A DNA stretch of 64,000 bases from Bacillota bacterium (GTDB lineage: Bacteria; Macinerneyibacteriota; Macinerneyibacteria; Macinerneyibacteriales; DSCS01). The notes beneath the pieces were generated by a model, which searched no databases, was not told where the DNA came from, and worked only from the letters and a program-made list of their open reading frames with translations. This document shows positions 1-64,000 of this stretch, piece after piece. The stretch lies in NCBI GenBank assembly GCA_011048995.1, contig DSCS01000062.1, positions 1-64,000 of the forward strand, given 5' to 3'. The first letter of the stretch is position 1, and each line of letters starts with the position of its first letter. The translations under genes and the position numbers were made by a program.

Positions 1-957
1 ATGTATGTTTACTATTATTTGATTAAAACCCCTTATCTTCTCAATTACATGATCCCTGTGGTCACGATCTTCTCTGTCATCGTGACCTTACACAAACTGA
101 TCAAAAACAATGAGATCCTCATTTTTTTTAACGCAGGGCTCAGTTATCTCCGCATTGCAGCAGTTCTCATCGCATCCGGCTTTATTATCAGCCTTTCTTC
201 TTTTCTCTTAAGCGAATTCGTAGTTCCCCCTTGCAATTACTTGATCGATAAAACAGAATCCCAAATCAAAAAACGACCCTTTGTCCGCACACAGGACAAA
301 ACTCATTTTTCCTACAGAGGGAAAAACGGGTTTATCTACAGTATTCAATCGTATCATCATAGTGAACAAAAGCTCGCCGGACTTCTGATCGAACAATGGG
401 AAAACAACCGTATCCTTTACCGGGCCGATATTCATGAAGCCGTTTTTGTCGGCAGCGGATGGCTGTGCAGTGATGTCTATATCAAGCTTTTCGATGAAAA
501 CAGACAGGAAATCCCCGTCCTTGTGGACCAACCTGTCAAACAGCTTCTCCTCATCATACCGGAAACACCCGCTGACTTTTCCAAAAACATTAAAAAACCC
601 GATGAGATGAATTTTGTTGAACTCAACCGCTTCATCCGGGACAAACAAAGCGCGGGACTGGATATGACCCGCTATCGTGTAGAGTATCAAATGAAATTTT
701 CATTCCCCCTGATCTCTTTCCTTGTCACCTTATTGGGATTAGGCGTCACCATTGCAAAACCGCGGATGCCTCTCTCCACCATCATCGGATTCTCTTTGGG
801 GATCAGTTTCCTTTTTTGGGGTATTGTCGCCACATCCCGTTCTCTGGGCTCATCCGGAAGCATATCTCCTCTCATCGCCGCCTGGCTACCTGACATCCTT
901 CTGTTTTTCCTGGCGCTTTCACTTATTCTTATCAAGCAGCGGGGGACTTTTAAATAA
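1..957 (+). CDS. LptF/LptG (YjgP/YjgQ) family permease, 5' end truncated by window
   Basis: ORF open at window edge; protein begins inside the family-typical second TM region (LLNYMIPVVTIFSVIVTLHKLIKNNEILIFFNAGLS resembles the P..L..LP...l......l..l....E....a.G.S motif) and ends with the three C-terminal TM segments. Confidence 0.85.
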   Translation: MYVYYYLIKTPYLLNYMIPVVTIFSVIVTLHKLIKNNEILIFFNAGLSYLRIAAVLIASGFIISLSSFLLSEFVVPPCNYLIDKTESQIKKRPFVRTQDKTHFSYRGKNGFIYSIQSYHHSEQKLAGLLIEQWENNRILYRADIHEAVFVGSGWLCSDVYIKLFDENRQEIPVLVDQPVKQLLLIIPETPADFSKNIKKPDEMNFVELNRFIRDKQSAGLDMTRYRVEYQMKFSFPLISFLVTLLGLGVTIAKPRMPLSTIIGFSLGISFLFWGIVATSRSLGSSGSISPLIAAWLPDILLFFLALSLILIKQRGTFK

Positions 958-959
958 TA

Positions 960-988
960 TTGACACAGCACACCCCCTCAGGTATCCT
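960..988 (+). promoter_or_regulatory. sigma70-like promoter for the ABC exporter gene
   Basis: TTGACA (960-965), 17-nt spacer, TATCCT (983-988), then GGAGG (994-998) and ATG at 1003. Confidence 0.6.
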
Positions 989-1002
989 TACCCGGAGGTT
1001 TT

Positions 1003-2718
1003 ATGAAAGAGATCAAACGGCTTTTAAAATATTTGCGGGGCTTTGAGGCCTACTATCCCATAGCGATTATATTTATGCTGGTCCTTTCTGTCAGCCAAAA
1101 CTTTTTGGCTGTCGTTATCGGCCAATTCATTAATATTGCTTTGGATAACCTGGAAAGCCTGAAAGCGATCATTTTTCTCGGCGGAATCAATGCCGTTATC
1201 CTCTTTCTGGCCAAGTTCGGCCAGGACTATACATTAAACTATCTGGCTGAAAATCTTCTTATCCGCCTGAAAAACGATGTTTTAGGACGCATTCTCTACC
1301 TTCCCATGCATTTTTTTAAAAATATACAGAGCGGGGATATTCTTTCGCGCCTGACCAATGATATCACCAATATTCAGAATTTTATGCGGCGGGGCGTTGT
1401 CGACATGATCATGAACTCAGCGACCCTTTTAGGGGCCGTTTACATTATGATTCGTATGAATCTGCGCCTTTTTCTTATTATGATGGTCGTTCTCCCCATT
1501 ATTGTCGTCATCATCTATTTTTTGGGCATTTTTGTCAAAAAATATACGTTGATCACCCAACATCTTCTGGCCCTGACTGTTTCCGTCATGCAGGAAGTCG
1601 TTCAGGGCATTGAAGTCATCAAGATCTTTTCTTCGGAACAGCGGGAAGACCGGCGTTACAGAGCATCCAATCAGGCGTATCTTGAAAAAAAACTGAAAGA
1701 GATCCGCGTCACCGCCATGAGCCTGCCCCTTATGGAGATTCTGGGGTATACGGCGCTTCTTCTTATTTTTTGGTTCGGAGGAAAAGATGTCATCGACGGC
1801 CATATGACCCTCGGCGCTTTTATTACCTTCTTTGTCGCAGCCGGTAATGCATCGACTCCTATCCGCCGCCTCTCAAACCTTCATCTGATGATTCAACGGA
1901 CAACAGCGTCGGCATCCCGGATCTTCGATATGATGAATGTGGATAATCCCATTCTTAAGACCCAGGGCATTCAGGAGAAAGAGCGGATCCTTGGAACGGT
2001 TCTCTTTGATAAGGTCGGCTTTTCTTATGACACAGGAGAGCCTGTCCTCACGGGAATTGACCTGCACGTCAAAAAAGGAGAAGTCGTGGCCCTTGTCGGC
2101 CCCAGCGGAGGCGGAAAGACGACCCTTGTCAATCTCATTCCCCGGTTGTATGACTGCACAGAGGGGGGAATATTTATTGACGGGATCAATATCCGCGACT
2201 TCAAACTGACAAACCTGCGCTCTCATATTGCCATGGTCAGCCAAACAAATTTTCTCTTTTCAGGAACCATCGCCGAAAATATCGGTTATGCCCGCGAAAA
2301 ACTTCATCGGGACCTGATCATCGAAGCGGCAAAGGCCGCCTATGCCCATGATTTTATCATGGATATGCCGCACCGATATGAAACTCAGATCGGTGAGCGG
2401 GGCGTCAAACTCTCCGGAGGGCAAAAACAGCGCATCGCCATCGCCAGGGCCATTATCCGCAACCCTTCCATACTGATCTTTGATGAAGCAACGTCTGCTT
2501 TAGACACAGAATCAGAAAAATATGTTCAAAATGCCATCAACAATCTTATCAAAGACCGGACCACATTCATTGTGGCCCATCGCCTTTCAACGATCCAAAA
2601 TGCCGACCGTATTATTGTCATCAACAAAGGCCGTATCGAAGCGGTGGGGAATCATGAGCAATTGATGGAAACAAGTTCCCTATACAGAAAGCTTTATTCT
2701 ATTCAGTTCAATAACTAG
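1003..2718 (+). CDS. ABC transporter, ATP-binding/permease, MsbA-like
   Basis: N-terminal TM domain; Walker A GPSGGGKTT, signature LSGGQKQR, Walker B ILIFDEATSALD. Confidence 0.9.
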   Translation: MKEIKRLLKYLRGFEAYYPIAIIFMLVLSVSQNFLAVVIGQFINIALDNLESLKAIIFLGGINAVILFLAKFGQDYTLNYLAENLLIRLKNDVLGRILYLPMHFFKNIQSGDILSRLTNDITNIQNFMRRGVVDMIMNSATLLGAVYIMIRMNLRLFLIMMVVLPIIVVIIYFLGIFVKKYTLITQHLLALTVSVMQEVVQGIEVIKIFSSEQREDRRYRASNQAYLEKKLKEIRVTAMSLPLMEILGYTALLLIFWFGGKDVIDGHMTLGAFITFFVAAGNASTPIRRLSNLHLMIQRTTASASRIFDMMNVDNPILKTQGIQEKERILGTVLFDKVGFSYDTGEPVLTGIDLHVKKGEVVALVGPSGGGKTTLVNLIPRLYDCTEGGIFIDGINIRDFKLTNLRSHIAMVSQTNFLFSGTIAENIGYAREKLHRDLIIEAAKAAYAHDFIMDMPHRYETQIGERGVKLSGGQKQRIAIARAIIRNPSILIFDEATSALDTESEKYVQNAINNLIKDRTTFIVAHRLSTIQNADRIIVINKGRIEAVGNHEQLMETSSLYRKLYSIQFNN

Positions 2719-3391
2719 AATTTTCGTTTTTCTTTTTTGAAAACCTGACTTTGTCATTGGGCCATTCCACATGGGAGAGATAGATGTCTTCGCAGACCAT
2801 CCATGCGATGAGAGCAGCGACCTTCACAGGTGAGATCGCCTGTGCCCTGTCAAAAGAAAAAGGAAGCGCTGAACTGAAGTGTGTATCGATGATTCCGGGA
2901 TAGATCTCTGAAATACGGATATCCGCCCGTCCCCTCTCCTTTCTGGCCGTCTCAAGAAAACCGCGCAAGGCAAACTTAAAAGGGACATAGCCTCCCCCGT
3001 CGGGATAACCGTGAAGTCCTGAGAGAGAGTTGATATTGATAATCCATCCCCTTGCGTTTTTTTTCATGTTCTGAAGAGCCCGGCTGATTAAAAGAGCTGG
3101 GATTTCAAAGTTATCATGATAAGAGACGCGGGCCGTTTCCGCAGAAAACTGATCGGCTTTAAAATAACAGGGTGATCCAATGGCATTGATAAAGACTGTC
3201 CCATCACCCTGATAGGCGTCAATATGCTGAAATCGCGCCTTGGGAAAAGATTTCTGAAGAGCCTGGAATTTTTCTTTGTCCCTGCCCACAATCAGAATCT
3301 CCCCCTTTGGGTAAAGCTGCTCAACGACACGGCGGCCGATCTCACCTGTTCCGCCGGCAACAGTAATACCGTTTTCAGTCCATGCAGACAT
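2708..3391 (-). CDS. short-chain dehydrogenase/reductase (SDR) family protein
   Basis: GGTGEIG nucleotide-binding motif, NxxSLSG and YxxxK catalytic motif (YVPFK). ATG at 3391 preferred over the GTG at 3403. Confidence 0.8.
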   Translation of the reverse strand: MSAWTENGITVAGGTGEIGRRVVEQLYPKGEILIVGRDKEKFQALQKSFPKARFQHIDAYQGDGTVFINAIGSPCYFKADQFSAETARVSYHDNFEIPALLISRALQNMKKNARGWIININSLSGLHGYPDGGGYVPFKFALRGFLETARKERGRADIRISEIYPGIIDTHFSSALPFSFDRAQAISPVKVAALIAWMVCEDIYLSHVEWPNDKVRFSKKKNENSSY

Positions 3392-5108
3392 AGAAATGAT
3401 CACCGAACCCTTCTTTTAACACACGCCCTACCCTGTTATAGGCTTCCTGCCGCAGAACCTCATCATAACGGTAAAAACCCTGATCACTAATCAGCCCCTG
3501 AAGAACAGCAGCATATCCATTGTCCCTGATATAGCGGAACGAATCCCTTTTCATTCTCAACGTACCCATGGATATGGAAAAAACCCCCCGCATGGCCCAC
3601 TCATCTCTTAATATCCGGGCCAGCTCCTCATAAGAAACCAAATCACTCTCGTTTTGAAGGATCAGAGGATCCAGATGAAAGGAGATGGGGAACCCGTTTT
3701 TGTGAAGCCTGCGGGCTTGTTTTAAGCGCTCTTCCAGCGGCGGAGTCTTTTTCTCCCATGTGTCAATGGCCCTTTGCGGTGCCAAAGAAAAACCGATACT
3801 CAGGCGGCCATGAGCCGGGGCTTTTGCTAAATGCCCTAACCCGACAGCCTTGGTCCGGAATTCACAAAACACAGAAGAATAGGGAGCAATACCTTGGGAA
3901 AACCAGGAAATATTCTCTGTCAAGGCATCATAGACACCGCCGTCGCAATAATCGCCGAAGTGAAACAGAAGAGGTTTTTTTTGCTTATGTGATTCCCGAG
4001 CCATGGCTTCGAGCAGCTCGTCCCTGTTGGTAAACAAGACCGGAGAATGATTTTTAAAATACCCTTTGAGAAAACAGTAAGCGCAATCCATGGGGCAATT
4101 ATATCCGTTTATTGCTGAATAATGAGACCAGCCCGGACGGCCGTACCTTTCCCCTTTTTCACGGATCAACTCCCCTTTTTTATGAGCGATGAAAAGGGCC
4201 GAGACGTTGGGGTTATCCGGGACTTGGAAATAATCCAAATAATGTGTAATATTAAAAACTGTCCTCCCGGAAAAATAACAGCGATAATCCGATTCCCTTG
4301 AGAGGCCTTTTTCCATAAAAAGGAACGCCCTCTTTTCTTCAGGTGTTTCTCTGCACTTTTTTTCATTTACCATTTTAAGGCTTTGATACCATTGATGCCG
4401 GCGGGTAAAAGTCAGATTATTTTCCCGGCATTCACGTCCCACGGAAACAGCTTCAAAACTTTTTTCCAGAGGAAGAGAAAGACTCAAGAGGGCCTCTAAA
4501 GAAACAGGATCCTGAATAACAGGGGCCAAATATTCCAAGTCCTTTTTAAAGACTTCCGCTAAAGGATTCATATCAGGATATGAGATCTTCTCACGGCTTT
4601 CATTCCGGTCAGAGACCATCTTGTAAAGAAGAACCGGGACCCGATTGAACTTGGCCCATGAGAGGAGATAATAACCTTCCAGATCGACTAAAGAGCCCCA
4701 TACCAAAGCCTTCTTGTGGCAACCCGGCTGCAGATAAGGGAGGGTGATCAGCCGGCGTGACGAAAGACCCTTTAACCCGGCGTCAATATAGGGATGCTCC
4801 ACTTTTTCAGCGGCAATATCAGCCATAAGGCCGCCCTCAACGGTAAAAACAGTGCCGGGGGAATCATGTTCAGCCAGGGAGCCTGCTAATCCCCCGTTGA
4901 CGACAATAGACGGCTGCCACTTATCTTTCAGCCGATAAAGGGTATGCAACAGATCCAGTCCGCCTTTGCCGTTATTTGAAAAAAAAAGAATCCGATAATC
5001 TGATTTTGAGTAAAGATACTCCCGTCCGTTTTTTTCGGTGTGGAAGAGATCCAGATAAGGCTGTAATTCCTTCTTGTGTTCAGTGACAAAAAGAATCAAC
5101 GGGTTCAT
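3375..5108 (-). CDS. fusion protein: N-terminal MTA/SAH-nucleosidase-like domain + C-terminal spore-photoproduct-lyase-like radical SAM domain
   Basis: N-part: VVNGGLAGSL...GTVFTVEGG...VDLEGYYLLSWAKFNRVPVLLYKMVSD (nucleoside phosphorylase-like). C-part: INGYNCPMDCAYCFLKGY (CxxxCxxC), FRTKA, SIGFSLAP, FHLDPLI as in the SPL family. Confidence 0.85.
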   Translation of the reverse strand: MNPLILFVTEHKKELQPYLDLFHTEKNGREYLYSKSDYRILFFSNNGKGGLDLLHTLYRLKDKWQPSIVVNGGLAGSLAEHDSPGTVFTVEGGLMADIAAEKVEHPYIDAGLKGLSSRRLITLPYLQPGCHKKALVWGSLVDLEGYYLLSWAKFNRVPVLLYKMVSDRNESREKISYPDMNPLAEVFKKDLEYLAPVIQDPVSLEALLSLSLPLEKSFEAVSVGRECRENNLTFTRRHQWYQSLKMVNEKKCRETPEEKRAFLFMEKGLSRESDYRCYFSGRTVFNITHYLDYFQVPDNPNVSALFIAHKKGELIREKGERYGRPGWSHYSAINGYNCPMDCAYCFLKGYFKNHSPVLFTNRDELLEAMARESHKQKKPLLFHFGDYCDGGVYDALTENISWFSQGIAPYSSVFCEFRTKAVGLGHLAKAPAHGRLSIGFSLAPQRAIDTWEKKTPPLEERLKQARRLHKNGFPISFHLDPLILQNESDLVSYEELARILRDEWAMRGVFSISMGTLRMKRDSFRYIRDNGYAAVLQGLISDQGFYRYDEVLRQEAYNRVGRVLKEGFGDHFYVCMD

Positions 5109-5689
5109 GGGCTTTCCGTCTCGATTATCTTTCCGTTAAATCGGGACATCGCCGCTCCAACATCCTGAGTCATTATTGTCATCAAAGCGCTCCATGCCAA
5201 ATCGAAGATTTCGCCCAAATGACCCCATTCCTCATTTGAAAACTTTTCCAGAACATAATCATGCAGTGGCTGTTCATCGCCCCGATTTCCCCCGACACCG
5301 ATCCTGATCCGCACAAAATTCTCCTGCCCGCCTAAAGCATTGATAATAGACTGGATTCCGTTATGTCCCCCGCTACTGCCGGAAGTCCTGATTCTTATCT
5401 TCCCGAAAGGAAGGGCGACATCATCATAGATCACCAGAATGTCTGAGGGTTCCACTGCTCCCTTTTTTAACGATTTGATGACTCTCCCGGAGAGATTCAT
5501 AAAGGTCTGCGGCTTAATAAACAGCAGAGCCTCTCCTTTGATCCTTCCCGTAAAATAAGAATAATCTCTTTCTTGTTTTTCATCTGTTTTGAGATAGCGG
5601 TCACGGACATAATCTAAAAAAAGAAACCCGACATTGTGCCGGGTTTCTCCATATTGCGGCCCGGGATTGCCCAGTCCGAGAATAATCAC
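5105..5689 (-). CDS. pth: peptidyl-tRNA hydrolase
   Basis: MIILGLGNPGPQYGETRHNVGF, KPQTFMNLSG, IYDD, GSSGGHNGIQSI. Confidence 0.97.
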   Translation of the reverse strand: MIILGLGNPGPQYGETRHNVGFLFLDYVRDRYLKTDEKQERDYSYFTGRIKGEALLFIKPQTFMNLSGRVIKSLKKGAVEPSDILVIYDDVALPFGKIRIRTSGSSGGHNGIQSIINALGGQENFVRIRIGVGGNRGDEQPLHDYVLEKFSNEEWGHLGEIFDLAWSALMTIMTQDVGAAMSRFNGKIIETESP

Positions 5690-5702
5690 GGGGTTACTCC
5701 CC

Positions 5703-6353
5703 TCATTCTTCCTCTTCTTCTTCTTTCTTCGCCGTAATAACTTCTGGCTCTGCCATTTCTACGGCTTCGCCCTCTTCTTCTTCGACCTCTTCAGCCAGCC
5801 TTGGTGCGGCCACATGAGCAATCAATTCCTCATTATCGACCAAAATCTTCAAATTTTCGTCCACATTCAGATCTTTAATGTGAACAGAATCCCCGATGGA
5901 AAGATTTGACACATCCACATCGATATGTGAGGGAAGATTTCCAGGAAGCGCTTCGATTTCGATCTCCCACAGATTCTGTTCCATCATTCCGCCTTCACGG
6001 ACTCCGGGAGCCGCCCCTGTAAGATGAACCGTTACCGGTATGCGCAAAGGTTTGTCCATGGCAATTTCATAAAAATCAACATGAAGAGGTTCGCGTTTGA
6101 CAGGATCCCGCTGTATGTTTTTAATAACAGCCATTCCTTTAAAACTTTTGCTTTTTAAATCAACAATAATATTCGTGCCGTCAGGGTTATTCAGAAGTTT
6201 GATAAAATCTCTGAAATTTATGGTAAACATCTTTTCTTCTTTTCCCCCGTAAAGAATCGCGGGTATTGCACCCTGGGAGCGAAGCCTGCGGTTCACGCCT
6301 TTTCCTGTTTCCCCTCGTGTCTCGACTTGCAGTTCAATTTTTTTCATGCCCAT
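5703..6353 (-). CDS. rplY: 50S ribosomal protein L25/general stress protein Ctc
   Basis: L25/TL5 pattern: R...GAIPAILYGG, HVDFYEI, EIEALPGNLPSHIDVDVSNLSIGDSVHIKDL; acidic C-terminal tail. Confidence 0.95.
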   Translation of the reverse strand: MGMKKIELQVETRGETGKGVNRRLRSQGAIPAILYGGKEEKMFTINFRDFIKLLNNPDGTNIIVDLKSKSFKGMAVIKNIQRDPVKREPLHVDFYEIAMDKPLRIPVTVHLTGAAPGVREGGMMEQNLWEIEIEALPGNLPSHIDVDVSNLSIGDSVHIKDLNVDENLKILVDNEELIAHVAAPRLAEEVEEEEGEAVEMAEPEVITAKKEEEEEE

Positions 6354-6362
6354 TCCTCCTTG

Positions 6363-7328
6363 TCAAAATATCGGATTTACCCTTTTGTTTGTTATTTTAA
6401 CCCATTCCCCGTTTGTTTCCGGCCCCAACTCACAATTCTCAAAGTATCCGAACGGGCCGGCCACAGCCCCTTTTTTGAGCCGCACCTCTCCTCTGAACAC
6501 GACCGGAGCAAGGATCGTGCAATCCTCTTCGCATCGGAGATCGCCCTCTAAAACGACGCCTTCCGGATGATTCACCGTAACCCCTTCGTCCATAAGCTTC
6601 TTTAACACTCTCATTTTGAAGATATGATTCGCTTCTTGCAGCTGAGCACGTGAATTGACCCCCATACATTCTTCAGACGGAAAATAATCTCCGTATTCCA
6701 CCCGATGTCCGTCCCGGACAAGAAAGTGGAAAAGGTCAGTCAAGTAATACTCCTTTTGCATATTCTCTGCATTCAATAACGGCAAATAGGCCATTAGATG
6801 CTTTTTTTTAATCAGGTATACTCCCGTATTAATACGGGAGATGACTTTTTGGGCCTGAGAAGCATCCCTTTCTTCAACAATTTTTTCAAACCTTTCCCCT
6901 CTGGTGAGTATGCGTCCGTATCCTGCAGGGTTTTCCAGTTGTGTCGTAAGGATGAAAGCATCACATCGGTTACTTTGCGCTTTCTGAAGAAACAGCTGTA
7001 GCTTCTCCGGGTCAAGGAGCGGAGCATCGCCGGGGAGTATCAGCACATATTCATGGTTGAAAAGACTGAAATCAACCTGCTTTACAGCATGTCCTGTCCC
7101 CAACTGCTCAGTTTGAAGAAAAAAGGAAAGCCCTTCCAGCCCGTTCAAAGCTTTTTTGACTTCTTCAGCCTCATGCCCGATAATAACGGCTATTTCACCC
7201 ACACCGGCCCCTTTTAGGCTGTCGGCCACACGCCGGATCATTGGTTTCCCGCAAAGGGGAAAGACAACCTTAGGCAGGCTTGATCGCATCCGTGTTCCTT
7301 TTCCTGCAGCAAGTATGATACCTAGCAT
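6363..7328 (-). CDS. glmU: GlmU-like UDP-N-acetylglucosamine pyrophosphorylase domain, lacking a full acetyltransferase domain
   Basis: MLGIILAAGKGTRMRSSLPKVVFPLCGKPMI nucleotidyltransferase signature; C-terminus ends after only a short left-handed-helix-like stub. ATG at 7328 chosen because the longer ORF runs into tRNA-Gln. Confidence 0.85.
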   Translation of the reverse strand: MLGIILAAGKGTRMRSSLPKVVFPLCGKPMIRRVADSLKGAGVGEIAVIIGHEAEEVKKALNGLEGLSFFLQTEQLGTGHAVKQVDFSLFNHEYVLILPGDAPLLDPEKLQLFLQKAQSNRCDAFILTTQLENPAGYGRILTRGERFEKIVEERDASQAQKVISRINTGVYLIKKKHLMAYLPLLNAENMQKEYYLTDLFHFLVRDGHRVEYGDYFPSEECMGVNSRAQLQEANHIFKMRVLKKLMDEGVTVNHPEGVVLEGDLRCEEDCTILAPVVFRGEVRLKKGAVAGPFGYFENCELGPETNGEWVKITNKRVNPIF

Positions 7329-7341
7329 CTTCTCTTCTCCA

Positions 7342-7367
7342 TAAAAAAAAATGCCTGCTCGGCAGGC
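7342..7367 (-). terminator. rho-independent terminator after tRNA-Gln
   Basis: GCCTGC-CGA-GCAGGC stem (7353-7367) followed on the minus strand by a T-run (plus-strand A-run 7342-7351). Confidence 0.75.
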
Positions 7368-7371
7368 AAAA

Positions 7372-7443
7372 CTGGGCTGGGTGGATTCGAACCACCGCAT
7401 GCGGGAGTCAAAGTCCCGTGCCTTACCGCTTGGCTACAGCCCA
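7372..7443 (-). tRNA. tRNA-Gln (anticodon UUG)
   Basis: Minus strand TGGGCTGTAGCCAAGCGGTAAGGCACGGGACTTTGACTCCCGCATGCGGTGGTTCGAATCCACCCAGCCCAG; acceptor TGGGCTG/CAGCCCA, anticodon stem CGGGA/TCCCG with loop CTTTGAC, TTCGAAT T-loop. Confidence 0.97.
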
Positions 7444-7458
7444 ATTTATTGAAACGGC

Positions 7459-7779
7459 CTATTCCATCTCTTCGTGAGTTTCTTCGTGAGCCTCTTCGTC
7501 TGTTCTTTCGCTGATCTGTTCTCCTGAAGCGGCAGTCTCTTCATAAGCATTGAAGACCATTTCTTCAATCATCATTCTTGTCTCATTATTGATGGGATGT
7601 GCGATATCCTGAAAAGTCCCATCCTTTTTTCTCATGCTGGGCATGGCAACAAACCGTCCTTTGTTCCCTTCAATGATCTTGAGACCCCGGATGACAAAAC
7701 AATCATCAAGGGTAATGGTCGCGAATGCCTTGAGCTTGTCGTTTTCCCTCAGATAGATTTTCACGTCAGTAACTTGCAT
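7459..7779 (-). CDS. spoVG: SpoVG family regulator
   Basis: MQVTDVKIYLRENDKLKAFATITLDDCFVIRGLKIIEGNKGRFVAMPSMRKKDGTFQDIAHPINNETR; start at MQVTD. Confidence 0.95.
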   Translation of the reverse strand: MQVTDVKIYLRENDKLKAFATITLDDCFVIRGLKIIEGNKGRFVAMPSMRKKDGTFQDIAHPINNETRMMIEEMVFNAYEETAASGEQISERTDEEAHEETHEEME

Positions 7780-7792
7780 CTTCACCACCCTT

Positions 7793-8644
7793 TCACTTGC
7801 TCGTTGCAACAAGTTTGATCCAGTCCCATTTTCCCTGCATGGACTTTAGCGCTGCCCGGGCCTTGTCTTGTGTATCAAAAAGGCCGAATACACAAGACCC
7901 GCTACCACTCATCAATGCTGCTCTGGCGCCGTTTTTGAGAAAGTCCGATTTTAAGCGAAATACTCGAGGATGAGCCTCAAAGACAACCTGCTCAAACCGG
8001 TTAAAAAGAGCGTCATTCAAAGCATCCGGACACTTTTCTTTCAGGCAACGCAGCAGTATGGTACAGGTTTTAGGGTTTTCTGTCAACAGAAAACTTGCTG
8101 TCCTATACGCCCAACCGCTATCCACTTCTATCCCGGGATAACCGATGGCCAGTGTCATATCAAGGGATGAATTGAGCGGCTTTACCTGTTCGCCCATCCC
8201 TTCCACCAAAGCGCATCCACCCGTTAACATAAAAGGAATATCGGCACCAACAAAAGCTAATTGTTTTATAAAATCTTTTTCTAAAGGAACTTTATGAAGA
8301 TGAGCCAACCCGTTGACCACGGCAGCGGCATCAGCGCTGCTTCCCCCCAATCCTCCCCCTAAAGGTATTTTTTTTTCAATATGAATGACCGCACCCGGAG
8401 GGAGTGAATAGTAATTGAAAAAGAGCATGGCAGCCTTGTAGGCTGTATTCTTCTCCTTGGGGATCTCACATCCCCGGGTTCTCAGTTCTATGCCCTTTCC
8501 GGCCGGAAGAAGGCCCAAAGAGATTTCATCCGCTAAAGAAATCGTTTGAAAAACCCCCTGTATGTCATGATACCCGTCTTGGCGCCGGCGAAGGATTTCT
8601 AAAAACAGATTTACTTTAGCAGGGGCCTGAAGCTGGATCATCAT
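7793..8644 (-). CDS. ispE: 4-diphosphocytidyl-2-C-methyl-D-erythritol kinase
   Basis: APAKVNLFLEI...DGYH, IPLGGGLGGSSADAAA, GADIPFML, MSGSGSCVFG. Confidence 0.95.
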   Translation of the reverse strand: MMIQLQAPAKVNLFLEILRRRQDGYHDIQGVFQTISLADEISLGLLPAGKGIELRTRGCEIPKEKNTAYKAAMLFFNYYSLPPGAVIHIEKKIPLGGGLGGSSADAAAVVNGLAHLHKVPLEKDFIKQLAFVGADIPFMLTGGCALVEGMGEQVKPLNSSLDMTLAIGYPGIEVDSGWAYRTASFLLTENPKTCTILLRCLKEKCPDALNDALFNRFEQVVFEAHPRVFRLKSDFLKNGARAALMSGSGSCVFGLFDTQDKARAALKSMQGKWDWIKLVATSK

Positions 8645-9105
8645 ACAAAGATCACTTTAATCTCGACATTCCCATCCCGAATAAGCCATTGAAGAGGAAA
8701 CTCATTATCATCTTCCCCGGAAAAAGTGATTTCAATCCCGTTCCGGCTTATGCTTCCCTCAAGAGGCTCTTCTGCGTTCAACCTGTAAAACATTTCCAAA
8801 AAAAGGGGCTCATAATCACCGCTTTCCCAGAAACGGCCGTCATTGTCTTTCACTGTCAAAACCCCTTTTTCAAAAGAGATAAAGGCGATATTCTCACCCC
8901 AGCGGGTAAAGAGAACCATGGCGAAAGATTCCTCATCATAATCCATGCGAAAATTAAATCGGTAACGATTTTCCCCGTCATCGATATAAATCCGTCCTTT
9001 TCGCCGGATCGCCTCTTCATTTCTTTTCTGGCCCAAAGAACAAGCCGCTAAACTAAGGCTCAATAAGAGAGCGAAGCTGATCCATCTCATCATCAAGGTC
9101 TTCAT
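8641..9105 (-). CDS. hypothetical lipoprotein
   Basis: Signal peptide with lipobox LSLAAC; start may be at an internal Met (about 9090). Confidence 0.7.
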   Translation of the reverse strand: MKTLMMRWISFALLLSLSLAACSLGQKRNEEAIRRKGRIYIDDGENRYRFNFRMDYDEESFAMVLFTRWGENIAFISFEKGVLTVKDNDGRFWESGDYEPLFLEMFYRLNAEEPLEGSISRNGIEITFSGEDDNEFPLQWLIRDGNVEIKVIFV

Positions 9106-10735
9106 AATAGATCTTTCTGTTTCCTTCCTCGTTATCTATTCTCTTTAAAATTTCCAATGCGTCTTCAAAAAGGCCCTTTCTCTTCATTATCATTGCTTTA
9201 TGAAACAAGATCTCTTCGTCGTCAGGGAGAGCTTTCAAAGCTTCATCAATAAGCTTTTCTCCCTTTTCTTCTTTACCGGACAAAAAATAGGCCCACCCCA
9301 GAGAATCGGCAACAGCCGGGTTTGCAGGATCAGCAGCATAGGCTTCTTCCAGTAACGGCAACGCTTCTTCGACGGGAGGCGGTTGCAAAAGAAGAAGAGA
9401 AAACCCATAATAATTGAGCAAGTCAGGAAGCCTTCCTCCCTGCTCAACAGCCTTTTCAAAATGAATATCCATATGGTCTTTGTCTTCAAGGCGGGAATAA
9501 AGGCGCAACATCGCATAATGATATGAATACCGCTCTTCGGCTGATTGAAAAAGACCTTCTACAAGAGAGCCATAGACCCGCGCCTGTTCGAGATACTCCC
9601 GGCTGACAAGAATATCGATAAAACCGGCTAAAGTGCTCCTGCTCAGGGTAGAAAAGTCAAATATTTGATACAGATATTGTGCAAATCCCGGATTTTTCTC
9701 ATAGGCATAATAAAGCAGTGAAAGCTCGGCAGGCATTTCATATTCTGTTTTGCGAAAATCACGGTAATGCGCTACCAGACTTTCTTTGTCTTCTCTTTGA
9801 ATGTCACTTTTCATCAAGTAGACCATGCTTTCACAAAAGTAGGGACTTCGTTTTGAGACATGCTGCAGGAGAACAGCTCCTTTCACCGGCCCTGCTTCAT
9901 CATCGCTCTCCATAATATAGGCTCCGAGGAAGAAATAGAGTTCATTCTTCAAGTTTTTTTTCAATACGGCGGCCTCTTTTTCATAGATACCTTCATCTTG
10001 TGTAAGATAAAAAAGAGCAAAATAAAAGGGCGCTTTCTCTCTCATCTCCAACCGTGGAGATATTTCCTGAAGAAATTGCCATAAACCCGGAGCATCATTT
10101 TTGACAGCGAATAATTCGATGATCTTATCATGAAAATTTGCGCCCTCTCCCGGGTAAAGGTCTCTCAAGTCCAGCATTTCATTCCAGGCTTTGCGAACAT
10201 AGAAAAGATGCAAGGCCCGGGCCAAATACTGTTCTTTACGGGGAAATTCGCGAACCAGCTTTTCATACGCCCGAAAAGAAGCCTTCATGTTCCCCTCGAC
10301 TCCATTCAGATCGGCTAACTTTAAAAGAAAAAATTCATTTCCGGGCTCCAGCTCATGCAATTTCTCATAAGTCTTAACCGGGGATTTGCCTACAAATTCC
10401 TCCAAAGAAGCCTTAACATGAAGCATTCTCCTGTTATCAGGATAAAGGGCCAGAAAACGGTTAGCCGTTGTTAATGCCTCTTTATATTGTTGCTGATCGG
10501 CCTGAATCGCCAAAAGATCCGTCAATAGCTGTTCGCTTCGAGGATATCGCTCAAGAAGTGTGCGGATCGATTCTTCCATGCGTTCTAAATCCCGCCCTGT
10601 CTCCTTCTCTTCCAGGTAATCAATGTAAATACCGGCATCCTCAAAAGTCACATCTTTTTGTGATGTCCTTGTGCCGGCACATCCTGACATAAGCAAAATA
10701 ACACAAGCCGTGATTAGCTTTGATCCTCTTTTCAT
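9053..10735 (-). CDS. TPR-repeat lipoprotein
   Basis: N-terminal signal with MSGC lipobox; repeated TPR-like helices (AADPANPAVADSLGWAYFLSGKEEKGEKLIDEALKALPDDEEILFHKAMIMKRKGLFEDALEIL). Confidence 0.8.
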   Translation of the reverse strand: MKRGSKLITACVILLMSGCAGTRTSQKDVTFEDAGIYIDYLEEKETGRDLERMEESIRTLLERYPRSEQLLTDLLAIQADQQQYKEALTTANRFLALYPDNRRMLHVKASLEEFVGKSPVKTYEKLHELEPGNEFFLLKLADLNGVEGNMKASFRAYEKLVREFPRKEQYLARALHLFYVRKAWNEMLDLRDLYPGEGANFHDKIIELFAVKNDAPGLWQFLQEISPRLEMREKAPFYFALFYLTQDEGIYEKEAAVLKKNLKNELYFFLGAYIMESDDEAGPVKGAVLLQHVSKRSPYFCESMVYLMKSDIQREDKESLVAHYRDFRKTEYEMPAELSLLYYAYEKNPGFAQYLYQIFDFSTLSRSTLAGFIDILVSREYLEQARVYGSLVEGLFQSAEERYSYHYAMLRLYSRLEDKDHMDIHFEKAVEQGGRLPDLLNYYGFSLLLLQPPPVEEALPLLEEAYAADPANPAVADSLGWAYFLSGKEEKGEKLIDEALKALPDDEEILFHKAMIMKRKGLFEDALEILKRIDNEEGNRKIYYEDLDDEMDQLRSLIEP

Positions 10736-10749
10736 TCTTTCCTGCTCTC

Positions 10750-13566
10750 TTAAAAATCCGATGATATTCCGAACTGAAACACCGCTTTATCGTTCAGTTT
10801 GGTATCAAGATGAGTTTTCCAGGCCCAATCAAATTTTAAGTTTAAAAGGCCGCTGAAATTATAACGCAATCCCAAACCATAGCTTCCGTAAACATCAGGG
10901 CCGAAGGCTTTCTCCCCTTCTTCGTTTTTTGTAAAAAGCCTGATATCACCATCGCGTGGCCCTACATAAGCCATATCATAAAACAACAGTCCTCTGATCT
11001 CCGGGAGCCCAAAGCCCGGAATAGCCAACAAAATATAATCCACAAGAGGGAAACGGAGTTCTCCGTTATAAAGAAGGATCTTTTCCCCCTGCAGATCCTG
11101 ATAATCATATCCCCGAAGGGTGTTGATCCCTCCCATTTTAAAGGGTAATGCATTCCCCCCCCAGGACTCCCCGTAGATCACCCGCTGAGCCAGAGAGATC
11201 CTTCTTGAAATCCTTAAATAGCTTCGAAAATCTCCTAAGGCCATTCCATAATTCAAGGATTCCCCCAACGGGTAGCTTTGTTCATATGAAAACCTGAATC
11301 GATACCCCGATAACGGATGGTAATAACCCCATGACCGGGACGAATCCCGGACATAGGCAAGTTGTGTCGTGTAGGCCATAGCCGAATTTGTAATAGGAAT
11401 ATGCATAAACTTTAAAGTCTTTCGATAGACATGAACCGCGCCTTCAACACGGTCTTTCTGTGAAAGAGGGTAAGAAACACTCGCTGCCCCGCCAATATAA
11501 TGCTCACTGTAATCATATAAAAGGGAGAAGTCGCTGAAATAGTAATCTTTCCACAAATAGAAAAAGACCCCTAAAGAGTATCGCTTTTTGAGATAATTGA
11601 AAGCGATTTGGCCGTTAATATCATCAAAGCTTTCAATCCTTGTCATATCAAGATGAACTTGAAAGCGGTAATCTCCCATTATATCCATACCCGTCAATGT
11701 GGCATAAGTGCGAAAATACCCGCTGCTGAAATACTCCATCTGTCCGGTAACAAAATCGGCCTTTAGTTTCGGGCGATAGGGTTTCCCGCCCTCAATGACC
11801 GCCGCCGTATCTTCTTCAGAGATCATCACGGGTTCAAAACTCTCGGGAATATCCATCTCGACAAGAAGGGTCTCCGTAGTATCATCTCTGTCAAGAAGAG
11901 CGACCTCGTAGCGGTCATTTTTGTAAATATTAAAAATAATCTTTTCCGCTGAGACATCCGGGTTGATAGTGGAATTCAGGGTTTCGGTTATCTGGTAAAC
12001 CGCCCCGCTTTCCAGATCCAGCTTGCAGAGATATAGAGCATGTGAAAAATTCCTGTCGAAATAGAGACATCCATCATAATAAGCCATTGAATTGATATTC
12101 TCCGTCTGGTAAAGAACTTTTTTCGTCCCCTTTTTCAGGTCATATTCATAGATGCTGTCACCATACGCATCCCGTTGGACAAAGGCCGCTTTTCCCAACT
12201 CCGTGGCCGTAATGCTTTTGCGATAGTAAAAAGAGGAGTCCAAAATGCGGGAATGCCCGGTAGAAGGCTGGTAGAAGACAATGACATTACTATTACGTTT
12301 TTGTCCCAAAAGAAGAAGAGCCCCGCTGTCAGAACATTGGGTCAATCCGTGGATCACCGCCAATTCGGGTATTTTAACGATCCGGACCTTCCCTGTAATG
12401 ATGTTTTTTTCGACAAGGACATCAGAATTGACTTTGCGGGCGGCAAAATAAAGCTTCTCCCCGTCACGGGACCAATGCAGGTTCGCAGGCCTGATCTGTA
12501 GATAATCATAAAGGCGGTCTGCATATCCCTGTGTCACATTCATGATAAAGCGGCCGTTTTCGGCACCGGCTAAAACAATATTCCCTTCTCCGCCGATATT
12601 GGAATAAACCGCCATGACATCCCCTGCTGGAGAGAGCTTAGGGGCATAGAGAAGAATGCGCCCCTCTCCTCCTCCAAATGAATTTTTTATCTCTGTGAGA
12701 TGATAGACATCATAAGGGTTTTTCTTTTCCAATCCATCCTGCCAATAAAACTGCTTAAGCTCATGATGCCATAATTCTACAGCTCTTTTCATGGACATTC
12801 CGTATTGGGCCTCAAAAGCTTCCTCCGGGCGTATAGAGATCTTCCTTGAAAGACTTTTAAAATAACGGACGAATTTTTTTTCTCCATATCGCTGACACAA
12901 AAATTCCGTAAACGATTGGGCCAGTTTATACGCATAATACCCGTAATAGTGAAAGGTTTCATTGCTGAGGAGGGGAATTTCCAGGAGTTCACCCGACAAG
13001 ATATTTTCTCTGAGCATCATCCGGCCTTCGGGCTGCCAGTCATCGCTGAAATATTCGGCCATCCCTTCCATGACCCAAAGAGGCGGGAAGGCCAGATTAT
13101 AATAAAGCGAAGAGAGCGGCATATCCGAAGGAACAATATATTCATACTGAAAGACATGGACAAGTTCATGCTGCAGAATCCTTTTGAAATCGTAAATATC
13201 CCCGTTGTAGGGGAGGACCAGGCGACGCTTGGATAATTCAGTAAAGCCTCCGACTCCCTCACTGAGCGGAGCATCCGTAATATTCGTCTGAGAAAAATCT
13301 TTAGAGTGATAGTAGACGATCACGGGGACTTTATTCTTCAGTTCGATCTCCATCCGGTCCCGATACTCATCATGAGTCTTTTCAAGGATGCGTTCGATTT
13401 CAGGGATAATGTGAGCAGTCTCTTCATAATAGTGAATAATAAAATGAATCGTTTCCCATGTCTTCCATTGGAAATCACGTTCCCGGATCTTGTTGCGTCC
13501 GAACTGTCCGTTTACGGGACCAACAAGAAAGAGCAAGAGAAAAAGGAAAGAAAGAAGAGGTTTCAT
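10750..13566 (-). CDS. hybrid envelope protein: gluzincin-type metallopeptidase domain + TolB-like beta-propeller + Omp85/BamA-like C-terminal barrel
   Basis: Signal peptide; HELVHVFQYEY...WVMEGMAEYFSDD (HExxH...E); propeller-like repeats; C-terminal GINTLRGYDYQDLQGEKILLYNGELRFPL and RYNFSGLLNLKFDWAW...FQFGISSDF. Confidence 0.75.
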   Translation of the reverse strand: MKPLLSFLFLLLFLVGPVNGQFGRNKIRERDFQWKTWETIHFIIHYYEETAHIIPEIERILEKTHDEYRDRMEIELKNKVPVIVYYHSKDFSQTNITDAPLSEGVGGFTELSKRRLVLPYNGDIYDFKRILQHELVHVFQYEYIVPSDMPLSSLYYNLAFPPLWVMEGMAEYFSDDWQPEGRMMLRENILSGELLEIPLLSNETFHYYGYYAYKLAQSFTEFLCQRYGEKKFVRYFKSLSRKISIRPEEAFEAQYGMSMKRAVELWHHELKQFYWQDGLEKKNPYDVYHLTEIKNSFGGGEGRILLYAPKLSPAGDVMAVYSNIGGEGNIVLAGAENGRFIMNVTQGYADRLYDYLQIRPANLHWSRDGEKLYFAARKVNSDVLVEKNIITGKVRIVKIPELAVIHGLTQCSDSGALLLLGQKRNSNVIVFYQPSTGHSRILDSSFYYRKSITATELGKAAFVQRDAYGDSIYEYDLKKGTKKVLYQTENINSMAYYDGCLYFDRNFSHALYLCKLDLESGAVYQITETLNSTINPDVSAEKIIFNIYKNDRYEVALLDRDDTTETLLVEMDIPESFEPVMISEEDTAAVIEGGKPYRPKLKADFVTGQMEYFSSGYFRTYATLTGMDIMGDYRFQVHLDMTRIESFDDINGQIAFNYLKKRYSLGVFFYLWKDYYFSDFSLLYDYSEHYIGGAASVSYPLSQKDRVEGAVHVYRKTLKFMHIPITNSAMAYTTQLAYVRDSSRSWGYYHPLSGYRFRFSYEQSYPLGESLNYGMALGDFRSYLRISRRISLAQRVIYGESWGGNALPFKMGGINTLRGYDYQDLQGEKILLYNGELRFPLVDYILLAIPGFGLPEIRGLLFYDMAYVGPRDGDIRLFTKNEEGEKAFGPDVYGSYGLGLRYNFSGLLNLKFDWAWKTHLDTKLNDKAVFQFGISSDF

Positions 13567-14297
13567 CTGAGATAAGTCCTCTCCAAAAGGACATCCCGCT
13601 CACGGCACCAGGAGAGAAAATCTTCTGAGGCGCTTTGTGTCATGACAATATAGGCCCGGTCTCCTTCAGCGGAGACCGAAGAAGTGCTCTTCTGCCTGAA
13701 ATCTTCCAGGATCACCTGATACTCTTCTGTCTTATCGATGACCACTTTTCCCTTTTCAATATCATACAGAAGGAAACGGGCTTTCATCCGAAAAACAATA
13801 TCTTGAAACGAGCGTTCTTTCCAATGCGAGTGCTGTTCAAACAGGCCGGGAGCCCCTCCATGCTCAACAGAATATGCAGGACTGAGTCCGTCATCTCCGG
13901 AATATGCAGAAAAATAGTCATAAAGCAGGTCCAGCTTAACAGAAAGGATATAGTGGGCTAACATGTTGTGTAGAAGCCCTGTATCCGGCTCCTCCCCTTG
14001 AAGAAAGCGTTGCGAGGCCTTCATTAACAGGGAATCAGACACCCCCGTAGGAATTGTCATTTCAGCATTAAAAGCATTCTCATTTAAAAGGCCCACAAGA
14101 TACTGCCCCAGATCCCTGTTCAGCTGCAAATCCCGACTATAGACAATGGGGGGCAAAACAACGACCGTTTTTCTTGAGAGATCGGCCATAGGCTCGCGCC
14201 TGGCTTTCACCCGAATCGTCTCATCCCTCAAAGAAAAACAGGACGACAGCAATCCGATAACGGCCAGACTAAGGATGATCCTGTTTAAACTTCTCAT
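13563..14297 (-). CDS. hypothetical lipoprotein
   Basis: Signal peptide with lipobox LLSSC; no recognisable domain. Confidence 0.7.
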   Translation of the reverse strand: MRSLNRIILSLAVIGLLSSCFSLRDETIRVKARREPMADLSRKTVVVLPPIVYSRDLQLNRDLGQYLVGLLNENAFNAEMTIPTGVSDSLLMKASQRFLQGEEPDTGLLHNMLAHYILSVKLDLLYDYFSAYSGDDGLSPAYSVEHGGAPGLFEQHSHWKERSFQDIVFRMKARFLLYDIEKGKVVIDKTEEYQVILEDFRQKSTSSVSAEGDRAYIVMTQSASEDFLSWCRERDVLLERTYLR

Positions 14298-14580
14298 AAT
14301 TATCCTTCAGGGTTTTTGTCTTCTTGAGCCCCATTCCTTCACGGTAATAGGCATCCGCCTTCTCGTGATCGCCCAAAGCTTCATAGCATAAGGCAATATT
14401 ATTTTTGATCCGGTAATCTTCTTCTTTCGCATCCGCTTTTAAGAGGTAAAAAAGAGCTTCTTTATAATGCTCCGTTTTAACCAGATAGAAGGCATACTCG
14501 TTATACAAGAGAGCTTTCCGGGATGACGTACATCCTGAAGAGAAGGTGAAACATATCAAAAAGATGAATATCCATTTCAT
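14269..14580 (-). CDS. small TPR-containing probable lipoprotein
   Basis: MKWIFIFLICFTFSSGC signal; TPR-like YKEALFYLLKADAKEEDYRIKNNIALCYEALGDHEKADAYYREGMGL. Confidence 0.75.
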   Translation of the reverse strand: MKWIFIFLICFTFSSGCTSSRKALLYNEYAFYLVKTEHYKEALFYLLKADAKEEDYRIKNNIALCYEALGDHEKADAYYREGMGLKKTKTLKDNYEKFKQDHP

Positions 14581-14588
14581 AGTTCACT

Positions 14589-14617
14589 ATTATACCAAGA
14601 GACGGAAGCGTTGACAA
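14589..14617 (-). promoter_or_regulatory. sigma70-like promoter of the envelope lipoprotein cluster
   Basis: Minus strand TTGTCA (14612-14617), 17-nt spacer, TATAAT (14589-14594); ATG at 14580. Confidence 0.7.
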
Positions 14618-14639
14618 GGGAAATAAAAGCTCCCCCCTC

Positions 14640-15542
14640 CTATTCCATCTTCAGCACGCTTGTCAGATCCTCTCCGGTGATAAGTCTGTAGGCTTCTAAA
14701 TATTTACTTCGTGTTTTTTCGATGACATCCTCCGGTAAATGAGGAGGAGCAGATTCTTTGTCCCAACCGGACGAAGTGAGCCAATCCCTCAAATACTGTT
14801 TGTCAAAACTCTCCTGGGAGCGGCCTGTCTCATACCGGTCCGCCGGCCAAAAACGGGAGGAATCAGGCGTAAGCAATTCATCTATAATGATGATTTCTCC
14901 CCTGTAAATGCCGAATTCCATCTTTGTATCGGCGATGATAATACCGCGCCGGGCTGCATATTCCCTGGCCCGAAGATAGATCGAAAGCGAAATTTCCTTC
15001 AGCTTATCCGCCGTTGAACTGCCGATCAGGTTTTTCATCTCTTCAAAAGTGATATTTTCGTCATGCCCTTCATCAGCCTTAGTCGTCGGCGTAAAAAGAG
15101 GCTCCTCTAACTTTTGACTTTCCCGAAGCCCTTCGGGAAGAGCAATACCGCAGATCTCCCCGCTTTTACGATAACTGGACCAGCCTGAGCCGGTTATATA
15201 GCCCCGTACAATGCATTCTACCTTTATGGGTTCAGCTTTATGAACGATCATGCTCCTGCCATAAAGTGTATTTTCTTCATTGCGGATCTCTTCAGGATAT
15301 CGGGAGAGGTCCGTTTCAGCCACATGATGGGGTATCAGGTCTTTCATCATGTCAAACCAAAAAAGAGAAAGGTGGTTCAAAACCATCCCTTTATGGGGTA
15401 TAGGCTCCGGAAGGATATGGTCAAAAGCAGACATTCTGTCTGTAGTGACAATAAGGAGTTTTTCTCCTAAATCATAAATATCCCTGACCTTACCTCTGGA
15501 AATCTTTTTAACGTTTTTCAACTCACTCTCTTTGACGATCAT
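14640..15542 (-). CDS. purC: phosphoribosylaminoimidazole-succinocarboxamide synthase
   Basis: GKVRDIYD, TDRMSAFD, VECIVRGYITGSGWSSY, IADTKMEFG, DELLTPDSSRFW. Confidence 0.96.
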   Translation of the reverse strand: MIVKESELKNVKKISRGKVRDIYDLGEKLLIVTTDRMSAFDHILPEPIPHKGMVLNHLSLFWFDMMKDLIPHHVAETDLSRYPEEIRNEENTLYGRSMIVHKAEPIKVECIVRGYITGSGWSSYRKSGEICGIALPEGLRESQKLEEPLFTPTTKADEGHDENITFEEMKNLIGSSTADKLKEISLSIYLRAREYAARRGIIIADTKMEFGIYRGEIIIIDELLTPDSSRFWPADRYETGRSQESFDKQYLRDWLTSSGWDKESAPPHLPEDVIEKTRSKYLEAYRLITGEDLTSVLKME

Positions 15543-16479
15543 CTTTACCCTCCTTGATATAATTTATAATTGTTTTGCAGACTGTTTCTCCATCTTCCTC
15601 TGCATCGATCCATATCGTTTCTTGTTCCTTACGAAACCATATCAGCTGACGCCGGGCAAAATGACGTGTTTTCTTTTTTATCGCATCAGCTGTTTCATCC
15701 AAAGTCATCTCCCCTGACACATAGGAAAGGATTTCTTTGTATCCCACAGCCCGCAGTGCCGGGGCGTCTGTCGGAATTCCCTGAAGTAAAAGCTCCCTGA
15801 CCTCTTCCGTCCAACCCCGGGCCATCATCATGTCGACCCTCTGATTGATACGCTGATAAAGAACGGAGCGGGGACGATTCAAAATAAAGTAAAGCACCCG
15901 GTATCTTTGTTCCTTTTTTTCTCGTTCCCTCCAATGCGAAAGGGGTTTCCCTGAGACCTGATACACTTCCATGGCTCTGATAATACGCATATGGTCATGG
16001 GGATGGATCTTCGATGCTGTAAGAGGATCGCATTTTTTCAACTCATTGAACAAAGCAGCGGCTCCCTCTTTTTGAAGCCGTGTTTCCAACTCTTCTCTGA
16101 CAGCGCGATGACACCCCGGTAAAGGGCTTAAACCGTAAAGGAAACGATGGATGTAAAGGGGCGTCCCCCCGGCCATGATCGCCGGTCGTTTTCTGTTTTT
16201 GATCTCTTCCACCGCTTTATCTGCACATGCGACAAACCGGGCCACATCAAACTGCTCTCTCGGATCGGCCAGGTCGATACAATGGTACGGGATAACTCCT
16301 GTACGCGGTTTTGCTGTTCCGATATCCAGTCCCCGGTATACGGCCTGTGAATCTGCGGAGATGATCTCGGCTTTCCATTGCTCAGCCAATATCTCACAGA
16401 TCTCACTCTTCCCCACACCGGTAGGCCCCGAAATAATAATCAAATCAAAAGGATAAATATCCATACCCGATTTTATCAT
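15523..16479 (-). CDS. miaA: tRNA dimethylallyltransferase
   Basis: ISGPTGVGKSEI, SADSQAVYRGLDIGTAKP, AGGTPLYI, RAVGYKEI, TRHFARRQLIWFRKE. Confidence 0.96.
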   Translation of the reverse strand: MIKSGMDIYPFDLIIISGPTGVGKSEICEILAEQWKAEIISADSQAVYRGLDIGTAKPRTGVIPYHCIDLADPREQFDVARFVACADKAVEEIKNRKRPAIMAGGTPLYIHRFLYGLSPLPGCHRAVREELETRLQKEGAAALFNELKKCDPLTASKIHPHDHMRIIRAMEVYQVSGKPLSHWREREKKEQRYRVLYFILNRPRSVLYQRINQRVDMMMARGWTEEVRELLLQGIPTDAPALRAVGYKEILSYVSGEMTLDETADAIKKKTRHFARRQLIWFRKEQETIWIDAEEDGETVCKTIINYIKEGKDDRQRE

Positions 16480-16517
16480 GGGTAAGAAAAAGGTTCAACA
16501 GCCATTGCGAGAAACCT

Positions 16518-17102
16518 TCAAATGACTCCTTCATCAGCCAAAAGCGTTTCGGCAATTTCACAAAGAATATGCCCGCAGATAATATGGCCTTCCTGAATAT
16601 GGGGTGTGATGTCAGATGGAATGATCAAGGAAACATCGCATAATGTTTTCATCTTCCCTCCGTCGCCTCCTGTAAACCCTAAAACAGTCATCCCTTTTTG
16701 TCGGGCAACTGTAATCGCTTCAATAATATTCGGAGAATTCCCGCTTGTGGAAAGAGCGATAAAGAGGTCTCCGGATGAACCGTTCGCTTCGATTTGCCTG
16801 GAAAAGATCCGATTAAAGTCATAATCATTACCCACAGCGGTGATCACCGATGTGTTGACATTCAACGCTTCAGCGGGCAGCCCTTTTCTTTCTCTGAAAA
16901 AACGTGCAACAAGCTCTGCCGCCAAATGCTGGGCATCAGCGGCACTTCCTCCGTTACCGGCCAGCAAGACCCGTTTTCCCTTTCGATAGGTCTGAAGCAG
17001 ACTTTGTGCGGCAGCTTGAAGACAGCCTGTGAAATCAGCCTCACGCATTTTTTGTATCATTTCTAAAGATTCTTTCATCCGTTTACTGATGATATTATCC
17101 AT
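16518..17102 (-). CDS. gmhA: phosphoheptose isomerase (SIS domain)
   Basis: LLAGNGGSAADAQHLAAELVARF, LSTSGNSPNI, EGHIICGHILCE. Confidence 0.9.
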   Translation of the reverse strand: MDNIISKRMKESLEMIQKMREADFTGCLQAAAQSLLQTYRKGKRVLLAGNGGSAADAQHLAAELVARFFRERKGLPAEALNVNTSVITAVGNDYDFNRIFSRQIEANGSSGDLFIALSTSGNSPNIIEAITVARQKGMTVLGFTGGDGGKMKTLCDVSLIIPSDITPHIQEGHIICGHILCEIAETLLADEGVI

Positions 17103-18024
17103 AAAACTCCTTTTCTGCCAGATAATTTATTAAACCCTCTTCAAGAGAATAGGCAAGCTGAAACCCCCGCGTCTTCAATTTTTCAATATCGGCTTGTGAG
17201 TGGCGGATGTCTCCGGGACGCCCTTTTTTGAAATCTTTTCGGCAGCGTTTCCCTGTGATTTTCTCAAAGGCCATCAAGACATGAAGAAGAGAAACCCGCT
17301 CCCCGGTTCCCACATTAAAAGCCTCTCCGGCCATAACCGGGGAGTCCATCGCCATCAGATTAGCTCGGGCTACATCTTTGACATAAATAAAATCGCGGGT
17401 CTGTTCTCCATCTCCGAAAATTGTGATCCGGGGTTCTTTGTCCTGAAAAGCCTTTTTAAAGAGCGAAAGCACTCCCGAATAGGGCGATGACGGATCCTGC
17501 CGTTCTCCGTAGACATTAAAGTAACGCAAAGCCACAGACTCCACCCCGTAAAGGGACATATAGAGGGAGCCGTAAAGTTCACCGATCATTTTCGCTGTCC
17601 CGTACGGCGATACAGGAGAAAGAAGGCTTTCTTCTTTTTTTGGCAATTCAGAATCATTCCCATACACGGCCGCTGATGAAGCCATGACGATCCGTTTGAC
17701 TTTTGCCCGGCGGGCCTTTTCCAAAATGTTAAAAGTCCCTTGAATATTAATATCATGATTAAGCTGTGGATTTTGCACAGATTGAGTGACCGAGACCAAA
17801 GCAGCCTGATGAAAGACTCCCCGGACGCCTTCCATCGCCCGCTCAACGCAATCTTCATCCCTGATATCTCCGATGATCAGTTCCACTGAGCGATTGAATG
17901 AAGCAATATTTTCCCTGCGCCCTGTGGAGAGATTATCCAAAATCCTGACCCGGCTCCCTTGTGAAAGCAGGGCTTCTGCAATATGAGATCCGATAAAACC
18001 GCAACCGCCGGTGATCAGGTACAC
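17095..18024 (-). CDS. NAD-dependent nucleotide-sugar epimerase/dehydratase
   Basis: ITGGCGFIGSHI, ASSAAVYG, SPYGTAKMIGE (YxxxK), YFNVYGERQDPSSPYSGV; GTG start. Confidence 0.9.
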   Translation of the reverse strand: MYLITGGCGFIGSHIAEALLSQGSRVRILDNLSTGRRENIASFNRSVELIIGDIRDEDCVERAMEGVRGVFHQAALVSVTQSVQNPQLNHDINIQGTFNILEKARRAKVKRIVMASSAAVYGNDSELPKKEESLLSPVSPYGTAKMIGELYGSLYMSLYGVESVALRYFNVYGERQDPSSPYSGVLSLFKKAFQDKEPRITIFGDGEQTRDFIYVKDVARANLMAMDSPVMAGEAFNVGTGERVSLLHVLMAFEKITGKRCRKDFKKGRPGDIRHSQADIEKLKTRGFQLAYSLEEGLINYLAEKEFYG

Positions 18025-18042
18025 ATCTCCCCCTTTTGCCTT

Positions 18043-18070
18043 ATCATACCATAAAGCACTTTTATCTCAA
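18043..18070 (-). promoter_or_regulatory. sigma70-like promoter for the epimerase gene
   Basis: Minus strand TTGAGA (18065-18070), 16-nt spacer, TATGAT (18043-18048). Confidence 0.5.
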
Positions 18071-18084
18071 TAAAGAAAAGTATC

Positions 18085-18112
18085 TTGACAGAGAAAGCTG
18101 AGCCTTTAAGAT
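18085..18112 (+). promoter_or_regulatory. sigma70-like promoter for the IMPACT-family gene
   Basis: TTGACA (18085-18090), 16-nt spacer, TAAGAT (18107-18112), ATG at 18120. Confidence 0.55.
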
Positions 18113-18119
18113 AACCTTC

Positions 18120-18734
18120 ATGGAGATTTTGACCCTGTCCCGGCCGGCACAAGCCCAATGCATTATTAAAAAATCACGCTTTATCGGAGAAGCCCTTCCC
18201 TGCTCCTCCGAAGAAGAGGCCCAAACGATGTTAAAAGAGATCAAAAAAAGGGAAGAAGGGGCGAATCACTATTGCTGGGGATATGTCCTGGGCCTTTCCG
18301 GGGAACAGGCCCGCTATCATGATGACGGAGAACCCCGGGGAACAGCCGGCCTTCCCATTCTTGATGTCATACGAAAAAAAGGATTAACCCGAACCCTTGT
18401 CGTTGTTACGCGCTACTTTGGCGGCATCAAATTAGGCGCAGGCGGACTGGTGCGCGCCTACACGGAAGCAGCTGCTGCAGCCCTGGATCGTGCAGGATCC
18501 CATATTCTGAAAGAAATGTTTTTGTGCCGCATCAATATCCCCTATTCTTCCCATGATGCCCTGGAACGCTATCTGTCCGAGACACAACGTATCATCGAAG
18601 AGCATACCTTCTCCCAATCTGTCTCACTCACGCTCTGGATCCCCAAAGAGGAATACTCCGGGTTTTCCGGGACAGTTGCCGACATCAGCCAGGGAAAGGC
18701 CGTTCTTGATATTATCAGTCAAGACTGCCGTTAA
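18120..18734 (+). CDS. YigZ/IMPACT family protein
   Basis: KKSRFIGEALPCSSEEEA, NHYCWGYVLG, DDGEPRGTAGLPILDVI, VVVTRYFGGIKLGAGGLVRAYTEAA. Confidence 0.93.
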   Translation: MEILTLSRPAQAQCIIKKSRFIGEALPCSSEEEAQTMLKEIKKREEGANHYCWGYVLGLSGEQARYHDDGEPRGTAGLPILDVIRKKGLTRTLVVVTRYFGGIKLGAGGLVRAYTEAAAAALDRAGSHILKEMFLCRINIPYSSHDALERYLSETQRIIEEHTFSQSVSLTLWIPKEEYSGFSGTVADISQGKAVLDIISQDCR

Positions 18735-20475
18735 ATCCCAAAATGTTTTTTTCATATGTGTTTAAAGGCTCCGAGTGGGGAATGTTATTGATTACTTCAA
18801 TTCTTTGAGTGCAAAAATTTTTCAACTCCTCATTTGAGGTCCTTTGCATCATCAGTTCATAGGCGTTACGATAATAGGGTTCAAGGGAGATCAGGTCATA
18901 AAATGTTTTTTCAAAGGCCTCTTCTTCTGTTGTATAAGCCAACAAAGCCATTTTCAAAAACATGTACCGCGGATTATTCCCATGCAGAGCCAGCGCTTGC
19001 TCGACAGACTGCATGGCCCGGGCATGAGCTTCCGGTTTCAAAGGTGTCAACCCCGTGGAATGAAGAAGGGCCTGATAATAGACTCCCTGTGACCAAAAGA
19101 TCTTTGGGTTCTGCCGATTCAAAGCGGCTGATGATGAAAGGATCTCTTCACAAAGAGCCAATTTGACATCCCATTGGATCTGGTCGATGACCAGTAATGA
19201 GCGGACAGCCCCTTCAGCAGCAAGGGGGTTCAACGGAAGGATCCGGTAAGAGCGGTAATAATAACGGAAAGAGTCCATAAGCCTTCGTTCCGTCATCGCC
19301 TTCTCTCCGGCAAGAAAAAAGAAATGGCTCAAAAGTGTCAACATAAAATAATAGCTGATAAGAAAAACCGGCAGAAAACCTTTCTTCCAAGTCACAGCAA
19401 AAGCATAAGACTCTTTTTCTTCCCTTTTGAAGGTTGTCGGAACTGTTAAAAAAAGAGCGCCCAAAAGAAGCAGTGAAAATGATTTTTCTATGTTATTAAA
19501 GATTCCCGCAAAGAGAAGCAGAAGAAAAAGGGCCCGGTAACCTGATCGTTTGTAAAACCCGTAGATCGCATACCCCAATATCAAGGTCCCGAAAAGGCCG
19601 AAAGAGAGAAGGCTTTCCAGATAAACCGAATGCGCCATTCGCGGAAAAAGAGAATAACGGGAGTAAGTCCGCTCCTCACCGGAAAAATAATGCGGAAGCC
19701 GGTCATCAACGACGGCAGCCCCATACCCCAATACAGGCCTTTGAAGAAACATTTTGCCCGCAGCATCATAGATCTTCCCCCTTGAAAAGGCCACAGGATC
19801 TTTCACATCCCGGGAAAAACGCAGCGCAAAAAGGAGAACAGCAAACAGCAACAAAAGAAGGACAGCCTTACGCCCCCTTTTACCCAGCCGCCTGGCCATG
19901 ATCAAGGACATCATAAAAAGGAGAAGAAAGCCGGTTCGTGAAAGAGTAATAAAGAATCCTGCCGCCAAAAGAAAAGAGACAGTCCCTCTCAAGCGGGGCC
20001 CCGAGGCATCCCACATGAAAAGAGCGGCATACAACCCCGCTGCGATCCAAACCGCAGCCCAATTCGCATTCACGAATGTCGAAGGCTGACGCAATGCACC
20101 CCTTTCAATCCATTGGAAAATGAGAATCCCGGTATGAAGCAATGATGTCACGATAAGCCCCTGTGTTAAAAAAGCTTTAGAGGGGGCTTTTGTCGTCACG
20201 TAAGCGAGAAAAAGGCCCCAAAGGAGAAAATTAACCGTATCTGTGTTGGCCATTCCCGTCAAAACTGTAAAGACAAAAGAAAAAAACAAAAAGAAAATAA
20301 ACACAAAATGAGAACGTTGAAGTACGAATTTTTTCTCTTTAAGGATAAAGATGATCCCCATAAGGGGCAAAAGATACTTCACGGCATAATGCTCTCCGCC
20401 GTTCAAAAAAGAAGAGACAAAGATCACAAGCGGGATGATGATGTCACTGGTTCCAAATCTTCTTATACTCTTCAT
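18715..20475 (-). CDS. O-antigen ligase/Wzy_C-like membrane protein with C-terminal TPR-like region
   Basis: Multiple TM segments; MAHSVYLESLLSFGLFGTLI (Wzy_C-like H...L....GL.G); helical-repeat C-terminus. Confidence 0.7.
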   Translation of the reverse strand: MKSIRRFGTSDIIIPLVIFVSSFLNGGEHYAVKYLLPLMGIIFILKEKKFVLQRSHFVFIFFLFFSFVFTVLTGMANTDTVNFLLWGLFLAYVTTKAPSKAFLTQGLIVTSLLHTGILIFQWIERGALRQPSTFVNANWAAVWIAAGLYAALFMWDASGPRLRGTVSFLLAAGFFITLSRTGFLLLFMMSLIMARRLGKRGRKAVLLLLLFAVLLFALRFSRDVKDPVAFSRGKIYDAAGKMFLQRPVLGYGAAVVDDRLPHYFSGEERTYSRYSLFPRMAHSVYLESLLSFGLFGTLILGYAIYGFYKRSGYRALFLLLLFAGIFNNIEKSFSLLLLGALFLTVPTTFKREEKESYAFAVTWKKGFLPVFLISYYFMLTLLSHFFFLAGEKAMTERRLMDSFRYYYRSYRILPLNPLAAEGAVRSLLVIDQIQWDVKLALCEEILSSSAALNRQNPKIFWSQGVYYQALLHSTGLTPLKPEAHARAMQSVEQALALHGNNPRYMFLKMALLAYTTEEEAFEKTFYDLISLEPYYRNAYELMMQRTSNEELKNFCTQRIEVINNIPHSEPLNTYEKNILGFNGSLD

Positions 20476-21856
20476 ATTGCTCCCTTATTTGGGGTTTTTC
20501 TTTGGCATCAACAAATTGATTGAGCTTGTACATGGTGATAAAATGGGAATAAAGGGCTCCCCTTTCCCTGTGTAAACGCGCCTCTTTCTCCATGCGCCGA
20601 ACAGGATGGGGCGGATTTACAGTGTAATAGCGAAAAGAAGGAATAAAAGCGGCACAGAGCAGAAAAAGGGACGCTAACGCCGGCAATGATAATCCCTTTT
20701 TCCTTGTGTATTCTCTTTTTTTCTGAGCTATGCCGGCATAAGCCCAAAACAAAGCCGCCACGGAAGGAATATAAAAGGTCAAGTCAAAGACAAAATGAAG
20801 CATCAGGGCCATAAGAAGGGGGAAAAATGGCGATTTTCTCAATGACCACAGAAAAAGGCCCAAAAGAAGAAGAACGGCAATTCCGATGCCGCCCAGATCA
20901 GCCATCATCTGAAAAGGCAGCGCATGGGCATTATGGACATAATTAGCCCCCTCCAGCCTGTACAGAGGGTAGTAGAGGTCAAAATGATTCAACCCTGTCC
21001 CTGCAAGGGGGTAATCCCTGAAAATGCGCAATGCCGATACATAATTCGCATATCGGAAAAAAAGGGATTGTCCCAAACTTTCCGTGCCTCTTGTCAAAAG
21101 AAAAAAAAGTCCCCCAAGAGAGAGCCCGGCACCGGCTATGCCCCACCCCAATATTTTATTCTTTTTCAACGCAAGAATAACAATCATAAGAAATGTCAAG
21201 ACGGCGGCAATAAAAGAGCGGGTCAAAAGCAGCATCGTCCCATTGACAAGAAAGGGAATCCAATAAAGGCTTTTCTTTTCTTTCAAAAGGCGCATAAACA
21301 TAAGAAGGACAACGGCCATTAAGAAAAATGAGTAAATATTCGGCAAAGCAAACGTTCCGAAAAAACGCATCCCCCTGAGAATGGCCCGCTGAGCCGGATC
21401 CGTGACTTGTGCTAAAAGAGAGGGGTAGACAACATAATACTGAAAAGCCACATAACACGCCATAGTCAGAGAATAGAACGCCAAAAAGGGCGTCAATAAC
21501 TTTTCATCCGCCGGATCAAATACGAGAAGCGCCGTAAAAGAAAGGAAAAAAGCGGCTAAGTACTCAAAAGAAAGCGTTTTTTCAGGAGATAAAAGAGCCG
21601 CAACAAAGAGAAAAAGAAAAGCCGCCGCCGCAGGAAAAGGCAATCTCTTTTGATAAAGAAAACCGAGAAGAATCAGTAAACCGGCAAGAAGAAGGGCATA
21701 AGGAGCCAAAGGGTGCTGAACATAAACCGATCCCGTTACAAAGGGGATCCCCATGAGCAGGGCCAGATAAAATAATTTAAGGGAAATAAACAACGGCTTT
21801 AATATTTCAAAAAAAAGGGGCGCCTGTAAAGGCGCCCCCATTCTTTTGCCGGCCAT
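20444..21856 (-). CDS. O-antigen ligase/Wzy_C-like membrane protein (start codon uncertain)
   Basis: Many TM segments; NYVHNAHALPFQMMADLGGIGIAVLLLLG typical of Wzy_C; the annotated start overlaps a terminator hairpin. Confidence 0.72.
   Translation of the reverse strand: MAGKRMGAPLQAPLFFEILKPLFISLKLFYLALLMGIPFVTGSVYVQHPLAPYALLLAGLLILLGFLYQKRLPFPAAAAFLFLFVAALLSPEKTLSFEYLAAFFLSFTALLVFDPADEKLLTPFLAFYSLTMACYVAFQYYVVYPSLLAQVTDPAQRAILRGMRFFGTFALPNIYSFFLMAVVLLMFMRLLKEKKSLYWIPFLVNGTMLLLTRSFIAAVLTFLMIVILALKKNKILGWGIAGAGLSLGGLFFLLTRGTESLGQSLFFRYANYVSALRIFRDYPLAGTGLNHFDLYYPLYRLEGANYVHNAHALPFQMMADLGGIGIAVLLLLGLFLWSLRKSPFFPLLMALMLHFVFDLTFYIPSVAALFWAYAGIAQKKREYTRKKGLSLPALASLFLLCAAFIPSFRYYTVNPPHPVRRMEKEARLHRERGALYSHFITMYKLNQFVDAKEKPQIREQYEEYKKIWNQ
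21811..21838 (-). terminator. rho-independent terminator downstream of pilQ
   Basis: GGGGCGCC-TTTACA-GGCGCCCC stem (21817-21838) followed on the minus strand by TTTTTTT. Confidence 0.75.
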
Positions 21857-21857
21857 A

Positions 21858-24125
21858 TTAAAATTCCGAAGGAAGAATAATATGGGGCGTCACAAAGATA
21901 AGGATCTCTTCAGAAGCGTTTCTTTTAGTTCTGTTCTTAAAAAGCAAACCGATAATGGGAATATCCTTTAAGATCGGAACACCGCTTGTGCCGTCAGAAC
22001 TGTCACGCCTGACCAATCCGCCGATAACAGCGGTTTTGCCGTCTCCCACAAGAAGCTTTGTCTTAGCTGAATTAGTCGAGATAATCAAATCCGCTCCATC
22101 GGCGGGAGGAACCAAATCACTCACTTCGGGCATGACTTCGATGAGGACTTCGTTGGATGCGTTGATCGTAGGTTTCACATCCAGCTTGATTCCCACTTCC
22201 TGCAGCTGGCTTACCGTATTGCCGCTTTCATCTGTCATATTGATCGGTATTTTTTTACCGGAAATAAAGCTTGCGGTCTCATTATTCAAAACAGTCACTT
22301 TGGGGCTGGCCAGGATCTCCGCTTTATTTTCCGAAACCAGCATATTCAGCTTCATACTGAGATCAAAGGTGTCTAAAAGGGATGTCACGATTTGTCCGGT
22401 GTTTTGGCTTGACCCTTTCTCAAAACTGACACCTCCGCCTGAAGCGATCAAAGTGGCATCATCCCCTGTAAAAAAGGCGGTATTATCAGCTAACTGCCAA
22501 TTGATTCCTAAGCTCCCCAGGACTTCTGTGCTCACACGGATAAATTTGGATTCGATCATGACCTGGGCTGTGGGCTTATCCAGATGTTTGATCAATTCCA
22601 TGGCCTCTTCCAGGCGAGGCGTCACATCGGTCATGATCAAAGTATTGGTTCTGCCGTCCACCATGGTTGAAGCCGAAGACGTCAAAACACTTTTGACGAT
22701 CTTTTCCAAGTCGCCGGCCGAGGAATAAGAGATCGGAACGATCCTGGTCTCAACGGGCCCCATATCCTGAAGTTCGTTTTTCTTCTTTTCCGCGTCGATC
22801 TCCTGTTTGAACTCATTGGGAGTGGCTACCCTGATAATATTCCCTTTGATACGATAGGTATAACCGTTGCTTTGGAGAATCGTCGAAAGAGCCTCTTCCC
22901 AGGGGACATTGTGCAGATCAATGGTCACTTCCCCCTGTACGCTTTTGGACATGACAATGTTATACCCGGTTTCCTGGGCCAAAGCGGTCAACAACAGGGT
23001 GATATCACCCTTATGGACAGAGATCTCCTTGATAACCCCTTCATTGCGTCTCACCGGCCCGGCGGATGCCAAAGCCTCTTCTTTCATCAGGTTTTCAATC
23101 TCCATGACGATATCATCGGTGTCCCGGTAGATACGATAAGAGATATTATCATTTAAAAGAATGTCTGAAATCACATTATTCCCGGCTGTCCGGTTGTTGA
23201 CTTCCACAACGGCGCCTTTACGTACGGGAACCGTTCTTATATTCTGATCAATATAGGCGTTTTCAAAAACCAACCTGATCTTCTCTTCCTTGGGCAGCTG
23301 TTCTTCAGAATAACGGATCCATCCTTCATTTTTAAATCGGATATAGACCTTTTCGTTTTTCGTCTGGCTTTCGATCTCAGCGATTTTCATTCTTCTTATC
23401 TCGTCGGCTTTACGGAGCTTTAAAATCAGCTTGTCTCTTTTTTTATCCACTTCATAAGGGATCTCGTCTTTCAATGCCACTGTGACATTCAGGTCTTTCT
23501 CATTGACCGGAGTCAGCTGAATATGGTCGACAAGGATCCCGTCACCGTCGATGCGCTCTTTCCCTGACTTATTATCCGTTCCGAACAAGTCGATTGAGAT
23601 CTCCTTTTTCGATTCTTTCACAGTATAATTATAGCCTTCTGTTAAATCAAAGATCACAGACATCCCGCTTTCTGCCTTCGCCAAGTCGATTTTTTTCAAT
23701 TCATTGGACCCGGCCGGCATAGCCGCATTCAGAGCCGTCGTTTCAGTCAGAGCCTGAACATCGGCGATAGTAAAATGCAAAATAAGGGTATTGTCTTTCC
23801 TTTCCGGGAAATAGGGATACCATTCTTTAAGCTGTACGACGACCCGGCTCATATCCTTGTTGAACTGTGAGAACCGGACCTCATCGACTCCGGCGACATC
23901 CACGGGAATGCTTCCGACCTTTTTGGAGCTGAGTGTGGACGGGAGGTTGATGACCAATCGCAGAGGTTTTTCCAGCTTAAAGATCTCATACTTGATCTGG
24001 CCCTCAAATTCTAATTTGACGTCAAGTCCTCCGTTTATTTTTTCATAACTCACATTTTTCAATGTCGTCCCGTATAATACACTTCCCGCACATAGGAGAA
24101 TTAAGAGAATCATCCACCGTTTCAT
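21858..24125 (-). CDS. pilQ: type IV pilus secretin PilQ
   Basis: Signal peptide, AMIN-like N-terminal repeats, STN-like region (ISVHKGDITLLLTALAQETGYNIVMSKSVQGEVTIDLHNVPWEEALSTILQSNGY), secretin core (TVLNNETASFISGKKIPI...VIGGLVRRD...VPILKDIPIIGLLFKN). Confidence 0.93.
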   Translation of the reverse strand: MKRWMILLILLCAGSVLYGTTLKNVSYEKINGGLDVKLEFEGQIKYEIFKLEKPLRLVINLPSTLSSKKVGSIPVDVAGVDEVRFSQFNKDMSRVVVQLKEWYPYFPERKDNTLILHFTIADVQALTETTALNAAMPAGSNELKKIDLAKAESGMSVIFDLTEGYNYTVKESKKEISIDLFGTDNKSGKERIDGDGILVDHIQLTPVNEKDLNVTVALKDEIPYEVDKKRDKLILKLRKADEIRRMKIAEIESQTKNEKVYIRFKNEGWIRYSEEQLPKEEKIRLVFENAYIDQNIRTVPVRKGAVVEVNNRTAGNNVISDILLNDNISYRIYRDTDDIVMEIENLMKEEALASAGPVRRNEGVIKEISVHKGDITLLLTALAQETGYNIVMSKSVQGEVTIDLHNVPWEEALSTILQSNGYTYRIKGNIIRVATPNEFKQEIDAEKKKNELQDMGPVETRIVPISYSSAGDLEKIVKSVLTSSASTMVDGRTNTLIMTDVTPRLEEAMELIKHLDKPTAQVMIESKFIRVSTEVLGSLGINWQLADNTAFFTGDDATLIASGGGVSFEKGSSQNTGQIVTSLLDTFDLSMKLNMLVSENKAEILASPKVTVLNNETASFISGKKIPINMTDESGNTVSQLQEVGIKLDVKPTINASNEVLIEVMPEVSDLVPPADGADLIISTNSAKTKLLVGDGKTAVIGGLVRRDSSDGTSGVPILKDIPIIGLLFKNRTKRNASEEILIFVTPHIILPSEF

Positions 24126-24856
24126 TGGTTCCCTCCTTCGGGCTTAACCCGCTGAAGAACAATCTCTCTGGATTGGTCTTCGCTTTTTAAAGTCAATCTT
24201 CTTAATACGATTTTTTCACTTGTAATGGAAATCACTTTAGCCCCGCCGAAGACTTCCCCGACTCTGAGGATGATCCCCTTACCACCGGAATCTTCTAGAA
24301 CAGCGACACTCTCGACTCCGTACTTGATCGTTGCTTTAAAGGTAAACTTTGAAAAATCGACTTCTCCCTCCTGTGATCCGGCAAGGCCTGAAGTCAGTTT
24401 TCCGGATTTATCTTTCACGGTATCGGCAGGTAAAAGAAACGGGTCCTTTTTCCCGTGATCCTTATATTGATAGGCCTGGACAGCCTCTGTTTTCTCACTT
24501 TCCGGTTTCTTTTCAGGAGCGGGTGATGCAGCCGCTGTTTTCTTTTGGGTAGAGCTTGTCTCAGAAGCCGTCTTCTGCGTTTTCTCAGGTGATGTCTGTG
24601 CTGCAGCCTTATCCGGAGCGGCTGCAGCACTTTCGGCAGAAGCCGTTTGCGCTGGTTTTGCGTTTAATGTTTTGGTCTCTTTCATCTCAGGAGCCTCTCC
24701 GTTATCAGCAGGTTTCACCACCTGTGCAGGGGGGCGCTCTGCAGATTTGTTATCATCAGAGGAGGAGAAAAGGCCGCTGAAAAATTCGCCTATTCCACCG
24801 TTTCCGCAGGCGGTAAGAAGTCCGAGAATAAGGATGGCTAAAAGTATTTTTTTCAT
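24122..24856 (-). CDS. pilP: PilP-like pilus assembly lipoprotein
   Basis: LLTAC lipobox, low-complexity linker, YKDHGKKDPFLLP and a C-terminal PilP-like domain; position between pilO and pilQ. Confidence 0.75.
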   Translation of the reverse strand: MKKILLAILILGLLTACGNGGIGEFFSGLFSSSDDNKSAERPPAQVVKPADNGEAPEMKETKTLNAKPAQTASAESAAAAPDKAAAQTSPEKTQKTASETSSTQKKTAAASPAPEKKPESEKTEAVQAYQYKDHGKKDPFLLPADTVKDKSGKLTSGLAGSQEGEVDFSKFTFKATIKYGVESVAVLEDSGGKGIILRVGEVFGGAKVISITSEKIVLRRLTLKSEDQSREIVLQRVKPEGGNQ

Positions 24857-24865
24857 AGGTTCTCC

Positions 24866-25450
24866 TTATTTTCCTTTCTTCGTTTCATCGGCCTGAGCCT
24901 GATAGACATAGGCAACAAGGTCGAGCTTGACCCCGATGGTATGGTCATCGGAAACCGTCAACTTGCTTATGCTCAGGTTTCCTACATTGATTATACGGGA
25001 CAAACGGCTTAATTGTGAAAGAAATCGTCCGACTTTATGGTAAGTCCCCTGAAGCTGAATATCCACCTTAAATTCCAAATAATCTTCTTTGGGTATTAGT
25101 TTCCCGGGATTAAAATAGGTCAGGGTTACACCGGCTTGTTGCGAAGCATCAGTAATCTGGCGCAAAAGGGCGGGGATCTCCTGTTTGGTCGGCAGTGACT
25201 TTGAGATCCTGACGATCTCTTCTCTTTTATCTTCCAGTTCCTGCTTCAGCTCAGGGATTTTTTTACTGAGAGCGATCAGCCGTTTGACTTCGTTCTCTTC
25301 TTTTTCGATCTTCTGTTTCAATTCGCCGATTTCTTCCCGCTGAGGGCCGATAACATTCAGGTAAAAGAGCACCAAAAGAGCCACTCCGATAAGGATACCG
25401 AAGAGAATCTTCTGATATTTCGGATCGTTTAAATTAAATCCTTCAGCCAT
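24866..25450 (-). CDS. pilO: PilO-like pilus assembly protein
   Basis: Single N-terminal TM, coiled coil, LPTKQEIPALLRQITDASQQAGVTLTYFNPGK, TYHKVGRFLSQLSRLSRIINVGNLSI. Confidence 0.9.
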   Translation of the reverse strand: MAEGFNLNDPKYQKILFGILIGVALLVLFYLNVIGPQREEIGELKQKIEKEENEVKRLIALSKKIPELKQELEDKREEIVRISKSLPTKQEIPALLRQITDASQQAGVTLTYFNPGKLIPKEDYLEFKVDIQLQGTYHKVGRFLSQLSRLSRIINVGNLSISKLTVSDDHTIGVKLDLVAYVYQAQADETKKGK

Positions 25451-25458
25451 GTCCCCTC

Positions 25459-26019
25459 CTACCTGAAATCAGGCTTGATGACGCAACTCATATCAAAGGC
25501 TGACGTCAAAACATCCTGATCTCCAACTTTTTGATTTTGCTCTTTTACTTCACCTATTTCCACAGTATTAAAGAATTCCGATCTCTCCAGGCTTTCGGCA
25601 AAATCCGATACAAGATAATTATTCATCCCGACGCCGTTGACTTTTAAATTATTGCGGTTCAAGTCCAACGAGGTCAGCCAGGTACTGTCAGGGATACGGA
25701 TAAGAATATCCTCCAAAAGTTTCGGAGCGAAGGTGCGTCCTTTATCCAGTTTGCTGAGAAGTTGAAATTTTTTGTCAATATCCTTGAGCTGATTACTCAG
25801 AGTCTTGTACTCCTGATCGAACTTCACATATCTCTTCTTTTCATTACTGACTTCCGTAAAATCTTTATTCAGCTTGCTGATCACACGCAGATTATTGAGG
25901 TAAAATAGAATCAGAATAATGATTACCCCGGCAAAAGCCAAAATAACAGAAAAAGCGCCTATAGGAATATTCCGCCTTCCCCGCCGCTCTTCTTTGGGAA
26001 TAAGATTTATCTCTAACAT
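25459..26019 (-). CDS. pilN: PilN-like pilus assembly protein
   Basis: MLEINLIPKE N-terminus, single TM, coiled coil, LLEDILIRIPDSTWLTSLDLNRNNLKVNG. Confidence 0.9.
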   Translation of the reverse strand: MLEINLIPKEERRGRRNIPIGAFSVILAFAGVIIILILFYLNNLRVISKLNKDFTEVSNEKKRYVKFDQEYKTLSNQLKDIDKKFQLLSKLDKGRTFAPKLLEDILIRIPDSTWLTSLDLNRNNLKVNGVGMNNYLVSDFAESLERSEFFNTVEIGEVKEQNQKVGDQDVLTSAFDMSCVIKPDFR

Positions 26020-26020
26020 A

Positions 26021-27031
26021 TCATCTCACCTTCCTCATGGCCAATCCGATACAGACCGAAAGGGCCGGCCCAACTTTCTGGAGCTGAGGCAAAAGTTCCG
26101 CAGGAGCTTTCACAAACTCTACCGGGTTGAAAACTTCAATATCCGAGGCATCCATTTCATTCTTTAAAAAATCCATCAGGCCCGGAGTCAACGATCCTCC
26201 CCCTGTCAATATCCCTTTGTTGATCATCAACGGGGCAGTCCCCTTAATATATTCCAGGGAACGCTTCATCTGATTGCTTAAATTCTGATTTGTAGCGTCA
26301 AAAAGCTCTTCCAGATCTGAAGCGCTTTTCTCTTCTCCCAATTTTATCCGCTCAGCGACTTCGTAATTGACACCCAGTTCCTTGGCGATGACATCGGTAT
26401 AATGATTGCCTCCCACGGGGATCTCACGGACAAATTTAGGAACCCCGTTAACGACAATGCTGAAACTCGTCTTTTCCGCCCCGATATCCGCAATGAAAAC
26501 AGTTCCTGATAATGGCCCGTGAATGGCCTGATAGGCGTTCTGAATAGCCATGGCAGCCGTATCCACGGCCAAAGGGACAAGTCCCAGGCTTTTCAGCAGA
26601 TTAACGCGGCTGTTCACCACTTCTTTTTTGGCAGCAGCGATTAAAACGTCAGAGCGTCCGCCTTCTTCAGAAACAATAGAAAAATCGTAAAAAATGTCCT
26701 CCCTTTCATAAGGAATATGATTGGGAAATTCGTATTCTAATGTATTCCTTACTTTTTCTTCCCCCACGGCATCAATTGTCACAGCTTTTAAAATCAGGTT
26801 TCTTCCGGAAATAGATATTGATAAATTTTTGTTTTTGATTTTCCGGTTTGTGAAGACAGTTCGGATCACTTCCTCCACAAGATTGGTATCCATGATCTCT
26901 CCCTCCACGATACTCTCGCGGGAAAGAAGGTCATAACCGAAATTTTTTACTTCGATGTCTTTGGATGAAACCTTGATGTCTACGGCCTTCACACTGTAGG
27001 AGCCGATATCCAATCCAATCAATTTTTTCAT
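26021..27031 (-). CDS. pilM: type IV pilus assembly ATPase-like PilM
   Basis: IGLDIGSYSVKAV, FPNHIPY, DIGAEKTSFSIV, ILTGGGSLTPGL. Confidence 0.93.
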   Translation of the reverse strand: MKKLIGLDIGSYSVKAVDIKVSSKDIEVKNFGYDLLSRESIVEGEIMDTNLVEEVIRTVFTNRKIKNKNLSISISGRNLILKAVTIDAVGEEKVRNTLEYEFPNHIPYEREDIFYDFSIVSEEGGRSDVLIAAAKKEVVNSRVNLLKSLGLVPLAVDTAAMAIQNAYQAIHGPLSGTVFIADIGAEKTSFSIVVNGVPKFVREIPVGGNHYTDVIAKELGVNYEVAERIKLGEEKSASDLEELFDATNQNLSNQMKRSLEYIKGTAPLMINKGILTGGGSLTPGLMDFLKNEMDASDIEVFNPVEFVKAPAELLPQLQKVGPALSVCIGLAMRKVR

Positions 27032-27046
27032 GTTTCCTCCTAGTTT

Positions 27047-28396
27047 CTATAATAGTTTATCGTTTTGCCTGTAAAAGTCAAGGTCAATATCCAACTCCTT
27101 TGCCTTTTTCATCAATGTATTACGATGAATTCCCAATAAGCCGGCGGATTTCGAAAGATTTCCGCCGCATTTCTCCAAAACACTCTTTATATGCTCGCAT
27201 TCTACTTCCTGTAATGTTTTTATCCCTTCTTCATTATTGATTATATTCCAATTTTGGGGATTTTTCAATAAATATCGCTCTTCACTGACAATGAGGTTGA
27301 TGATGAGGTTTTCCAGCTCACGGACATTCCCCGGCCAGTAATGGCGCTTCAGTTGATTGGCCTCTTTTTCACTCAAAGAAATATTTTTTCCGTACTTTCT
27401 GTTGTAAAACTCTAAAAAATAGGTGATCAGCGGGCCGATGTCCTCGGGGCGCTCTCTTAAAGGGGGCAATTCGATAGGAAAGACTTTCAATCTGTAATAA
27501 AGATCCTCACGGAACAAGCCCTCTTTTACGCTTTGGCCCAGATCTTTATTGGTTGTGGCAATGATCTTGATATCCAGAATCCGCGGTGTGACTTCTCCCA
27601 CACGCTGTATTTCCTTCTCCTGAAGAACACGCAAAAGTTTGGATTGGATATGAAGGGGGATTTCTGAAATCTCATCCAGAAGGATCGTGCTTCGGTCGGC
27701 ATATTCCAGCTTGCCTTTTCTGTCGCTGTCTGCGCCTGTGAAAGAGCCCTTTTTATAGCCGAAGAGTTCCGATTCGATGAGGGTTTCCGGAATGGCGGTG
27801 CAAAAGACCTTGACAAAAGGCGAAGAGCGCCGGGGGCTCATTTCATGAATATACTCTGCAACCAGTTCTTTGCCTGTCCCGCTCTCCCCGGACAAAAGGA
27901 CGGTGACATCATTTTCAGAGGCTTTTCGGGCACGGGCCATGGCTTTTTCAAAAAGAGAGGATTTATAGATGATCTTTTTTGCCGGAGCTGTGCTTTGCTC
28001 ATACTGCTCGACTCTGGATTGAAGTTCGCGGGTATGTTCTGTTTTCTTTAATACCAGTTCCAACTCATCAAAATTAAGGGGTTTGGTCAAATAATCATAG
28101 GCCCCTAATTTCATAGCCAGAACAGCGTCGTCTGTATTTGCATAAGCGGTCACAATAATGACATCGCAGGAAAGTTTGCGTTTTTTGACTTGTTGAAGCA
28201 AAAGAAGTCCATTCATCTCTTTCAATCTGTAGTCGGTGATAAGGACGTCAATACCGCTCTCTCTGTCTAAAACCTGGAGAGCTTTGGCGCCGTCATCGGC
28301 CTCAAGGACCTCGTATCCCAGAGAAGAGACAAAACGTTTCATATATTTCAGCTGTGTCACTTCGTCTTCAACGATGAGTACTTTCATACTTTTCAA
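27047..28396 (-). CDS. sigma54-dependent response regulator (NtrC family)
   Basis: Receiver (VEDE, LITDYRLKEMNG), AAA+ (GESGTGKE, GYKKGSFTGADSDRKGK), Fis-type HTH. Confidence 0.93.
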   Translation of the reverse strand: MKSMKVLIVEDEVTQLKYMKRFVSSLGYEVLEADDGAKALQVLDRESGIDVLITDYRLKEMNGLLLLQQVKKRKLSCDVIIVTAYANTDDAVLAMKLGAYDYLTKPLNFDELELVLKKTEHTRELQSRVEQYEQSTAPAKKIIYKSSLFEKAMARARKASENDVTVLLSGESGTGKELVAEYIHEMSPRRSSPFVKVFCTAIPETLIESELFGYKKGSFTGADSDRKGKLEYADRSTILLDEISEIPLHIQSKLLRVLQEKEIQRVGEVTPRILDIKIIATTNKDLGQSVKEGLFREDLYYRLKVFPIELPPLRERPEDIGPLITYFLEFYNRKYGKNISLSEKEANQLKRHYWPGNVRELENLIINLIVSEERYLLKNPQNWNIINNEEGIKTLQEVECEHIKSVLEKCGGNLSKSAGLLGIHRNTLMKKAKELDIDLDFYRQNDKLL

Positions 28397-29957
28397 AGAT
28401 CATCCTCACTTCAGTCTCTTTCCCGGGAGAAGCTTTGATCTCCAAATCAGCTCCGCCCAGGTTCAAAAGCATCCTGACCAATGTCATTCCCCATCCCCGG
28501 AATTCATCTTTTGTGGAATGTCCTCCTTCTAAAAAACGAAAAAGGGTCTCCCGATGAATCCCGCCGGTATTATCTTTCAACCCGATATATATCTTATCAT
28601 TATTCACGGCCAGATCAAGAAGCGCTCTGCATCCCGGTTTACCGTTCTCTAAAACATTTTTCACAAGATTGTTCAGAATCATTTCCAGGCGGGCTTTGTC
28701 AAAATCAATAACCGCCGCTTCCTCAGCCTTTGTCTCAAGAATCATTCCCTTTTCATCAAAAATCGCGCTCCACTTCAGGCTCCATTTCCCGATAAACTCC
28801 TTCAGGTCAAACGGCCCGGGTGCCATATCAAAGAGCGAAGAAAAGGTGTCGATAACCCCGGTTATGGTCTTTTCCTCATGACGTATATCGTCCCACATAG
28901 GGTCGGTACCGTATTTCTTTTCCGCCAACTGGGTGATCATCATAATGACATTCAGGGGGTTTTTGATTTCATGCGCCATCATGAAAGTGAGGTTTCTCAT
29001 AAACGAGAGAAGGCGGCTGTTATTATGATGAGAAAGGTCTTCGATCTCTTTCAGAGCCAACGCATAAAAACATTTTTCCCCTTCCCGAAAAGAGGAGAGG
29101 GCTGTGTCGGCGAAAAGGGGTGACCCTGAGCGTGTGTAGACCTTGGCCCCGGAAAAAAAACCTTCCCTTCGGCTATCGGTTTCCCGGGGAAGAAAAGGGA
29201 AATGAGGGAAAACCGAATCTCCCTCCTGAAGCTTTAATACGGCCCGGGCTTCACTGTTGATGAGAGTGATCTCTCCGGCTTTGTCAAAAACCAGAAAACC
29301 CAGTTTCATGTTCTCAATGACCAGGTTCAGTAATGTGATATCTTTTTTTATCGTCTCCGCCATTGCATTAATATTGTCTGCCAGAGACAACACTTCTTTG
29401 CTTCCCTGGATCCGGACCCGGGCCTCATAATCTCCCTGACGGATACGGTCTGTGATAATACCGATGTATTCCATGGGTTGAATAAGAAAGACCCGTGCCA
29501 GATAAAAAAATGAAAGGTTCATCACAATGACAAAAAAGAAGAGTAGCAACGTCATGCGCATGATGCCGCTTCTCCATATCTTCTCAGGGACGGAAAGGAC
29601 AATGACTGTTTTGGGCCCATTGCGCAAGGAATAATAGTAATAGAGCTTCCGGCCTTTAAAAAACTCTTTCCCCTTCTCAAGAAAACGGATCTCTTCCTTG
29701 ACAGACAAGTCCATCCTTCCCACAAACTCGTCTGTATCAACCAGATAGAGCGTCTCAATAAGTCGGGCGCCGGCCATAGAAGTCAATTCTCTTTGCCGCA
29801 GATCGACAGGCACCTGTTCGGTTAACCTGACTAACCCATACAGATCTTCCTGCAGTTTGGATCGATGGGTATCCAGATAGGCTCTGTAAACCAGATAAAA
29901 AAGCGTCAAAAGAGCCAGGTTGATGACAATAAAAGAAAAGATCAGTTTTTTTCTCAT
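28368..29957 (-). CDS. membrane sensor histidine kinase
   Basis: Two TMs, HAMP, PAS-like region, H-box MMAHEIKNPLNVI, HATPase (GWGMTLVRMLLNLGG). Confidence 0.9.
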   Translation of the reverse strand: MRKKLIFSFIVINLALLTLFYLVYRAYLDTHRSKLQEDLYGLVRLTEQVPVDLRQRELTSMAGARLIETLYLVDTDEFVGRMDLSVKEEIRFLEKGKEFFKGRKLYYYYSLRNGPKTVIVLSVPEKIWRSGIMRMTLLLFFFVIVMNLSFFYLARVFLIQPMEYIGIITDRIRQGDYEARVRIQGSKEVLSLADNINAMAETIKKDITLLNLVIENMKLGFLVFDKAGEITLINSEARAVLKLQEGDSVFPHFPFLPRETDSRREGFFSGAKVYTRSGSPLFADTALSSFREGEKCFYALALKEIEDLSHHNNSRLLSFMRNLTFMMAHEIKNPLNVIMMITQLAEKKYGTDPMWDDIRHEEKTITGVIDTFSSLFDMAPGPFDLKEFIGKWSLKWSAIFDEKGMILETKAEEAAVIDFDKARLEMILNNLVKNVLENGKPGCRALLDLAVNNDKIYIGLKDNTGGIHRETLFRFLEGGHSTKDEFRGWGMTLVRMLLNLGGADLEIKASPGKETEVRMIFEKYESTHR

Positions 29958-32566
29958 AATCTCAGCACCTTGACATAGGAAACATGTTTTCCCTTTTTTA
30001 TTTTTATCAGGTAAGTGCCCTGAGGAATATTTTGCAGTGGAAAAAGAAAATTATTTTCACCTGAGATAGCATGAGCCTGTTCTTTCCTCAATTCCGTCAT
30101 TGCAGCATCATACAAGGTGAACTCTACCTGCTCTCCCGGACGAGCCCAAAAACGCAAAGAGACAGTTTCTCCCCGCACGGGATTGGGAAAAGCAAAGACA
30201 CTTTTATCAGGCGCATCTGTTTCAATGCCGGGCCCCGGGGGGCTTGCATAGACCCCTTGCCGAAGCAAACGGTCATATAAAGATTGGGCATAAAGAGTTT
30301 CTCCGCTACGATAAAAAATAAAACCGTCCCGGGGAGGAAGCCATACAGAGGAATCTCCCGTCAAGGGATCCCCCGTCTCTTCTTTAACATCAAAAACCAG
30401 GGTCTTTTGCCCTGTTAAAAAAAGAAAGAGTCTGTTGTACCGCTCAAAGGGGAGGAGAGCGTCAAAACCTTTCAGGGCAAAGCTTTTTTCAGGACCCGTA
30501 GGATTCAGGATTGCCAGCCTTTGAGGCGTCAGCACAATCAGTTCCGTAACCCCGTCACCATCATAATCTAAAGGCCAAAAGTCTTCAACTGCTTCCGAAA
30601 AAGAGCCTAAAGGACTTATCCGGCCTTCATCACTGCAAAGATGATAAAGGCTGGACCCGCTTTTGAGATAGAGGTCTGTTTCCCGTATGCGGAGATCATC
30701 GACATCTGCTGTCACGAAAGAGCCATTCAGAAAAAGAGACCCGCCGCTGAGACGGACGAAATGCGGGCCGGCATAGCCCAAAAAAGAGCAGCTTGAGTGA
30801 AAATCAGATAAAAGGGTATTCCATTCTGTATCACACAAGGCGACTCCCTGAGACGTCCTCAAAAAATAGTAACCGTTTTCCTCACGGGCTTCTGTTAACG
30901 GATCTCCCCATAATACAGCCCATTCCAAAAGTTTATCTCCCGAAGGAAGGCTGTAAAGCGAGAGGTCTGTGACTAAAAAATCATCGGTCAGCAGAAGAGG
31001 GCTTTCCGTCTCAATAGAAAAGAGAAGATCCCCTGAATGGGCCCTCAGATCTGTTTCCGTGGCATAATAGAGGCCTGATGCTAAAAGAGCCCCTTTGCGG
31101 ATAAGCGGAAAATAATCAGGACATATTGATTCCAGGTCAAGGCCTCCGAAATGCTCTGTAGCCTCAATACCGCTCAGGACGATTCCGCTTTTTCCCCCCC
31201 GGTCACAACGGGCTGAGGGGTGAGTATTATCCGAAAAAAGATCCCATGTCCTACTGCTGAAACAATCAAAACGGTCGCCCAAACTTCCGGTATCCCCCAA
31301 TAACCTGTCCAGGTCATTCAAGCCATCAGCTTCTTCCAGATCAATTCCTTTTCCGTTTATTCCGTTGAGATTTTGGGGATCACACCCAATGACCGCCTCG
31401 TTCACATGCCATATAAGCATTCCCGGAAAAGCGCCTTCTACTTCAGACATGATATAATAATCTCCGGCCTTTCCCGTATACTCATAGGCCTGAAAAGGCT
31501 TCCCGATACCCTGGCCATTACGGTATTCGATGAGGAAATATTCATCCTCATTCACATCGACCCGGTACAGATGATTACCGTTCCACAGGTTTTCTTTGAC
31601 ATCACAGGCAAAGGGCTGAAAAACATGACTCCCTCTTTCATTTAAAAGAAGCGGTTCGGCCCATCCCATCCTGATTTTTGTATACCCTGAAGGATGCATA
31701 GGTAAAAATCCCATATAATTCCAGAATCCGTAGCTCATGAGATCCCACATGCCGACACCTGAACTTTTCAGCGTCGTATCATAGGTTGTGGGCATTCCCA
31801 GGACGATTCCCAAAGAGAAGGCAACCGGCCCCAGGCTGCAAAGGGGCATATCGCCATCGGTTCTGTCCTGATCAGCTGTTTCCGGAATAATCAAAACACC
31901 ATTAGCCACATCGCTGCGTAAGGGGGATCCGGTGATGTCTTGATACATCTTTCGTGTGAGCCCGGTTGTCAGAATATCATTCGGAGTGTCTCCGTTAAGG
32001 TCAAACTCTTCGCCGACTCCGGCATGGAGAAGAGCAATAAAATCAAATTGTGTATAGTCGTAGTCCATCTCCGCCAGAGACAGGGCTGTGTCGACAAAGT
32101 CACATAGCCGCTGTTCCTGATTGTCATTACGGCCGAAATCAGCCATGGATGAACCGACCGTCACATAGATGGTTTCAGAAAGGATGATGGAGGAGAAACT
32201 AAAGGCATCCGCCGAAATCTCTCTGAAATATTCGTTCAGGCTGTAATAGGGAAAAGCCGTCTTCCCCTGAGGCGTGCGGAAAAGGCTCTCTTTTCCGACA
32301 ATTCCCAAAAGAGTGTAATAATCATATTGGCCAAAAAGAGCGGAAGATTCCGCTTCCGTACGGATTGCAAAAAGGCCGTCACCTGTTGTCAGGGGATCTG
32401 CATCTTGTTCAAACTCGACGCGGATCACCAAAAGGGAGTATGACCCGGCCCAGATATCCCCCCGAAGGGAAGCTCTCCCTAACGGGGCTTTCAGCAATAA
32501 TTGCGCCTCGCTTCCGTGAAAAAAGAGCAGCAGCAGCAAAATCAGGTCAATCCATTTTGAGCGCAT
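29954..32566 (-). CDS. M6 (immune-inhibitor-A-like) family protein lacking HExxH, with C-terminal sorting-domain-like tail
   Basis: Family-like GMWDLMSYGFWNYMGFLPMHPSGYTKIRMGW and GMLIWHVNEA, but the expected HExxH position reads FSLGI; C-terminus FAFPNPVRGETVSLRF...LQNIPQGTYLIKIKKGKHVSYVKVLRL. Confidence 0.75.
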   Translation of the reverse strand: MRSKWIDLILLLLLFFHGSEAQLLLKAPLGRASLRGDIWAGSYSLLVIRVEFEQDADPLTTGDGLFAIRTEAESSALFGQYDYYTLLGIVGKESLFRTPQGKTAFPYYSLNEYFREISADAFSFSSIILSETIYVTVGSSMADFGRNDNQEQRLCDFVDTALSLAEMDYDYTQFDFIALLHAGVGEEFDLNGDTPNDILTTGLTRKMYQDITGSPLRSDVANGVLIIPETADQDRTDGDMPLCSLGPVAFSLGIVLGMPTTYDTTLKSSGVGMWDLMSYGFWNYMGFLPMHPSGYTKIRMGWAEPLLLNERGSHVFQPFACDVKENLWNGNHLYRVDVNEDEYFLIEYRNGQGIGKPFQAYEYTGKAGDYYIMSEVEGAFPGMLIWHVNEAVIGCDPQNLNGINGKGIDLEEADGLNDLDRLLGDTGSLGDRFDCFSSRTWDLFSDNTHPSARCDRGGKSGIVLSGIEATEHFGGLDLESICPDYFPLIRKGALLASGLYYATETDLRAHSGDLLFSIETESPLLLTDDFLVTDLSLYSLPSGDKLLEWAVLWGDPLTEAREENGYYFLRTSQGVALCDTEWNTLLSDFHSSCSFLGYAGPHFVRLSGGSLFLNGSFVTADVDDLRIRETDLYLKSGSSLYHLCSDEGRISPLGSFSEAVEDFWPLDYDGDGVTELIVLTPQRLAILNPTGPEKSFALKGFDALLPFERYNRLFLFLTGQKTLVFDVKEETGDPLTGDSSVWLPPRDGFIFYRSGETLYAQSLYDRLLRQGVYASPPGPGIETDAPDKSVFAFPNPVRGETVSLRFWARPGEQVEFTLYDAAMTELRKEQAHAISGENNFLFPLQNIPQGTYLIKIKKGKHVSYVKVLRL

Positions 32567-33836
32567 GACGCAAAAACCTTTCTTTTAATTCTCTCAGTGA
32601 AATATTTAATAATTTTGCCATCTGACTTCTGTCTCCCCCTGTCATCTTGATAACACGGGCGAGGATCTCTTTTTCATTCTTATCCAATAACGCCTTCAGA
32701 TCCATACGAGACGTCTGAAGGAAAGAATCGTTATAATAAAGGGTCTCTCCTTCTGTCAAGACAGTCAGTCTTTCAATAAAATTCTTTAACTCCCGGACAT
32801 TGCCCGGCCAGGCGTAGTTTAACATAAAAACTTCCAGATCCGGATGAATATGCTTTTTTCCTGTCTTATACTCCGCATTCATCTGTTTCAAAAAGTGATA
32901 GGCCAAAGGAAGAATATCGTTTTTGCGCTCCCTTAAAGGAGGAACCGTGATCTCCATGACATTGATGCGGAAATAAAGGTCCTCTCTGAAAGCCTTATTC
33001 ATAGCCATGAGAGTCAAATCCCTGTTTGTCGCCGATATCAGATTAAAGTCTAAGGAGACAGGGCGATGGCTCCCTAACCGGGTCACCTGCTTATCCTGCA
33101 GGACACGCAGCAAGCTGACCTGATTTTTGAGTGAAAGCTCCCCGATCTCATCCAAAAAGAGAGTCCCCCCCTCTGCCGCTTCCATTTTCCCTGAACGGGG
33201 AGAGTCGGCCCCGGTAAAAGCCCCTTTTTCATACCCGAACATCTCTGATTCAAAAAGCTCTTCAGGAAGCGCGCCGCAATTAACGGCCACAAACGGCGCA
33301 TGATGGCCTACACGCTTTTTATGAATAGTGGCAGCGATGACTTCTTTGCCCACACCGTTTTCCCCGGTGATGAGAAGATTGATTTTCTTGTCCCCGAAGG
33401 TATTAATTTTTTTCATGAGTTTTTTCATTTTGGGATCATGGAAAATAATATCCTCTTCCCTGTATGAACTGTCCCAAGTGACCTTCTCTGCTGTTTTTTG
33501 CAAGACTTCCCTGATCCGTGATTCATCCCCTGTTTTTTCAATAAAATCAACGGCTCCGATTTTCATTGTTTCCACAGCCCCGGATACCGTGCCGTGCCCC
33601 GAAAGCATGATGACCGGAATTTCAGGGTACCGCGACTGGACAGCCTTTAAGTAGGATATTCCGTCCATTTTCGGCATTTTAATATCCAGGACTAGAATAT
33701 CGACAGGATTATTTTCTAATACTTTATCGGCTTCTTCAGGGTTTTCGGCTCCTAAAAACGAAAATCCCATTTCCGTGATGATCATCTTCATCACACGCCT
33801 GATATTTTTCTCATCATCAACGACTAAGACTGTCAT
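32547..33836 (-). CDS. sigma54-dependent response regulator (NtrC family)
   Basis: Receiver (VDDE, VLDIKMPKMDG), AAA+ (GENGVGKE, GYEKGAFTGADSPRSGK), Fis-like C-terminal HTH. Confidence 0.93.
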   Translation of the reverse strand: MTVLVVDDEKNIRRVMKMIITEMGFSFLGAENPEEADKVLENNPVDILVLDIKMPKMDGISYLKAVQSRYPEIPVIMLSGHGTVSGAVETMKIGAVDFIEKTGDESRIREVLQKTAEKVTWDSSYREEDIIFHDPKMKKLMKKINTFGDKKINLLITGENGVGKEVIAATIHKKRVGHHAPFVAVNCGALPEELFESEMFGYEKGAFTGADSPRSGKMEAAEGGTLFLDEIGELSLKNQVSLLRVLQDKQVTRLGSHRPVSLDFNLISATNRDLTLMAMNKAFREDLYFRINVMEITVPPLRERKNDILPLAYHFLKQMNAEYKTGKKHIHPDLEVFMLNYAWPGNVRELKNFIERLTVLTEGETLYYNDSFLQTSRMDLKALLDKNEKEILARVIKMTGGDRSQMAKLLNISLRELKERFLRHALKMD

Positions 33837-33841
33837 TATAG

Positions 33842-36800
33842 TTATCCGCTCCCTGTCTTAAAAAGAAGATAGATGTCTGTCCCTTCCTCTTCTCTGACAT
33901 CAATGTGAACATGTCCTCCAAACTCCTCCATATATTTTCGAACCAAATAAAGCCCTAATCCGCTACCGCTTTTTTTGTTAGTAAAATAAGGCTCAAAAAT
34001 CCTGTCGAGCACATCCCTGTCCATTCCTCCGGAATAATCCTTTACGTGGATAATCACATGCTTTTCTTCAATTCTACCGCCGGACTCTTCATTAAAGATA
34101 TCATAGTAGGCAGAGACTTCAAGCGAGGCCTTATCGCAGGCCGCCTCTAAACTGTTTTCAACGATGTTTTTTATAATCAATTCAAATTTCTCACTGGAAA
34201 AATAAATTTTCGGCAGATTCTTTGAAAGATGAAGCTCTATGGAGCAGGAAGTAAAGGCAGAAAGAACTTTTTTAAGCCCTTTGGCTACATCAAATTGCCT
34301 GATCTCTTTTTCCCCCTGCAGGGTCTGGGCCTTGAATTTATCAATCAGTCTCTGAATACTTCCCAGTTCTTCATGAATAATGGCATACAGATCCCTCATA
34401 GACTCTTTCAATCCGGAATCCTTTACCCCCTCTTCCGTCATTTTCTCCAGGCGGTTCAAAGAAAAACGGATCGGCATCAGGGGATTTTTCAACTCATGAG
34501 CAAGCTCCTGGGTCAGTTGAAACCATAAATCGAACTTTTCACTGATAATCAGCGAGGTGATATCAGAAATAAGCAGAATATACCCGTATTTGAATTTTCT
34601 GATACTGTACCTGAAAACAGTTCCCTTGTCCCGCAGCTCCCCCTGGCTTTCTTTAAAAAAGTCAACAGGAAGATGCAAGGCCTCGCGGACATCATCTTTA
34701 TAGGAAATATCCGAAACTGTTTTTTTCAGCTCATTATTACATAAGGCCACATGCCCCTTCTCATCATAGGTCACGGCCCCCACAGGAAGAGAGTCGATGA
34801 TATTCTTTAAAAAGTTCTGATTCTCCGTAAGGCTGTTTTTCAACACAGAGAGTCTTTTGACCATATTATTAAAATTGGTGAACAAGACCTTCAGCTCGGA
34901 TACAGGGGTATCCGTTTCTACGCGATAATTAAAATTCCCAGTGCTGATCTCTTTGGTCGCGATAATGATCTTGGACAATGGTTTTAGAATCTGGCCTACA
35001 TTTTTATAGACCAAAAGGATTGTCAGGCCGATTGCAAAAAGCTGTGCAAAAAGAGAGACAGCTAATCCGTCGACGACCTGCCATAACGAAGGCTTGCCCA
35101 TGACTGCAGTCAATTCAAAGATAATACCGCCATAGCGTTCAGACATGAAACGATGCTGCAAGCCCAACCTTGAGTAATCAGAAGACCACATTTCTTTTCT
35201 CGCGAAGATCTCCATGAGTTCACGGCGGGGAATAGAGGACTGCTTCATGTTGACACGGTAACTGTCCTCATCGTGGGAAAGAAGACGGACAGGGCCGTTA
35301 TAAATCGACCAGTTCGCCAAAGATTGATTAAGAGCTTCCGATAGAGAACGACGGCCCTCTTCGCGGAACAGCTCTTCAGAAGGGATCTCCTGTAGTATTT
35401 CTAAAAGTGTTTTTTTATCCTCAAGCAGTCTTCCCTTTAACGTTTCATAAATATCAGAGAGTACGCCTGTGGAATAAAGGAGAAGGTTCGCCGAAAAAGG
35501 GATCAAAAGAAGAAGGAAGACCATTAACATATTCCGTCGAAAGAAATCATTAGCTAAAGAACGCCAGCGTTTGGAAAAAAGCCCCAAAATCAGGAGTACA
35601 GCCAGTTCTGAGATCAAGACAAAGAATGCATATTTCAATCCGATCATCCAGGGGTTTTTAACATAAAGCCTATAATGATCCGATGATGACCCGATGCGTA
35701 TCATATGCATCTTTTGATAGATCTGGGGTTCATAGATCAACGTTGAGAAGATCTCTTTGCCTTTTCTGTAATGGGTGAAAAAAAGTTGGGGGAAATGGGG
35801 TAAATGAATAAAATAATCGTTTTTCAGCCCAATGACCACATTTCCCACAAAAATGTCGTCATAATAGAGCGGTGCTTTATGAAGATGAAACCCGTCTCGG
35901 TAAACAAAAGAGCCCGAAGGAAGATCATGCTGACGAACAGCACAGCCCCAGGCATAATGACTGTACATCTCTCCCCCTTTTTTCTCAAAATAAATAAAAT
36001 TATGATAAGGCTGTTCCGCCAAAGGAGAGCGAAGCCATTTAAAAAAAGCAAAGTTTTCGTCGTCATAATGCACATTTTCTTTTAAAGACCATAAAAAGGT
36101 AGGATCCCGGCGAAGCATTTCCACCGTGTTAAACATCACCCGGGCCGGCTCTGCTTCCATGACTTCCATCTGCCTCCTGGCGACTGAATCATCGATGCCG
36201 GCCGATAATTGGATGGCAATAGGTAGAAACGGGATCAAAAGAAGAAAAAAATAGAAGGATGTAGCGGCTTTAATATTTTTTAAAAAAAAGACAAAAAGAA
36301 AAAGAGCCCCAAACAGTGCGTAAACGAGAAGAATCGGTTCAAGAGTCGTGATCAAAAAAAGAAGGGATATGGAAAGCAAAATCCGATAACGGAGATGGAT
36401 AAAACGGACAATATAAACTGTAATAAAAAAAATAAGTAAAAAAGCAATGAGGGTAAAGCCCTGACTGACAATGATTGTGCCCGTCCAGAAAGCCATTTTT
36501 ACAAAAATCGATGAATGAGAAAAAAAGAGATGCCAGGCGATAAGAAATGCTTCAAGTCCCAAAAATATATTGACCGCCTCTTTCTTCTCCGTAAGGGATT
36601 CTCGGAGAAGGGACAAAAGCATCCGGCATTTCCAGGCCATATAAAGCAAGACGAGGTAAAGCGTCCCTTGGGGGATAAAGGCCACAAAAAAAAGAAAACC
36701 GATGAAAGCAGCCATATCCAGCCGCTTTTCCCGTTTATAGATGAGCAGGGTAAATAACAGGGCCAATAGTATATTGAACAGAAAAAATCTTTTTTTTGTT

Positions 36801-37561
36801 TCGCTCAAAAAGCTGGAGATCGGACGGTCTTCAATTTTGATAATAATATCATCTTCCATTTTAGAATAAAGGGCTTGGGACGAGGAGATATAAAGAGATT
36901 CTCCTCTTGCAAGATCCTGAAAAAGAAGGGGCTCATTATAGATGTAAAATTGTCCCGGGGTAAAATAGAGGCTGATAGGAGTGTCAAATCGTCCCTGAAT
37001 CTGCCTGAGCCAATGAGACTTTGTCTCTTCTGTCCCATACAGATTCGTCAAAAAATGGTTGAGCCCATATAACCTGTTCCCGTGATAAAAACTAAAACAA
37101 AGACTGGCTTCATTCCCTCTGATTACTAATTCGGGAGCAAAAGGCCTCTTTTCCGGAGAGTTGAACCGGGCCTTTCCGCTCCATCGGGAAAGCGTATAAT
37201 CCAAATCCCTTTCTGTATACCCGATATCACTTTCAGGACTGTGCTCACGGCCCACAATTTCATAACGCTTTTCATAAAAGTCAATTTTTAACCGGCTGTA
37301 GGCCGACTCGACAGTATTTCGGATATCAAACAATTTTTTTTCTCTATAATCCCGGTTATGGTAGATGTCGTTTATATTGATCAGATAAAGGAGGCTCAAA
37401 ATCAAAGCCAAAAGAAGAGGGCGGTTTTCCTTTGAAATAAGGGGTGCCCCCAAAGCAATTAAACTAAAGAGAATGATCCAGACCGGGGAGTCAAGGATCA
37501 AGTTCAGATAAGCAATAGAAAGGAGCAGAAGAGCAAAAATCCCTGATGTGCGCCTCTCCAT
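33842..37561 (-). CDS. large NtrY-like membrane histidine kinase
   Basis: 1239 aa, many N-terminal TMs, HAMP-like region, PAS, H-box LAHELKNPLMPIRFSLNRLEKM, HATPase (NSLEAA, DYSGGMD, GSGLGLYLVRKY). Confidence 0.9.
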   Translation of the reverse strand: MERRTSGIFALLLLSIAYLNLILDSPVWIILFSLIALGAPLISKENRPLLLALILSLLYLININDIYHNRDYREKKLFDIRNTVESAYSRLKIDFYEKRYEIVGREHSPESDIGYTERDLDYTLSRWSGKARFNSPEKRPFAPELVIRGNEASLCFSFYHGNRLYGLNHFLTNLYGTEETKSHWLRQIQGRFDTPISLYFTPGQFYIYNEPLLFQDLARGESLYISSSQALYSKMEDDIIIKIEDRPISSFLSETKKRFFLFNILLALLFTLLIYKREKRLDMAAFIGFLFFVAFIPQGTLYLVLLYMAWKCRMLLSLLRESLTEKKEAVNIFLGLEAFLIAWHLFFSHSSIFVKMAFWTGTIIVSQGFTLIAFLLIFFITVYIVRFIHLRYRILLSISLLFLITTLEPILLVYALFGALFLFVFFLKNIKAATSFYFFLLLIPFLPIAIQLSAGIDDSVARRQMEVMEAEPARVMFNTVEMLRRDPTFLWSLKENVHYDDENFAFFKWLRSPLAEQPYHNFIYFEKKGGEMYSHYAWGCAVRQHDLPSGSFVYRDGFHLHKAPLYYDDIFVGNVVIGLKNDYFIHLPHFPQLFFTHYRKGKEIFSTLIYEPQIYQKMHMIRIGSSSDHYRLYVKNPWMIGLKYAFFVLISELAVLLILGLFSKRWRSLANDFFRRNMLMVFLLLLIPFSANLLLYSTGVLSDIYETLKGRLLEDKKTLLEILQEIPSEELFREEGRRSLSEALNQSLANWSIYNGPVRLLSHDEDSYRVNMKQSSIPRRELMEIFARKEMWSSDYSRLGLQHRFMSERYGGIIFELTAVMGKPSLWQVVDGLAVSLFAQLFAIGLTILLVYKNVGQILKPLSKIIIATKEISTGNFNYRVETDTPVSELKVLFTNFNNMVKRLSVLKNSLTENQNFLKNIIDSLPVGAVTYDEKGHVALCNNELKKTVSDISYKDDVREALHLPVDFFKESQGELRDKGTVFRYSIRKFKYGYILLISDITSLIISEKFDLWFQLTQELAHELKNPLMPIRFSLNRLEKMTEEGVKDSGLKESMRDLYAIIHEELGSIQRLIDKFKAQTLQGEKEIRQFDVAKGLKKVLSAFTSCSIELHLSKNLPKIYFSSEKFELIIKNIVENSLEAACDKASLEVSAYYDIFNEESGGRIEEKHVIIHVKDYSGGMDRDVLDRIFEPYFTNKKSGSGLGLYLVRKYMEEFGGHVHIDVREEEGTDIYLLFKTGSG

Positions 37562-37562
37562 T

Positions 37563-38765
37563 TTATTTCGTCTCCCCGATCCGGCGATAACGGATCACAC
37601 TGAACGGTTTTAACAAGAGAGAGGCCTTTATTCCATAGCGTTTCCCGGGATGCCCCCTTTCAAGAGATTCCCCTTCGGGAGAATAAAGGGAGCTGATTGT
37701 AAGAGGAACTGTTTCAGGCTCCAGAGGCTGAAGGGCTTCGTAGGTCTTTCCGATTTCCACGGGAGCTTTGGCCTCCAAAAACCCTTCCCTATCGATATAA
37801 CCCAAGAGATCGTAGGGAGCCGTTGTCCGGGAAGAACTCAATTGAGATTCATACCCTCCCGGAATAAGAAAGCCCGGATGATACCCTCGGTTATTTGCTT
37901 CGAAAAGAGAATCTCTCCAACGAGGATCAGGAGTTTCCCCCCGATAAAACGCATCCAAAAGAAGCCGATAAGCCCGTACGATTGTCGCCACATAGAGGAT
38001 TCCTTTAATGCGCCCTTCGATCTTCAGGCTGGAAACACCGGCAGCGGTCAATTCCCTGATATAGTCATATAGCATCAGGTCTTTAGAATTAAATATATAA
38101 AGACCCCGCTCATCTTCCGTCACCTCGAATAATTCATTCTGACGACTCTCTTCACGCACATACCAACGCCAACGGCAGGGATGAGCGCAATCACCTGCAT
38201 TGGCATCCCGGCCTGTCATATACTTACTCATCAGGCAGCGCCCCGAATAAGCCATACACATCGCGCCGTGAATAAAGACCTCTGTTTCAACGCCTGAATT
38301 GGCCGTTACGGCTCTGATCTCTTCCAAACTCAGCTCTCGCGCTAAAATAACCCTGGACGCCCCCCATTCCTTCCAGGCCCGTGCGCTGGCGCTTTCTGTC
38401 ACGTTTGCCTGTGTGCTGACATGAAGAGGCAGCCGGGGGGCTGACCGGCGGACAAGAGAGAGGACTCCGGGAGTCGAGACGATCACCCCGTCCAGTGGAA
38501 GAGAAGCCATTTTCCGGATAAATGCTTCCAACATCGGCCATTCTTCTTCTCTGGGGTAAATATTTAACGTCGCATACCCTTTTTTTCCTCGTGAATGCAA
38601 AGAGTCAAGAAATACCGCTGCTTCGGAAAATGAAAAATTTCCGCTTCTGGCCCGAAGGTTGAAACCTTCAATACCGAAATAGAGGGCATCGGCTCCAAAA
38701 GCCGCGGCGATCTCTCCCTTTTCCGGAGTACCCGCAGGAGCCAGTAATTCCACTCTTTTCATCAA
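37563..38765 (-). CDS. peptidase U32 family protein
   Basis: LLAPAGTPEKGEIAAAFGADALYFG, EVFIHGAMCMAYSGRCLMSKYMTGRDANAGDCAHPCRWRW, SSLKIEGRIK. Confidence 0.94.
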   Translation of the reverse strand: MMKRVELLAPAGTPEKGEIAAAFGADALYFGIEGFNLRARSGNFSFSEAAVFLDSLHSRGKKGYATLNIYPREEEWPMLEAFIRKMASLPLDGVIVSTPGVLSLVRRSAPRLPLHVSTQANVTESASARAWKEWGASRVILARELSLEEIRAVTANSGVETEVFIHGAMCMAYSGRCLMSKYMTGRDANAGDCAHPCRWRWYVREESRQNELFEVTEDERGLYIFNSKDLMLYDYIRELTAAGVSSLKIEGRIKGILYVATIVRAYRLLLDAFYRGETPDPRWRDSLFEANNRGYHPGFLIPGGYESQLSSSRTTAPYDLLGYIDREGFLEAKAPVEIGKTYEALQPLEPETVPLTISSLYSPEGESLERGHPGKRYGIKASLLLKPFSVIRYRRIGETK

Positions 38766-39757
38766 TACATCCTTTTAGCCTGAAGATGTTCCTGATAGGT
38801 TTTGGAAAAATGATGCGAGCCGTCTTTCTTAGAAACAAAATAAAGATAATCTGTCGATGCAGGCTGAAGCACCGCCCTGATCGAATCAAGTCCCGGATTG
38901 TTAATAGGTGTAGGCGGAAGGCCGAAATTTTTATATGTGTTATAGGGTGATTTGATTTCAAGATCTTCAAAATAGAGCTTCTTCCTGTGCGTTCCTAACG
39001 CGAAGAGAACTGTGGCACAGCTTTCCAGTGGCATTCCGATCTCCATCCGTTTAATAAAGACCTGAGCGATCAGCGGGCGCTCTTCTGCCAGACGCGCTTC
39101 TCCCTCGACAATTGAAGCCAGTGTCAGCATTTCATGAAGGGTCCAGGGAGAGTCTTTGAGTATTGTGTCCAGTTGTGCATCTTTCATTTTTTTTTGCAGC
39201 TGTCTGTTCAGAAAAAGGATAATGTCCCGAGCCTTCTCCCCATGCACAAAATAGTAAGTATCAGGATAGCAATAGCCTTCCAGAGACCCCCCCGGGATTT
39301 TGAGTTCTTCCAAAAGGGCCGGATGACGGTAAAGGCTCAGCATGTCATCCCGGTCGTCAAGAATTCCCTTCTCTTCCAAAAGGCCGGCGATTTGAGCAAA
39401 CTGAAACCCTTCGGGAATCGTTACCTTGATCCCCTTTTTATAACCTGTTTTAAACATTCGAGCTAATTCGACAATGCTGACATACCCCTTGAGAGTATAA
39501 TCGCCGGCATTGATCTTCCATTTGAATATTTTATAAAAGAGCTTGAACGACGTGGGGCTTGGAGTGATGCCCCGTTGATAAAGCGAACGGATCACCGTTG
39601 ACAGATTATCCCCTCTTTTGATCTCCAGATAAACGGTCCCCGGGACTTTCAGGGGCCGAAACCACTCAAAGAAAAAAGCAAAAAGAAGAATGGCTATAAG
39701 GCCCGGGATAGCATATTTCTTAAGAGTTGTAAGATGTGTTTTTTCAAAGATCCTCAT
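38762..39757 (-). CDS. mltG: endolytic transglycosylase MltG
   Basis: Single TM, VTIPEGFQFAQIAGLLEEKGI, LASIVEGEARLAEERPLIAQVFIKRMEIGMPLES, SPYNTYKNFGLPPTPINNPGLDSIRAVLQP. Confidence 0.95.
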   Translation of the reverse strand: MRIFEKTHLTTLKKYAIPGLIAILLFAFFFEWFRPLKVPGTVYLEIKRGDNLSTVIRSLYQRGITPSPTSFKLFYKIFKWKINAGDYTLKGYVSIVELARMFKTGYKKGIKVTIPEGFQFAQIAGLLEEKGILDDRDDMLSLYRHPALLEELKIPGGSLEGYCYPDTYYFVHGEKARDIILFLNRQLQKKMKDAQLDTILKDSPWTLHEMLTLASIVEGEARLAEERPLIAQVFIKRMEIGMPLESCATVLFALGTHRKKLYFEDLEIKSPYNTYKNFGLPPTPINNPGLDSIRAVLQPASTDYLYFVSKKDGSHHFSKTYQEHLQAKRMY

Positions 39758-41934
39758 TGAATAGTCAAATCCTTTCCGTCGTGGCCCAATACGATTTTTT
39801 CTCTTTCTGTCAAATCCATGCGCCCTAAAGCCAGCGCCAAAGGAGCAAAGATATGAATCTGGAAAAGACGCTCCATGGAACGAAGCTTATCCTTTTTGGC
39901 TTTCACTTGCTCCACCAAAAACTGAAGAAGCTTATCCTCCGGCACCCATTGAATATCCCATCTCTCTTTGAGATGATGAAGCAGACTGCGCTGAACGATC
40001 TTTTTGAGCTCTTTATCACGCAGTTCTTTAAAAATAACCACCTTATCAATGATCTCCATGATCTCCGTATCCAAAAGGGCAGCCAGCCCCGAATGAACAG
40101 CATCAACATCATAATCCACTTCACTGTCCGGCGTAAAACCTAATTGTTTTTTCTTTTCTTCATAGGCTTTCACTGTCATAATGACCGTGACACCCGACAA
40201 AGAAGAGATTTGTCCCAGATTATCTGTAAAAGACCCCGACCGGAATATTTCAGCAAAAAAGCGTTGAACATCAGGGCAAGCTTTATCGATCTCCTCCAAA
40301 AAGAGGATGCTTAAAGGATATTTCTGAAGTACCCGGGTCAACGTCGAAGGATACATCTCCCCTTTGGATTTATCGGCATAACCGGTTAATTCCCACAGGC
40401 TTTCCGGCTCTTCAAAACGCGACATATCAAAGACAGATATCCGTTCCGAGTCCTCGAACAAAACATCAGCCAGGCTGCGGATCAACTCTTTTTTCCCTAC
40501 ACCCCGAGGACCCACAAAAAGCATGATGCCGTTAGGCATTTGGGGACTCAGATTAAAAGGAGTCTCCCGTGTTGTGACGATTTCAGCGACACTTTCTATA
40601 GCCTCTTCCTGTCCCACAATAACTTTTTTTAATTTTTCCGAAATGCTGTCATAATAACGCCGGTCCCCGCTGATCCGCCAGGCCGGAACACCCAGGGTCT
40701 CAGAAACGGCCTGATAAAGGTCTTCGGATCTCATCCGTCGGGTCGATTTTGTTCTGGCTTTTAAACGAATCTGAGTCGCCGCCATATCCATCAGCTGTAA
40801 GGTCCCGTCGATTTCACCGGTATTAAAAAACTGCTCTGCCAGATAAAAGGCCTGCAGGGCCAGTGGTGAGGAGATAGAAATATTGTGGAAAGTTTCGATC
40901 TCTTTTTTTGATTCATTAATAATCGTCAACACTTTATCAGGAGAAAGATGTTTCATTTTGATCATATGGACTTTTTCTTTCAAAAAGGGGTCCTGATCCA
41001 ATATCAGCGAAATATTCTCCCTTTTTGAAGAGGCAATGATCCGAAGTATCCCCTGGCGCAGAACAGATTTCAAAAGCATGGGGAGGTCAAGCGGCCCTGA
41101 GCCTGTAAAATCGGGATAGATCTCGTCAAAATAAAGAATCGTTTCCGAATGTTCGGAGGCTTCATTCAGAAATTGACGAAAGAGTTCAACAAATTCGTTC
41201 GGGTCCTTGGCTTGACTCATCATGGCGTCTGTCAGAACATGGAGGACTCGGGGCTCTTCCAGCCGTCCTTCACCCTGGGAAAGCCGATAAGCCAGACCTT
41301 CTGCAAGGAGGCTCTTTTCAATGCCCGGACCGCCTACAAGAAGAGGGACATTGCGGTAAATACGGCTGATAACTTCAAGTAAAGTGGCCGTAATACTCCA
41401 TTCTGCAGCCAAAGGCTTTCTGCTTCTTCGATGCACTAATTCACTGAGGTCCACACTAAACTGGGCTAAAAGGCTTTTATCTTCATTAAAAGAACGTTTA
41501 AGCTCGCCGATATAGATCAGGTCATCCAGAGATGAGAGGGAAACGCCTAAACGGGAAAAGAGGCCCGAGAGCTCCTGATCGGCCTCATAAAGAAGAGCCA
41601 ACAGAAGATGAAGCGGTTTTACTTCAGACTCCTGGGACTCCAAAGCGATAATACCGCTCATACGCAGGGCTTCGCGGGTCTGAGGGCTGATCGCCATATC
41701 TTCATCAGGCTCCTGATTCCCTTTTTCCTCTAAAGCCTCCTGTAAGGTCTTGAGCAACTTTCCCGGATCAATATTGTGAATTTTCAGCCAATACTCGACT
41801 TTTTGATCTCCCAGCTCCAAAAGGGCTGTCATCAGGTGAAGGGGGACAATAATCTGATGGCCTTTGTTAAGGGCATCCGTTTCCGCTTTTTGAATGACTT
41901 GCTGTAATTCATCGCTAAAATTGTACTGTTTCAT
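39754..41934 (-). CDS. ClpA/ClpC-like Hsp100 homologue with degenerate ATPase motifs in both AAA+ modules
   Basis: Two Clp_N repeats; D1 LLVGGPGIEKSLLAEGLA; D2 LFVGPRGVGKKELIRSLAD, ILFLEEIDKACPDVQ, QLGF loop; collinear with ClpC. Confidence 0.88.
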   Translation of the reverse strand: MKQYNFSDELQQVIQKAETDALNKGHQIIVPLHLMTALLELGDQKVEYWLKIHNIDPGKLLKTLQEALEEKGNQEPDEDMAISPQTREALRMSGIIALESQESEVKPLHLLLALLYEADQELSGLFSRLGVSLSSLDDLIYIGELKRSFNEDKSLLAQFSVDLSELVHRRSRKPLAAEWSITATLLEVISRIYRNVPLLVGGPGIEKSLLAEGLAYRLSQGEGRLEEPRVLHVLTDAMMSQAKDPNEFVELFRQFLNEASEHSETILYFDEIYPDFTGSGPLDLPMLLKSVLRQGILRIIASSKRENISLILDQDPFLKEKVHMIKMKHLSPDKVLTIINESKKEIETFHNISISSPLALQAFYLAEQFFNTGEIDGTLQLMDMAATQIRLKARTKSTRRMRSEDLYQAVSETLGVPAWRISGDRRYYDSISEKLKKVIVGQEEAIESVAEIVTTRETPFNLSPQMPNGIMLFVGPRGVGKKELIRSLADVLFEDSERISVFDMSRFEEPESLWELTGYADKSKGEMYPSTLTRVLQKYPLSILFLEEIDKACPDVQRFFAEIFRSGSFTDNLGQISSLSGVTVIMTVKAYEEKKKQLGFTPDSEVDYDVDAVHSGLAALLDTEIMEIIDKVVIFKELRDKELKKIVQRSLLHHLKERWDIQWVPEDKLLQFLVEQVKAKKDKLRSMERLFQIHIFAPLALALGRMDLTEREKIVLGHDGKDLTIQ

Positions 41935-43526
41935 TCTTCCTCTCCCTCCATGCGGCTTAATTCTTTGATCTTCATCAGCTGCTCCTTGGTTTCATCCAAT
42001 GTGGGATCCAGGGCCACCGCTTTCTCCCAGGCTTTTACGGCAAATTCTATGCGGTCCAGTTCATAGAGGGCATTGCCCATGGCTTCATAAGCTTTAGCAA
42101 AGTCAGGCCGCTTTTCAATTGATTTTCTGAAAAGGGGGACCGCTTTCTCGGTCAGGTCTTCTTCTACGAGCAGCATGGCCAGGTTATAATAGCTTTCACT
42201 GAATTCCGGATTCAATTTGATCAGTTTCTTAAAAACATCTTTCGCTTTATCTTTCTCACCCTTTTCGCTGAAAGCCAGCCCCAGGTTGCTGTAAGCTCCC
42301 CAAAGACGGTTATTCAAAGTAATGGCTTCTTTGAAACAATCGACAGCGGCATTGTATTCCTGATTCATCATAAAGGTGAGTCCCGTATTGTTTAAATCAT
42401 CGGCTTTTTTCATACGAATCGCCGATTCTTCACTTTGCAGATACTCTTTTTGCAATTCAGCGAAAGCCTCCATCTTCCCCATCCCGTTGACGAAGCTCAA
42501 GGACATGGCTTTCTGGGATTCCACGCAGATATCCATCCCTTCCCGGATCGTCAGGATATTATCCATACCCGTCTCCACCTTTTCCAGGCGCTGACTCATC
42601 TGATGCAGTATCTCCTGTATGCCCTGTAAAACTTCCAGAGTTCTCTGAGATTCCTCGCCCCGTGATTCGATCCCGCTTTTGATGATCTCTGTGAGTTCCT
42701 CTGTTTGCCCTGATAACGCCGCCAACTCATTTTTCAAAGGAGGATTTTGAGAAAACTGTTCTAAGATCTCCGTATGTTTATCCAGGACTTCGGTAAGGCG
42801 GTTGAAAGAACTTCGATTGTCTGTAAGAAAAGAGGGCAAAATCTCAAGGGTCTCCCTGGCTGATTCGGAGAAAAGTGTCAGTTTGTCAAAAGTCTCTTTT
42901 TGAATTTTGAGAGTCGCGGCCAAAGGTTTTTTAAGCGTTTCCAACAACAGCTTCATTGAAGTCATGGGGTCTTCAGATTCCTGATCCGTTATTTTTTTCC
43001 CGGCCAGTTCCAAAGCGTTTTTTACCGCGTCTTTCAACTCGATCACAGATGATCTCATTTCGCGGGCGGCACTCTCCGTTTCTCCCATCTTCAAGGCCAG
43101 GGGGCCCCCGTCTCCGGCTAATCCGGCGATCTCCTTTAATATGGTGCCGTTTTGTGAAATCAGGTCTTCAAGGGTTTTCCATGTATCCTCACGCCCCGAA
43201 ACGAAAGAAGCTGAGCCCCCTCCCTCTTTGAGAAGTGTAAAGAGATCATCAATTTTCTTCCCGTTTTCCATGGCTTTGAAAAATTCTGTCATGGGTTTCA
43301 AACCGTTATTCAAAAGGCTTCCGATTTTTTTGATCAGGACTCCGTTGTCCGCACTGCTCTTTTTGATGAGTTTACCCAATTTTGTCACATTTTCCTGATT
43401 ATGCAGGTCGATCATCTTAAAAATGCAAATGCGGGCGTCAGTATCGTATAGAAAACACCCTTCTTTCATACAGGAAAGGGATTTCCCCTCTTTGTTCTTC
43501 AGAAAGGGGCATAAATTCTTATCCAT
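41931..43526 (-). CDS. TPR protein with N-terminal cysteine cluster and coiled-coil middle
   Basis: N-terminal C-x12-C-x4-C-x9-C (CPFLKNKEGKSLSCMKEGCFLYDTDARIC); C-terminal tandem TPRs. Confidence 0.8.
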   Translation of the reverse strand: MDKNLCPFLKNKEGKSLSCMKEGCFLYDTDARICIFKMIDLHNQENVTKLGKLIKKSSADNGVLIKKIGSLLNNGLKPMTEFFKAMENGKKIDDLFTLLKEGGGSASFVSGREDTWKTLEDLISQNGTILKEIAGLAGDGGPLALKMGETESAAREMRSSVIELKDAVKNALELAGKKITDQESEDPMTSMKLLLETLKKPLAATLKIQKETFDKLTLFSESARETLEILPSFLTDNRSSFNRLTEVLDKHTEILEQFSQNPPLKNELAALSGQTEELTEIIKSGIESRGEESQRTLEVLQGIQEILHQMSQRLEKVETGMDNILTIREGMDICVESQKAMSLSFVNGMGKMEAFAELQKEYLQSEESAIRMKKADDLNNTGLTFMMNQEYNAAVDCFKEAITLNNRLWGAYSNLGLAFSEKGEKDKAKDVFKKLIKLNPEFSESYYNLAMLLVEEDLTEKAVPLFRKSIEKRPDFAKAYEAMGNALYELDRIEFAVKAWEKAVALDPTLDETKEQLMKIKELSRMEGEEE

Positions 43527-43539
43527 CTCTCCTCCTTTA

Positions 43540-46500
43540 TTATTTGGTCAAATAATGTCCAGTCTCAGATTGAGAGAACTGCTGTTTCTCCTGCTCAATA
43601 GTGTTGCGAATAGCCGTGTATTCGTCATCTTCCACAAATCCCTTCAAATAGTGAAGATAATAGAGAGCTTTTTGGAAAAGATGCAGCTCTCTGAAAGCCT
43701 TGACCAGATTCCGGATAATTTTGATTTCGGGTTCACCCAAGGAGAGAGAATCAAATGTGATCTTTCCCGCCGTAGTGATATAACTCATATAATCCCGTTT
43801 TTTCATGTAATAGTTTAACAGAAGGAACAGCCTCAGTTTTTCATCTTCAGGACGTCCGGGTTCCATAAGCAGTCCATAGGCCCGGTCATAATCGCCGCGA
43901 TTGATCAAAATATCAATAAGAGCCAATTTGTCTGAAGGCTCCCGGCTCTTCTCCAGATAAGAGATCCACGCTTCGTCATTGATTCTTTTTACTTCTTCAA
44001 AGAGAGCCATCTGTTCTTTGACCGACCCGGAAAACTCAAGAGCCCGGTGATAATAATCACGGGCTTCAGCTGCTTTGCCTTTGCGCTTCTTTATATCCCC
44101 GCACATGATGGCATACTTGGCTTTCTGACGGGGCTCCGCATTCGTTTTATCCAAATGGGAAAGAACCTCTTCGATCTTATCCACCTGGTCACTCTGATAA
44201 AGATAAGAAAGGTAATAGGTAAAAATACGATTGTCGTATCCTGTCTTTTCCAGAAGAGAGTCAAACAGTTCGACAGCTGTTTGAGGATGATAAAGAAGGA
44301 GTTTCAAATGTCCTTTCATGTAAGCAAAGGCTTCATCTTTTTCTCCCAGCTTTAAAAGAAGACGTGTCATAATCCGTGTTGTTTTGATATTCTGTCCTTC
44401 ATCATCTGTCTTAGCCAGGCGCTCCTTTAACTCGTCAAGATCCTCTCTGCTCAACCGTTCCAGAGCATCATCCAGAGAGGAGAATGCTTCATCCGTTCTT
44501 CCCAATTCTAAAGCCAGATCGATAAAAAGTCGCCAGACAACACCGGTTGAGATATGATCCAGATCCTTTCTGATTTTATCGATGATCTCTTCCTGATATC
44601 CTGAATCCCCTAATTCCATGGCTCTGACATAATGCGGGACAGCTTCTTCATGTTTTCCCGATTCCCAAAAATAATCTCCTAATTTTGTATAAGCGAAAGA
44701 ATCTTCAGGATAATATTCAGTCATCAAACGCAAAACCTGCATATATTTGAGAAAATACTCTTCCTGCACCGTAATCTCTTTTAAAAACATTACAGCCTCA
44801 TCATAAAGGTCGCATTCCAGATAGTTTTTGATCAGCTCCAGCAGGTAGAACTGATCATCGATGTGGTCACGGGACATCTCTTCATAATAAGTCACCAGAT
44901 TTGCTGCTGACTCCCTGTTGATCTTGACAGCCTGATTAAAAAAGGAGACTGCTTCCTTGTGATTCCCTTTCAGATATTCCATTTTTCCGGCTAATATGCG
45001 AAATCTGAATTCCTGGGGTTTCTCCTCTATAACCGCCCGTATCTCTTCCATGATAAGCGTATCCGTATGCTCGTCTTTTCCCGCCACCTTTTCAAACAGA
45101 TCCAGCATGACATCGTGCTCGCCGATACGCCGGTAAATGAGTCCTAAAATATAATAAAGCCCTGGATTGGGTTTAACGATTTTCCGAATATCGTCAGTGA
45201 TATCCCGCACCATATAAAAATGTTCCATTTCTCCATATTTTAACAAGCGCTGGAAACTTTTTATGACGGTCGTCATATCCTCTCTGTTAAAGCTCAACCG
45301 GGCCAGGGCAATATAGATCCAGGGAATCTCGCCATTCACCGTAAGAGCCTCTTTGATAAAAAGATCCATCTCATTGAAAAGATTCTGTTCCATGGCAATC
45401 TTATAGTAGATCTCCACCAGGCTATTATCCACATAACCACGCCTGACAGTCTCCGCCAGAAGGTTGAGGATATTCCCCCCTTCTCCCTGATTGTTCAAAT
45501 AGAGAGTATAAAGCTGTTCGGTGATCTGATCGAAACGGCCGGCATCAAAAAGGATGTTGACAATAGACCATTGCAATTCTCTGTCATGGGGATTGTTCTC
45601 CAAAAGAGAATCGCAGATCCCTGTTACCCCCTCAATAAGCTCCTGATTGCCGGATACCATGATCTTTTTGATCGCCTCGGTGGTCTTAGCCGGGTCATTC
45701 ATCAGAGCATAAAGATGAGCTGAGGCAAAAATAGCGTAGAGATTCGCCGGATCTTTTGAAAGGATAATAGTAATAAGCTGCACCAACTTTTCGGCAGCTC
45801 CGGGAACAGTCTCTGCTAAATGAATAATCGAACGGTAAATATCCTGTACGGCATGATAATCCAGCTTAATAATATCGCCGATAAGGCGCAAGGCCTTATC
45901 TCCCATTTTTTTATCAATATAGATCCCCAGAAGAAGAGTCCGGATCTTTACGGATTTTTTAGACCCTTCCACTACCTTCTCAATGCCTTGAATAGCCTGT
46001 TCCGTCTCGTCGGGGTACCTGTCCATGAGCTCTTTATAATACCGGAAAGCACTTTTCAGATCCCCTCTGTAAAGGGAGAGATCCGCCATCAGATGAATTC
46101 CCGGAAGGGATTGGGACAAATCTGCATTTTTTAGTTTTTCAGACAAATAATCCGCATATCCCTTGTCTATGCGGAATACTTCACTATAGGCTTTGACCGC
46201 CTCTTCAAGCTGCCCCTCATTAAGCTTCATGTCTCCCAAAAGCTTATAAGCTGTGCTTTTATCAGCGACTTTATCTAAAAGCTCTTTTAATAAAGGTTCA
46301 ATATCCGGAGATGAAAAATCTTTGATTTGCGTCAGTTTTCGAAAAGCTTCGTCATATTGCCCTAATGCCATCTGAAAACGGCATTGGGCCAAAAGGATAG
46401 GCGTCCGGGGGCCGGTCTTCAGATAAATATCAGTCAAATATTCTTCCAAAAAGGACAACTTTTCAGGATCTTTTTCATTTTCCGCTAACCGGGTAATATA

Positions 46501-47328
46501 AAAAACTGACTTTTCGTAATTCTCACCGTAATAGTAAATATCTGCCAAAGACTTCAGCCCCTGAGGCGTTTGCTCAACAGATCCGATAAAAGGCTCTAAC
46601 CGTTCCAGTGCAGCGGGTGCTAAGGCATGTCTGATCTTTACGGCAGAAAGAAGATGCCCGGTGGCTGCTTCTGTCTCCCCCAAGGCCAATTCCGTAAGCC
46701 CGGCATAATAGAAAGGAAAAGGATTGACACTGTCTAATCCTGAAATCTCCTCAAGAAGCGTCTTCATTTTTTTCAAAAGGTCTTTTATACCGTTTTCTAA
46801 AACTCTTTGAACGGGAGTAAACGCTTCTTCTTCCTTTTTCAAAAGAACGCGGACGATGACAAGAGAACATAGAAGGTCAAAATTCTTTTTAAAGACCCCC
46901 TCTTCCCCTGAGACTTTGAGAAGCTTGTCCATCTTTTCAGACAATTCTCTTTCCAGTTTTTGAAGCTCTTCGACTTTTGTCACTCTCAGGACAAGAGCTG
47001 CATTTTTATACTCTTTTCTTTGGATATAGAGATCAAAAAGAAAAAGATCAGCCGCTTTAGAATATGGAAAAGCTTGGCGGAAATCCTGTTTAATGTACCC
47101 GATGACATAATCCGGAGCTTTGATCTTATATTTGACGATCTTGCTTAGAGTCTTAACGGCATTCTCATCATCTTTCTGAAAAGAATAGACTTCGACCAGC
47201 TTCCACAAAAGGTCGCCGTCGTCAGGATACTGCAACAAAGCATCCTGCAATTTATACATCGCATCAGTATAATCTCCGGCGCGGCATATCTTGTCAACTC
47301 TTTTGAGAAGTTTGTCGTTTTTCCCCAT
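43540..47328 (-). CDS. giant TPR-repeat protein (1262 aa)
   Basis: Continuous TPR-like helical repeats, no signal peptide seen. Confidence 0.85.
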   Translation of the reverse strand: MGKNDKLLKRVDKICRAGDYTDAMYKLQDALLQYPDDGDLLWKLVEVYSFQKDDENAVKTLSKIVKYKIKAPDYVIGYIKQDFRQAFPYSKAADLFLFDLYIQRKEYKNAALVLRVTKVEELQKLERELSEKMDKLLKVSGEEGVFKKNFDLLCSLVIVRVLLKKEEEAFTPVQRVLENGIKDLLKKMKTLLEEISGLDSVNPFPFYYAGLTELALGETEAATGHLLSAVKIRHALAPAALERLEPFIGSVEQTPQGLKSLADIYYYGENYEKSVFYITRLAENEKDPEKLSFLEEYLTDIYLKTGPRTPILLAQCRFQMALGQYDEAFRKLTQIKDFSSPDIEPLLKELLDKVADKSTAYKLLGDMKLNEGQLEEAVKAYSEVFRIDKGYADYLSEKLKNADLSQSLPGIHLMADLSLYRGDLKSAFRYYKELMDRYPDETEQAIQGIEKVVEGSKKSVKIRTLLLGIYIDKKMGDKALRLIGDIIKLDYHAVQDIYRSIIHLAETVPGAAEKLVQLITIILSKDPANLYAIFASAHLYALMNDPAKTTEAIKKIMVSGNQELIEGVTGICDSLLENNPHDRELQWSIVNILFDAGRFDQITEQLYTLYLNNQGEGGNILNLLAETVRRGYVDNSLVEIYYKIAMEQNLFNEMDLFIKEALTVNGEIPWIYIALARLSFNREDMTTVIKSFQRLLKYGEMEHFYMVRDITDDIRKIVKPNPGLYYILGLIYRRIGEHDVMLDLFEKVAGKDEHTDTLIMEEIRAVIEEKPQEFRFRILAGKMEYLKGNHKEAVSFFNQAVKINRESAANLVTYYEEMSRDHIDDQFYLLELIKNYLECDLYDEAVMFLKEITVQEEYFLKYMQVLRLMTEYYPEDSFAYTKLGDYFWESGKHEEAVPHYVRAMELGDSGYQEEIIDKIRKDLDHISTGVVWRLFIDLALELGRTDEAFSSLDDALERLSREDLDELKERLAKTDDEGQNIKTTRIMTRLLLKLGEKDEAFAYMKGHLKLLLYHPQTAVELFDSLLEKTGYDNRIFTYYLSYLYQSDQVDKIEEVLSHLDKTNAEPRQKAKYAIMCGDIKKRKGKAAEARDYYHRALEFSGSVKEQMALFEEVKRINDEAWISYLEKSREPSDKLALIDILINRGDYDRAYGLLMEPGRPEDEKLRLFLLLNYYMKKRDYMSYITTAGKITFDSLSLGEPEIKIIRNLVKAFRELHLFQKALYYLHYLKGFVEDDEYTAIRNTIEQEKQQFSQSETGHYLTK

Positions 47329-47340
47329 ATCGGCCCTTCA

Positions 47341-48216
47341 TCATCCGTAATACCCCAAACGCCTTAAAGCACGACTGTCTTTTCTCCAGTTCTTGATCAC
47401 TTTGACGCCAATATCCAAAAAGACCTGACGGCCCAAAAATTCTTCGATTTTTCTGCGGGACTCCTTCCCCACAGTCCGGATCATGGCTCCGCGCTTCCCG
47501 ATCAGTATTCCCTTTTGCGATTCACGCTCACAAATAATAGCGATACGGATGTATTTCTCATTCATCTCTTCTGCCACGATCGCAACGGAATAGGGCAACT
47601 CATCAAAAACATGATAGATGATAGTCTCCCTAACCATCTCCTCTATCATATAACTTTTGTCCTTATCCGTCAACATATCTTCGGGAAAGTACGGAGGCCC
47701 TTCCGGAAGGGATAAAGCCATAAAACGCCTCAAATGTTCAATTTGATCCCCTTTAAGGGCCGATACAGGGAATATATCCGTTACATCTGTCTCCCGGTGA
47801 AGAATATCCATGACAGACAGAAGTTCATTCTTGTTTTTTATCAGATCGCTTTTGTTAATGATCATAAGAGTCTTAGCAGCAGCTCCGCGGAACTTCTCCC
47901 ATGCTTTTTTATCTTTAGGCCCGAATCCCAGACTACCGTCAATGACAAAAAGGATCAGTTCCACGCCTTCTAAAGCCCCTTTGATGTTGGCAACCATATA
48001 TTCTTCTAAAGGCATCTTCGGGACAATGACGCCGGGGGTGTCCAAAAAGACAACCTGTGTCTCCAAGTCCTTCCAATGCGCTATAGCCCGAATCCTGTCC
48101 CGGGTGGTCTGGGGGCGGGGAGAGACAATATTGACCTTATGGCCCACAAGCCTGTTGATCAGGCTTGACTTCCCGACGTTGGGGACACCCACCACTGCTG
48201 CAAATCCTGACCTCAC
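47341..48216 (-). CDS. era: GTPase Era
   Basis: GVPNVGKSSLINRLVG, DTPGV, INKSD, KH-like C-terminus ILIGKRGAMIRTVGKESRRKIEEFLGRQVFLDIGVKVIKNWR. Confidence 0.97.
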   Translation of the reverse strand: MRSGFAAVVGVPNVGKSSLINRLVGHKVNIVSPRPQTTRDRIRAIAHWKDLETQVVFLDTPGVIVPKMPLEEYMVANIKGALEGVELILFVIDGSLGFGPKDKKAWEKFRGAAAKTLMIINKSDLIKNKNELLSVMDILHRETDVTDIFPVSALKGDQIEHLRRFMALSLPEGPPYFPEDMLTDKDKSYMIEEMVRETIIYHVFDELPYSVAIVAEEMNEKYIRIAIICERESQKGILIGKRGAMIRTVGKESRRKIEEFLGRQVFLDIGVKVIKNWRKDSRALRRLGYYG

Positions 48217-48809
48217 TTATCCTCCAAACTGGCGATTCCGCTGCTGATGACGATCTTCATCCCGGTCTCTACGCTGATATTCAATTTAACCAGTTCTGAT
48301 TCTTTAACAAAGATCATCATTCCCGAGGTCGGGTTAGGAGTCGTCGGGATAAACACGGCGACATAGTCTTTTCCGTTGAGTCCCTCTTGTTCTCCCAGCG
48401 TCACATCCATCTTTTCAGTAATAAAGGCTAAAGAATAAACCCCTTTTCGGGGATACTCGATAAGAGCGACACCTGTGAAAAGGTAGTTGCCACGGCCTAA
48501 AACAGCCGATGTGATCTGCTTTGTCAACTTATAGATCCTGTTGACAAGAGGCATTTTTAGAAAAAGGTATTCAGGAATACGAATGATCCAGCGCCCGATA
48601 AAATTCTTGACCAGAAAACCCACAAGGATGATGACAGCAAGGCTGAGAATGATCCCGATACCGGGAATCTCAATATAAAGATTCCTTCTCATCCAGATAT
48701 CAAATTTAGCGAAGATAAGGTAAACTAAATAGACGGTAAGCAAAAAAGGTAACAATGTGACGATACCGGCAATCAGGTATGTCCTTAAAACAGCGATGAT
48801 GCGTTTCAT
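48213..48809 (-). CDS. DUF502 family membrane protein
   Basis: TYLIAGIVTLLPFLLTVYLVYLIF, IPGIGIILSLAVIILVG, PTTPNPTSGMMIFV. Confidence 0.88.
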   Translation of the reverse strand: MKRIIAVLRTYLIAGIVTLLPFLLTVYLVYLIFAKFDIWMRRNLYIEIPGIGIILSLAVIILVGFLVKNFIGRWIIRIPEYLFLKMPLVNRIYKLTKQITSAVLGRGNYLFTGVALIEYPRKGVYSLAFITEKMDVTLGEQEGLNGKDYVAVFIPTTPNPTSGMMIFVKESELVKLNISVETGMKIVISSGIASLEDK

Positions 48810-50074
48810 TTTCCTCCTTTCGGGCTGTCATTCTCTTTGATTTTCAAATAGACCTTGAGAATGCGCCGATTATCGGCGTCAGTCACCCGGAGGATAAAAC
48901 GGCCGTAGTCATACTCGAATCCGCGTTTGGGAAGATTTCCCAAATGAGCGATAATAAATCCGGCCAGAGTCTCAAAATCTTCATCCCCTGTAATCTCATG
49001 CTCTGTTAAATCGATGGCAAATTCATCCTCAAACTCTTCCAGAGTCATCTTCGGTGAAACAATAAACTCATTATCAGCAATCTTTCTGTAGAGGGATTCC
49101 TCTTCATCATACTCGTCTTCGATCTCACCCACGATTTCTTCCAGGACGTCTTCTATGGTCACCAGCCCCACAAGATCACCATATTCATCGACGACAAAAG
49201 CCATATGCATATGTTTAGCCTGAAAATCTTTAAGAAGAGAATTAATCTTTTTTGTCTCGGGAATAAAAAAGACATCTCTCAGCATTACAGAAAGACTGAA
49301 GTTGTCCCTCCCTACCCGGATCAGGTCCTTGACATAGACAATGCCCAAAATATTGTCCAGGCGTTCATCATAAACAGGAAGGCGGGAATGCCCCTCCTCA
49401 TCGATCACATCGATCAATTCATCGAAGGTCACATCAGAGGATACGGCGACAATATCCACACGGGGAACCATGATCTCGCGGACAGTCGTTTCCTTGAATT
49501 CCAATATACTGCTGATCATCTCGCTCTCCTGAATATTATCTTCAGAAAGGACATTTTTGATGATCTGTTCTTCTAAATCAGTCATATAAGGGGCATTTAA
49601 TACCATTTCCCCGCCCATGACTTTAATCAGAATATCGGCCGGCAACATCAAGAGGCGGACGAAGGGAGAAAGAAAGACCGCCACATAATAAAAGGATCCG
49701 TAAAGCCGGTAGGCTTTTCTGACACCCTGCTGAACAGCAAGGGTCCGGGGAACATATTCCCCGAAAATCAAAAATACACCGAAGGCAATCAGTAAAGAGA
49801 AGACAATATTCTCTGTAATATGAAAAAGGAAAAGAATGAAAAATATTTCCAGAAGATAACGAAGGAATTGAAGAGAAGCAAGCATAAGGTTTCCGCGTTT
49901 GACCCAACGCAGAAAAATATTCTTGAATTTCTCGTTTTCTTTAAAAATCGCACGCAAGCTGCCATATTTAATGCCGATGAATGTCACTTCCACATATTTT
50001 ACCAAAGCCAGAGCCATGGCAGTTAACGCTAAAACAGCCAAATACAATAAGGGGGGCTCCATAAATCTGATCAT
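48806..50074 (-). CDS. CorC/HlyC-type (CNNM+CBS) transporter-like protein
   Basis: N-terminal TMs, VREIMVPRVDIVAVS, CBS pair (HSRLPVYDERLDNILGIVYVKDL, MAFVVDEYGDLVGLVTIEDVLEEIVGEIEDEYD), CorC_HlyC C-terminal domain. Confidence 0.93.
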   Translation of the reverse strand: MIRFMEPPLLYLAVLALTAMALALVKYVEVTFIGIKYGSLRAIFKENEKFKNIFLRWVKRGNLMLASLQFLRYLLEIFFILFLFHITENIVFSLLIAFGVFLIFGEYVPRTLAVQQGVRKAYRLYGSFYYVAVFLSPFVRLLMLPADILIKVMGGEMVLNAPYMTDLEEQIIKNVLSEDNIQESEMISSILEFKETTVREIMVPRVDIVAVSSDVTFDELIDVIDEEGHSRLPVYDERLDNILGIVYVKDLIRVGRDNFSLSVMLRDVFFIPETKKINSLLKDFQAKHMHMAFVVDEYGDLVGLVTIEDVLEEIVGEIEDEYDEEESLYRKIADNEFIVSPKMTLEEFEDEFAIDLTEHEITGDEDFETLAGFIIAHLGNLPKRGFEYDYGRFILRVTDADNRRILKVYLKIKENDSPKGGK

Positions 50075-50781
50075 CCTCCTGTCAAGATATTATTGATCAA
50101 AATCGTTACCAAAAAACCAAGGATTCCCCCGCTTATGACCTGCATCGGGGTATGAATCCCTCTATCCACACGCGCTTTCGACAAAATAAAAGCCATAATA
50201 AAGATCAGAACTGAAATGACATAATAATCAACGTAAAGGACCGAAAGGGCAAATACAGCAAACCCGAAGGCCGCATGCCCGCTGGGAAATCCGCCGTAAA
50301 ACGGCGTCCCGGTCTTCGTCACCGCTTTTATAAAGACCACCAAAGTGACGACGATAACAATGGAGAAAAATATCGTCATATTTTCCATTGAGCGCATTCT
50401 TTTGATCAGCCACCCGACATGGGAATAGGAATTACGGTAAAGAATGAAGAATCCTACCAAAATCGAATTCACGGCAGCCAGAAAAACAGCTCCCGAGCTG
50501 ATATCCTTGACCATCTTGATGACAGGGTTCGGATTTGTTGTAATAAAAAAATCAATAATATGTTCAATGGCAGTATTAAACATTTCCGCAGCAATCACAA
50601 AAAAGATGGCAAAGACTATCAGGGCGCGCTCCGTCATGGTCAAATTTAAAAACAAAGTATAAATGAATACGAAAAAACCGATAAGAAAGTGAAAACGAAT
50701 ATTTTTCTCATACCGAAGAGAGAGTATAACCCCCCCTAAGGCATTATTGAGGCTTTCCCATACGGACCTATTCTTTGTCAT
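50071..50781 (-). CDS. diacylglycerol/undecaprenol kinase-PAP2 phosphatase fusion
   Basis: N-terminal DagK (NALGGVILSLRYEKNIRFHFLIG, AEMFNTAIEHIID); C-terminal PAP2 (GFPSGHAAFGF, ARVDRGIHTPMQVISGGILG). Confidence 0.9.
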   Translation of the reverse strand: MTKNRSVWESLNNALGGVILSLRYEKNIRFHFLIGFFVFIYTLFLNLTMTERALIVFAIFFVIAAEMFNTAIEHIIDFFITTNPNPVIKMVKDISSGAVFLAAVNSILVGFFILYRNSYSHVGWLIKRMRSMENMTIFFSIVIVVTLVVFIKAVTKTGTPFYGGFPSGHAAFGFAVFALSVLYVDYYVISVLIFIMAFILSKARVDRGIHTPMQVISGGILGFLVTILINNILTGG

Positions 50782-51184
50782 ATTCCAGAAACAACCTTTC
50801 TAAAGGCCTCATCTGTGCCGCTTCTTCTTCCGATTCATGGTCATACCCCAAAAGATGAAGCAGACCGTGGACAAAAAGGCTCATGACTTCCTGCTCTAAC
50901 GAAGAATCTTCTCTTTGCCTGTCAGCCGTTTCCACGGAAATGATGATTTCCCCCAAAAAATCATCCCAGGGATCTTTCAGCACGAAGGAAAGAACATCGG
51001 TCGGACCCTTTTTACCCCGATATTCCCTGTTCAGCCGCTCCATTTCCGCATCATCTGTAAAATAGAGTCCTGCAGGCATTGTCTTTTTCAGAATAAATTC
51101 CGTGATACGCAAGGCCATAGAATTGAGGGCTTCTGAATCAGGGACAAAAGAGAGCCCCTCTTTAACTGTGATCTGAAGCATCAA
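50768..51184 (-). CDS. ybeY: endoribonuclease YbeY
   Basis: LNREYRGKKGPTDVLSF, GEIIIS, FVHGLLHLLGYDH. Confidence 0.96.
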   Translation of the reverse strand: MMLQITVKEGLSFVPDSEALNSMALRITEFILKKTMPAGLYFTDDAEMERLNREYRGKKGPTDVLSFVLKDPWDDFLGEIIISVETADRQREDSSLEQEVMSLFVHGLLHLLGYDHESEEEAAQMRPLERLFLEYDKE

Positions 51185-53346
51185 TCATTTCCTCCGATCT
51201 CTTTGGGGTACTCGATCCTTTTATGGCGGCTGCCGCGGAAATACTCAATAAAAGCCTCACGCACCGCGTGAACATCCCTTAAAGTGAGGTCACAGACATC
51301 TAGTTGTCCGTCCAGCAAAGCTTCTTCGAAAATACGGTTTATCCTCTCCTGTACATGATGAAAAGGCGAATTGTAAAGCAAACGGGTCACAGCTTCCACT
51401 TTATCGGCTAAGAATATAATAGCCGATTCTTTTCCGGAAGGCTTAGGTCCGTCATAACGGAAATATTTCTCATCAAGATGCTTGTGTTTATTGTCCTTTT
51501 GGTTTTTCTGATAAAAATACTGAATCAGGCTTGTCCCGTGATGCTCGCGGATGATCGCCGTAAGACGGCGCCCCAATCTATTTTTCCTGCCTAAAAGAAC
51601 ACCTTCCTCCACATGATTTTTAAGAATACGTACGGACATCAGCGGAAGCAGGTTATCGTGGCGGTTCGGCCCGTAGATCTGATTTTCAATAAAATAATCC
51701 GGCCTTTTTATCTTTCCCACATCATGATAAAGGCCTCCGACCTTTGCCAGGAGCACATCGGCACCCACGGCTGAAGCAGCATCCCCCGACAATTCAGAGA
51801 CAACAAGGCTGTGGCGGTAAGTCCCCGGAGCGACTGACATAAGCTGGCGCAGAAGAGGGTTTTCCCAGCTCAATAGGGCATTCAAACTGACTTCCGTTGT
51901 GATATTATGGACTTTTTCAAAAAGATAGACTAAAAGATAACCTAATGCAAAGGAGAGCATGACATAGACCGGAACCCAGATCAATACAGAAAGAGACTCC
52001 CGCAGGGGGCGTCCTGCGGCCAACTCTACAACAAAAAGAGAGAGAAGAACAAAAGTGAGATATTTTAAAAGAGTGCTTAAGGTCGGTATTCTCAGCCGGA
52101 AATGGCCTGTCTCCGCTAAAAAAAGCATGGAAGAGAGCAGCCACAAAGCGCTAAACCTGAAATCAGGGCTGAATGCCGCCAGGAGAACCACCCAAAAAAC
52201 AGAAGAAATCAAAGCTCCTTTCAGGTCGATGAGAAAATAAGCCATAATAACAAAAGCCAAAAAGGGAAATGCATAAAGAGAGAATTTCATAAAAACGAAA
52301 AAAAGTGAAAAAGTCAGGAAAAAAAGAAAATTAATCAAAGACCAAAAAAATATCTTTTGAATATTTGTCCAATACCCCTGCTGTCTCATCAAGAGAAAGA
52401 TGACGGCTAACATAAAAAAAAGGGTAAACATAAACCCGATAAGTCTTAAAGTGACAACATTTTTGAGTTTTTCTTCCATTTTATGCAACTTATCCACAAG
52501 GGTCTCATCCACGATCTGCCCTTTTTGGGCGATAATCTCCCCTTTATTAATAGTCACCGTCTCCGGGACAAAATTGCCGCGGATGGACTCGGCCCTTTTT
52601 TTCGTCAATTCCTCACTGAAGTAGACATTTTCCCTCAAATAGTTCTTTAAGACATAATAGGTGAAATCCACATATTGACGGTCGGCTTCTAAATAGCGTT
52701 TGATCAAGGACCGGAGGTAATCTGCAGCTTCAGTACTGAAGATCAGGGAATCTCTGTCGACAAGTACATTATCATTTTTTTTTCTGATCTCCACGGGAAT
52801 GGTCGAACTTTCCAGAAAAAAACGTTCGCCGATGATCCCTTTACGGTAGATCGCATCCAACACATTGAGAAATATGGCGGAAAGTGTATTCAACTGATCA
52901 GGTTTCATACGGGCAGAAGTCAATCCATCCTGCGTTCCCCAGATCTTGTGCAGAGCTTCCGTCCGGCCTTCTGCCGTGCTCTCATCGGATAAGGCTTTTT
53001 TTGCCAAAGCAATATCATTCGAGAGCCTCTTTTTTTCACTCTCCCCGATATCTTCATCCAAAAGATAGACTTTAGGGGCATTATCCAGCCTTTCTCTGAG
53101 ACGGGCCTCATTTTGAGCTTTATCGACCCACTGAAAGTCAATACGGGCGGGTATATTCTCCTTCACGACTTCACGCAAAGAGACCCGGTCGACAGTATAA
53201 GTATTTTCCTTATAAAAAAGATAGATGTTGAGAATGGCAAAAAGAATTGTGAATAAGACTGTCAGCCGGCGACGTCTGACAAACTCATCATCGGAGAACA
53301 ATCGAAATGTGATATTACTGGTTTTTTCGCTTTTCACCGTTTGCAT
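51181..53346 (-). CDS. 7TM receptor with HD hydrolase domain (PgpH/YqfF-like)
   Basis: Extracellular 7TMR-HDED region, 7 TMs, HD motifs (TYRHSLVVSELSGDAA, GGLYHDVGKIKRPDYF). ATG at 53346 preferred. Confidence 0.93.
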   Translation of the reverse strand: MQTVKSEKTSNITFRLFSDDEFVRRRRLTVLFTILFAILNIYLFYKENTYTVDRVSLREVVKENIPARIDFQWVDKAQNEARLRERLDNAPKVYLLDEDIGESEKKRLSNDIALAKKALSDESTAEGRTEALHKIWGTQDGLTSARMKPDQLNTLSAIFLNVLDAIYRKGIIGERFFLESSTIPVEIRKKNDNVLVDRDSLIFSTEAADYLRSLIKRYLEADRQYVDFTYYVLKNYLRENVYFSEELTKKRAESIRGNFVPETVTINKGEIIAQKGQIVDETLVDKLHKMEEKLKNVVTLRLIGFMFTLFFMLAVIFLLMRQQGYWTNIQKIFFWSLINFLFFLTFSLFFVFMKFSLYAFPFLAFVIMAYFLIDLKGALISSVFWVVLLAAFSPDFRFSALWLLSSMLFLAETGHFRLRIPTLSTLLKYLTFVLLSLFVVELAAGRPLRESLSVLIWVPVYVMLSFALGYLLVYLFEKVHNITTEVSLNALLSWENPLLRQLMSVAPGTYRHSLVVSELSGDAASAVGADVLLAKVGGLYHDVGKIKRPDYFIENQIYGPNRHDNLLPLMSVRILKNHVEEGVLLGRKNRLGRRLTAIIREHHGTSLIQYFYQKNQKDNKHKHLDEKYFRYDGPKPSGKESAIIFLADKVEAVTRLLYNSPFHHVQERINRIFEEALLDGQLDVCDLTLRDVHAVREAFIEYFRGSRHKRIEYPKEIGGND

Positions 53347-54316
53347 CCTCATACTGATAAGCTTTGATAATCTCCTGTACCAATTTGTGACGGACGACAT
53401 CCACATGAGAGAAATAGACAAAAGCGATATCGCCTATCTTTTCCAAGACTTGCTCTGCGTGGATAAGCCCGCTTTTTTTATTCTCCGGCAAGTCGATTTG
53501 TGTGACATCGCCGGTGACAACGACTTTGGACCCGAATCCGGTTCGTGTTAAAAACATCTTCATTTGCTCAGGCGTAGAATTTTGCGCTTCATCCATAATA
53601 ATAAAGGCATTATTAAGTGTCCGGCCCCGCATATAAGCCAGGGGAATGACTTCAATAATTCCTTTGGATATGAGTAATTCGACTTTAGCAGGTGACATCA
53701 TGTCATAAAGGGCATCATAAAGAGGCCGCAAAAAGGGATCGACCTTTTGCTGCAAATCCCCCGGAAGAAAACCCAGTTTTTCTCCGGCTTCTACTGCAGG
53801 ACGCACGAGAACAATCCGGTCGATAAGGTTTTTTGCATAAAAATCGGCAGCTTTCGCAACAGCCAGATAGGTTTTCCCCGTCCCGGCCGGCCCGATACCG
53901 AAGACAACATCAAATTTATCAATCGCATCGACATATTCTTTCTGATGAAGTGTTTTCGGAGTAATGGGTTTGTTTTTTGCCGTCAGAACGATCTTCTTGT
54001 CGACTAATCCTGATAGCCCGGCTTCACGGCCGTTGCGAGCCAGAGAAATGATATAACGCAACTCTGTTTCCCCGGGCGTGACCCCCTTTTTGATCAACCC
54101 CATTAACTCGGCAAAGACGATCTCCACCCGGCGGATATCAACGGCATTGCCCCGGAATCCGATCTCCCTTTCCCTGACCCAAAGATCGACCGCCAGGGAA
54201 CTGCGGATAAAATTGACAAAAGTATTATTAATACCATAAAGAAGACGGAGGTCAATATCATCGGGAACCGGTATTCGATGCTCGCTATCTACACTATTCT
54301 CCACTTGCGATATCAC
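53315..54316 (-). CDS. phoH: PhoH family ATPase
   Basis: FGIGPAGTGKTYLAVA, RPAVEAGEKLGFLPGDLQQKVDPFLRPLYDAL, AFIIMDEAQNSTPEQMKMFLTRTGFGSKVVVTGD; GTG start. Confidence 0.95.
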   Translation of the reverse strand: MISQVENSVDSEHRIPVPDDIDLRLLYGINNTFVNFIRSSLAVDLWVREREIGFRGNAVDIRRVEIVFAELMGLIKKGVTPGETELRYIISLARNGREAGLSGLVDKKIVLTAKNKPITPKTLHQKEYVDAIDKFDVVFGIGPAGTGKTYLAVAKAADFYAKNLIDRIVLVRPAVEAGEKLGFLPGDLQQKVDPFLRPLYDALYDMMSPAKVELLISKGIIEVIPLAYMRGRTLNNAFIIMDEAQNSTPEQMKMFLTRTGFGSKVVVTGDVTQIDLPENKKSGLIHAEQVLEKIGDIAFVYFSHVDVVRHKLVQEIIKAYQYEDANGEKRKNQ

Positions 54317-54329
54317 CTCAGTCAGGGGG

Positions 54330-54354
54330 AAAAAGAAGGGCCCGGAGGCCCTTC
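54330..54354 (-). terminator. rho-independent terminator after the LysM gene
   Basis: GAAGGGCC-TCCG-GGCCCTTC (54335-54354) followed on the minus strand by TTTTT. Confidence 0.8.
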
Positions 54355-54360
54355 AAAAAG

Positions 54361-54984
54361 TCAGGGCCTGGGAATGGTCAGAACATCACCGGCATCGATG
54401 ACATTCGAATTAGAGATCTTATCTCTGTTAGCTTCATAGATCTCTTTCCATCTCTTATAGCCTTCTTTGTAATAGACTTCATAATAGCCGGCGATTTTGC
54501 GCAGAGTCTCACCCTGATGAACGGTCCATTCACTGGCAAGAACACGGGGAATCTCAAATACCTGGCCGGGATAAATCAGGTCAGGGTTTTTGATCTGATC
54601 TCTGTTCGCCCTGTAGATGACAGGCCATTTCCAGTAATTTCCTTTTCCGTAGATTTCAGGGTATTCAGCCAATTTAGAGAGCCAATCCCCTCTTTTTACA
54701 GTGTATTCTTTGACCTTAGCGTTGAATTCATCCAAAAGGGCAGCTTCTTCTTCTGTCCAGGTCTCAACAGAATTCAACTGCTGCTGCAAAGCAGCCAACT
54801 GAGCTTCAAGTTCCTGATTATCCTGTTCCAGCTCACTCAATTTCTGATTGGCTAAAGCCTCTCTTTGCTGGTAATACTGGATCCACTCTTCAGCGGAAGC
54901 TTTTTCAGGAGGTACAGGAATATCCTGTGCCATCACAGGAACTATGAAAGCAACAACAACAAGAACGAGCAATAATTTTTTCAT
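54361..54984 (-). CDS. LysM-domain envelope protein
   Basis: Signal peptide, coiled coil, two LysM-like repeats (YTVKRGDWLSKLAEYPEIYG..., WTVHQGETLRKIAGYYEVYY...). Confidence 0.88.
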   Translation of the reverse strand: MKKLLLVLVVVAFIVPVMAQDIPVPPEKASAEEWIQYYQQREALANQKLSELEQDNQELEAQLAALQQQLNSVETWTEEEAALLDEFNAKVKEYTVKRGDWLSKLAEYPEIYGKGNYWKWPVIYRANRDQIKNPDLIYPGQVFEIPRVLASEWTVHQGETLRKIAGYYEVYYKEGYKRWKEIYEANRDKISNSNVIDAGDVLTIPRP

Positions 54985-54999
54985 AGACTTCCCTCCGTT

Positions 55000-55308
55000 T
55001 TACCAAAGCTTGCCCTGAGACTCTTTAATCAAGCTGTACTCATCAGGATCTGCTTCGTTTTTCTTCGCCTCTTCCAACGCTTTCTGTGCGTCTTCGAGTT
55101 CCTGCTGATTGTCTTCGATGGCTTCTTCTGCTTCCATGACTTTCACTTCGGCAGCTACAGCGGCATCTTTCGCAGGCACGGCTTTTTCCGGGATCTTGAC
55201 CAATTTGTCATGATCCATGGTTTCTACACGTTTAACACAGCCGGTACCCGCAACAAGCAACAGAGCAACGACCAAGATTAGTAATAATCCTTTTTTCAAC
55301 TCACTCAC
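55000..55308 (-). CDS. small coiled-coil lipoprotein
   Basis: LLLVAGTGC lipobox-like signal, then a helical charged region; RBS GAGGAGG upstream. Confidence 0.75.
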   Translation of the reverse strand: MSELKKGLLLILVVALLLVAGTGCVKRVETMDHDKLVKIPEKAVPAKDAAVAAEVKVMEAEEAIEDNQQELEDAQKALEEAKKNEADPDEYSLIKESQGKLW

Positions 55309-55343
55309 CTCCTCAGGTTATCTGAAATAAACATCCTTCAACC

Positions 55344-55372
55344 AGTATAAAAAATTTTTACCCTTATGTCAA
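55344..55372 (-). promoter_or_regulatory. strong sigma70-like promoter for lipoprotein-LysM genes
   Basis: Minus strand TTGACA (55367-55372), 17-nt spacer, TATACT (55344-55349). Confidence 0.75.
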
Positions 55373-57118
55373 TCAGTTTTTATTATTTACTTTAATTTCC
55401 AATTCGTCAAGCTGAAAAGCATCGACTTCTGACGGAGACTCTGTCATCAGGCAAGCGGCATTCGTCGTTTTTGGGAAGGCGATGACATCCCGTATTGATT
55501 CTTCCCCCAAAAGGATCTGGACAAACCGGTCGATTCCCGGAGCAATTCCCGCATGAGGCGGGGTCCCGTATTGAAGAGCTTTGAGAAAAAACCCGAAGCG
55601 TTTCTGCAATGTCTCCGGAGCCAAACCGATCTTTTCAAAAACCTGTTTCTGAAGAGAGCGGATATGGTTTCTGACACTGCCGCTTGCTATTTCCTCTCCA
55701 TTCAACACAAGGTCATAGGAACGTGACCTGATTTTTTCAGGTGATTTCTCAAGATAGCGCTCCATATCTTCAGCTACAGGCATGGTAAAGGGGTGATGTT
55801 CTGTCTCATAACGCTTTTGATCTTCATTATAGAAAAACATCGGAAAATCCGTGACCCATAAAAAATGAAGCCCTTTTGTTTCTCCGGCCAGCTGATACAA
55901 ATCCCGCAAGTAGAGGCGGACGGCCCCTAAAGCAGAGCAGGCAACAGAAGAGGCTGATGCCACTACAAAAAGGGTGTCACCCTCTTCCATCGCAAAGGAC
56001 CGGGTCAGGCTCTCCCCTTTATCCTGAAGAAATTTTGCCACAGGCGATTGTATCATGCCTTCTTTTATCTTGAACCACATCAGCCCGGCCGCCCCTTTGT
56101 CTTTGGCTAATGCGGTCATGGAGTCGATCTCTTTACGGCTGGGTTCATGTCCCTTCAAAAGAATTCCTTTGACGGCATCTCCGCGTTTTATGGCTTCTTC
56201 CAAAATAGTAAACCCTTCGGGCCGGCACTCTTCCGTCTTGTCTTCTATCAAAAGGCCGAAACGCGTATCGGGCTTATCCGACCCGTATCGGGACATCGCC
56301 TCTTCATAAGTCATTCTCTGAAAGGGTACAGGGACAGAAATCCCCGCGGCACTGTGTACGACATCGCGAAAAAGAACTTCTGTAACCCGGAAAACATCCT
56401 CTTCATCAGCATAGGCCATCTCAATATCCAATTGAGTAAACTCAGGTTGGCGGTTAGCCCGGAGATCTTCATCCCTGAAACAGCGGGAGATCTGGAAATA
56501 TTTGTCTACACCCCCGATCATCAGCAGCTGTTTGTAGATCTGCGGAGATTGGGGCAAAGCATAAAAAGAGCCTGCCTGAAGCCTGGACGGGACAAGATAA
56601 TCCCTGGCCCCTTCGGGAGTGCTTTTAGATAAAATAGGAGTCTCGACTTCGATAAAACCCTTCTCTGACATAAAATCCCTTATCTTTTTGATGACATCAT
56701 GGCGGAATCTCAGATTTCTCTGCATCTTTTCACTGCGTAAATCGAGATATCGGTACTTCAGACGCGTCTCTTCTGAAGGATTATCAGAAATGGGGAAGGG
56801 TTCTGAATGAGAATAGCGCACCCATTCATTGACTGCGATCTCAATCTCCCCTGTAGAAAGATGGTGGTTTTTATCCTGTCGTTCGACAACATCCCCCTTC
56901 ACTCCAATAGAATCCCCGACAATGCAATGTTTGATCTCAGCCAGTCCTTCGATCTCCGGACGAAAGACAAGCTGAATGATCCCCGTATGATCCCAAAGGT
57001 CTACAAAGACGAATTTTCCAAAGTCTCTTATTTTTTTTATCCATCCGTTCAGGATGACTGTCGTCCCTTTGTCTGTCAGGTTCAGACAGGCGCAATTATG
57101 GCTTCTCTTTAACAGCAT
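55373..57118 (-). CDS. aspS: aspartyl-tRNA synthetase
   Basis: GWIKKIRDFGKFVFVDLWDHTGIIQLV, FIEVETPILSKSTPEGARDYLVPSR, ALPQSPQIYKQLLMIGG, GIAPGIDRFVQILLGEESIRDVIAFPK. Confidence 0.97.
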   Translation of the reverse strand: MLLKRSHNCACLNLTDKGTTVILNGWIKKIRDFGKFVFVDLWDHTGIIQLVFRPEIEGLAEIKHCIVGDSIGVKGDVVERQDKNHHLSTGEIEIAVNEWVRYSHSEPFPISDNPSEETRLKYRYLDLRSEKMQRNLRFRHDVIKKIRDFMSEKGFIEVETPILSKSTPEGARDYLVPSRLQAGSFYALPQSPQIYKQLLMIGGVDKYFQISRCFRDEDLRANRQPEFTQLDIEMAYADEEDVFRVTEVLFRDVVHSAAGISVPVPFQRMTYEEAMSRYGSDKPDTRFGLLIEDKTEECRPEGFTILEEAIKRGDAVKGILLKGHEPSRKEIDSMTALAKDKGAAGLMWFKIKEGMIQSPVAKFLQDKGESLTRSFAMEEGDTLFVVASASSVACSALGAVRLYLRDLYQLAGETKGLHFLWVTDFPMFFYNEDQKRYETEHHPFTMPVAEDMERYLEKSPEKIRSRSYDLVLNGEEIASGSVRNHIRSLQKQVFEKIGLAPETLQKRFGFFLKALQYGTPPHAGIAPGIDRFVQILLGEESIRDVIAFPKTTNAACLMTESPSEVDAFQLDELEIKVNNKN

Positions 57119-57132
57119 CTTATGGGCCTCCC

Positions 57133-58368
57133 TCAGATCAAATGTTCCCTTATATCGATAGGTGACACGTAAACTTCATCTCCCGAATCCATTTTTTTCA
57201 AATGGATCTCTTCTGAATATGCTTCATCATCCCCCAAAAGGACGACAAAACGATATCCCTTTTTATGAGCATACTTTAATTGGTTTTTTAAAGAGCGCTC
57301 ATCAGCAAGAAATTCAACAGAAAGGCCGCATTTCCTTAAAGCGGAACTTTTTTCCAGCAAAGGCACTTTATCTGTCAGGCTCCACGCGATAAAAAGGTCT
57401 GACAGGTTCTTTTCAAAAAGGCCAGTATCAGAAAGAAGCGCCACAAGGCGGTCAACTCCGATTGCAAATCCAAAGCCAGGGACAGGCCGGCCGCCTAAAG
57501 CCTCCACTAATCCGTCATAACGCCCTCCGCCCATCAACGCATTCTGGGCCCCTTCTCCTCCATGGATCTCAAAGACTGTTCTGACATAATAGTCCAATCC
57601 CCTTACAAGAAATCTGTCCCGCTCAAAGGGTATGCTTCGGCGCGTCAATATATCACGAAGCTCTTCATCATACTTCCGGCAGGAATCACATAAAAAATCA
57701 CCTATATCAGGTGAAAGCTGAGTCACAGCCCGGCATTTCTCATTTTTGCAATCCAAAACACGCAAAGGATTGGTCTCAATACGCTGGCGGCAATCAGGGC
57801 ATAATTCATCAGCATGCTTGTGAAGATAAGCCTTCAAAGCTCCGTTATAGGCCGGGCGGCATTGAGAACAACCGATATTATTCAATTTGACCACGGGGTT
57901 CTTGATCCCGATGGCCGTAAAATAGGCAACCAGCATATCGAGCGTATCGGCGTCAAGAAGATAAGATTCGATACCGAAAGCCTCCACCCCGAATTGATAA
58001 AATTGACGGAATCGCCCTTTCTGAGGCCGCTCATAACGAAACATGGGGCCTGTATAAAAAAGTTTTTGAACGGGATCGTTTTTATCTAATCCCTTTTCAA
58101 TATAATAACGCACAACCCCGGCTGTCCCTTCAGGTCTTAATGTGATACTGCGCCCTTTGCGGTCCTCAAAAGTATACATCTCTTTCTGAACAATATCGGA
58201 CATGTCTCCGATTCCCCGGGAAAAGAGTTCTGTCATCTCCATAATCGGAATCTTGATCTCTTCATATCCGTAAAGCTCAAAATAATAACGGGCTTTTTCT
58301 TCGATCATCTGAAAAATGCGGGCCTCACGGCCGGCGATATCCCTCATCCCTCTTAACGCCTGAATCAT
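57133..58368 (-). CDS. hisS: histidyl-tRNA synthetase
   Basis: ALRGMRDI, TLRPEGTAGVVRYYIE, RYERPQKGRFRQFYQFGVEAFG, LVRGLDYYVRTVFEI, GGGRYDGLVEALGG; ATG at 58368. Confidence 0.97.
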   Translation of the reverse strand: MIQALRGMRDIAGREARIFQMIEEKARYYFELYGYEEIKIPIMEMTELFSRGIGDMSDIVQKEMYTFEDRKGRSITLRPEGTAGVVRYYIEKGLDKNDPVQKLFYTGPMFRYERPQKGRFRQFYQFGVEAFGIESYLLDADTLDMLVAYFTAIGIKNPVVKLNNIGCSQCRPAYNGALKAYLHKHADELCPDCRQRIETNPLRVLDCKNEKCRAVTQLSPDIGDFLCDSCRKYDEELRDILTRRSIPFERDRFLVRGLDYYVRTVFEIHGGEGAQNALMGGGRYDGLVEALGGRPVPGFGFAIGVDRLVALLSDTGLFEKNLSDLFIAWSLTDKVPLLEKSSALRKCGLSVEFLADERSLKNQLKYAHKKGYRFVVLLGDDEAYSEEIHLKKMDSGDEVYVSPIDIREHLI

Positions 58369-58395
58369 GAAAACCTCCCCCATTAATGAAAAATC

Positions 58396-58423
58396 ACTAT
58401 ACCACAAATTGAATAATTTGCAA
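58396..58423 (-). promoter_or_regulatory. candidate hisS promoter with overlapping inverted repeat
   Basis: Minus strand TTGCAA (58418-58423), 16-nt spacer, TATAGT (58396-58401); AATTGAAT-N11-ATTCAATT at 58407-58433. Confidence 0.5.
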
Positions 58424-58491
58424 TAATTCAATTCCCGCACTCCTTGATAATTCGTCTCCTTGCTCCCATACTTATAAAAAGGAAGTCAGAA

Positions 58492-58707
58492 ATGACCAGG
58501 GTTTTTTTATCTCCCGATGAGATGAGAGAGTTTTTTACTGTCGGTTTTGGCAGTTTTAATGTCTATGCCATTGATATTCAAGACGACAAAAGTGTTTTTG
58601 ACCTGCACGGCAGTGCCGACGGCTGCCGATGGGCCCTCCTGATGAAAGAACATCCCATTCCCCCGGGATTTCTCCGCCATTTGTTCAAGTATTCAGAGAT
58701 CTTATAA
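58492..58707 (+). CDS. hypothetical small protein (71 aa)
   Basis: MTRVFLSPDEMREFF...; GGAAG SD-like sequence 6 nt upstream of ATG; followed by a hairpin. Confidence 0.5.
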   Translation: MTRVFLSPDEMREFFTVGFGSFNVYAIDIQDDKSVFDLHGSADGCRWALLMKEHPIPPGFLRHLFKYSEIL

Positions 58708-58708
58708 A

Positions 58709-58734
58709 GCAAGAGGGGGCTTGCCCCCTCTTGC
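58709..58734. terminator. hairpin between convergent genes (candidate bidirectional terminator)
   Basis: Perfect 12-bp stem GCAAGAGGGGGC-TT-GCCCCCTCTTGC; U-tract weak on both strands. Confidence 0.6.
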
Positions 58735-58745
58735 ATTACGGACCC

Positions 58746-60377
58746 TCAGCGTCCCAGCATCATCATCCCGACATCGGCTTTGGCATCACTGATAGTTTTG
58801 ATGTCGAATTTTTCAATCAGGATTTTGGCAATATTCGGGGAAAGAAAAGCCGGCAGAGTCGGCCCTAAACGAATCCCTTTGACACCTAAAAAGAGAAGCG
58901 CCAAAAGGACAGCCACAGCTTTCTGCTCATACCAGGCAATATCAAAAGAGAGCGGCAATTGATTGATGTCCTCCAAGCCGAAAACCTCTTTCAGTTTCAA
59001 GGCGATAAGAGCCAGTGAATAGGAGTCATTACACTGCCCGGCATCCAGAACACGGGGAATACCACCGATATCTCCCAATTCCAGTTTATTGTATCGGTAT
59101 TTGGCACATCCTGCAGTCAGAATAATCGTGTCCTCGGGAAGTTCCCTGGCAACATCTGTATAATACTGACGGGAAGAAAAACGTCCGTCGCATCCGGCCA
59201 TGACGACAAAACGTTTGATGGCCCCTGACTTCACGGCGTCCACGACTTTATCGGCCAAAGCCAACACCTGATTATGGGCGAAACCGCCTACGATTTTTCC
59301 CTTTTCTATTTCACGGGGAGGCGGACATTTTTTGGCCAGCGCGATGATCGTGCTGAAATCTTTCTCTTTTCCTTCTTTCCGGTCGGGGATATGCTGCACC
59401 CCGGGATATCCGGTCATGCCCGTTGTAAAGATCCGGTCTTTATAACTCTCTTTAACCGGAATAATACAGTTTGTAGTCATGAGAACAGGCCCGTTAAAAG
59501 AGTCAAATTCCTCATTTTGTTTCCACCAGGCATTTCCGTAATTTCCCACAAAATGGCTGTACTTTTTAAAAGCGGGATAGTAATTTGCAGGAAGCATTTC
59601 TCCATGGGTGTAAACGTCCACTCCGGTCCCTTCCGTCTGCTTCAGCAACTCTTCCATATCTCTCAAATCATGGCCCGAAATAAGGATCCCGGGATTGTTT
59701 CCCACACCGATATTGACTTCACTGATTTCAGGATGGCCATAAGTCTCTGTGTTTGCTTTGTCCAGAAGAGCCATTCCGGCGACGGCCATCTCACCGGTTT
59801 TCAAAACCAGGGCCGTCAGGATATCCGGGTCCTCTTCCAGGGCTACGGCACTTAATGCATCTGCAAAGAATTCAAAAATTGTCTCATCTTGGTATCCTAA
59901 GACATGGGCATGATCGACATACGCGGCGATCCCTTTCAGCCCGTAAACTGTCAGTTCACGCAATGAGCGGACATCTTCATTTTCTGTAGCCTCTATGCCC
60001 TTCTCATAACCCCGGCTCACAAACTCCTCTTCAGTAACAGCTTTCCATAATAAGAGGTCCCCGAATCTCTCTTTTTTCGGAAGCAGAGAGGCAATACGCT
60101 CTCTCCTCTTTAAAGCCTCACGGGCCAATTCGACAATCCGCATATCGTCAAAATTGGCATTGGTGATTGTTGCAAACAGAGCCTGTGCAATAAAAGGCCC
60201 CTCCTCTTTCATGGCGGTTTTATCCCCGTTTTCCTTGAGGGCAACGGCCAAACCTTTCAACCCGTCTATCAATGCATCCATCAGCACCGCTGTTCTTTCA
60301 GGTTTCCCGCAAACACCGCGCACCTTACAGCCTTTATTTCCGGCTGTCTCCTGACACTGATAACAAAACATCGACAT
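58746..60377 (-). CDS. hcp: hydroxylamine reductase/hybrid cluster protein
   Basis: [23 protein letters not shown] (C-x2-C-x8-C-x5-C), [43 protein letters not shown]. Confidence 0.96.
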
Positions 60378-60417
60378 ATTGACCTCCTTTTGCTTTTCGA
60401 CAATACGCACACATCAC

Positions 60418-60741
60418 TCATTCTTCAAGGGGAGCTTGCCTTAGTAAAAGAAGCAGCGCCTCCTCTTTTCCCTGATTAATAATGCCGTGCACAGATCCCG
60501 GCTCATCAACGGCCAGATCCCCGACTTTAAGCTCACAGCTCCCCTCTTCTGAATGAAAAAGGACACAGCCCCGGACAACGTAAAGATAAAAACGGTCTTC
60601 GACCATATGAGGTTCCACCGACTCTCCTGCAGGAAGAATCATCGAAATCACGGATAATCCCTCAAAACAGGTGAGCCGGACAGCCTTCCATACGGCCTCG
60701 GCATTAACAGCCTCCCCTGTATTGCGGTTCACAATATGCAT
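60418..60741 (-). CDS. cupin-domain protein
   Basis: Small beta-rich cupin pattern: PAGESVEPHMVEDRFYLYVVRGCVLFHSEEGSCELKVGDLAVDEPGSVHGIINQGKEEALLLLL. Confidence 0.85.
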   Translation of the reverse strand: MHIVNRNTGEAVNAEAVWKAVRLTCFEGLSVISMILPAGESVEPHMVEDRFYLYVVRGCVLFHSEEGSCELKVGDLAVDEPGSVHGIINQGKEEALLLLLRQAPLEE

Positions 60742-60752
60742 GAAGCCTCCTT

Positions 60753-60812
60753 GTTAGTTTACACTTACTAACCTATTGGTTATCATTATACTCACAATTG
60801 TGATGCTGTCAA
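60753..60812 (-). promoter_or_regulatory. cupin-hcp promoter with three inverted repeats
   Basis: Minus strand TTGACA (60807-60812), 16-nt spacer, TATAAT (60785-60790); palindrome TCACAATTGTGA in spacer (60792-60803); TAACC-N4-GGTTA (60769-60782); GTTAGT-N8-ACTAAC (60753-60772). Confidence 0.8.
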
Positions 60813-60860
60813 TCCTTTTTTATATTTTTTTGCTCAGGGATTTCGAAGGAGGACTCAAAA

Positions 60861-60893
60861 CAAGGGAGTCCTCAAAACCAAAGGACTCCCTTG
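60861..60893 (-). terminator. rho-independent terminator after the M16 peptidase gene
   Basis: CAAGGGAGTCC-N11-GGACTCCCTTG 11-bp stem followed on the minus strand by TTTT. Confidence 0.75.
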
Positions 60894-60897
60894 TCAT

Positions 60898-63800
60898 CTA
60901 TTCTACTGTCATCCAATAATCGCGGGGGTAGAGCATAACGATTTCGCCAGCGCCGGCTTCTTTCTTCAAATATTCTTCATAACGTTTTATCTGAGCTTCA
61001 TTGGCGATGATATAGACAATTCCGCCGAAAGGTTTATCCGGCCTTAAGCCGGGGATAACCAATGTGGCCCAATCATTGATCCGGGAAAACACCTTTTCAT
61101 CAAAATCATCCTGCTTTGATAGCGCCAGTATTCTCTGCCGCAATTTTTTATACAGATCCGGCCTTCTCCCATCCGCCAGAAGGCCCGCCATAATCAGAGC
61201 CCGATCGATAAACCCGTTTGCTTCGAAGGTATAAAAAAAAGAAGGAAGGACATTTTTGATCAGCTCCTTATCCCGGGGAGTGTGAACAAGAGTATCCCGT
61301 ACAAAAGCCATGGTCTGCGTCAAATCAGGGCATCGTTCGGCATAATAACGGACAGTTCCCGATTCCAGCGAAGCATTAAACCCGTTTGAATAGGCCAGGC
61401 CGGCCCTCCATGTCTGCATGAAGAGCCCTCTGGGGCCGCTTCCCCCCAAAAGTTTAGAAGCCATTGTCTTCATAATATCCTCATCACAATAGGTATGGAT
61501 ATCATTAATAACAGCCCGGTTCATATGAACTCCGGTAGTGCTGTCAGGATTCACAAGGGCGACAAAACTCTTTTCTGCCACTGCCCCCCGCCGATCCGCG
61601 ACATTGTCCCACACAAGAGGCCGAGAAGGAGAAGTCCTGATTTTATTTTTTTTCTTGTTATAACAAGCGACAACCTCTTTTGCAGCCGAAACAGCCTCTT
61701 CTATTCCTCTAGAGCTCCCTGCTGCAACAATTCTGACAGAGTGACGGTTTCTGAGTCTGCTCATTAAAATCTTTACGTCCTGAACAGCTTGTCCCGGGGA
61801 AAACTCAAGCTCTTCCTCAATTACGGCCAAAAGTCCCTCTGTGTCCTTTTTCCATGAATCGGGAGGCAATGACGGGAGAAAAGCCAAGAGATCGTCAACT
61901 GCTTCGGAAAATTCAGTCCCCGGCATCATCGCTTTGGCCTGCTCAAGGCTTTGAATAAAGCTGTCCCGTTTTTTTTCCTGTAAAAGGTTTTTCATCTCGT
62001 TCATTGCAGAATAAAAGATTTTTTTCTCTCCCCGGAATGTCCGGAAACGCCATTTCAGCCTTAAAAGATTGTATTGCTGAGTCAACGTACTCTTACAGGC
62101 CAGATAAAGATGGTTCTCCTGCGCATGTAATCCTTCCTCGGGGTCATGGACCCAACGCTCTTCAGTCCCTCTCATAAGATGAAGAGTACTGTCCAATCGA
62201 CGTGACAGCACTTCGGACAACCGTTTCGCATTCGCTTCGGAAAGCTGCGTCTTTTCAGTCATATCCCTGATCCATTCGACGGCCCTGACAGATTCGTCTC
62301 CCCTCCGGCCTGATGCCGAGACTTTCAACTCAACTCGCCCGCTTTTGGGATTACTGCTATAGTCGATATCCAGATCCAGAATCTCCTCTTTCAGCCTTTT
62401 TTCAATATCTTCATATGAATAGTCTGTTCCGTCTACAGTCAGGCCGGCATAATGCAGGATTTCAGGAAGGCCGGAAAGATAGATATAATCCTTTTCCTTC
62501 ACACATCGCAAATCGAAATAAAAAGCTGTTGTCACCGTCTCCATCTGATGGAAAGAAGCCGTAAAAAGATACCCGCCCCCTGTCAATTTTTCAGTATGAT
62601 ATTGAAGCGAGCGGTCAAGCTCCATGGGAGGTGATGAGATGAAGGAAGGCATGCGGATCTTTTCTTCCGTTTCCTCGATCTGTGCTGTTTTTCTCTCGTA
62701 TTCTTTTTGATACTTCTGTAACGCTTCCTGAAGGTCTTCGGCTCTGAATTCCCTTCTCAGCTCCTTACCGTATTCTTCAAGCCTTATCTTTTTTTCCTCT
62801 TCGATGCGTGCAGCATATCCGGGGTCGGGAACTGTCCGTACGGCAAAAGGCTTTTGTTTAATCAAACCCCACTTATTCAAATATTGTTGAAAGAGAAGCG
62901 GATCCGCAGATAATGACTCATCGACCCGGTTCAGCAGAGGCTTCATGGTCAAATCCCTTTTTTCTCCGCCTATCCGATGCAGGAGAGAGAGATAATCCAT
63001 CCATGAAGAGCCCACAGAACGATAGCCGAAACGAGGCGGGTTTTCCATGATCGCCTGTCCCTCATTGACCATTTCTTTGATCAGCGTCCTGATAAGCTCA
63101 TTAAACTCCAGAAGCCCGGAGCTGTCTTTTTCTAACGCAGCAAATTTCTCCCAATCATTTAAAAGGATTGTATAAAGTGTCTTTACTCCCTGACCGGGTT
63201 CAAAATCGGAGCGGACATTATTGATCATAAAATAGCACGTGCGTGTCACATCATCATACCATCCGCCGACCCAATTGGCTCCTGTATCCTTCTCTCTGGT
63301 CTGTGGGGCGACAAAACGCTTCCACATTCTTGAGTTCTCCCCCGAAAACATTCCCTTTATGAAAAGGCCGAAGAGAATCTCTTCTTCAGCTGTCTCCACC
63401 GGAACACGCCAGGCATAAGTCACCGTTCCCGGTGTATGGACATTTGCTGCCGGAAAAGGCACCTCCTCCCAGGCCGGGAGACGCGTGTCATCAATGTCTG
63501 CCAGCGACGCCAGACACTCCTCGGGATGGTCATCAGAAACATTCTTTGCAGCATAATCACTCAAAATGCTGTCTAATTGCTTCAGTGTTTCTTCCAAAGG
63601 AGCTTCTGCAGGCATAACCAGGATCAATCCCATATTGTCTGTCCGATAATATTTTTTTTGAAAAGCGATGATCTCTTCCGGAACGGCTTGTCTGATCGCC
63701 GGGGGATACCCGCCCGATGAGCGGCCCCGCGGGTCCTGATCTCCGAAAATCAATTTCTGAAGGCGGAAATAGGCCAAAGTCCCCGCTTTTTCAAAGGCGC

Positions 63801-64000
63801 TTGACATTTCAGCATAGATAGTCCCCTTCTCCTCAATGGATAAACTTCCGTCAGAGTTCTCTTTTACCCCGATATTCATGACCTCACGGCGTAACTCCTC
63901 AAGGCTGTAATCAGGGCAAAGAAGCGCTTTGACCTTGGACTCGAGCAACCGATAAAACACATCGACGCCGGCTGATGTATTCAAAGAATAAGATGTCCTG
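60898..64000 (-). CDS. M16C (presequence-protease-like) peptidase, 5' end truncated by window
   Basis: Frame stays open to the window edge (the track start at 63984 is TTG). M16-like: GTIYAEM, RSSGGYPPAIRQ, QKKYYRTDNMGLILV, LLGGSGPRGLFMQTWRAGLAYSNGF. The HxxEH domain would lie upstream. Confidence 0.85.
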   Translation of the reverse strand, partial: RTSYSLNTSAGVDVFYRLLESKVKALLCPDYSLEELRREVMNIGVKENSDGSLSIEEKGTIYAEMSSAFEKAGTLAYFRLQKLIFGDQDPRGRSSGGYPPAIRQAVPEEIIAFQKKYYRTDNMGLILVMPAEAPLEETLKQLDSILSDYAAKNVSDDHPEECLASLADIDDTRLPAWEEVPFPAANVHTPGTVTYAWRVPVETAEEEILFGLFIKGMFSGENSRMWKRFVAPQTREKDTGANWVGGWYDDVTRTCYFMINNVRSDFEPGQGVKTLYTILLNDWEKFAALEKDSSGLLEFNELIRTLIKEMVNEGQAIMENPPRFGYRSVGSSWMDYLSLLHRIGGEKRDLTMKPLLNRVDESLSADPLLFQQYLNKWGLIKQKPFAVRTVPDPGYAARIEEEKKIRLEEYGKELRREFRAEDLQEALQKYQKEYERKTAQIEETEEKIRMPSFISSPPMELDRSLQYHTEKLTGGGYLFTASFHQMETVTTAFYFDLRCVKEKDYIYLSGLPEILHYAGLTVDGTDYSYEDIEKRLKEEILDLDIDYSSNPKSGRVELKVSASGRRGDESVRAVEWIRDMTEKTQLSEANAKRLSEVLSRRLDSTLHLMRGTEERWVHDPEEGLHAQENHLYLACKSTLTQQYNLLRLKWRFRTFRGEKKIFYSAMNEMKNLLQEKKRDSFIQSLEQAKAMMPGTEFSEAVDDLLAFLPSLPPDSWKKDTEGLLAVIEEELEFSPGQAVQDVKILMSRLRNRHSVRIVAAGSSRGIEEAVSAAKEVVACYNKKKNKIRTSPSRPLVWDNVADRRGAVAEKSFVALVNPDSTTGVHMNRAVINDIHTYCDEDIMKTMASKLLGGSGPRGLFMQTWRAGLAYSNGFNASLESGTVRYYAERCPDLTQTMAFVRDTLVHTPRDKELIKNVLPSFFYTFEANGFIDRALIMAGLLADGRRPDLYKKLRQRILALSKQDDFDEKVFSRINDWATLVIPGLRPDKPFGGIVYIIANEAQIKRYEEYLKKEAGAGEIVMLYPRDYWMTVE

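Follow-up and report, generated by a model that had tools for sequence, protein, structure and literature searches.

Canonical Clp ATPases generally need nucleotide and several loops for hexamer formation and tight binding to ClpP, and MecA-type adaptors control ClpC through its M-domain. TorsinA is activated by LAP1 and LULL1, which donate an arginine finger. In S. aureus ClpC, a PhiGF loop docks into ClpP and its mutation abolishes binding; loop residues preceding the PhiGF tip also contact the ClpP hairpins (PMC12521514). ClpR, an inactive ClpP paralogue of plastids and cyanobacteria, is conserved inside the Clp system, and the engineered Walker-B-mutant ClpC1-TRAP, a hydrolysis-dead full-length ClpC, still associates with Clp cores (PMC7966870). 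Mycobacterial ClpC2, a partial homologue of ClpC1, serves as a sponge for cyclomarin and represses itself (PMC10030653). Dead Clp relatives such as ClpR and ClpC2 are already known; in our literature searches, which were largely open-access, we found no description of a natural full-length two-ring Clp pseudo-unfoldase with a retained ClpP-docking segment, nor a matching pseudo-ATPase or degenerate-Walker Clp.

The window analysed here, a stretch of 64,000 nucleotides from a Mcinerneyibacteriota genome, contains a minus-strand open reading frame (39754–41934) that begins with ATG, has no internal stops and encodes a 726-aa protein, here termed pseudo-Clp. All three orthologues compared match Pfam Clp_N, AAA_2 and AAA_lid_9, and the top NCBIfam model is ClpA (TIGR02639), whose cut-off of 993 bits lies well above the 255.8 bits scored here. 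The N-terminal domain (residues 1–140; 41515–41934, minus strand) comprises two Clp_N-type repeats, with a Pfam Clp_N match at residues 96–138, and is modeled as mostly helical with pLDDT mostly 80–94. A short linker (40729–40761, minus strand) occupies the site of the coiled-coil M-domain of canonical ClpC, which is missing from pseudo-Clp in the alignment with both ClpC paralogues of its own genome. With only three sequences as input, AF2 modelled D1 poorly (mean pLDDT 61), and a model from a 16-sequence alignment reached a mean pLDDT of 83.9. The closest PDB folds found by Foldseek are ClpC, ClpA and ClpB chains, led by the ClpC–ClpP model 9a66 and S. aureus ClpC 9rai; because the alignment included canonical sequences, this match is consistent with a Clp fold and is not independent proof of one. 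Pfam, AF2 and Foldseek together place an N-domain before two tandem AAA+ modules, the arrangement of class-1 Hsp100 proteins, and so bear out the collinearity with ClpA/ClpC (N, D1, D2) proposed in an initial annotation.

The comparison set consists of three orthologues from the three genomes of the phylum that were compared, two of them from one genus. Beside the window protein, these are a same-genus orthologue from Candidatus Mcinerneyibacteriota bacterium (JAFGWL010000051.1, 72% identity) and a same-order orthologue from Candidatus Mcinerneyibacterium aminivorans (VSIX01000035.1, 35–36% identity). When 383 genomes spanning the bacteria were searched with a profile, the three orthologues scored 1298 bits or more and everything else 284 bits or less. 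No further orthologue was found in a pattern scan of 85,462 species genomes, with patterns including the octapeptide KAYEEKKK common to all three, and neither search revealed one outside the phylum. ClpA-like best matches in other phyla were considered as further pseudo-Clps and rejected for those checked, the nucleotide sites and fingers being essentially canonical in all 27 additional matches.

Motor motifs were aligned with those of the genome's own two canonical Clp paralogues and of canonical Clp proteins from other phyla; site conservation was judged against 32 canonical Clp proteins. All three orthologues differ at 58 of the 134 sites that are at least 90% conserved in this reference set, and keep the canonical residue at 53. 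Positions G206, T482, D547, N589, N627 and R628 are canonical in 32/32 reference proteins and R320 and R321 in 31/32, a near-fixation that argues against chance variation as the source of the substitutions in pseudo-Clp. All motifs below lie on the minus strand. In D1, Walker A (41311–41334) reads GGPGIEKS, with GRPGIDKS and GSLGINKD in the orthologues, the glycine being replaced by Glu, Asp or Asn (GxxGI[EDN]K[SD]). The D1 pore-loop position (41191–41214) reads QAKDPNEF, with KDPN for the aromatic KYRG, and the D1 arginine-finger position (40969–40989) reads PFLKEKV, in which FLKEKV stands for ALERRF and the RR pair is gone. In D2, Walker A (40489–40512) is GPRGVGKK, with Thr replaced by Lys, and GYVG is gone from the pore-loop position (40345–40383; GYADKSKGEMYPS). 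The D2 arginine-finger position (40045–40071) reads DTEIMEIID, with TEIMEIID for PEFVNRVD and the NR pair gone. In every orthologue the D2 Walker A Thr is Lys (Lys482) and the sensor-1 Asn is Lys (Lys589). Absent from all three are a GxxGxGKT/S Walker A in either module, the fingers RRF (D1) and NR[IV]D (D2), and the aromatic pore loops of both rings. With P-loop, finger and pore-loop residues lost in both rings and sensor 1 lost in D2, pseudo-Clp is predicted to be incapable of an ATP hydrolysis cycle, of supplying arginine fingers and of gripping substrate, and the predicted loss of ATPase activity is strongly supported by the sequence.

The initial annotation had already read GGPGIEKS and FLKEKV in D1, and GPRGVGKK and TEIMEIID in D2, as departures from the catalytic motifs, and the alignment agrees on each. 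Its list is correct in every item and incomplete, as it overlooked four further losses: the pore loops of D1 and D2, the sensor-1 Asn of D2 and the M-domain. The D2 Walker B (40288–40308) does read ILFLEEI, with FLEEID for LLDEIE (Asp to Glu, following Glu kept), as it had reported for the window protein; however, D547 is Glu in two orthologues and Asp in the third and most distant, which reads FLDEID. Erosion of both modules holds for hydrolysis, trans-acting fingers and pore loops but was overstated for the nucleotide contacts. The D1 Walker B, ILYFDEI (41119–41139), is retained and invariant in all three orthologues, as are K207, D270–E271, K481, E548 and R685, the last within a sensor-2 position (KLRSMER, 39868–39888) in which GAR has become KLR.

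As both Walker A lysines remain, it is possible that D2 still binds nucleotide. Pseudo-Clp could then be a non-motor nucleotide switch, in which D2 either binds ATP/ADP through Lys481, Glu548 and Arg685 or is locked by Lys482 and Lys589, with the nucleotide state controlling assembly only. The 11/11 invariance of LFVGPRGVGKK and the fixation of Lys482 and Lys589 speak for selection acting at the D2 pocket and not for drift; against productive binding stand the Thr-to-Lys change at the Mg-coordinating position and the loss of the sensor-1 Asn and of both D2 finger-motif residues, and the new D2 residues could be purely structural. We regard such a switch as possible but on the doubtful side. 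It is compatible with ClpP docking and thus overlaps the best explanation developed below, so that the confidences attached to the readings do not sum to one.

Pseudo-Clp evolves fast, at 35% identity between genomes whose canonical ClpC proteins share 72%, and this divergence is what would speak for a decaying pseudogene or for a frameshift or assembly artefact. The frames of 726–730 codons are nevertheless intact in all three genomes, and the protein contains invariant blocks and sits in a conserved operon. Between the window and the same-genus orthologue, differences at codon positions 1, 2 and 3 amount to 0.24, 0.14 and 0.56, with positions 1 and 2 constrained, and dN is 0.21 with dS saturated, a pattern that indicates coding constraint. 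Decay or artefact consequently has a negligible likelihood, in line with the original view that pseudogene decay was improbable. The substitutions also recur in both other genomes of the phylum, the check that the initial annotation had put forward. Loss of catalytic residues common to the orthologues, combined with coding constraint, is what identifies pseudo-Clp, as judged from sequence, as a conserved pseudoenzyme. An origin of pseudo-Clp by recent duplication of the ClpC of its phylum is unsupported: the stem is long (3.4 + 2.41 changes per column) and the attachment in the tree ambiguous.

No other invariant run in the protein is as long as MTVKAYEEKKKQLGF (40135–40179, minus strand), identical at 15/15 positions across the three orthologues despite 35% overall identity. 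It comprises the sensor-1 strand, with its Asn-to-Lys change, and a ClpP-docking-loop-like segment, and ends at an LGF-type tip (40135–40143). The next-longest runs are LFVGPRGVGKK and then ILYFDEI. Shuffling the conservation pattern produced a run as long as MTVKAYEEKKKQLGF in 0/20000 trials, a figure that is only a rough guide because shuffling takes no account of how conserved sites naturally cluster. Codons differ synonymously at 10 of the 15 positions between the window and the distant orthologue, which argues for selection on the protein and disfavours a DNA- or RNA-level cause of the invariance. The canonical ClpC proteins of the three genomes, 72% identical between the window and the distant species, vary in the matching segment (QQKTLGF vs NNKRVGF). 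In the D2 loop that follows sensor 1, pseudo-Clp carries an [LIVA]GF tip with an invariant flank; the retained LGF first recorded at the ClpP-loop position is therefore upheld more strongly than originally put, as it lies in the protein's longest invariant run. A lone LGF is weak evidence of docking, and the weight lies with the conserved flank; by analogy only, this flank fits the contacts made with ClpP by the corresponding residues of S. aureus ClpC. As MTVKAYEEKKKQLGF also includes the sensor-1 strand, its conservation could instead serve folding.

Because the most protected surface of pseudo-Clp is the loop with which Clp ATPases engage ClpP, we propose a docking mechanism. Pseudo-Clp would assemble alone or in a mixed ring with canonical ClpC, and its LGF loops would insert into the hydrophobic pockets of ClpP. 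Once docked, it could act as a non-motor adaptor, cap or competitor, presenting clients bound by its N-domain or by TPR proteins, or limiting the access of ClpX and ClpC. The best explanation, to which we give an even chance, is that this full-length class-1 Hsp100 (ClpA/ClpC-type) protein has become a pseudo-unfoldase, dead for hydrolysis yet maintained by selection, and that it docks on ClpP, or else joins ClpC rings, to serve as a non-motor adaptor or regulator. In its favour are the motor loss, the conservation across the phylum, the invariance of the loop, the co-occurrence of ClpP, ClpX and ClpC, and the operon link to two TPR proteins. From these we infer ClpP docking, the oligomeric state, the adaptor or cap role and a physical link to the TPR proteins, and the whole suggests a motor turned docking or regulatory part. 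Against it stand the nucleotide and loop requirements of canonical Clp noted above; ring formation may fail in a protein that lacks arginine fingers, and the retained Walker A lysines, D1 Asp-Glu pair, D2 Glu and sensor-2 Arg leave some use of nucleotide by D2 possible. A motorless ring could also serve as an ATP-independent ClpP cap, its LGF loops filling the ClpP pockets, opening or closing the gate without ATP and feeding in TPR-held clients, an idea that we rate as a long shot.

Turning to the other Clp components, each of the three genomes encodes one ClpP with ClpX beside it, a canonical ClpC with an LGF/VGF loop and a canonical ClpC-like ATPase without it. Three paralogues thus divide the features of ClpC: motor with docking loop, motor without loop, and loop without motor. 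The second canonical ClpC-type ATPase (810 aa; contig C1 of the window's genome, 95707–98025) keeps its motor motifs and lacks the LGF ClpP loop, which is missing also from its orthologues in both other genomes of the phylum. A role for pseudo-Clp as the genome's only Clp ATPase, which the initial annotation had named as fatal to its pseudo-unfoldase reading, is rejected given ClpX and the two canonical ClpC-type ATPases present beside ClpP. That reading stands insofar as the protein is conserved, is no pseudogene and coexists with these components, and requires amendment in that the nucleotide contacts are not all eroded.

The presence of a canonical ClpC with LGF in the genome would also allow pseudo-Clp to act as a dead subunit within canonical ClpC hexamers, throttling or retargeting them, with its own LGF serving only to keep the mixed ring on ClpP. 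A precedent is provided by the Walker-B-dead plastid ClpC1-TRAP, for which assembly with native ClpC into inactive mixed oligomers, and jamming of Clp cores, have been suggested (PMC7966870). Pseudo-Clp is, however, only ~25% identical to its own ClpC and separated from canonical Clp by a very long stem branch, lacks the M-domain and has lost both faces of the inter-subunit site; we consider this form of regulation distinctly unlikely.

Regarding genomic context, the gene order is the same in all three genomes: Era (assigned from its sequence), a TPR protein (1262 aa), a second TPR protein (531 aa), pseudo-Clp, MltG, U32, a sensor kinase and a response regulator. In one locus (L006), a longer antisense ORF displaced the MltG stretch in the gene call, and that stretch was left out of the comparison. 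In the window, the syntenic 531-aa TPR protein (41931–43526, minus strand), with four invariant N-terminal Cys, overlaps the pseudo-Clp start by 4 bases, and its 1262-aa syntenic partner lies upstream (43540–47328, minus strand). The MltG/YceG endolytic transglycosylase gene (38762–39757, minus strand; Pfam YceG 3.7e-82, TIGR00247 above cut-off) overlaps the pseudo-Clp stop by 4 bases. A promoter and terminator scan gave no clear operon boundary. The smaller TPR protein has an N-terminal CPF-C-C-C module and a coiled coil, and the TPR pair is conserved in the phylum. Further along the window, a 1239-aa histidine kinase (33842–37561; HAMP, HisKA, HATPase_c), whose N-terminal part is very long and lacks a Pfam match, adjoins a response regulator (32547–33836), and five minus-strand genes (21858–27031) resemble a PilM-PilN-PilO-PilP-PilQ type IV pilus set in size and order, as seen from the beginnings of their sequences.

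This arrangement raises the alternative that the Clp fold has been reused, independently of ClpP, to partner the two neighbouring TPR proteins, with LGF kept for another contact. The gene trio is fixed in three genomes with overlapping or closely spaced frames, and pseudo-Clp (36% identity across genomes) and the TPR proteins (25% and 29%) diverge at comparable rates, which exceed those of MltG, U32 and Era (49–54%). Yet no part of pseudo-Clp is more conserved than the segment whose PhiGF tip sits at the ClpP-loop position, and a similar, identically ordered TPR1-TPR2 pair occurs in an unrelated genome of another phylum (L085, 7845–9326 and 9359–13246) with no Clp gene as neighbour, so the TPR pair does not need Clp. 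A ClpP-independent scaffold is, in our assessment, unlikely. If pseudo-Clp docks, as in the preferred reading, ClpP would be open to regulation by a ring-type partner that has no motor, and the protein would be a natural separation-of-function variant for the role of the docking loop apart from ATP-driven unfolding.

Compared with ClpC/ClpA, pseudo-Clp shares the N-D1-D2 order, the fold (AF2, Foldseek) and the position of the PhiGF loop; it differs in the loss of ATPase sites, arginine fingers, the pore loops of both rings and D2 sensor 1, in the absence of an M-domain, and in scoring far under the ClpA family cut-off. The proposed motorless cap would be analogous in role to ATP-independent proteasome activators. 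Like LAP1/LULL1, pseudo-Clp would be a degenerate AAA-like partner of an Hsp100-related ATPase; unlike them it has lost the finger arginines, and a LAP1-like role as arginine-finger donor is rejected on sequence. Apicoplast-encoded ClpM was considered as a further possible comparator. Mycobacterial ClpC2 is likewise a non-motor ClpC homologue beside a canonical ClpC, but it is partial, whereas pseudo-Clp keeps both AAA+ modules and the ClpP loop. ClpC1-TRAP is engineered and retains its pore loops and fingers, whereas the inactivation of pseudo-Clp is natural and much wider. Finally, ClpR is a dead paralogue on the peptidase side of the Clp system, and pseudo-Clp is one on the ATPase side.
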